From a virus, in IMG/VR virus record IMGVR_UViG_3300042351_000893, positions 1 through 24,798 of that record: a DNA stretch of 24,798 nucleotides; one strand, given 5' to 3'. Positions 1-24,798 of this stretch are shown in pieces. How positions within the stretch are numbered: position 1 is the first letter of the stretch; each line of letters opens with the position of its first letter. Under the pieces are notes generated by a model, which saw nothing but the letters and a program-made list of their open reading frames with translations, did no database searches and had not been told where the DNA came from. The translations under genes were made by a program, and so were the position numbers.

Positions 1-3000
1 AAAGCCACAGAAGATGTTGGTGCTTCATGGGACGGAGTAAGTCCCACAACACAGATGTTCTTGAATGAAGAACCCAAGTCAGATGAAGATATACTCACAG
101 ACTTTGTGGAGTTTTGTGTTGCAGAATTAACAATTGAACAGATGCCACGTGTTCGCCTGCGTAAAGATCCACAGTGGCCAGTGCGGCACAAGACGTTTGG
201 TCGCTACAACGACAATGAAAAAATGTTAGAAGTGGCCTGGGGACAACGACACATCATGGATGTGTTGCGCACAGTGGCACATGAACTCACACACAAACAT
301 CAACACGAACGTGATGGCAGTGACATGGGATCTGACGCAGGCGAAACTGGCAGTCCATACGAAAACGAAGCCAATGCTCGTGCCGGCGTACTCATGCGTA
401 ACTATGCCAAACTGCACCCGGAACATTTTGCTGCCGGCCAAACAGATGATTTAGCAGAAGCATCAGGATATATTCCCACAAAGAAGCAGGCCAAGGATCC
501 ACGCTTTAGCATGGCTCTGACCCGAGATGTACGTCCTGGTGCTGTGGGTAAAGAAGCAAACAAACTAGGACTAAAGACCAACAGTCAAGGACAACCAGGC
601 TTGTTAATGACCGGCTTGGCCAATGCACTGCGTGAGTTTAAAGAAACTGGGCAGTTGCCGCTGATATACGAAGATGAGTTGTTCGAAATCAACATGAGCA
701 CAGGTAGCCTGCGTCGTGAAGCGGCCAAGACCGGTGCTATTGCCGGCATGGAATTTGAAATGATTGTGCCCAATGTGGAAGGCGGCGATGACGACGGTCA
801 AATGGAAGCCGATTACAGTTACGATGAAGGTGTTAGTAGCATACAGGAGGCTTATGATTTCTTCTACGATGGAGATTACAACAGCCGCGGCGATGTCACT
901 AGACTGCGTGACCGGATGCAGGATCAATATTACGAATGGCTAAGTGAGTCGTTTGATACTCGTTGGGACGGAGACGAAGTTGAATTTGTTTACAACTACA
1001 TTAAAGAAAACGCCAGTGCAGATGAAATTGCAGAAATACTAGGTATAGAACCCGGCGATTACGGTGAATACCCAGAGCCCGATAGACAAGTATATCGCAA
1101 TGCTGCCGAAAAAATTGTTGAAGAAGGCTACGGCAACTACTGGTATGATGCCGCACGTGAATCCGCTCAAGAAGATTTTAATCAAAATGCAGATTTAGAA
1201 TCAGAATGGCTGGAAGATAATAATATCAATACCATGCAGGACGTTGAAAGCAATTATGATATAAATTGGCCTCACTTGTATTCACAGGGTGGCGGTGAGG
1301 CCAGTATCGAAGATGTTGCCAACGAATTTCAAGATGCTATAGGACGTGACGTTCGAGCCAGCGGCAACTACCACAGTGGCGGGGTAACAAGACCCAGCCC
1401 AACTGCACAACATTATATTGTGGAACCTGATGGCAGTTTAGAAGCCGATGACAGCGATGATGTAGGCCTGGAGTTTGTAAGTCCACCCTTGCCCATTGAC
1501 GATATATTAAGTGACTTGAACAAGGTTAAAAAGTGGGCCAAGGTATATGGTTGCTACACCAATGATTCAACAGGCCTGCACATCAACATATCTGTACCCA
1601 ACTACAGTAGAGAAAACTTGGACTTTGTTAAACTAGCCCTGTTAATGGGCGACGAGTATGTGCTGGACAACTTTGGTCGTGCTGGCAATACCTACGCTAA
1701 ATCAGCAATGAAATTGGTACGCGATCAAGTGCGCACTAAACCTGACGAAGCCGAACGTTTGCTGGACAAAATGAAAGGCAACCTGGACAGTTTGGCAAGC
1801 AAGGCCATACACTCAGGTGCTACTAGCAAGTATACCAGTATCAATACCAAAGACGGACACATTGAATTCCGCTCACCCGGTGGCGATTGGTTGGACGAAA
1901 ACTTTGACAAGATCGAAAACACTCTGTTGCGATTCACAGTGGCCATGAGTGCGGCCCTGAACCCCGAAATGTATCGCGAAGAATACTTGAAGAAACTGTA
2001 CAAGTTGTTGACGCAGGATCAAAAGGGTGACGATACTATCAAGTACTTCAGTGAATATGTGGCAGGCAAGATTCCTGCAGCTGCCTTGCGTAGTTTTGTT
2101 AAACAAGCACAACTAGAACGCAAAATTAAAAAAGATCCAACCGAAGGTAAGAAATATTGGTGGCGTGTGGGCCGCCCAGGTTTTGGTGCCAGTGTTGAAG
2201 TTGTTGCTACCAGCAAGGAAGAAGCAATTGAAAAAGGCCGGGCAGAATACCCAGATTGGGCCACGGCTAAAGATATGACTGCCAAACCGTTGCGTCCATA
2301 TGAAGAATCTCAGCAGACCTTTGTTTGGAAAGTCACTGGTAGCAGTGATTCTCCATATCAGAGTCAGGGTATAGAGGTTGTTGCTTCTACTGAATTTGAA
2401 GCAATGAAAAAAGCCAGAAAAGAATGGAATTTAAACACCAGTGGTGCCACCGAGGAAGAGTTCTTCAGAAACAACGGTTGGTCAGCTGTTCCTGTTCGCG
2501 AAGCACCTGCCGAGCAAACTCCCAAATATGAAATCTACAACAAACAAACTGGCAACTCAGTAGAGGATGCTGATGGAATCACCAATGATGAAGAGGCATT
2601 GGTTCGCCTCAATGATTACATTGAACACGGTCCACATAGCCTACAACGAGGTCAGGCTGAACGTATGTTTGGCATACGTACCGTCGGTGGAGTTGGAATT
2701 GTTGGCTTAGACATGCCAATAGCCGCAGGTCGTACAGCCACAAGCCCAACAGGACAGTGGAAAATTATTGACGGATTAAATCGCGAAGTATATCGTTTCC
2801 GTCCTGCAGAAAACACTAGAGCAAAAGCCAATGAGTTAGCCGCACTATGGGCCAGAGAAAACGACTTTGATGGCAACTATCAAGTTGAACCAGCAGAAGA
2901 AACGGCATCTACACCTGTGGCAGGATCCACCGCAGACCTAGCACAACAACGAGCTGTACCAGGCGCATTTACAGGTGCTTGGAAGATTGTAGATTCTGAT

Positions 3001-3132
3001 GGTAATGAACTGCATAGATTTTCCGGCATAGGCAATCAACAGCGTGATGCTAACCGTGTGGCCACACAGTGGTTGACCGACAATGGCTACAGCTATGGCA
3101 CAGATGTTACTGTGCTACCAATAGTGAGTTAA
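1..3132 (+). CDS. Zincin-amidoligase fusion protein with C-terminal repeats (5' end outside window)
   Basis: The reading frame is open from base 1, so the gene starts upstream; the first in-window ATG is at 55 and residues are numbered from it. Residues 76-80 are HELTH, an HExxH zinc-protease motif, followed by an acidic ENEANARAG stretch (about 103-111) that could supply the third ligand. A second domain runs from about GMEFEM (231) through GLEFVSPPLP (471-480), GLHINIS (507-513) and GHIEFRSPGG (601-610). This is the pattern of amidoligase_2-type enzymes, ATP-dependent amide-bond formers related to glutamine synthetase. Between them lies a very acidic, Tyr-rich stretch (about 240-430). The C-terminus holds two pairs of degenerate repeats (702-745 with 757-805, and 900-947 with 974-1020). 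The next gene begins one base after the stop. Inference: a cell-wall- or peptide-acting virion protein. The domain calls are by motif only. Confidence 0.7.
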   Translation, partial: KATEDVGASWDGVSPTTQMFLNEEPKSDEDILTDFVEFCVAELTIEQMPRVRLRKDPQWPVRHKTFGRYNDNEKMLEVAWGQRHIMDVLRTVAHELTHKHQHERDGSDMGSDAGETGSPYENEANARAGVLMRNYAKLHPEHFAAGQTDDLAEASGYIPTKKQAKDPRFSMALTRDVRPGAVGKEANKLGLKTNSQGQPGLLMTGLANALREFKETGQLPLIYEDELFEINMSTGSLRREAAKTGAIAGMEFEMIVPNVEGGDDDGQMEADYSYDEGVSSIQEAYDFFYDGDYNSRGDVTRLRDRMQDQYYEWLSESFDTRWDGDEVEFVYNYIKENASADEIAEILGIEPGDYGEYPEPDRQVYRNAAEKIVEEGYGNYWYDAARESAQEDFNQNADLESEWLEDNNINTMQDVESNYDINWPHLYSQGGGEASIEDVANEFQDAIGRDVRASGNYHSGGVTRPSPTAQHYIVEPDGSLEADDSDDVGLEFVSPPLPIDDILSDLNKVKKWAKVYGCYTNDSTGLHINISVPNYSRENLDFVKLALLMGDEYVLDNFGRAGNTYAKSAMKLVRDQVRTKPDEAERLLDKMKGNLDSLASKAIHSGATSKYTSINTKDGHIEFRSPGGDWLDENFDKIENTLLRFTVAMSAALNPEMYREEYLKKLYKLLTQDQKGDDTIKYFSEYVAGKIPAAALRSFVKQAQLERKIKKDPTEGKKYWWRVGRPGFGASVEVVATSKEEAIEKGRAEYPDWATAKDMTAKPLRPYEESQQTFVWKVTGSSDSPYQSQGIEVVASTEFEAMKKARKEWNLNTSGATEEEFFRNNGWSAVPVREAPAEQTPKYEIYNKQTGNSVEDADGITNDEEALVRLNDYIEHGPHSLQRGQAERMFGIRTVGGVGIVGLDMPIAAGRTATSPTGQWKIIDGLNREVYRFRPAENTRAKANELAALWARENDFDGNYQVEPAEETASTPVAGSTADLAQQRAVPGAFTGAWKIVDSDGNELHRFSGIGNQQRDANRVATQWLTDNGYSYGTDVTVLPIVS
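2158..2469 (+). repeat. Pair of degenerate protein repeats in the zincin-amidoligase protein
   Basis: Two units (residues about 702-745 and 757-805) share a W+V start, then a (V/I)EVVA(T/S) strand, then a helix of the form (K/F)EEA-K-R-E and a Trp. They look like tandem copies of a small beta-alpha domain. No function is assigned. Confidence 0.6.
2752..3114 (+). repeat. Second pair of protein repeats at the C-terminus
   Basis: Units at residues about 900-947 and 974-1020 share G-WKI(I/V)D, then a (V/L)-RF strand, then a helix with AN-(L/V)A--W and a final V-P. They are clearly related to each other, and more loosely to the preceding pair. They are separated by a Thr/Ala/Pro-rich linker with a LAQ segment. 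Confidence 0.65.
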
Positions 3133-3133
3133 C

Positions 3134-4201
3134 ATGCGAGCCAATGAATTTTTAATCGAATATAGAGATAGACTATTACAATATGTTAAGAGTCTGTTGC
3201 CCACTTGGCCTGAGTATGTCCTTAAAGATTGGCTAGTACCCAACAAAGGCAATTTTAGTAATCTCCCTGCAGACGCTGTTAAAAACGGCATTATAGAAAA
3301 AGTGCAAGGTGCAGGTCTTACTATTAACACTAAATGGCAACTGATACCCGATATGAAGTTTACAATGGATATGTTTGATCCAAAGACTAAACAACTATTA
3401 ATAGGCCGTGCCGGTGGGAGTAGTGATTTAGGTATGGGTGTTCCAAAAGACAAAGAAAGACATGCCACTCAAGCGGCATTAGCACAACAACAAGGTGGTG
3501 TTCGTAGAGAACCTGTGATACTTGTTAAACGTCCCGATGGTTATGATTTGCTAGAAGGTTGGCATAGAACTATTCAGCACTTTCATAAGTATCCAGATGG
3601 TTATACCGGTCCTGCTTATGTAGCTGTTGAACAGGGCCCACAAGGTGTGGCGGAAGGCGAAAGCAATGATACTGCTATAAGTTTATCCAAGTTAGGTAAA
3701 TTTCATCCTGGTGCAGATACACTTGCAGAGTTTGTGCCAGAAAGAGCAACTGCACAATATGCCCTGCATCCAGACAAATGGGAATCAACCTTTTACAGTT
3801 TGACCAACAAAGATTCTGACAAATTAAAATACTATGGTCCAAAAAAGATTTCAATTCCACCAGGAACTTTAGTAGGCGACATGGCCATTGCCAACAAGTT
3901 TTACAGAGCCAAGACACCTGAAGAACAAGAACAATATGCTGAATTATACAAAGCATCACTACAGCCATATCCAGTAGATGTCAGTGAGTATCGTATGCCT
4001 GAATTGTTGATTCCCAAGCAAGGTGTAGCAGAGAATTTTGCAGATGGTAAGAATCCTGGACGCAAGGGCTTGAGCAAGCGAGTAGGGATTCCTAAAAAAG
4101 CCACCTTGGGCCAACTGGAAAAGATTGCTGGATCCAGCACAGGTGAACGCCGCAGGATGGCACAGTGGCAACTAAATATGAGACGAGGTAAGAAAAAATG
4201 A
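3134..4201 (+). CDS. Modular protein with ParB-like domain and capsid-targeting-like N-terminus
   Basis: 355 residues. The N-terminus is MRANEFLIE, resembling the head-targeting peptide of T4 internal proteins. Residues 126-146 (REPVILV...GYDLLEGWHRT) match the ParB/sulfiredoxin-type nucleotide-binding fold: a hydrophobic strand followed by a GxHR motif. A QGVAEG linker at 170-175 ends this module. A second module (about 183-295) is rich in Tyr, Lys and Pro with no function I recognise. A second linker, QGVAEN (296-301), precedes a basic C-terminal module of the type NPGRKGLSKRVGIP...GERRRMAQWQ, which looks DNA- or RNA-binding by charge. The gene begins one base after the preceding stop and overlaps the next by ATGA, so it is translated as part of an operon. 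The ParB-like call is from motifs; biochemical activity is unknown. Confidence 0.65.
   Translation: MRANEFLIEYRDRLLQYVKSLLPTWPEYVLKDWLVPNKGNFSNLPADAVKNGIIEKVQGAGLTINTKWQLIPDMKFTMDMFDPKTKQLLIGRAGGSSDLGMGVPKDKERHATQAALAQQQGGVRREPVILVKRPDGYDLLEGWHRTIQHFHKYPDGYTGPAYVAVEQGPQGVAEGESNDTAISLSKLGKFHPGADTLAEFVPERATAQYALHPDKWESTFYSLTNKDSDKLKYYGPKKISIPPGTLVGDMAIANKFYRAKTPEEQEQYAELYKASLQPYPVDVSEYRMPELLIPKQGVAENFADGKNPGRKGLSKRVGIPKKATLGQLEKIAGSSTGERRRMAQWQLNMRRGKKK
3641..3658 (+). repeat. QGVAEG linker repeat, copy A
   Basis: CAAGGTGTGGCGGAAGGC in frame as Q-G-V-A-E-G, at a module boundary of the ParB-like protein. The core GGTGTGGCGGAA is identical in the copies at 4836 and 10976. Confidence 0.8.
4019..4036 (+). 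repeat. QGVAEN linker repeat, copy D (diverged codons)
   Basis: CAAGGTGTAGCAGAGAAT encodes Q-G-V-A-E-N in the same frame as copy A. It differs at synonymous positions, so the peptide rather than the DNA looks conserved here. It precedes the basic C-terminal module. Confidence 0.65.
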
Positions 4202-4632
4202 AAGCAAGTGAGTTTGTATTCGAAAAGTGGAGCAAAAAATACAAAAGCAGTATCAATTGCAGCCACCCTCGAGGCTTCTCACAAAAGGCGCACTGTGCCG
4301 GTAAACGAAAACAGAACGAATCAGTTGAAATGGAAATGGTGTGTGAAACATGTGGCATGTGTGAGGCACATGCCAACACACACGTGAATGAAAATCTTCG
4401 TGACTGGTTCAAAGACAAATGGGTACGCTTTGGACCCGACGGTAAAATACGTGGTGACTGTGCTCGAGGGTCGGAATCAGAAGGCAAACCCAAGTGTTTG
4501 CCACAGGCCAAAGCACATGCTCTGGGTAAAAAAGGCCGGGCCAGTGCCGCAGCCAGAAAACGCCGTAAAGATCCCAATGCCAATCGTTCAGGACCAGCAA
4601 TAAATGTCAGCACAAAAGGAACTAAAAAATGA
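4198..4632 (+). CDS. Cys-rich basic modular protein (DUF5872-like C-terminus)
   Basis: 144 residues. It starts MKASEFVFE, the same tag type as its neighbours. The first cassette (about 11-40) has a two-Cys pattern with CSHPRGFSQKAHCAGK. A CETCGMC cluster follows at 49-55 and is likely to bind zinc. The C-terminal half (about 66-140) contains DWFKDKWVRFGPDGKIRGDC, then KCLPQAKAHAL, then a highly basic AARKRRKDPN stretch; this resembles the family I know as DUF5872, whose function is not established. The gene overlaps the preceding and following genes by ATGA. High Lys/Arg content suggests nucleic acid contact. Whether Cys or basic residues bind metal or DNA cannot be decided from sequence alone. 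Confidence 0.6.
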   Translation: MKASEFVFEKWSKKYKSSINCSHPRGFSQKAHCAGKRKQNESVEMEMVCETCGMCEAHANTHVNENLRDWFKDKWVRFGPDGKIRGDCARGSESEGKPKCLPQAKAHALGKKGRASAAARKRRKDPNANRSGPAINVSTKGTKK

Positions 4633-6122
4633 ACATAAAAGATATCATTACAGAATCACAACACACTTGTCCGCACTGTGGTGGACCTGTGGTTGAATAT
4701 TCAGATCTGATGGAAAAGAAAGATGCCTGCTACTACAAGGTCAAGGCTAGTGCAAAAGTATGGCCCAGTGCTTATGCATCCGGTCGACTGGTACAGTGTC
4801 GCAAAAAAGGTGCGGGCAACTATGGCAACAAATCAGAAGGTGTGGCGGAAGGCTTTAACGATGTTGCCCAAATGGTAGTCAATGGCATTGCTATGTCCTA
4901 TTTCTTCTGGTTATTGTTCCGTTGGTTTAAAAATAAAGTATTATCTCCTGACGAAAGACTAGGAGTAAATCGAGATTTGAATTTAAATAGTGGCCGGGAT
5001 AGAGTTTATAAAGTTTATATCAACAGCAAAGATGTATCTTCAAAAGTATTAACTAAAAACGAAGCTTTTGAAGTTGTTAAATCAATGGCCAAAGAAACGC
5101 ACGATCCAAACACTTACTTTACAATATACAACACAGATACTAAGGCCATTGAATTTAGACATAACGTAGGTACTGGAGAAAGCATAGATGAACAAGGGGC
5201 GGCGGAAGCACAACTGGATGAAAAATGCTGGGACGGTTATCAACAACAGGGCATGAAGAACAAAGGTGGCCGTCAGGTTCCCAACTGTGTGTCTGCTGAA
5301 AGCATAGTAGAAGACTCTGATAACAAGTGCCCGCCTGCTACACAAGACATTACACTCAATCTCAAGAACAGACAAAAAGCCATTGATGACTATGGCTATG
5401 GGCCGCTAAATCCAGACATGCCCAACACTAAGTTCTGGATGAAAAAAGTTGATGAGTGGAACTTGGACTCAGTAGACGAAGCCAAGTCGAGCCTATGCGG
5501 CAACTGTGCGGCTTTTGATATACGTCAACACACCCTGGACTGCATTGCTCAAGGCATCGACAGTGACTCTCCTGCGGATGCAGCCGGTGTAATTGATGCA
5601 GGTGAGATGGGTTATTGTAAGTTCTTAAAATTCAAATGTGCCAGCCGTAGAACCTGCGATGCCTGGGTCACAGGCGGCCCACTCCGTGACAAACCCAATG
5701 CTGAAGAAGGCTTGACAGAAGAGTTTGATCTTATTGAATCTATTATCGAAGGCATTGCTGAACAAAATGGTGTAGATGCTGAAGCAGTATGGGAGGACCT
5801 AGAAAGCCTGACCGAAGATGAACTGTATGCGTTTGCTGTGACTTCGCAACTGAACGAAGACTGGCAAAAGGCCAACAAACGAGATCGTACTGCAGGCATG
5901 AGTCAAAAGGCTGTGAATGCTTATCGCAGAGAGAATCCTGGTTCTAAACTAAAGACTGCTGTGACTACCAAACCCAGCAAACTAAAGCGGGGTAGCAAGG
6001 CCAGCAAGCGTAGAAAGAGTTATTGTAGCCGCAGTCGCGGACAAATGAAGATGCACAGTATTTCATGTGCCAAAACGCCAGACAAGGCCATCTGTAAAGC
6101 ACGTCGTCGCTGGAACTGCTGA
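4629..6122 (+). CDS. Multi-cassette Cys-rich protein with a membrane-like segment
   Basis: 497 residues built from separable cassettes. (1) MNIKDIITE tag plus CPHC and two further Cys with a KVWPSAYASG module (1-68). (2) Linker GVAEG at 71-75. (3) A hydrophobic segment at about 82-100 (VVNGIAMSYFFWLLFRWF) that could span a membrane, followed by a mixed alpha/beta domain (110-180). (4) Linker QGAAEA (189-194). (5) CWDGYQQQGMKNKGG...PNC (200-220). (6) A six-Cys module (290-343: CGNC, DC, GYC, FKC, RTC). (7) An acidic helix with IAE (375-378). (8) A basic tail with SYCSRSRGQMKMH (464-476) and a final Cys. It overlaps its neighbours by ATGA and TGATG. I recognise the cassettes as types that recur in marine phage proteins, but no enzyme. 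Membrane insertion or DNA contact during infection is inference. Confidence 0.6.
   Translation: MNIKDIITESQHTCPHCGGPVVEYSDLMEKKDACYYKVKASAKVWPSAYASGRLVQCRKKGAGNYGNKSEGVAEGFNDVAQMVVNGIAMSYFFWLLFRWFKNKVLSPDERLGVNRDLNLNSGRDRVYKVYINSKDVSSKVLTKNEAFEVVKSMAKETHDPNTYFTIYNTDTKAIEFRHNVGTGESIDEQGAAEAQLDEKCWDGYQQQGMKNKGGRQVPNCVSAESIVEDSDNKCPPATQDITLNLKNRQKAIDDYGYGPLNPDMPNTKFWMKKVDEWNLDSVDEAKSSLCGNCAAFDIRQHTLDCIAQGIDSDSPADAAGVIDAGEMGYCKFLKFKCASRRTCDAWVTGGPLRDKPNAEEGLTEEFDLIESIIEGIAEQNGVDAEAVWEDLESLTEDELYAFAVTSQLNEDWQKANKRDRTAGMSQKAVNAYRRENPGSKLKTAVTTKPSKLKRGSKASKRRKSYCSRSRGQMKMHSISCAKTPDKAICKARRRWNC
4836..4853 (+). repeat. EGVAEG linker repeat, copy B
   Basis: GAAGGTGTGGCGGAAGGC, 17 of 18 bases identical to copy A. 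It is in frame and separates the Cys module from the hydrophobic segment of the 497-residue protein. Confidence 0.8.
5193..5210 (+). repeat. QGAAEA linker repeat, copy E
   Basis: CAAGGGGCGGCGGAAGCA encodes Q-G-A-A-E-A. It keeps the GCGGAA core and lies directly before the CWDGY cassette. Confidence 0.65.
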
Positions 6123-6310
6123 TGCGAGCCAAAGAAATCGTTCGAGGTGCAAAGCAATGGACTGCCAAAGTGCGTGTTCAAAATCCTGGATATGTGGGCT
6201 GGGTTGATGCAGTGGTCTGGGCTCCCAACACTCATGTGGCCAGACAAATGATCAAAGCACAGTACCGCATTGAAGATTGGCACGTGGGCTCAATCAAAGA
6301 ACTGCGTTAA
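6122..6310 (+). CDS. Small protein, hypothetical (62 aa)
   Basis: The start overlaps the previous stop as TGATG, so it is probably translationally coupled. The first bases, ATGCGAGCCAAAGAA, are nearly the same as those of the gene at 3134, although the protein tag MRAKEIVRG lacks the Glu at the likely cleavage position. The body alternates strands and a helix (KQWTAKVRVQ, GWVDAVVWAPNTHVARQMIK), a pattern of a small single-domain fold with conserved Trp. It ends convergently with the desaturase gene; the two stop codons share the four bases TTAA at 6307-6310. Function unknown. Confidence 0.55.
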   Translation: MRAKEIVRGAKQWTAKVRVQNPGYVGWVDAVVWAPNTHVARQMIKAQYRIEDWHVGSIKELR

Positions 6311-7011
6311 CTACGTAAGCGAGCCAGTCCTACTAGTCTAAATACTGTGAGCCACATCCATCCTGCATCAAATTCAAACCAACGACGGCTCAGTCGAGGG
6401 TTAGCAGGATCCAGATGATGGTTGTTATGCAGGCATTCGCCACCAACAACAATATCCCAAGGCACAATGTTTCTGCTGTGATCTTTAGTTTCGCCATTTC
6501 TATATCCCCACCAATGTCCAATGCCGTTGATAACTCCGGCTGCCCAGAACGGTATCCATGCCATTTGTATACCCCAGATTAACACACCCCACACACCAAA
6601 CAACGCAACATCAACTGCCAGCATTAACACAATGCCCAGTCTGCTGTGTGCAGTGTACACATTGCGTTCCATCCAGTCATCCGGTGTACCTACGCCATAT
6701 TGTGCCACCATGTCAGCATCTCGGCTGGCTGAGTGATACAGGCCTGCGCCACGGAACAACACACGACCTATGCCGTACACATGCGGAGTATGTGGATCAC
6801 CTTCTGCATCACTAAATCTGTGATGTTTGCGATGGATGCTAACCCATTGTTTGGTCACCATGCCGGTAGTTCCCCATAACCAAAAGCGCATGAAGTGTTC
6901 TAACACAGGAGTAAAAACAATGCCGCGATGTGCTTGCCCGCGATGTAGGTATAATGTAACACAGATTATAGTGATATGTGTGACTATTAGGGTATAGATA
7001 AGTTCAGTCAT
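6307..7011 (-). CDS. Fatty acid desaturase (acyl-lipid/acyl-CoA type)
   Basis: 234 residues from the ATG at 7011. Longer in-frame starts would run into the preceding gene and have no domain support. All three histidine boxes of the membrane di-iron desaturase family are present: HRGQAH (23-28), HRKHH (60-64) and HNNHH (195-199), with the extra His in GIGHWWG (166). Hydrophobic stretches lie at about 5-22 and 126-165. Family members introduce a double bond into acyl chains using O2 and an electron donor. The protein is shorter than the usual 300 or so residues because the N-terminal membrane segments are reduced. It follows the radical SAM gene by 31 bases, and a TAAATA box lies 4 bases before its ATG. 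The role is probably remodelling of host membrane lipids during infection, which is inference. Confidence 0.88.
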   Translation of the reverse strand: MTELIYTLIVTHITIICVTLYLHRGQAHRGIVFTPVLEHFMRFWLWGTTGMVTKQWVSIHRKHHRFSDAEGDPHTPHVYGIGRVLFRGAGLYHSASRDADMVAQYGVGTPDDWMERNVYTAHSRLGIVLMLAVDVALFGVWGVLIWGIQMAWIPFWAAGVINGIGHWWGYRNGETKDHSRNIVPWDIVVGGECLHNNHHLDPANPRLSRRWFEFDAGWMWLTVFRLVGLARLRS

Positions 7012-7015
7012 TGAG

Positions 7016-7021
7016 TATTTA
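7016..7021 (-). promoter_or_regulatory. TAAATA late-promoter-like box before desaturase
   Basis: On the minus strand the sequence reads TAAATAC-TCA-ATG. It matches the T4 late -10 element TATAAATA in six of its eight positions and would start transcription at or next to the AUG. No Shine-Dalgarno sequence is visible. Confidence 0.4.
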
Positions 7022-7042
7022 AGCAAAACTACTGCTAAATTG

Positions 7043-8995
7043 TTATTCGGGGCGATCCCAGGTTCCGGTGCCTTGCCATGCATGAGTAAATGCATAGGTT
7101 TTTCCGTCCTGAGTGGGATTGCCATTGGGGCCGCCTGCTTGTAATTCTGTAGCAAAATCCGCATGCCACGCACCATGTCTGCCAATTTCAAATTTGTAAT
7201 GTGCTTTAAAATAATCATTGGGACGCAAGCCATCATTCAAACACGATCCAGGCCCGAATTCTGGCAAATCAATTGTGGGATCAAATCTCACATCCAATTT
7301 AAATTCGCCCACTGCCAACCATAATACTCGTAACAACGGCCATATTTCGTTTACCAACGAATCAGCAATGGGATTTGTTGACAGCTTGATTATGGCATAG
7401 TCAAACATTTCGTAGGGTATGATATCTTGTATGTTGTTTTTGTCGTACAACAATTCATAGTGCGATTCAATACCCGGGCGTTCCGGTCGGGATTGAATAC
7501 CTGGCGGGGTCCGGTTGTCGCAGTGCAAATGGTTGAGTATTATGTTAGCGGATTTATATCTGACTAATCTGTGCAGAATTGTATTTGTATAATCATTGGT
7601 CACCCAATGTCCGCCATAGTGCCCACGACTTACATCAAAGTCTTCTCTATTCTGTGACAACGGCGTGTCTGGATTTAGATTACAGATTCCAAAGTTTCGG
7701 CCAGTGATGGTGGTATTTCTTGTGCGCCATAGTAGTGTCATTGTTTCGGCAGCATCATTTTGTGTCTCGCCCGGGAATCCTGTAAACCAATTTGTAAATG
7801 CGTGTAGGCCAATCACTGTCATGTCAGTTAGATTCTGTTCTACTGCTTCACGTTTGACATTTTTTTTCATCAATTGAAGAACATGATTAGATCCTGATTC
7901 AACTCCAAAATTTAATACTGCACACCCACTGGATTTGAGATCTTGCAAGTATTTGATGTCCATACGATGATCACATCTAGCATATCCTAGCCAGTCAATA
8001 TCTATTTTACGTGCTACAATTTCTTGAGCAAACTGACGTAGCTCTGTTAGGTCACCGTTGACCAAACTGTCAATGAACCAAACTGTTTTAATTCCGTATT
8101 GATTGTAATTGAATTCCACTTCGTCAACAATGCTTAACGCCTGCCTGTTACGATATCTCCAGAATGTGGTTTCACTGCAAAACTGACATTTGGCCACACA
8201 GCCTCGACTCATTTCAGAAGATATACCTGTGCCCATAGTGTACAGGCTTAGATCAAAATCACTGTAGTCTGGTATGGGCATACTGTCAAGGTCAATTCGA
8301 ATACCTTTGTCGTGGCGATGTATATGCTCGGTAATTACTATGTTATTTTCAACCTTGTCTAGTAGATCCATGAAAATAATCTCTCCTTCACCTACCACAA
8401 TGTGGTCCATTAACTCCGGTGCAATAAGTTGTTCTTGCGTGGCCTGTGGCCCACCTGCTATAATTCTTACATCTGGGATACGCTGTCTTAGTTGTTGTAT
8501 AATCCAGTTGGTACATTGGTTATTGCTGTAATAAATGCTGAAACCCACAACAGTGGGGTTAAACGCAACAATCTTGTCAATGTATTCGATCAACAACGGT
8601 TCAATAGATCTGTGTATGTCAGTAAAATATGTTTCATTTTTCCAGCGCCAATCATTGTATCCGTTCCACTGGTCTTTATCTCCGTAGTGATAGGCCGCGA
8701 TGTTTATGTCAAAACATTGTGTGGCATACCCGGATGCTTTAGATAGTGCGGTCAGTCTAGCAAGATTATAAGGTGGAATATATGGACCCCATTCTGGGGC
8801 AAGTATCAGTGCCACACGAGTGTTTCTTGACACATTTGATTGTAAATTTACAGGGGTTAAATTTTTTCTTGTGCGCTCGGGCCTAGCGGCCATGCGTTTC
8901 ATGGTTTCAATCATAGCTAAATCACGTGCGCCGCCGTCACCTGTTACTACCGGTGCGGTGCGTTTAGATACTATAGGAATTGTTATGTTGGCCAT
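7043..8995 (-). CDS. B12-binding-type radical SAM protein
   Basis: 650 residues from the ATG at 8995; the 20 extra in-frame residues upstream are rejected because they would cover the divergent promoter gap. Residues about 60-215 form a Rossmann-like domain (RVALILAPEWG, TVVGFSIYYSNNQ, IIAGGPQAT, VVGEGE) typical of the cobalamin-binding half of this family, although I do not see the classical DxHxxG motif. The radical SAM cluster is CVAKCQFC (C266, C270, C273), followed by a TIM-barrel-like region with NFGVESGS. The C-terminal part (about 480-650) is less familiar. Such enzymes methylate or rearrange unactivated carbons or phosphorus; the substrate cannot be inferred. It is divergent from the + strand gene at 9047 and upstream of the desaturase. 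Confidence 0.85.
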   Translation of the reverse strand: MANITIPIVSKRTAPVVTGDGGARDLAMIETMKRMAARPERTRKNLTPVNLQSNVSRNTRVALILAPEWGPYIPPYNLARLTALSKASGYATQCFDINIAAYHYGDKDQWNGYNDWRWKNETYFTDIHRSIEPLLIEYIDKIVAFNPTVVGFSIYYSNNQCTNWIIQQLRQRIPDVRIIAGGPQATQEQLIAPELMDHIVVGEGEIIFMDLLDKVENNIVITEHIHRHDKGIRIDLDSMPIPDYSDFDLSLYTMGTGISSEMSRGCVAKCQFCSETTFWRYRNRQALSIVDEVEFNYNQYGIKTVWFIDSLVNGDLTELRQFAQEIVARKIDIDWLGYARCDHRMDIKYLQDLKSSGCAVLNFGVESGSNHVLQLMKKNVKREAVEQNLTDMTVIGLHAFTNWFTGFPGETQNDAAETMTLLWRTRNTTITGRNFGICNLNPDTPLSQNREDFDVSRGHYGGHWVTNDYTNTILHRLVRYKSANIILNHLHCDNRTPPGIQSRPERPGIESHYELLYDKNNIQDIIPYEMFDYAIIKLSTNPIADSLVNEIWPLLRVLWLAVGEFKLDVRFDPTIDLPEFGPGSCLNDGLRPNDYFKAHYKFEIGRHGAWHADFATELQAGGPNGNPTQDGKTYAFTHAWQGTGTWDRPE

Positions 8996-9000
8996 ATAGA

Positions 9001-9006
9001 TACTTA
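9001..9006 (-). promoter_or_regulatory. TAAGTA late-like box before B12 radical SAM gene
   Basis: The minus strand reads CAAATAAGTATCT then TAT-ATG. Twelve of the 13 bases before the spacer match the element upstream of the gene starting at 17322. The box ends 5 bases before the ATG. Confidence 0.35.
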
Positions 9007-9036
9007 TTTGTAATTTAACTATGCGGTTAATAACAC

Positions 9037-9042
9037 TAAATA
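9037..9042 (+). promoter_or_regulatory. TAAATA late-promoter-like box before the 93-aa gene
   Basis: The sequence is CTAAATAC-ACA-ATG, almost the same as the minus-strand element before the desaturase (TAAATAC-TCA-ATG). It would give a leaderless transcript starting at the ATG. Confidence 0.4.
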
Positions 9043-9046
9043 CACA

Positions 9047-9328
9047 ATGAAACAATTTATTCGTGTGCTATGTGACGTTGATTGCAGTTGGACTGAAACT
9101 CCACCTGTTTACCGCGTTTACGTAGATGACGAATTATTTGCTGAAAGAACCTGGCGTTGGCGAGATGAGTATCTTGAAGAAATGATACAGATCGAAGCAG
9201 AGCCAGGCGAATATGTAATCAGTTACGAACTTGTCAATTCTCCCGGTGCCACCATACGTGTTTTAAATATGCGTGTGGATTACGGTCCCGGAAAAATCAA
9301 AGGAAATCTACTAAAGATACTCACATGA
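9047..9328 (+). CDS. Small beta-rich protein, hypothetical
   Basis: 93 residues. The pattern is alternating strands: VYRVYVDDELFAERTW, MIQIEAEPGEYVISYELV, ATIRVLNMRVDYG, with many Tyr, Trp and acidic residues. This would suit an immunoglobulin-like or carbohydrate-binding sandwich, but I do not recognise a named family. It leads the operon that runs to 12545 and overlaps the next gene by ATGA. A TAAATA box 4 bases before the ATG and no Shine-Dalgarno sequence suggest late, leaderless expression. Function unknown. Confidence 0.6.
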   Translation: MKQFIRVLCDVDCSWTETPPVYRVYVDDELFAERTWRWRDEYLEEMIQIEAEPGEYVISYELVNSPGATIRVLNMRVDYGPGKIKGNLLKILT

Positions 9329-9525
9329 GAGCTCAGGAATTTATCAAAGAAAATGCATCCGTTGGTGCCACCAGTAGTGGTAGCGTTGCCACTGTGGCCA
9401 TGCCCATGGGCGGCATGCAGTCAAGAAATCCCGATAGTTTCTTTTCTGGTAAATATACCACGGACCCTTTTCCCAATACCCCGAAAAGTATGAGAAAGAA
9501 AGCAAGGAAAACAAATGTTAAGTGA
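9325..9525 (+). CDS. Small tagged protein, capsid-targeting-like N-terminus
   Basis: 66 residues. MRAQEFIKE closely resembles the T4 head-targeting peptide with its I-x-E cleavage position. The rest is low complexity: a Gly/Ser/Ala/Val stretch (SVGATSSGSVATVAMPMGG), then Asn/Pro/Thr-rich, then a basic tail (KSMRKKARKTNVK). After removal of the tag it would be a short, basic, probably disordered peptide, as expected of a packaged DNA-neutralising internal protein; this is inference. It overlaps both neighbours (ATGA upstream, 11 bases downstream). Confidence 0.6.
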   Translation: MRAQEFIKENASVGATSSGSVATVAMPMGGMQSRNPDSFFSGKYTTDPFPNTPKSMRKKARKTNVK

Positions 9526-9955
9526 TTTACTAAAGACCTATTTGGCCAGTACATTTTCGTACTATTTGAAGGCACACTATTTTCATTGGAATGTGGAAGG
9601 GCCAGACTTTGGTGAATTGCACAAGTTTTTATCTAAGATCTACGAAGATGCGTTTGATGCTATAGATCCCATTGCTGAATACATCCGCACCACAGAAGAA
9701 TATGCCCCTGGCAGTCTCAGCCGCTTTTTAGAACTAACACAGATACCGGATCAAACCAAAGTGCCACGTGCTCGCTTGATGCTGGAAGAATTACTCGCAG
9801 ACACCCAAATAATGATCAACCTTAGCCGCCAAGTTTTCGAAGCCAGTGCTGCCGAAGGTCGTGAAGACATTGCAAACTTTGCCGCAGAACGCCAAAGCCA
9901 ACACGGCAAGTATCAGTGGCAACTGAAAAGTTATTTGAAGGACGCGAGGGCATAA
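9515..9955 (+). CDS. Dps/ferritin-like DNA-protection protein
   Basis: 146 residues, predicted all-helical. The N-terminal half has KAHYFHWNVEGPDFGELHKF and DAIDPIAEYIR. Ferroxidase ligands fit the Dps pattern with the spacing of bacterial Dps (His, +12 His, +15 Asp, +4 Glu): H24, H36, D51, E55. The length is slightly below bacterial Dps (about 160-170) because the N-terminal tail is short, so the Lys-rich DNA-binding tail is missing. Dps proteins oxidise Fe(II) with peroxide and protect DNA. An AAGGA ribosome site lies about 7 bases before the ATG, inside the preceding gene. In this phage it may protect DNA from oxidative damage in the cell or virion; the latter is speculation. Confidence 0.85.
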   Translation: MLSDLLKTYLASTFSYYLKAHYFHWNVEGPDFGELHKFLSKIYEDAFDAIDPIAEYIRTTEEYAPGSLSRFLELTQIPDQTKVPRARLMLEELLADTQIMINLSRQVFEASAAEGREDIANFAAERQSQHGKYQWQLKSYLKDARA

Positions 9956-9956
9956 C

Positions 9957-10655
9957 ATGGATGAAATTTACACGATAATGCAGAGACTTGCATTGATTGA
10001 AAGCACTATCACACCAGATAGCGTTTCAAAAGGATTGAACGCACAACAACGGTCTGTGCCACAAATGCCTGCATTATTTAAAATGCCCGATCAAGGTCCA
10101 GTACTAGGCGGCAATCCCAACAAGAAAGCACCCAGTGCTGGTTACATGGTTGGCTCCAGCGAAAGTGTCGAGCACGACGAGGAAGCCCTGGAAGAAGCAG
10201 TGACCAGTGAAGACAAGTTAGACAAGGTTAAAAAGTCCTTTGCTGACTACCTTGACAGTATTGCTGACGAAAAGAAAGACACTGACTTAAAAGACCCGGT
10301 TCGAGTAGATCGTGACATCAGTAAAAAGCCTGCGAAAGATGCCAGCATCATTGCCAAACAAATCACTGCTGTTGCAGAAGATCCCACTGACGAGAATCCC
10401 ATTGTACAAATGCCCACAACACCTGTGCAAGAACCAACCTATGCGGAATCAGCACCGGTTAAAACCATTGCATTAGAAGACGGTCGTTCATGTGAAATAT
10501 ACGGAGACGAACGTGCGGGATTTGAAATTCGTCATGGTGACCGTGCAATGAAGAGCCGTTTTAAAAATCTAGACCAAGCACAGATGGCCTTGGAAATGTA
10601 CCAGGCTAGACAACGCCGACAAGATCTGTCAGCTGACTACGTAGAGGAAGCATAA
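9957..10655 (+). CDS. Acidic modular protein, hypothetical
   Basis: 232 residues. The N-terminal 10-50 region, LALIES...SVSKGLNAQQRSVPQMP, is followed by a Pro/Gly-rich stretch (PVLGGNPNKKAPSAGYMVG). The middle is strongly charged and alternates acidic and basic blocks (EHDEEALEEAV, DKVKKS, EKKDTDLKD). The C-terminal 45 residues (about 175-220: ALEDGRSCEIYGDERAGFEIRHG) look like a small beta hairpin domain plus helix. VAE (about 139-141) and LIE (14-15) near the ends of segments match the putative head-protease consensus. It begins one base after the Dps stop and overlaps the next gene as TAATG. I do not recognise a named domain; a structural or head-associated role is inference. Confidence 0.5.
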   Translation: MDEIYTIMQRLALIESTITPDSVSKGLNAQQRSVPQMPALFKMPDQGPVLGGNPNKKAPSAGYMVGSSESVEHDEEALEEAVTSEDKLDKVKKSFADYLDSIADEKKDTDLKDPVRVDRDISKKPAKDASIIAKQITAVAEDPTDENPIVQMPTTPVQEPTYAESAPVKTIALEDGRSCEIYGDERAGFEIRHGDRAMKSRFKNLDQAQMALEMYQARQRRQDLSADYVEEA

Positions 10656-11839
10656 TGAACCTAAATGATCTATACGAAATGAGAGACCCACGTGATGCAT
10701 ATGAACGTGACGTTGCTAACAGCACCAGTGGCTTTGGCAAAGACTCACAAGCATATCGTGCAGACGGTGGCGCCAATGACGAGAATCATGCACTTGACCA
10801 GCAGTCAAGTACTTGGTATATTCGCCTCAATGGAAAACTGATCCGAGACAAATCAGGCAATCCTTATGCATTCCAAGATAAGGCTGCCGCAAACAAAGCC
10901 GCACGTACAATGCAGGCCAAACTGTTCAACAAAGACAAAGAGTTTATGTTGACTACCAACCCCAACGATAAACCTCAAGGTGTGGCGGAAACTGGCAGCA
11001 ATGATGTTGAAGAATTTTTACACAAAGTTGCACGATCCGGCGACAACGGGTTTGACATGCTATACAATGCACAACAAGGCAAATACGGCCGAGAAATTGA
11101 ACAATCTATACAAGACATGTATGATGATATCTCTATCGATACAGGCTATCACGGCGATGATGACTTTGAACAAATTTATGATCGTATGTTGGATAACATT
11201 GAAGCCGATTACGGTCAGCAAGGCATGGCGGAAGCCAAAGTAGACAGCGATGGCCACTCTGTTGACCACGCTGACTCGGGCGAATACGATTACGAAGGTG
11301 ACCAAGCAAAAGATCAATTGAACACTATTGTACGTGCGGCTCGCAGACTCAACGGCATGTTGGATGACAACGAAAATATGCCAGAGTGGGTACAAATGAA
11401 AATTACTAATGCGGCTGACTATATTGACACAGCGGCTGATTACATTGAATCCAATCAAGAACCCGAACTGGCTGAGGGCGAGAGGGGCCGTGGCCGTCCT
11501 CCATCGGGCCAGCAGGATACTACGCCTGTTACCCCAGGACGAGTTGAAAAGACCGCAACCGGTATTCGTCATCATGCAGACGCTAGTCGTTACGGCGGAA
11601 CAGAGCCGGACGCGGAAGATGATCACTTGATGAGCAAATCGCATATTTCTAGACTAGGCAAAATGACAGAGCCTGATATTGATGAAGGCGAAAAAGTCGG
11701 CAATATGGATGCTGACAAGTTTGATGCGGCTATGTCTCGTCTCAAACAGTTGGCCGGTGCAGGCCCAATGAAAACTGTGTACGACCCTACCAAGCGTGTG
11801 TATCGAAACGTTCCAACAGCAGTGCAACCTAAAAAATGA
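10655..11839 (+). CDS. Modular acidic protein with QGVAET and QGMAEA linkers
   Basis: 394 residues. Segments: (1) residues 1-107, STWYIRLNGKLIRDKSGN...AAANKAARTM, a small beta-alpha module. (2) Linker QGVAET (108-113). (3) An acidic helical stretch with GDNGFDMLYNAQQGKYG (about 120-188). (4) Linker QGMAEA (189-194). (5) EYDYEGDQAKDQLNTIVRAA...MPEWVQMKITNAADYIDT, a helical module of a type recurrent in marine phages (about 210-272). (6) LAEGERGRGRPPSGQ, an AT-hook-like GRGRP patch that may contact DNA. (7) An acidic C-terminus. Overlaps the next micro-ORF by ATGA. Function unknown; module boundaries with xAE motifs are the main clue. Confidence 0.6.
   Translation: MNLNDLYEMRDPRDAYERDVANSTSGFGKDSQAYRADGGANDENHALDQQSSTWYIRLNGKLIRDKSGNPYAFQDKAAANKAARTMQAKLFNKDKEFMLTTNPNDKPQGVAETGSNDVEEFLHKVARSGDNGFDMLYNAQQGKYGREIEQSIQDMYDDISIDTGYHGDDDFEQIYDRMLDNIEADYGQQGMAEAKVDSDGHSVDHADSGEYDYEGDQAKDQLNTIVRAARRLNGMLDDNENMPEWVQMKITNAADYIDTAADYIESNQEPELAEGERGRGRPPSGQQDTTPVTPGRVEKTATGIRHHADASRYGGTEPDAEDDHLMSKSHISRLGKMTEPDIDEGEKVGNMDADKFDAAMSRLKQLAGAGPMKTVYDPTKRVYRNVPTAVQPKK
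10976..10993 (+). repeat. QGVAET linker repeat, copy C
   Basis: CAAGGTGTGGCGGAA is 15 of 15 bases identical to the first part of copy A, about 7.3 kb away. It is in frame and followed by ACT. The context downstream (GGCAGCAATGAT) also resembles copy A (GAAAGCAATGAT). Confidence 0.8.
11219..11236 (+). repeat. QGMAEA linker repeat, copy F
   Basis: CAAGGCATGGCGGAAGCC encodes Q-G-M-A-E-A. It keeps the TGGCGGAAG core and lies at a module boundary. Confidence 0.65.
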
Positions 11840-11913
11840 GCGCAAACGACTATCCTGTATATCCAGAAGATGACGGATACGATCGTTTCCGCAATCCCTA
11901 CTCACCAGTATAA
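11836..11913 (+). CDS. 25-residue micro-ORF, Tyr/Pro/Asp-rich
   Basis: The ATG overlaps the previous stop (ATGA) and its TAA overlaps the following ATG (TAATG), so it is perfectly packed between two genes. The peptide begins MSANDYPVYPEDDG and ends NPYSPV; it has four Tyr, four Pro and many acidic residues. It is too short for a family call. The packing argues that it is translated rather than an accident. Confidence 0.5.
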   Translation: MSANDYPVYPEDDGYDRFRNPYSPV

Positions 11914-12545
11914 TGCTGTTAAGTGACTTCAGAATCAAAAACTTAGACAAACTAGATAACATTCTAGTGGATCTCTGCAGTCAAATAGTTCAAGGCAAAC
12001 GTGACCACACTGACCTGGGCATGGTGGCTGCCGCAGTACTAGATCCCAACGACAATTGTGTAAGTGCCATAAACTATCCTGCAGAAGATGGTTCACGTGT
12101 ACACGCAGAACGTGCGGCAATGGATGCTTATCAGGAACAGTTTGGCGACATTCCCCCGGGTAGCATCATAATCACAACACTGAGTCCTTGCACAGAAGAC
12201 ATGCCAGATCGGCATGGTGAAAGTTGCACAGACCTAATCAACCAGTCTGGTGTACACAAAGTGTATGCAGGCTACGCAGATCCATCACAGGACGAAGTGC
12301 GTAAAAAGTTTCATGTCAAGACCACAACCAACCCACGCATCCGACAACTGTGCAAGGCATTTGCTGATACATTTTTAAAAGATCATTTAGACGAACTAAG
12401 TTTCTTGGGGTCACAGTGTACCAAAGACTGCTCTGGGCACCGTGCAGGATACGAATGGAGCAAGCGCAAAGGTCTAAAGCAGGGCAACTCACCCTGGTCA
12501 CCAAGTTTTAACAAAGGTGCCGCATTGGCAGTTGCCGGCAAATAA
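11913..12545 (+). CDS. RibD/CDA-type deaminase with C-terminal Cys module
   Basis: 210 residues. Residues 37-110 contain the cytidine-deaminase-like zinc site: HAE at 64-66 (catalytic Glu) and SPCTEDM...ESCTDL with C93 and C105. PC-x11-C is a longer spacing than the usual PCxxC but is typical of RibD-like or related deaminases. The family deaminates pyrimidine or pterin-like rings using a zinc-bound water. The C-terminal third (about 160-210: FLGSQCTKDCSGHRAGYEWSK, then NKGAALAVAGK) is a separate phage-type module with two more Cys and a His. Its start is coupled to the micro-ORF, and it ends the operon, followed by a structured gap. The substrate is uncertain: dCMP, cytidine or a deazaflavin-type precursor. 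Confidence 0.75.
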   Translation: MLLSDFRIKNLDKLDNILVDLCSQIVQGKRDHTDLGMVAAAVLDPNDNCVSAINYPAEDGSRVHAERAAMDAYQEQFGDIPPGSIIITTLSPCTEDMPDRHGESCTDLINQSGVHKVYAGYADPSQDEVRKKFHVKTTTNPRIRQLCKAFADTFLKDHLDELSFLGSQCTKDCSGHRAGYEWSKRKGLKQGNSPWSPSFNKGAALAVAGK

Positions 12546-12650
12546 AAGAACACACCTTAGGACCGGTACTTGTTACCGTAAGTGTGAGGCGGCTGCTGCC
12601 TTGGACGGCCCGATTCGCTACCGGGAATCCAAAAGTGAGCTATATACATC
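12546..12650 (+). other. Structured intergenic RNA or operator (105 bases)
   Basis: Three consecutive stem-loops are visible. At 12551-12586, CACACCTTA pairs with TAAGTGTG (one bulged C), enclosing CGGTA-CTTGT-TACCG. At 12587-12601, AGGC pairs with GCCT around a 7-base loop. At 12609-12625, CCCG pairs with CGGG around a 9-base loop. A TATATA box then follows at 12641-12646. It could end the upstream operon (without a clear U-tract) or regulate the radical SAM gene downstream. Confidence 0.45.
12641..12646 (+). promoter_or_regulatory. TATATA late-like box before radical SAM/SPASM gene
   Basis: The order is TATATAC-ATC-ATG, the same layout and spacing as the TAAATAC boxes before the genes at 9047 and 7011. 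There is no Shine-Dalgarno sequence before this ATG. Confidence 0.35.
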
Positions 12651-13730
12651 ATGATCACCATCGATAATGTTAAAGAGATACACCTAGAACTCACAACACT
12701 TTGCAACGCACGATGCCCATTGTGTGTAAGAAATGCAAACGGATATCCGCACAACTTTGGGTATCCTGAAACATCTTTATCACTGGAACAAGTAAAACAG
12801 ATATTTCCTGTTGATTTTATTCGACAACTAAGGCTTATTGATTTTTGCGGCAACTTTGGCGATTTCATAATGGCACCAGACGCTGTGGAAATTGTTGAGT
12901 ACTTCCGTAGTGTTAATCCCTCCACTAGAATCACAATCAATACCAATGGCAGCGCCAGAGATCGAGAATTCTGGACACGCATTGGTCAGTGCAATGTGGA
13001 AATAATATTTGATCTTGACGGGCTTGAAGACACTCATGCCATGTATAGAGTAGACACTAACTGGCAAAATATCATTCGCAATGCGCAGACGGCAATGTCC
13101 AATGGCAGTAGTGCTGTGTGGAAAATGATTAAATTTCAACATAACTTGCATCAAATTGATGCCTGTCGCGACATGGCTAAAATCTTGGGGTTTTATAGAT
13201 TTGATCTTACTGATCACGGTCGGGACTACGGACCAGCATTTGACCGCCATGGAAATATGACACATATCTTAGGCATTGTTGATGACCGCAATGGGCCACG
13301 CACTATTGATCAAATAATACAATGGAAAGACCATACAACTCCACGGCTGCCGCCAGAAGAAAAAGAAACACTGGATTGTTACAGCAATCGCAGTGAAACT
13401 ATTTTTATTGCTGCCAATGGAGAAGTGTATCCTTGCTGTTATCTTGGTGCATTTCCCCGTACATTTATGGATGGACCTTGGTACGATCTGGTCCACACAC
13501 AACTAAAGACCATTGTGGACCATGTCAACAACAATGCACTCGAAATAGGAATTGAAGCCGCAACAGAATGGTTCAATCAAATTGAAGAACGTTGGAAAAT
13601 AGAAAAATACAAAGATGGCAGATTAATCTTGTGTGATTCTCATTGTGGTAGAAAGTATCAACACTGGGAAAGACAAGTGTTAAACACTGTGTTAAACAAC
13701 AAGGAAATAAGCAATGGAACAGTGGATTAA
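12651..13730 (+). CDS. Radical SAM protein with SPASM-like C-terminus
   Basis: 359 residues. The [4Fe-4S] motif is CNARCPLC at C18, C22 and C25, the CX3CX2C of radical SAM enzymes. DFCGNFGD (64-71) takes the position of the usual GGEP. ITINTNG (94-100) is the typical strand after it. The C-terminal half carries further Cys at 243, 262, 263 (GEVYPCCYLG), 328 and 332, as in SPASM/twitch extensions that bind auxiliary clusters and often act on peptides or sugars. It is the first gene of an apparent operon with two oxygenases and overlaps the next by 17 bases. The substrate is unknown. I infer a modification island. Confidence 0.88.
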   Translation: MITIDNVKEIHLELTTLCNARCPLCVRNANGYPHNFGYPETSLSLEQVKQIFPVDFIRQLRLIDFCGNFGDFIMAPDAVEIVEYFRSVNPSTRITINTNGSARDREFWTRIGQCNVEIIFDLDGLEDTHAMYRVDTNWQNIIRNAQTAMSNGSSAVWKMIKFQHNLHQIDACRDMAKILGFYRFDLTDHGRDYGPAFDRHGNMTHILGIVDDRNGPRTIDQIIQWKDHTTPRLPPEEKETLDCYSNRSETIFIAANGEVYPCCYLGAFPRTFMDGPWYDLVHTQLKTIVDHVNNNALEIGIEAATEWFNQIEERWKIEKYKDGRLILCDSHCGRKYQHWERQVLNTVLNNKEISNGTVD

Positions 13731-14427
13731 AGAATTTTTAGATCAATACAATGATAAGAATACATTTGAGTTGTTGCCACTTCCAGAAGGCGATGTGCAT
13801 TTCCAAGCTGATTGGATTTTAAAACACAGTCAAGCACCGTGGCTAGAAATTCTTGGTATTGACGCACCCTACGCAGAAATGTACCAAGAAGCACAGGCCT
13901 TGCGAGACATGTTTGTATTCCATCGCGGCGAAGAAGCGGGAATGAAGGGCTGGCGTAGTTTGGCTGTACATGGCATCGGTGCTACAATGACTAATGTTCC
14001 GCAGACATATGGCCTAGATCCTGACAAAGTCAAGTACAATTGGACTGAAATACAAGATCAGTGCCCGGTTACTGTGAAATTTTTTAAAGATGTGTTTCCG
14101 TACAATCAATATCAACGACTACGATACATGTTGGTCGAACCTGGAGGATACATTGCACCCCATAGCGACAATGTAAACAATACCCCTGGTGCCGCTGTAA
14201 ACATTTCTCTAAACAATCCAGAGGATTGCAGACTAACCAACATACATGGCACTGTGCCTTTTAGAAATAGCGGCAGTGTATTTTTGTTCAACAACCACTA
14301 TCAGCATGCAGTACATAACAACAGTGATACTGATCGATTCCACATGATTGTACACGGCGCATGGCGCAACCCAGAGTGGAATCACTTGGTTGTAAACAGC
14401 TATCGAGAGGCGATAAAAAATGGTTGA
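13714..14427 (+). CDS. Aspartyl/asparaginyl beta-hydroxylase-like 2OG-Fe(II) oxygenase
   Basis: 237 residues. The double-stranded beta-helix core contains RLRYMLVEPGGYIAPHSDN with the iron-binding H150 and D152, then AVNISLNNPEDCRL, then GSVFLFNNHYQHAVHNNS with H198 or H201 as the third ligand, and R208 for 2-oxoglutarate. This is the Asp/Asn hydroxylase (cupin-like) type, which hydroxylates amino acid side chains or small molecules with O2 and 2-oxoglutarate. The N-terminal 120 residues are helical and not recognised. Start overlaps the radical SAM gene; AAGGA lies upstream. The substrate is unknown and may be the radical SAM product. Confidence 0.82.
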   Translation: MEQWIKEFLDQYNDKNTFELLPLPEGDVHFQADWILKHSQAPWLEILGIDAPYAEMYQEAQALRDMFVFHRGEEAGMKGWRSLAVHGIGATMTNVPQTYGLDPDKVKYNWTEIQDQCPVTVKFFKDVFPYNQYQRLRYMLVEPGGYIAPHSDNVNNTPGAAVNISLNNPEDCRLTNIHGTVPFRNSGSVFLFNNHYQHAVHNNSDTDRFHMIVHGAWRNPEWNHLVVNSYREAIKNG

Positions 14428-15085
14428 AACTTTTGAAAATGCACTAACTGCTGACGACATTGTGTGGTTTAAATCTGACCTGGCAGCACTTATTGATGTT
14501 GATCCAGTGGATCGTCCTTACAGTGTTGAAGATTCACTGCGCATCTATGGACAGGAAATTACAAACATTGATCGCAGACACATATTGCAGCCAGGTGATG
14601 AAGCATTTCGGCGAATGGGTGATATTTTATATCGGTATGTTCCTCGCGGTACATTCTTTTACATGGCCTATCAGCGACAATACTTGCCGCACCAACTGCA
14701 TGTTGACGGTGTATACCCTACCACAGATCTAAATTATGCCAAAAGTGCAATCATCCCATTAGATGAAAATATCAACGGGGTGTTTAAAACTGTAATATGG
14801 GATCGGGCATTCTTGACTAATGATGACTTACAGCAATACTTTAAAGAATTTATTGCCGACAACAATCGATTTCCTGTTATAAGCACTGTTAGTCAGACTC
14901 AGGAAGTCAATCATTGCTGGGCAGGAACTCCGTCTATTGTGGACACCTGGCTGTTGGACGGTGTGTACAACTACCAGCTGGGGTCAATTGGCATGTTTGA
15001 TCGCACACATGTACATTGCAGTTCCAACTGGGTACAGCATCGGTTGGTTGATCAAAAAGACATCATTCTACTGCACATTGGGTAA
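14420..15085 (+). CDS. Second 2OG-Fe(II) oxygenase-like protein
   Basis: 221 residues, overlapping the previous gene by 8 bases. Motifs: YLPHQLHVDGVYP with H94 and D96 (HxD), SAIIPLDENINGVFKTVIWD, and GMFDRTHVHCSSNW with H197 or H199 as third ligand and R208 as a candidate 2-oxoglutarate contact. The two oxygenases have little sequence in common outside these motifs, so this is not a recent duplication. The last 18 bases overlap the 3' end of the convergent gene on minus. Function inferred from motif order only. Confidence 0.65.
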   Translation: MVETFENALTADDIVWFKSDLAALIDVDPVDRPYSVEDSLRIYGQEITNIDRRHILQPGDEAFRRMGDILYRYVPRGTFFYMAYQRQYLPHQLHVDGVYPTTDLNYAKSAIIPLDENINGVFKTVIWDRAFLTNDDLQQYFKEFIADNNRFPVISTVSQTQEVNHCWAGTPSIVDTWLLDGVYNYQLGSIGMFDRTHVHCSSNWVQHRLVDQKDIILLHIG

Positions 15086-16438
15086 TATGTGTTTAAGAGA
15101 ACCTTGATTCTCTAACAAAATAGGTTGTGCAGTATTGGCAGCAAGTTCGTTGATAAAGCTCTGAGTCTTGTTCAAGGCCCAGGCCCGAGTTTTAAAAAAC
15201 ATCAGATAGTCCATGACAAATGCATTGCTGGTCCACAAATAGGATCCCAACGCAGATTGATTGGTTATTTCTAGTATTTTTGCAGTGGCGTCAGCATCCA
15301 TAAGGTCAAGGTGTACAAATGTGTGTGTCATGCCACAATACTTGATCCATCTTGCGCGAAAATCAGTTCTTGTTAATCCGGCATTGTTCAAAAACCAATC
15401 TATGTTGTCAGCGATTGACTGATGACTGTGATACATAGGACCATAGTCTGGATGCGCTGATTGAAATTTGTGCCAAACACTTTCAAACACATCAAAATCA
15501 CCGTTCCACTCTGCCAACAAATACTGCTGCCACTCTATTGCCGCTCGGCTGATATCAAATAGATACACAATGGTGTTGGCAACAAAATTATCATTGCCAG
15601 TTATACAAGCAGGCTTGAGTCCGCCACATACCCCAACAAAACAATCAAGCGGCCGACGTTTCATCTCTTGCGGATCAATCAATGTTTCGGTGTTCAACAC
15701 ATAATAACCAGTGTCCAAGTTTTTGGTAATTTGCCGCATAGCAAATCCAAACCACCAAAGTGCTTCGTCCTGGGGCTCGTGATTTTTATCAGCAATTAGT
15801 TTTACAATATCGTCATGTCCATGATCAGGATAGCAATAATTTTTCTTCTGTCTGATCTCATTGGAAATATTAGTTATGCGGTGCCCGGCACGAATAAACT
15901 CAGCAATAACATTGATACCGGTATATTGATAATCGCTAGTGTATTCTACCAACTCTTCTGACTCGGGTGCTACCCACCAAGGAGTATAATCATCGTGTGC
16001 ATTGTCTGTATCACGATGTGTTTTACGTGTAGTAAACGTGACTGGGCCAGACTGTTCTTCGAATGCAGGTTGACCAACTGCTGTCCATGCCTGTAAATCA
16101 AGTGCAAACCATTGTGGGTGTAAATGATAATAGCCGCCACGATCTAATATGTGACAGGCCATTGGTGCATTTTCTAATTTGGCATGTTCAATTGTGTCAA
16201 TTACCAATGTTTGATTTTGCAAGAAGTTTCCAGCGGCAACTACGCCGGCCCAGTCGTACCCTTGCTCAGCCAGTTTTTTTAATTCTTCAGTGAGCGTTTT
16301 TGTTTGATATAGATTAAACTGGTATCGCCCGCACAGTTTAAACTCAGTCAAGTCAATCAAGTTCTGTGCGATATCAGCACATTCAGGTTTTAAATTGTCG
16401 TACAGTACCACTGCAATGTTTGGAAAATCTTTATTCAT
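15068..16438 (-). CDS. Possible two-domain transferase (unrecognised family)
   Basis: 456 residues. The N-terminal part (about 1-130) alternates strands and helices (NIAVVLYDNL, YDWAGVVAAGNFLQN, DRGGYYHLHPQWFALDLQAW) in a way that suits a GT-A or Rossmann fold, but no DxD is evident. The C-terminal part (about 262-440) has FVGVCGGLKPACITG, VYLFDISRAAIEW, FVHLDLMD and LWTSNAF, which could be methyltransferase motifs I, II and IV; both guesses are weak. It follows the unknown gene starting at 17322 with only two bases between stop and ATG, so the two are co-transcribed. It ends in an 18-base overlap with the convergent oxygenase. No gene symbol is warranted. Confidence 0.45.
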   Translation of the reverse strand: MNKDFPNIAVVLYDNLKPECADIAQNLIDLTEFKLCGRYQFNLYQTKTLTEELKKLAEQGYDWAGVVAAGNFLQNQTLVIDTIEHAKLENAPMACHILDRGGYYHLHPQWFALDLQAWTAVGQPAFEEQSGPVTFTTRKTHRDTDNAHDDYTPWWVAPESEELVEYTSDYQYTGINVIAEFIRAGHRITNISNEIRQKKNYCYPDHGHDDIVKLIADKNHEPQDEALWWFGFAMRQITKNLDTGYYVLNTETLIDPQEMKRRPLDCFVGVCGGLKPACITGNDNFVANTIVYLFDISRAAIEWQQYLLAEWNGDFDVFESVWHKFQSAHPDYGPMYHSHQSIADNIDWFLNNAGLTRTDFRARWIKYCGMTHTFVHLDLMDADATAKILEITNQSALGSYLWTSNAFVMDYLMFFKTRAWALNKTQSFINELAANTAQPILLENQGSLKHILPNVQ

Positions 16439-16440
16439 GT

Positions 16441-17322
16441 TTAATTAATAAGTTGATATCCAGTGATCTGGATGTTTGGAGTGTTTCTCATGTACTCAAG
16501 TTTGGACAGATTGTCAATTCTACCTGGAATACAAAATCCAGTATGGTCTATTATTTTTTCTAAACTGTATCCTAGCATTGTTAGGTCAAGTTGATTTGTA
16601 TAGTACCACTCAGTGAGCGCGGCATTCACATCATTGGGCCACGGCGCTGGCCCCCAGTGGGTACCATTGAAATCGTTGAGATGTAATTTCCAATTAAGGC
16701 TGACACGATCAATCATTTTACAAGTTTGTAATAACATTGAATTATCATTGTGCATCATGCAAAAGAATGGTTCTTTGCCCACATACGGGTAATCTAACTG
16801 TACCTCGCCTGGTTTGATTACTCTGGCAAATTTTACAGGCTCGGGCATTTGATTGTCTGTTGGGCCATTAATAAAATAACTAATGTTAGCAAACGACCGT
16901 CCTGTAAAATTGTAATCAAGAGGGGCTTCAGTGGTTTCTAAACTGTGCAGGCAACAATGCAATTCGTCAACTAATTTTATTTGTTCTTTATCAAGTCCTG
17001 CATATTTGTTGATTCCTGCTGTTACTTCTAAATCTTTATGCATTGAATTAAAATGCAACTGGTTAGACTCGTAATGTTCCGGGCCGGCTTGAATATTGTA
17101 CATGGACCAGTCTACTGTATTGGTGTCACGTGCTTCTTCGATTAATTTTATAAAATAGTTAATTGTGTATTTGGTAAAATCTGTAACAACAGGCACTGCA
17201 CGAACTGGATCTTGTTTGGTAATTTCCACATGCTGATTAAAGAACTGTTCACCAATGGGGGTATTGTAAATATCAATGTTAAAATCAATTGCTTGGTTTA
17301 TTTCTACATATATTTTTGACAT
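16441..17322 (-). CDS. Unrecognised protein, first of a minus-strand pair
   Basis: 293 residues from the ATG at 17322; ten in-frame residues upstream are rejected because the TAAATA-like box and the better start lie here. The sequence is hydrophilic with short aromatic patches (YNIQAGPEHYESNQLHF, HNDNSMLLQT, WKLHLNDFNGTHWGPAPWPND) and several His; no signal peptide and no membrane segment are seen. Many His, Asn and Trp suggest a metal- or substrate-binding enzyme, but I see no family motif. It is transcribed divergently from the DsbA-like gene and is coupled to the 456-residue gene. Confidence refers to being a real gene, not to function. Confidence 0.6.
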   Translation of the reverse strand: MSKIYVEINQAIDFNIDIYNTPIGEQFFNQHVEITKQDPVRAVPVVTDFTKYTINYFIKLIEEARDTNTVDWSMYNIQAGPEHYESNQLHFNSMHKDLEVTAGINKYAGLDKEQIKLVDELHCCLHSLETTEAPLDYNFTGRSFANISYFINGPTDNQMPEPVKFARVIKPGEVQLDYPYVGKEPFFCMMHNDNSMLLQTCKMIDRVSLNWKLHLNDFNGTHWGPAPWPNDVNAALTEWYYTNQLDLTMLGYSLEKIIDHTGFCIPGRIDNLSKLEYMRNTPNIQITGYQLIN

Positions 17323-17327
17323 GCAGA

Positions 17328-17333
17328 TATTTA
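17328..17333 (-). promoter_or_regulatory. TAAATA late-like box before the unknown minus-strand gene
   Basis: The minus strand reads CAAATAAATATCT then GC-ATG. The box ends 5 bases before the ATG, and 12 of 13 bases match the element before the B12 radical SAM gene. Confidence 0.4.
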
Positions 17334-17359
17334 TTTGGTAATCTTGAGCCAAACAATAT

Positions 17360-17388
17360 TTGACTTTGCGCTAGAACAAGTATATAAT
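17360..17388 (+). promoter_or_regulatory. Sigma70-type promoter for DsbA-like gene
   Basis: -35 TTGACT at 17360-17365 and a perfect -10 TATAAT at 17383-17388 with a 17-base spacer. It is the best promoter in the window and points to early host-polymerase transcription of the replication block. An AAGGA site follows at 17396. Confidence 0.8.
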
Positions 17389-17395
17389 AGAAAAC

Positions 17396-17400
17396 AAGGA
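17396..17400 (+). promoter_or_regulatory. Ribosome binding site AAGGA
   Basis: AAGGA lies 7 bases before the ATG at 17408 and confirms that start. Confidence 0.75.
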
Positions 17401-17407
17401 GCATTTT

Positions 17408-17671
17408 ATGTCACAACCCAAATCATTCAACGGCGATCAAAAGATCAAACTCGTTCAAATCATCAACGAGGGCATGCAGGTCATGCACGAAATTGACACA
17501 CTGCAAGGTGGTCTCAACGACACCATCAAAGCCATTGCTGAGGAACTAGAAGTCAAGCCTGCCATCTTAAAGAAGGCTATCAAGTTAGCACACAAAGCTG
17601 AATTTGGTAAAGAAAAACAAGACCACGAAACACTTGAAACAATTCTTGAGACTGTTGGCAAAACTCTATAA
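17408..17671 (+). CDS. DsbA-like small phage DNA-binding protein
   Basis: 87 residues, highly charged and helical. After a short N-terminal tail comes a helix (KIKLVQIINEGMQVMHEIDTL), then GGLNDTIKAIAEELEVKPAILKKAIKLAHKAEF, then a short acidic C-terminal helix. Length, charge pattern and the conserved order of these segments resemble the Phage_DsbA family of T4-like phages, a dsDNA-binding protein that acts near late promoters. The gene has its own sigma70 promoter and lies directly before the polymerase gene. If correct, it would link early expression to late transcription. No catalytic residues are expected. Confidence 0.6.
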   Translation: MSQPKSFNGDQKIKLVQIINEGMQVMHEIDTLQGGLNDTIKAIAEELEVKPAILKKAIKLAHKAEFGKEKQDHETLETILETVGKTL

Positions 17672-17694
17672 GTACTGTTTTACAACAGCGAGTC

Positions 17695-17709
17695 GTTCCC
17701 GTAAGGAAC
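17695..17709 (+). promoter_or_regulatory. Hairpin upstream of DNA polymerase (candidate operator)
   Basis: GTTCC pairs with GGAAC around the loop CGTAA. T4 gp43 represses its own translation by binding a hairpin near its ribosome site, so this could be an analogue. The real ribosome site (GGAG, 17737-17740) lies 28 bases downstream, so occlusion is not direct. Confidence 0.35.
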
Positions 17710-17743
17710 ATGAATCACGGCTTACCGGCCACAAACGGAGACT

Positions 17744-20401
17744 ATGAGTTATATTGACGCACTATTTGATCGTGAACACGATCGCATCCACGTTGTAGAA
17801 CGCCGAGACGGCGTGAGGAAATACCAAGAGTATCCTGCCAACTACATCTTTTACTACGATGACCCTCGAGGCAAGTTCCAAAGTATCTATGGAACACCTG
17901 TGAGTCGTTTCTCAACACGCAACAACAAAGAGTTCCGCAAGGAAGTTCGCATGCACTCTAGCAAACAATTGTATGAGAGTGATATTAACCCTATCTTTCG
18001 TTGCTTAGAAGAAAACTACAAAGACCAAGACGCTCCAGAACTCAATGTTGCATTTTTCGACATTGAGGTAGACTTTGACAAAGAACGAGGTTTCTCGCCT
18101 GTGGATGATCCATTCAACCCCATCACTGCAATCTCAGTCTACCTGAACTGGTTAGATCAATTGGTCACATTGGCAGTTCCGCCCAAAGGCTTATCGTGGG
18201 CAACTGCACAAGATCTTGTGAAGGACTTTGAAAATACCATCTTGTTTGAACGAGAAGAGGACATGATCAAAACATTCCTGGACTTGATCGAAGATGCAGA
18301 CGTGCTGAGTGGCTGGAACTCAGAAGGCTACGATATTCCCTACACTGTGAATCGTTGCACTCGTGTGCTGAGCAAAGACGACACACGTAAGTTCTGTCTG
18401 TGGGGACAACTGCCCAAGATGCGTATGTTTGAACGCTTTGGCAGTGAAAGCCAAACATATGACTTGATTGGTCGTGTGCATATGGACTATATGCAACTGT
18501 ATCGCAAGTACACATATGAAGAACGCCATTCGTACAGTTTAGATGCCATTGGCGAGTACGAACTCAACGAACGCAAGACACAGTTTGAAGGCACCCTGGA
18601 TGCTTTGTACAACCAACACTTTAAAAAGTTTATTGAATACAACAGACAAGATACACTGTTGTTGCACAAACTGGATCGTAAACTACAGTTCTTGAGTCTA
18701 GCCAGCGAACTGGCACACGCCAATACTGTGCTACTACAAACCACAATGGGTGCTGTGGCAGTGACTGAGCAGGCCATTATCAATGAAGCGCACGAACGTG
18801 GCATGGTAGTGCCCAATCGCAAGCAACGACTCACAGACGATGACACCCAGGCCGCAGGTGCGTATGTTGCGTATCCAAAGAAGGGCCTGCATGACTGGAT
18901 TGGATCAGTCGACATCAACAGTCTATATCCATCGGCCATTCGTGCCATGAACATGGGACCAGAAACTGTAGTAGGCCAACTGCGTCCCATCATGAGTGAT
19001 CACTACATCAAAGAAAAAATTGCCAAGGGTGCAAGTTTTGCGGCTGCCTGGGAGGGCTTGTTTGGCAGTTTGGAATACACTGCGGTAATGGAACAGCAAC
19101 GTGGCACAGAGATCACTATTGACTGGCAAGATGGCACAGAAAGCACACACAGTGCCGCAGAGATCTGGACCATCATGTTTGACAGCAATCAGCCTTGGAT
19201 CATGAGTGCTAACGGTACTATTCTCACATACGAAAAGAAGGGTATCATCCCAGGCTTGTTGGAACGTTGGTACAGTGAACGTAAAGAACTACAGGCCAAA
19301 AAGAAAACAGCCCGGGACAAGAAAGAAGAAGCATTCTGGGACAAGCGACAGTTGGTCAAGAAGATTAACTTGAACTCGTTATATGGTGCTATTTTAAATC
19401 CTGGTTGCAGGTTCTTCGATCATCGCATTGGACAAAGCACTACACTAACTGGTCGTGCCATTGCCCGGCACATGGATGCACACATCAACGAATGTATCAC
19501 AGGTGTGTATGATCACACCGGCGAAGCCATCATCTATGGTGACACAGACTCCTGCTACTTTACTGCGTGGCCAGTGCTGAAGAAAGAAGTAGCAGAAGGT
19601 CGTATGGCGTGGAACAAGGAAACTGCCATTGCCTTGTATGACTCTATTGCTGAACAAGTGAATGAGAGTTTTCCAGGCTTCATGGAACAGGCATTTCACT
19701 GTCCAAGAGAGATGGGTGCGTTGATTGCGGCAGGTCGAGAACTGGTGGCAGATCGTGGCCTGTTTATCACAAAGAAACGCTATGCTGTGAACATCATTGA
19801 CTTGGAAGGCAAGCGACTGGATGTGGAAGGCAAGAAGGGCAAGACCAAGGCCATGGGCCTGGACTTGAAGCGTAGTGATACACCTAAGGTAATTCAAGAC
19901 TTCTTGTTGGAAATTCTAAATAGTACATTGCATGGTGCTGACAGAGATTCCATTGTAGCACGTATTCGTGAATTCAAATATGAGTTTATGGAACGTCCGG
20001 GCTGGGAAAAAGGGTCGCCCAAGCGTGTGAACAACTTGACCAAGTATGGTGCAGAAGAGGCAAGGCTTGGCAAAGCCAATATGCCAGGACATGTGCGAGC
20101 TGCCATGAACTGGAACAACATGCGGAAAATGAATGGCGACAACTACAGTATGCAAATTGTTGATGGTATGAAAACTATTGTGTGTAAACTTAAAAGCAAT
20201 GCTCTTGGGTGGACGTCAATTGGTTATCCCACAGATGAACAACGCTTGCCTGCTTGGTTCACAGAACTGCCATTTGATGATGGATTGATGGAGGCCACTG
20301 TTGTGGATCAAAAAATTGACAACTTGTTGGGTGTGCTGGATTGGGACTTGGCAAGTGCCACCAACACAGAGAATACATTCCAAACTTTATTTGAATGGTG
20401 A
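17744..20401 (+). CDS. 43: Family B DNA polymerase (T4 gp43-like)
   Basis: 885 residues, close to the 898 of T4 gp43. Exonuclease motifs: FFDIEVD with D106 and E108, LSGWNSEGYDIPY (exo II, 188-200) and YNRQD with D303 (exo III). Polymerase motifs: VDINSLYPSAI (A, with D390), KKINLNSLYGAI (B, about 539-550) and YGDTDS (C, 598-603). All catalytic carboxylates are present, so both polymerisation and proofreading should be active. The C-terminus TFQTLFEW resembles the clamp-interacting tail of gp43. GGAG ribosome site at 17737-17740. It is the replicative polymerase; the clamp gene follows after one gene. The clamp loader, helicase and primase genes are not in this window. Confidence 0.97.
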   Translation: MSYIDALFDREHDRIHVVERRDGVRKYQEYPANYIFYYDDPRGKFQSIYGTPVSRFSTRNNKEFRKEVRMHSSKQLYESDINPIFRCLEENYKDQDAPELNVAFFDIEVDFDKERGFSPVDDPFNPITAISVYLNWLDQLVTLAVPPKGLSWATAQDLVKDFENTILFEREEDMIKTFLDLIEDADVLSGWNSEGYDIPYTVNRCTRVLSKDDTRKFCLWGQLPKMRMFERFGSESQTYDLIGRVHMDYMQLYRKYTYEERHSYSLDAIGEYELNERKTQFEGTLDALYNQHFKKFIEYNRQDTLLLHKLDRKLQFLSLASELAHANTVLLQTTMGAVAVTEQAIINEAHERGMVVPNRKQRLTDDDTQAAGAYVAYPKKGLHDWIGSVDINSLYPSAIRAMNMGPETVVGQLRPIMSDHYIKEKIAKGASFAAAWEGLFGSLEYTAVMEQQRGTEITIDWQDGTESTHSAAEIWTIMFDSNQPWIMSANGTILTYEKKGIIPGLLERWYSERKELQAKKKTARDKKEEAFWDKRQLVKKINLNSLYGAILNPGCRFFDHRIGQSTTLTGRAIARHMDAHINECITGVYDHTGEAIIYGDTDSCYFTAWPVLKKEVAEGRMAWNKETAIALYDSIAEQVNESFPGFMEQAFHCPREMGALIAAGRELVADRGLFITKKRYAVNIIDLEGKRLDVEGKKGKTKAMGLDLKRSDTPKVIQDFLLEILNSTLHGADRDSIVARIREFKYEFMERPGWEKGSPKRVNNLTKYGAEEARLGKANMPGHVRAAMNWNNMRKMNGDNYSMQIVDGMKTIVCKLKSNALGWTSIGYPTDEQRLPAWFTELPFDDGLMEATVVDQKIDNLLGVLDWDLASATNTENTFQTLFEW

Positions 20402-20404
20402 TCT

Positions 20405-21370
20405 ATGAAACTTAGTGAATTAGTTGCATACCGCAATCATTTGTCAGAGTTTGATGTTAACACCATCCAATATACTGCACGGCATAAGCTAGAAGAAATT
20501 GTGTATAATGTACAGAACAGTGTGATACAGCCACGTGCATTTACACAAACTCTGCAGGAAGATCAAACTCGTGTAATAACTGCTTTTGATCATTTTAGTT
20601 CTACACTGGTTGAATTAATAAGCGAACTAGACAGCATGATTGAGACGGCTGAAAAAACACAGTATGCCGAAAGCACCAGGTTATACAATGAAGCGGTAGC
20701 ACGGTATGGTCGACTTGACGAGCCTACTAATAAAAAGGTCAATCAACAAATTCTAGATCGTCGCATGCCAATGACTGCAGACGTTCAACAAATGATTTCT
20801 AACCGCATTAAGAGCTATGTTGATTGGAAATATCCTGGCCTAATTATTCGCCCCGGAGTTGAAACATTTATAAGTGACTTGGTAGCACTGGATCCTCTAT
20901 ACCTTGTTGACTACAGCGCGGAACTATTGCAGCCAGCATTGAGTACTTTTCCAGAAGAGTACCAACGCAGACTGCGAGTATACGAACAAAACCCATGCTC
21001 AACCAACGTGCTAGACGCACTGCCAGACAATCAATTTGGCATGTGTCTTGCATTTAACTTTTTTGAGTTTACCCCACTCGAAGTGGTGGAGCAATACTTA
21101 CGAAACATCTTTAATAAACTACGCCCAGGTGGTATATTGGCAATGACATTCAACGACTGCGACCGAGCACATTGTGTTGCGTTGGTTGAAAAGAATTTCT
21201 GTTTCTATACTCCGGGAAACCGAGTAAAAGCAATTGCAAAATCAATTGGATACCGACAAATGTTCAGTTGGACAGACATGGGCAATCTAACCTGGCTAGA
21301 ACTGCGTAAACCTGGCGAGCTTGAAAGCATCCGTGGTGGACAGACTTTGGCAAAAATAGTTAACAAATAA
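20405..21370 (+). CDS. Methyltransferase-like protein with helical N-terminus
   Basis: 321 residues. The first 110 are helical with heptad-like hydrophobic spacing (LVELISELDSMIETAEK). The C-terminal 180 residues look like a Rossmann methyltransferase: LYLVDYSAELLQPALSTFP (motif I-II area), FGMCLAFNFFEFTP and LRPGGILAMTFNDCDR with the PGG turn at 241-243. A classical GxGxG is not evident, so this may be a degenerate or unusual SAM-binding protein. It lies between the polymerase (3 bases after its stop) and the clamp. Its place in the replication operon suggests DNA or protein methylation, but the substrate is unknown. Confidence 0.6.
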   Translation: MKLSELVAYRNHLSEFDVNTIQYTARHKLEEIVYNVQNSVIQPRAFTQTLQEDQTRVITAFDHFSSTLVELISELDSMIETAEKTQYAESTRLYNEAVARYGRLDEPTNKKVNQQILDRRMPMTADVQQMISNRIKSYVDWKYPGLIIRPGVETFISDLVALDPLYLVDYSAELLQPALSTFPEEYQRRLRVYEQNPCSTNVLDALPDNQFGMCLAFNFFEFTPLEVVEQYLRNIFNKLRPGGILAMTFNDCDRAHCVALVEKNFCFYTPGNRVKAIAKSIGYRQMFSWTDMGNLTWLELRKPGELESIRGGQTLAKIVNK

Positions 21371-21371
21371 C

Positions 21372-21400
21372 TTGCAAAATCTAAATAAACCATATACAAT
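21372..21400 (+). promoter_or_regulatory. Sigma70-like promoter for sliding clamp
   Basis: -35 TTGCAA at 21372-21377 and -10 TACAAT at 21395-21400 with a 17-base spacer. A CTAAATA late-like box overlaps it at 21381-21387. AGGAG follows at 21408-21412. Confidence 0.55.
21381..21387 (+). promoter_or_regulatory. CTAAATA late-like box before sliding clamp
   Basis: It matches T4-type late -10 elements and is placed 33 bases before the ATG, allowing a leader with the AGGAG ribosome site. The gene may be expressed from both early-type and late-type promoters. Confidence 0.35.
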
Positions 21401-21420
21401 ACACAATAGGAGAATTAAAC

Positions 21421-22143
21421 ATGAGAGATCATTTATTAGACTTAGTCGAACACACACTTGATTTGGGTGTAATCGATTTGGTAAAAATTACAGGCACAGA
21501 AGAAGACACAGTTATTTCTGGGCTGGCAGAAGACAGGTCTGTAGTAGTTGAGGGCAAGTTTGCCAATCCAGTTCCAGACTTCGTTGGCAACTTCGGCATG
21601 CCTAACTTGAGCAAACTAAAAATCTTGTTGAACTTGCAAGAGTATCGTGAAGATGCCAAACTCAGCATCACACGGCGTAGTACCGGCGAGCCCGACGGCA
21701 TTAACTTTGAAAACAAGTTAGGTGACTTTAAAAACAGTTATCGCTTTATGGCCAGTGAGATTGTGAATGAGAAACTTAAAACTGTCAAGTTCAAAGGTGT
21801 CAACTGGCACATTGAGTTTGAGCCAACCAATGCCAGCGTCATGCGTTTAAAAATGCAGGCACAGGCCAACAGTGAAGAAACAAACTTCCAAGCAAAAACA
21901 GAAAATGGCAATTTAATGTTTTTCTTTGGTGACCATTCAACACACGCAGGCAACTTTGTGTTCCAACCAGGCATCACTGGTCAATTGAAACGTGCGTGGT
22001 CATGGCCCATCAAGACATTTATTTCTATCATGGATTTAACAGGCGACAAAGTTGTCAAGATCAGCGATGATGGTGCCGCAATGATCACAGTTGACTCTGG
22101 TCTTGCTGTTTACAACTACATCTTACCTGCACAGAGCAAGTAA
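21421..22143 (+). CDS. 45: Sliding clamp (T4 gp45-like)
   Basis: 240 residues (T4 gp45 is 228). Beta-rich with the long repetitive domain layout of a clamp; segments such as DFKNSYRFMASEIVNEKLKT and the C-terminal GAAMITVDSGLAVYNYILPA fit the gp45 family as I know it. The clamp is a ring-shaped trimer that tethers the polymerase to DNA and, in T4, also activates late transcription together with gp33 and gp55. It has its own promoter and a clear AGGAG. It overlaps the next gene as TAATG. Presence beside the polymerase supports assignment to a T4-like replisome. Confidence 0.88.
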   Translation: MRDHLLDLVEHTLDLGVIDLVKITGTEEDTVISGLAEDRSVVVEGKFANPVPDFVGNFGMPNLSKLKILLNLQEYREDAKLSITRRSTGEPDGINFENKLGDFKNSYRFMASEIVNEKLKTVKFKGVNWHIEFEPTNASVMRLKMQAQANSEETNFQAKTENGNLMFFFGDHSTHAGNFVFQPGITGQLKRAWSWPIKTFISIMDLTGDKVVKISDDGAAMITVDSGLAVYNYILPAQSK

Positions 22144-22844
22144 TGGGTAATCCTCTTCTTTCTCTTGGTTGGAAAATTACCGATTGGAACGGCCGGGGTA
22201 AAGGGATACATCATCTTGGAGTCAATAATAAAAATTACATATATATAAACATTCCAAAAAATGCTAGTACTTGGATGAAAGACAAATTTAATGGAAATAA
22301 TATTAATTATATTAAAGATCCCATTGATGATGCTACGTATGTGGTTGTGCTTAAAGATCCGATAGACCGATGGATCTCAGGTGCGGCGCAGGCCTTTGTT
22401 GGCTGCTCTCCGGAGAATCCTCATTTTTTTCTAAATATAGGATTCAATGATATATTTGATCATATAGTGTTTGACGAACACACAGCACCACAAACCATGT
22501 TTTTAGACAATATAGATCATGCACGAACTGTATGGTTTAATTGTGATAATTTTTTGTCCGAAACATGGAATCACTGGGCGGTTGATAAAATCGTTCCTAG
22601 GAAACAATCAAAATGGCATACAGATATTCATAATCCATACAATATATCTGCATTAGGAAAAGCTAACCAATTTCCAGGATGGTATGATAAATCTAAAACA
22701 GTTGTTGGCTGGACGCAACAACAAATAAAAGATATGCTTACCGAACATCTAAATACCTGTCCAACACATATGGTCCACCTCAAAGAATACTATAAAATAG
22801 ATTACGATCTAATAGAGTCAGTGAAATTTTATGACGCAAGATAA
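22143..22844 (+). CDS. Sulfotransferase-like protein
   Basis: 233 residues. YINIPKNASTWMKDKF (34-49) is the 5'-phosphosulfate loop of PAPS-dependent sulfotransferases, and VVVLKDPIDRWISGAAQAF (67-85) is the 3'-phosphate-binding segment (K/R-DP--R--S). The fold class transfers sulfate from PAPS to sugars, lipids or proteins. The gene is visibly more AT-rich than its neighbours (many ATA, AAT, TTT codons), unlike the clamp and DpdA genes on each side, which suggests recent acquisition. Overlaps the clamp as TAATG and the next gene by 14 bases. No signal peptide. Substrate unknown; possible targets are host surface glycans. Confidence 0.75.
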   Translation: MGNPLLSLGWKITDWNGRGKGIHHLGVNNKNYIYINIPKNASTWMKDKFNGNNINYIKDPIDDATYVVVLKDPIDRWISGAAQAFVGCSPENPHFFLNIGFNDIFDHIVFDEHTAPQTMFLDNIDHARTVWFNCDNFLSETWNHWAVDKIVPRKQSKWHTDIHNPYNISALGKANQFPGWYDKSKTVVGWTQQQIKDMLTEHLNTCPTHMVHLKEYYKIDYDLIESVKFYDAR

Positions 22845-24399
22845 CTTAACTGCCAAACAGAATGACTATGCTGTGTTCTTGCCTGCCATTTCAGGATTCT
22901 ATGCCACGTTCATAGGCAAGCAACGTGACCCAGTTAATGGGCCATACATAGAACCTGCACGTATGCCACAGGGCATGCCGGACATGGAACAGATGAATTG
23001 GCTCAACAGTCAAACGGGTCTGTTCCCATATCGGTGGAGTTTGTACTCCGGTGGTCATGCTAATTTGGATTTGACCAAGCAGGACTGGTCAGAGGACATG
23101 GTTCGTAATCGAGAACCTGGCACTGTAATATTAGGCGACTCAGGTGGATTCCAGATTGCTAAAGGCTTATGGGAAGGCGATTGGAAAGCCAACTCAGGCT
23201 GTGCCAAAGCACAAAAGAAACGTGACGCTGTGCTTAAATGGTTAGACGGTGTGTCTGACTATGGCATGATCCTAGATATTCCAACCTGGGTCATTCATGA
23301 CAAGAAAGCATCGGCGGCTTGTCAAATTACCACACTGCAAGAAGCAGTTGACGCTACCAAGTTCAACAACGATTACTTTATGAAGCATCGTAAAGGTGTT
23401 AAGAATGGTGGTGCCAAATTCTTGAATGTGTTGCAAGGTGCCAATCATGCTGATGCAGATCGCTGGTATGACATGATGAAAGAGTACTGTGATCCGATAA
23501 AATATCCCGACACACACTTTAATGGGTGGTCAATGGGTGGTCAGAACATGTGCGATGTGCATTTGGTGCTACGACGATTGGTAGCACTGCGTCATGATAA
23601 CTTGTTGCAACCGGGTGTTCATGATTGGATGCATTTCTTGGGCACAAGCAAGTTGGAATGGGCTGTGTTACTCACCGTGATTCAAAGGGCTGTTAGAAAG
23701 TATGTGAATCCACAATTTACTATTTCCTTTGATTGTGCCAGCCCATTCCTTGCCACAGCCAACGGACAAGTGTACCACGAGATTGTGTTGCCACACAACG
23801 GCAAGTGGAGTTACAGAATGAACCCCATTGTGGATGACAAGAAATATGCCGCAGACACACGCCCATTCAGTCAAGGTGTTGTGGCAGATGGATTGGTTGA
23901 TACATTTGAAGACAGTCCTATCAGTCAGCATTTACAAATGAAAGATATTTGCTATTACAAGCCAGGTGACCTAAATAAGATTGGTAAGGAAGGCAAAACC
24001 AGTTGGGACAGTTTCTCGTATGCTTTGCTAATGGGCCATAATGTTTGGTTACACTTAGAGTCTGTACAACGTGCCAATCGTGAATTTGATGCTGGCAATA
24101 GGCCTCGAATGATGTGGGACACATGCGGTGACCATACCAAGTTTGAGGACATTGTAGAAGCAATCTTTGCCACTGCTGATCGTGCCGAAGCAGAAGCCAT
24201 TATTGAATCCTACGATCGTTATTGGATGGACATTGTGGGCACACGTGGGTTCAAAGGCAAAAAAGCCAAGAACGCACACACTCAATTCAACAGCCTGTTC
24301 GAAACTGTTGACACAGATACCGAAGATAGTGTACAATCAGATGAAGAGGAATTGTCTGTAGACAATTTGGATAAACTTGAACAGGAACAATCTAAATGA
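22831..24399 (+). CDS. DpdA-like 7-deazaguanine (TGT superfamily) transglycosylase
   Basis: 522 residues. TGT-family active-site order is complete: VILGDSGGFQ with D103, LDIPTW with D149, NVLQG (199-203, Q202), GWSMGGQ (232-238), FLGTSK (269-274) and the nucleophile D301 in ISFDCASP. I do not see the CxCxxC zinc motif of bacterial tRNA TGT. Together with the length and the phage context this points to DpdA, which exchanges guanine in DNA for a 7-deazaguanine precursor (preQ0-type) and protects phage DNA from restriction. A tRNA-acting TGT is less likely in this setting. The last 40 residues are acidic and probably disordered. The genes for precursor synthesis are not in this window. It overlaps its neighbours by 14 bases and by ATGA. 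Confidence 0.85.
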   Translation: MTQDNLTAKQNDYAVFLPAISGFYATFIGKQRDPVNGPYIEPARMPQGMPDMEQMNWLNSQTGLFPYRWSLYSGGHANLDLTKQDWSEDMVRNREPGTVILGDSGGFQIAKGLWEGDWKANSGCAKAQKKRDAVLKWLDGVSDYGMILDIPTWVIHDKKASAACQITTLQEAVDATKFNNDYFMKHRKGVKNGGAKFLNVLQGANHADADRWYDMMKEYCDPIKYPDTHFNGWSMGGQNMCDVHLVLRRLVALRHDNLLQPGVHDWMHFLGTSKLEWAVLLTVIQRAVRKYVNPQFTISFDCASPFLATANGQVYHEIVLPHNGKWSYRMNPIVDDKKYAADTRPFSQGVVADGLVDTFEDSPISQHLQMKDICYYKPGDLNKIGKEGKTSWDSFSYALLMGHNVWLHLESVQRANREFDAGNRPRMMWDTCGDHTKFEDIVEAIFATADRAEAEAIIESYDRYWMDIVGTRGFKGKKAKNAHTQFNSLFETVDTDTEDSVQSDEEELSVDNLDKLEQEQSK

Positions 24400-24798
24400 A
24401 CCGAGCAGGCCACGAAAATGTTAAGTTTTTCACAGGCACAGAAGTAGAACATACTCCAGCATTTGGTAAGAAAACATTGTTTGTAGTGGGGTTACAGCCA
24501 GTCAGTGAAATTCAAGATTGGCTAGATGACTTTGCCTTGTATGAAGATGCAACACAACACATTGAGCACATTTATTTTGGTGCCAATCAGAGTTTTCCTT
24601 CTAGCATACAAACCAATGATTCTGTGTTTTGGTCTCCCTGGGAACAGATGATCCAACATTTTTTAAACAAAGGACATCTATGCACACTAGACATTGATAT
24701 CAAGTGTGTTGAGGGATTGCTTGAAGGTGGATTGTGCGAGCACAATAACTTTATTCCAATGATCTCTGTAAAACTTCCTTACATCCGTCTGCTGGGGT
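24396..24798 (+). CDS. Unrecognised protein, 3' end outside window
   Basis: The ATG overlaps the stop of the DpdA-like gene (ATGA). 134 residues are visible: MNRAGHENVKFFTGTEVEHTP, then a strand KTLFVVGLQPV, a helix, FGANQSFPSS, LCTLDIDIKCVEGLL and finally VKLPYIRLLG. It alternates strands and helices as in an alpha/beta enzyme with no recognised motif; two Cys and several His are present. Tight coupling suggests a job related to the transglycosylase, for example supply of the deazaguanine substrate, but this is inference from position alone. Confidence 0.6.
   Translation, partial: MNRAGHENVKFFTGTEVEHTPAFGKKTLFVVGLQPVSEIQDWLDDFALYEDATQHIEHIYFGANQSFPSSIQTNDSVFWSPWEQMIQHFLNKGHLCTLDIDIKCVEGLLEGGLCEHNNFIPMISVKLPYIRLLG

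Follow-up and report, generated by a model that had tools for sequence, protein, structure and literature searches.

Genes of the window and their shared N-terminal tag

The window, by which we mean the whole 24.8-kb stretch of virus DNA analysed here, carries plus-strand genes for modular proteins, several of which begin with nearly the same peptide. We designate the proteins by the position of the first nucleotide of the gene. The relevant features are as follows.

1-3132, + strand: zincin-amidoligase polyprotein, C-terminal part (Amidoligase_2, E 1.9e-7; 88% identity to residues 253-1243 of the protein at 55341-59072 in relative record G001)
3134-4201, + strand: modular protein of 355 aa with the tag MRANEFLIE (3134-3160); folded blocks with QGVAE linkers between them
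3641-3655, + strand: first QGVAE linker in protein 3134 (residues 170-174), within the pLDDT<50 segment 168-177
4019-4033, + strand: second QGVAE linker in protein 3134 (residues 296-300), bordering on the pLDDT<50 segment 298-311
4198-4632, + strand: basic Cys-rich module protein of 144 aa with the tag MKASEFVFE; PHROG 727 (E 1.5e-14), S-CREM2 gp160 (E 2.2e-7)
4629-6122, + strand: tagged modular protein, 497 aa; tag MNIKDIITE; C-terminal DUF6321 (E 1.8e-8)
4836-4850, + strand: EGVAE linker at residues 70-74 of the 4629 protein
6122-6310, + strand: 62-aa protein with decayed tag MRAKEIVRG; the homolog at L279:3538-3729 has MKAKEIITE
9047-9328, + strand: untagged 93-aa protein, 5' of the mimic gene; a gene for 90-125 aa occupies the same place in 34 of 42 cases
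9325-9525, + strand: 66-aa mimic protein; tag MRAQEFIKE, then a copy of the mature gp23 N-terminus, then a basic tail
9352-9396, + strand: capsid N-terminus copy NASVGATSSGSVATV, residues 10-24 of the 9325 protein, directly 3' of the predicted cut
9515-9955, + strand: Dps/ferritin-like protein, untagged (Ferritin, E 1.6e-20); 11-nt overlap with the mimic gene
10655-11839, + strand: modular protein with the 8-residue tag MNLNDLYE
10976-10990, + strand: QGVAE linker at residues 108-112 of the 10655 protein
11219-11233, + strand: QGMAE linker at residues 189-193 of the 10655 protein

The proteins 3134, 4198, 4629 and 9325 all start with the tag M-[K/R/N]-x-x-[E/D]-[F/I]-[I/L/V]-x-E, and this common N-terminus is real: as the sequence-only reading had it, all four peptides stand at the start of ATG open reading frames. 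The peptide at 6122, listed there as a weaker match, also opens an ATG reading frame and looks like a decayed copy of the tag, because its homolog reads MKAKEIITEGAKQW. To these we add protein 10655, which fits an 8-residue form of the tag. The upstream polyprotein, which the sequence-only reading thought might belong to the set, is untagged: its complete version in G001 (1243 aa; the window part is 88% identical over 976 aligned residues) starts with MNISELDSYNL. The G001 protein has a nucleotidyltransferase-like N-terminal part, and the corresponding part lies 5' of the window. Among the bodies behind the tags, the 4629 protein matches two virion proteins of S-CREM2, gp137 (E 9.8e-40) and gp160 (E 1.7e-21); no paper connecting DUF6321 with phage was found in the open-licence PMC literature. 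A structure search with a model of the 3134 protein gave 153 PDB matches at E <= 10, with weak free-serine-kinase, ParB and sulfiredoxin-like hits, and none at E <= 0.001; ParB_N was detected by Pfam in one tagged relative.

A strict tag pattern matched 3 of the 24 called N-termini in the window (shuffled N-termini: mean 0.02, maximum 1 in 300 shuffles), and a looser 9-residue pattern matched 4 of the 24 (null 0.00, 200 shuffles). Because these patterns were written after the window tags had been seen, whole relative records, picked by their DNA polymerase with tags disregarded, are a fairer test. The strict tag occurs in 6 of 423 proteins of G001 (null 0.21, maximum 2), 2 of 448 in G002 (0.17, maximum 2), 1 of 154 in G004 (0.10, maximum 1) and 0 of 206 in G003 (0.10, maximum 2), so that the strict pattern by itself gives no significant excess in the last three records. 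When the looser 9-residue and the 8-residue forms are combined, the counts are 7/423 (G001), 6/448 (G002), 2/154 (G004) and 4/206 (G003), against a null mean of 0.05-0.18 per form and shuffled totals of about 0.3 for G001 and G002. At internal methionines, the two patterns matched 3 of 2096 positions in G001 and none of 2322 in G002. The 8-residue form is found at 66 of 3135 non-redundant N-termini (shuffled mean 2.4, maximum 8).

The tag also occurs outside the window: 204 tagged proteins from 314 fetched sequences fall into 63 groups by the sequence directly after the tag, a number that collapses to 24 if any body homology counts as a link and that is not a genome-wide rate, since the loci were mostly fetched for resemblance to window proteins. 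Over these groups, the tag reads M-[RK]-A-x-E-F-[IL]-T-E, with the predicted cut before [AS]; the P3 residue is Ile in 40, Leu in 17, Val (as in 4198) in 4 and Thr in 2 of the 63 groups. Ala3, Phe6 and Ile/Leu7 are retained but with varying codons, so that it is the peptide that is conserved. Some nucleotide preference nevertheless exists, given that Arg2 is encoded by AGA in 28 of the 31 MRA-type groups, and this is what would be expected if the shared N-terminus were a translation-start or expression feature; alternatively, it could be a leader shared by common descent, which might spread through recombination, in either case with no role as a targeting label. We consider both variants very unlikely in view of the codon variation, the retention of [IL]-x-E across two tag lengths, the exact start of the gp23-like residues after the tag Glu in the 9325 family and the T4-type labels on 4 of 4 virion proteins in S-CREM2, the latter two discussed below.

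QG(V/M)AE joints between modules

The QG(V/M)AE sites mark module borders: 160 of 186 lie within 10 residues of a homology break, compared with 82.3 (maximum 105) for random positions, and in the one protein modelled, 3134, the QGVAE sites fall in disordered joints. These properties, together with the hydrophobic-x-E sequence followed by Gly or Ala, agree with the linkers being additional gp21 sites, at which the cargo would be cut into its individual modules. The DNA of the joints, however, is nearly one word, with CAAGGTGTGGCGGAA in 67 of 110 and the joint Ala encoded by GCG in 101 of 110 (7% in general), a constraint at the DNA level that is more like that of a recombination joint. In addition, P4-P3 is G-V/M, unlike the F/I-I/L of the tags (a difference partly fixed by the search pattern), and the linker is absent from S-CREM2 gp136, gp137 and gp160. 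Because of the DNA-level conservation, the joints may serve recombination instead of cleavage, and we demoted the simple gp21-site reading to a rival that is possible but doubtful. No paper on GVAEG with phage was found in the open-licence PMC literature.

Protease and virion evidence on the proposed packaging

In T4, a few proteins are known to carry the capsid label. That of IPII and IPIII, MKTYQEFIAE before Ala as read from the record, is short and N-terminal, with EF-I-x-E before the cut, as are the window tags; in both cases, the label is carried by different bodies, and the phage group encodes the gp21 protease. The window-type label differs in that it is usually 8-9 residues long, without Tyr or Phe at position 4, and is found on tens of body groups, often in adjacent genes and on bodies with enzyme domains. 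IPI of T4 (MKTFKEFTST) does not fit the pattern. For the window-type proteins, head packaging is a prediction. In excerpts of PMC9026906, the N-termini of IPII and IPIII are described as capsid targeting sequences, and ejection and inner-body proteins of SPN3US and phiKZ as head-packaged substrates of a gp21-like protease, which in phiKZ cuts after S/A-X-E; unlike in the window, no common short label is described for the latter two phages in these excerpts.

A gp21-like protease is encoded in 3 of 9 relative records (G001, G002 and G004; E 1.5e-25 to 2.0e-24) and the family is present in 5 of 5 reference phages; none was found in the 24.8-kb window record, which is a fragment. The virion data come from two distant phages, S-CREM2 and S-SZBM1. 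In S-CREM2, gp137, gp156 and gp160 match the window cluster, gp156 through the G001 polyprotein (E 1e-36), and all three are in the virion table; the shared modules are DUF6321, Cys-rich modules and a nucleotidyltransferase-like part. Unlike the window proteins, the three have neither the N-terminal label nor QGVAE linkers, and window-type tag patterns match 0 of 214 S-CREM2 proteins, so that module and label are separable. The T4/cyanophage-type label pattern, by contrast, matches 4 of 214 (null 0.01, maximum 1), namely gp6, gp13, gp136 and gp154, and all four are among the 52 proteins of the virion table, although the N-termini of gp6 and gp136 were known before the pattern was written and only gp13 and gp154 are new. 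These labels are of the 10-residue T4/cyanophage form, unlike those of the window; they sit on different bodies, none related to window bodies at E <= 1e-4. In T4, the same pattern selects IPII, IPIII and gp61.1 (3 of 269).

With the pattern fixed beforehand, S-SZBM1 has two labelled proteins, 191 and 192, neither of which is in its virion table of 30 rows, a shallower table than the 52 proteins of S-CREM2. The two phages thus point in opposite directions on packaging. S-SM1 T4-GC 119 was kept out of the virion evidence because its record labels it hypothetical.

Head packaging followed by cutting is the best reading of the tagged proteins as judged from sequence and, as a prediction, is well supported. 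The sequence-only proposal is partly supported, injection being a possible further step: packaging and processing are favored by the T4-like L/I-x-E logic, the 63 body groups, the protease in 3 of 9 records and the S-CREM2 virion proteins (3 of 3 relatives, 4 of 4 labelled); the unlabelled S-CREM2 relatives, the 0 of 2 in S-SZBM1 and the untagged upstream polyprotein speak against an overly simple view. Homologs lacking the tag had been named as evidence against the proposal, and here the outcome is divided as well: in whole relatives, the tag occurs above chance, and in S-CREM2, the relatives are untagged.

A copy of the gp23 N-terminus in the 9325 family and in T4 gp61.1

As was missed in the sequence-only reading, the sequence NASVGATSSGSVATV of the 9325 protein resembles the start of mature gp23, NASAGSTAAGNIATL, which in G001 gp23 stands directly after KYLKE. 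When proteins were scored for the gp23 copy, the best non-self protein reached 53 in G001, where it is the counterpart of 9325 (next 32; 102,929 positions), 42 in G002 (next 34) and 34 in G004 (next 30), the last being close to background. With the 66-aa protein as query, gp23 was retrieved from 7 of 8 relatives (E 0.001-0.006); the match covers only residues 4-25 of the 66, and the protein lacks the full capsid fold. Among 3836 proteins, a 16-residue gp23 profile detected 48 non-gp23 proteins at E <= 10, of which 42 are small, with the match beginning directly after the tag and Glu at that point in 41. The last 25 residues of these 42 proteins have a mean net charge of 5.3 (minimum 1), and a Dps-like gene follows 36 of the 42 genes. 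In T4, the N-fist is described as residues 66-91 of gp23*, folding upon head expansion and clipping capsomers to each other; the small proteins copy the N-fist/N-arm sequence without the HK97-fold body.

The 54-aa gp61.1 of T4 has the same plan as the 9325 protein, that is, a label, a copy of the mature gp23 N-terminus right after the predicted cut (before Asp11) and a lysine-rich tail. It scores 48 for the gp23 copy (next 32), and its best PDB match (E 0.0067) is a gapless alignment of residues 3-39 with gp23 58-94. Sinorhizobium phage Phosso, too, has a small protein built in this way (65 aa), although the match that retrieved it is weak (E 0.0385). S-CREM2 gp160, which like 9325 contains a gp23 N-terminus copy, scores 70 (next 33), and in P-SSM2 and S-SRM01, no copy was found above background. 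There are differences: gp61.1, hypothetical in its record, adjoins the primase gene 61 and copies the T4-type N-fist, whereas 9325 adjoins the Dps-like gene and copies the window-type one. Given that 9325 does not share the place beside gene 61, we treat it as a protein that would work like gp61.1 and do not file it as a member of that family. Matches to gp61.1 occur in 1386 of 50,697 phage records at E <= 0.01. No treatment of gp61.1 with phage T4, or of 61.1 with capsid terms, was found in the open-licence PMC literature.

Could the likeness lack a docking role and be either a gene-duplication remnant or a chance agreement between sequences rich in Ser, Thr, Gly and Ala? Only a short stretch, rich in Ser, Thr and Gly, is involved, the G004 score is near background, and in nine Straboviridae, the likeness between the small protein and the gp23 of the same phage was not significantly above that to the gp23 of others (permutation p 0.097; RB43 was left out, its gp23 not being extracted by the rule, and V07, whose gp23 stretch is that of PC-Liy1). 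Against this explanation, which we regard as improbable, stand the constant register relative to the cut (41 of 42 proteins), the recurrence in T4 and S-CREM2, each time as a copy of that phage's own, different gp23, and the preference for the arm of the own type, with scores of 37-53 against 14-24 for the T4 arm in 4 of 4 window-type proteins and 67-93 against 16-26 for the G001 arm in 9 of 9 T4-type proteins.

A less remote alternative, although still a rather unlikely one, is that 9325 and gp61.1 regulate shell assembly in the cell or prohead, as a chaperone, a decoy or a size or vertex switch, and do not stay in the head. Such a role would suit their small size and the copying of a functional gp23 stretch. 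Among the long gp61.1 forms (RB43, KP15, Minot, CC2, Ci1 and PC-Liy1), moreover, all lack the N-terminal label, and those of RB43, KP15, Minot and CC2 have the copy near the C-terminus. However, in 41 of 42 proteins, a Glu stands right where the copy begins, which suggests action after proteolysis, inside the prohead, and S-CREM2 gp160 was found in virions, copy included.

We prefer the explanation that the common N-terminus is a head-targeting, protease-cut label like the T4 capsid targeting sequence and that the freed 9325 gp23 mimic docks in N-fist sockets, which is probably correct; the tag, the protease gene in relatives and the virion proteomes of distant relatives are observations from which we infer targeting and cutting in this phage. 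The label would bring unrelated cargo proteins into the prohead core, where a gp21-type prohead protease would cut them after [ILV]-x-E. For 9325, the predicted new N-terminus is the copy of that of mature gp23, and the freed mini-protein could occupy those N-fist sockets that lack a gp23 fist, for which the surroundings of the portal or of the pentameric vertices are the likeliest place; its basic tail would then face the DNA. On a broader reading we are evenly divided: in T4-like phages at large, packaged, label-cut N-fist mimics would plug or line sockets inside the head, and in giant freshwater phages, a label of the same type would mark an entire set of modular cargo, reshuffled at joints that are conserved as DNA. 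T4 gp61.1, the 9325 family and the gp23-like stretch of S-CREM2 gp160 would, as part of this joint reading and with the same even chance, be separate examples of such mimics.

Overall, one short, cuttable label is found on many unrelated proteins of a giant freshwater phage, apparently for loading into the head. Mimicry of the capsid, apparently also practised by phage T4, points to a capsid part, an internal protein imitating the shell's own clasp, of which we found no description in the open-licence PMC literature, and the gp23 copy gives a direct candidate role to gp61.1, whose gene is still unassigned in T4, the phage studied best of all. In giant freshwater phages, the T4-type capsid label looks like a general cargo code, and because this code is readable from sequence, packaged and possibly injected proteins become predictable genome by genome.

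A shared N-terminal label

The 24,798-base window is an entire virus record from a T4-like giant phage; its DNA polymerase and that of the relative G001 (346,856-base record) share 97% identity. The five N-termini that the sequence-only reading had proposed as signals for packaging into the head were all found, at 3134, 4198, 4629, 6122 and 9325. Four of them, with 6122 a weaker match, belong to a tag with a predicted gp21 cut after [ILV]-x-E that exceeds its shuffled background, and further tagged genes, sought in whole relatives, were found.

Tag counts among N-termini of the window and four relative records. Patterns were designed post hoc, with tags already known; G001-G004 were chosen via the polymerase, independently of tags; G003 and G002 have proteins in common. 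Shuffled values refer to the strict tag (window, 300 shuffles).
Record; strict tag; shuffled mean, max; looser 9-residue and 8-residue forms
Window; 3/24; 0.02, 1; 5/24
G001; 6/423; 0.21, 2; 7/423
G002; 2/448; 0.17, 2; 6/448
G003; 0/206; 0.10, 2; 4/206
G004; 1/154; 0.10, 1; 2/154

At internal Met residues, the tag patterns are scarce (3/2096 in G001 and 0/2322 in G002). In a pool of 314 sequences, made up of 309 fetched loci together with the window and G001-G004, the strict tag opens 195 of the 3666 distinct proteins with an N-terminus (50 shuffles: mean 2.24, max 5), an enriched sample because most loci were fetched by resemblance to window proteins. With nine looser cases, these 204 tagged proteins fall into 63 groups by homology directly after the tag, or 24 when any body homology is linked. 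The logo is M-[RK]-[AI]-x-[ED]-[FI]-[IL]-x-E, with A, S, R or N as the next residue, and can be compared with MKTYQEFIAE, cut before A, in IPII and IPIII of the T4 record; the tag codons are not constant. Among the Pfam matches listed for 62 group representatives (25 of 33 families), we found DUF6321 (6), GH19 (4), GP88 (2) and, in one case each, a zeta-toxin-type kinase, NUDIX, GNAT, M48, ParB, sigma-70 region 4, dCMP deaminase and amidoligase. At locus L284, several neighbouring genes open with the tag and then diverge; this run (1476-6919) includes NUDIX (E 1e-25), a chitinase-like GH19 and a weak ADP-ribosyltransferase-like match (E 0.032).

Modules of these proteins are separated by QG(V/M)AE-type linkers. 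Four copies of GVAE are present in the window, where 0.15 would be expected. For 160 of the 186 internal [QEKP]G[VM][AT]E motifs, a homology break is no more than 10 residues away (82.3 for randomly placed positions, with 105 the highest of 200 draws). The structure of the 3134 protein was modelled with a mean pLDDT of 78.6 and a pTM of 0.46; pLDDT falls below 50 only at 95-103, 168-177 and 298-311, the last two at the linkers. QGVAE is encoded as CAAGGTGTGGCGGAA in 67 of 110 cases, with GCG as the Ala codon in 101 of 110 (GCG makes up 7% of Ala codons overall), and 103 of the 104 DNA occurrences of the linker word are in frame within a called gene, the remaining one lying at a contig end. Whether or not they are cut, the linkers are read as module joints conserved as DNA.

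Several other genes of the window were noted:
6307-7236 (-), fatty acid desaturase (E 4.9e-13), between both tagged clusters
7043-9055, radical SAM protein with B12-binding domain (Pfam)
11913-12545, dCMP-deaminase-like protein, its C-terminal part (CTKDCSGH...) similar to a 67-aa tagged protein (L227:180-380); by sequence, it looks as if a cargo module were joined to an enzyme
12651-13730, radical SAM protein with SPASM domain (Pfam)
13714-14427, Asp/Asn beta-hydroxylase-like gene, downstream (E 8.2e-13)
The 4-mer GGEP, characteristic of radical SAM enzymes, is present in 18 G001 proteins, one copy per protein, and extends to GGEPL in 11 of them.

A gp23 copy directly after the predicted cut

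One small tagged protein carries a copy of the major capsid protein stretch:
9325-9525 (+), 66-aa protein (mimic gene): tag, copy of the gp23 N-terminus, basic tail
9515-9955, Dps-like gene
G001 gp23 reads ...RKYLKE, predicted cut, NASAGSTAAGNIATLNRVILPVIRR; the window protein reads MRAQEFIKE, predicted cut, NASVGATSSGSVATV. When each genome's own gp23 stretch was scored against its other proteins, the top match was a small tagged protein of 66-72 aa in G001 (53, next 32; 102,929 positions), G002 (42, next 34; 108,056) and G004 (34, next 30; 44,066). The G003 record yielded no gp23; the G002 stretch retrieved the same top protein there, a result that is not independent. In the reverse search, the 66-aa protein, through its residues 4-25, found gp23 itself in 7 of 8 relatives (E 0.001-0.006).

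A profile built from nine gp23 stretches, each 16 residues long, matched 51 of 3836 proteins (E <= 10), namely 3 gp23 and 48 others, 20 of the latter at E <= 0.01. Forty-two of the 48 are at most 90 aa long and match from residue 7-13, with Glu at the match start or directly before it in 41; their last 25 residues have a mean net charge of 5.3. In three others (L328, L172, L293), the copy lies late within larger proteins, and three further matches look like chance. A Dps-like gene, identified by Pfam in the window and by start and length only in relatives, follows 36 of the 42 mimic genes, and a 90-125 aa gene lies upstream of 34. Because the mimic and Dps-like genes overlap (by 11 nt in 12 cases and 38 nt in 20, together 32/36), they may be co-translated.

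The same plan in T4 and cyanophages

Among 269 T4 proteins, the top match to the gp23 stretch outside gp23 is gp61.1 (48, next 32), a 54-aa protein annotated as hypothetical, which reads MKTFKEFIKE, predicted cut, DMVAGDSGGNPENISIGTTSGAVVNKGP, followed by a lysine-rich tail. An ungapped alignment pairs it with gp23 58-94 and places Glu10 opposite Glu65; PMC9026906 describes a gp23 propeptide of 65 residues. Residues 66-91 of gp23* form the N-fist, described in PMC7136217 as disordered in the five portal-facing subunits and in PMC9958956 as contacting four subunits and arising on expansion.

Matches to gp61.1 occur in 1386 of 50,697 phage records (E <= 0.01); the annotations of the 60 listed include capsid and head morphogenesis proteins. 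The ten matching phages inspected have small or mid-sized ORFs, none of them gp23; in six (RB43, KP15, Minot, CC2, Ci1, PC-Liy1), the copy lies late in a longer protein without the N-terminal label, and V07 is similar to these longer forms. The T4 gp23 query reached the 61.1 gene in 6 of 10 phages (E <= 0.001). S-CREM2 gp160 (FTGAAAPEGPVAGYDP) matches the gp23 of this phage (FTGAAAPGGPNAGFDP) at 70 (next 33); own-proteome scoring of P-SSM2 and S-SRM01 gave no gp23 copy above background. The copy tracks the gp23 of its own clade: window-type copies score 37-53 with their own gp23 and 14-24 with that of T4 (4/4), and T4-type copies 67-93 with their own and 16-26 with that of G001 (9/9). Within nine Straboviridae, own-pair preference was not significant (p 0.097).

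Window-type tag patterns match 0 of 214 S-CREM2 (OR473000) proteins. The T4/cyanophage pattern, M[KQR].[FYL]..[FY][LIFV].E, matches only four (null 0.01, max 1 of 200): gp6 (SAM hydrolase), gp13, gp136 and gp154 (cytidylyltransferase), the starts of gp6 and gp136 having been known before the pattern was written and gp13 and gp154 being new. All four are within the virion table of 52 proteins in PMC10665884, where the remarks on packaging of the SAM hydrolase and cytidylyltransferase name no signal. The pattern also finds gp61.1, IPII and IPIII in T4 (3/269), 3/333 proteins in P-SSM2 and 3/364 in S-SRM01. With the pattern already fixed, S-SZBM1 yielded two labelled proteins: 191, and the DUF6321-type protein 192, which begins MKTFKQYITE with a predicted cut before A. 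Neither is among the 30 rows of virion Table 1 in PMC9146016. Thus, the label is strongly supported by one phage (4/4) but not by another (0/2). A sequence resembling the T4 IPIII label, TYREFIAE before G, lies inside a longer S-SZBM1 protein (S-SZBM1_194, L466:23253-24001).

Head protease, virion proteins and a proposed mechanism

The gp21-like protease for which a search had been suggested was found in relatives: a family gene is present in 3 of 9 records searched (G001, G002, G004), the other six being shorter. In P-SSM2, S-SRM01 and S-CREM2, relatives of the 4629 protein sit within the head-neck-terminase gene cluster. Three S-CREM2 proteins match the window's tagged genes or the associated zincin-amidoligase polyprotein (E <= 1e-4): gp137 (E 9.8e-40) and gp160 (E 1.7e-21) match 4629, and gp156 matches the G001 polyprotein (E 1e-36), probably in its nucleotidyltransferase-like start, upstream of the window. 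Virion Table 3 of PMC10665884 includes all three (4, 7 and 6 unique peptides for gp137, gp160 and gp156, respectively); none carries the label.

PMC9026906 describes how the T4 CTS guides cargo into the core, with cleavage by gp21 after L/I-x-E. By analogy, the label of the window phage would target cargo, gp21 would remove it, and the cargo would remain with the DNA; the freed gp23 copy may then dock into N-fist sockets.
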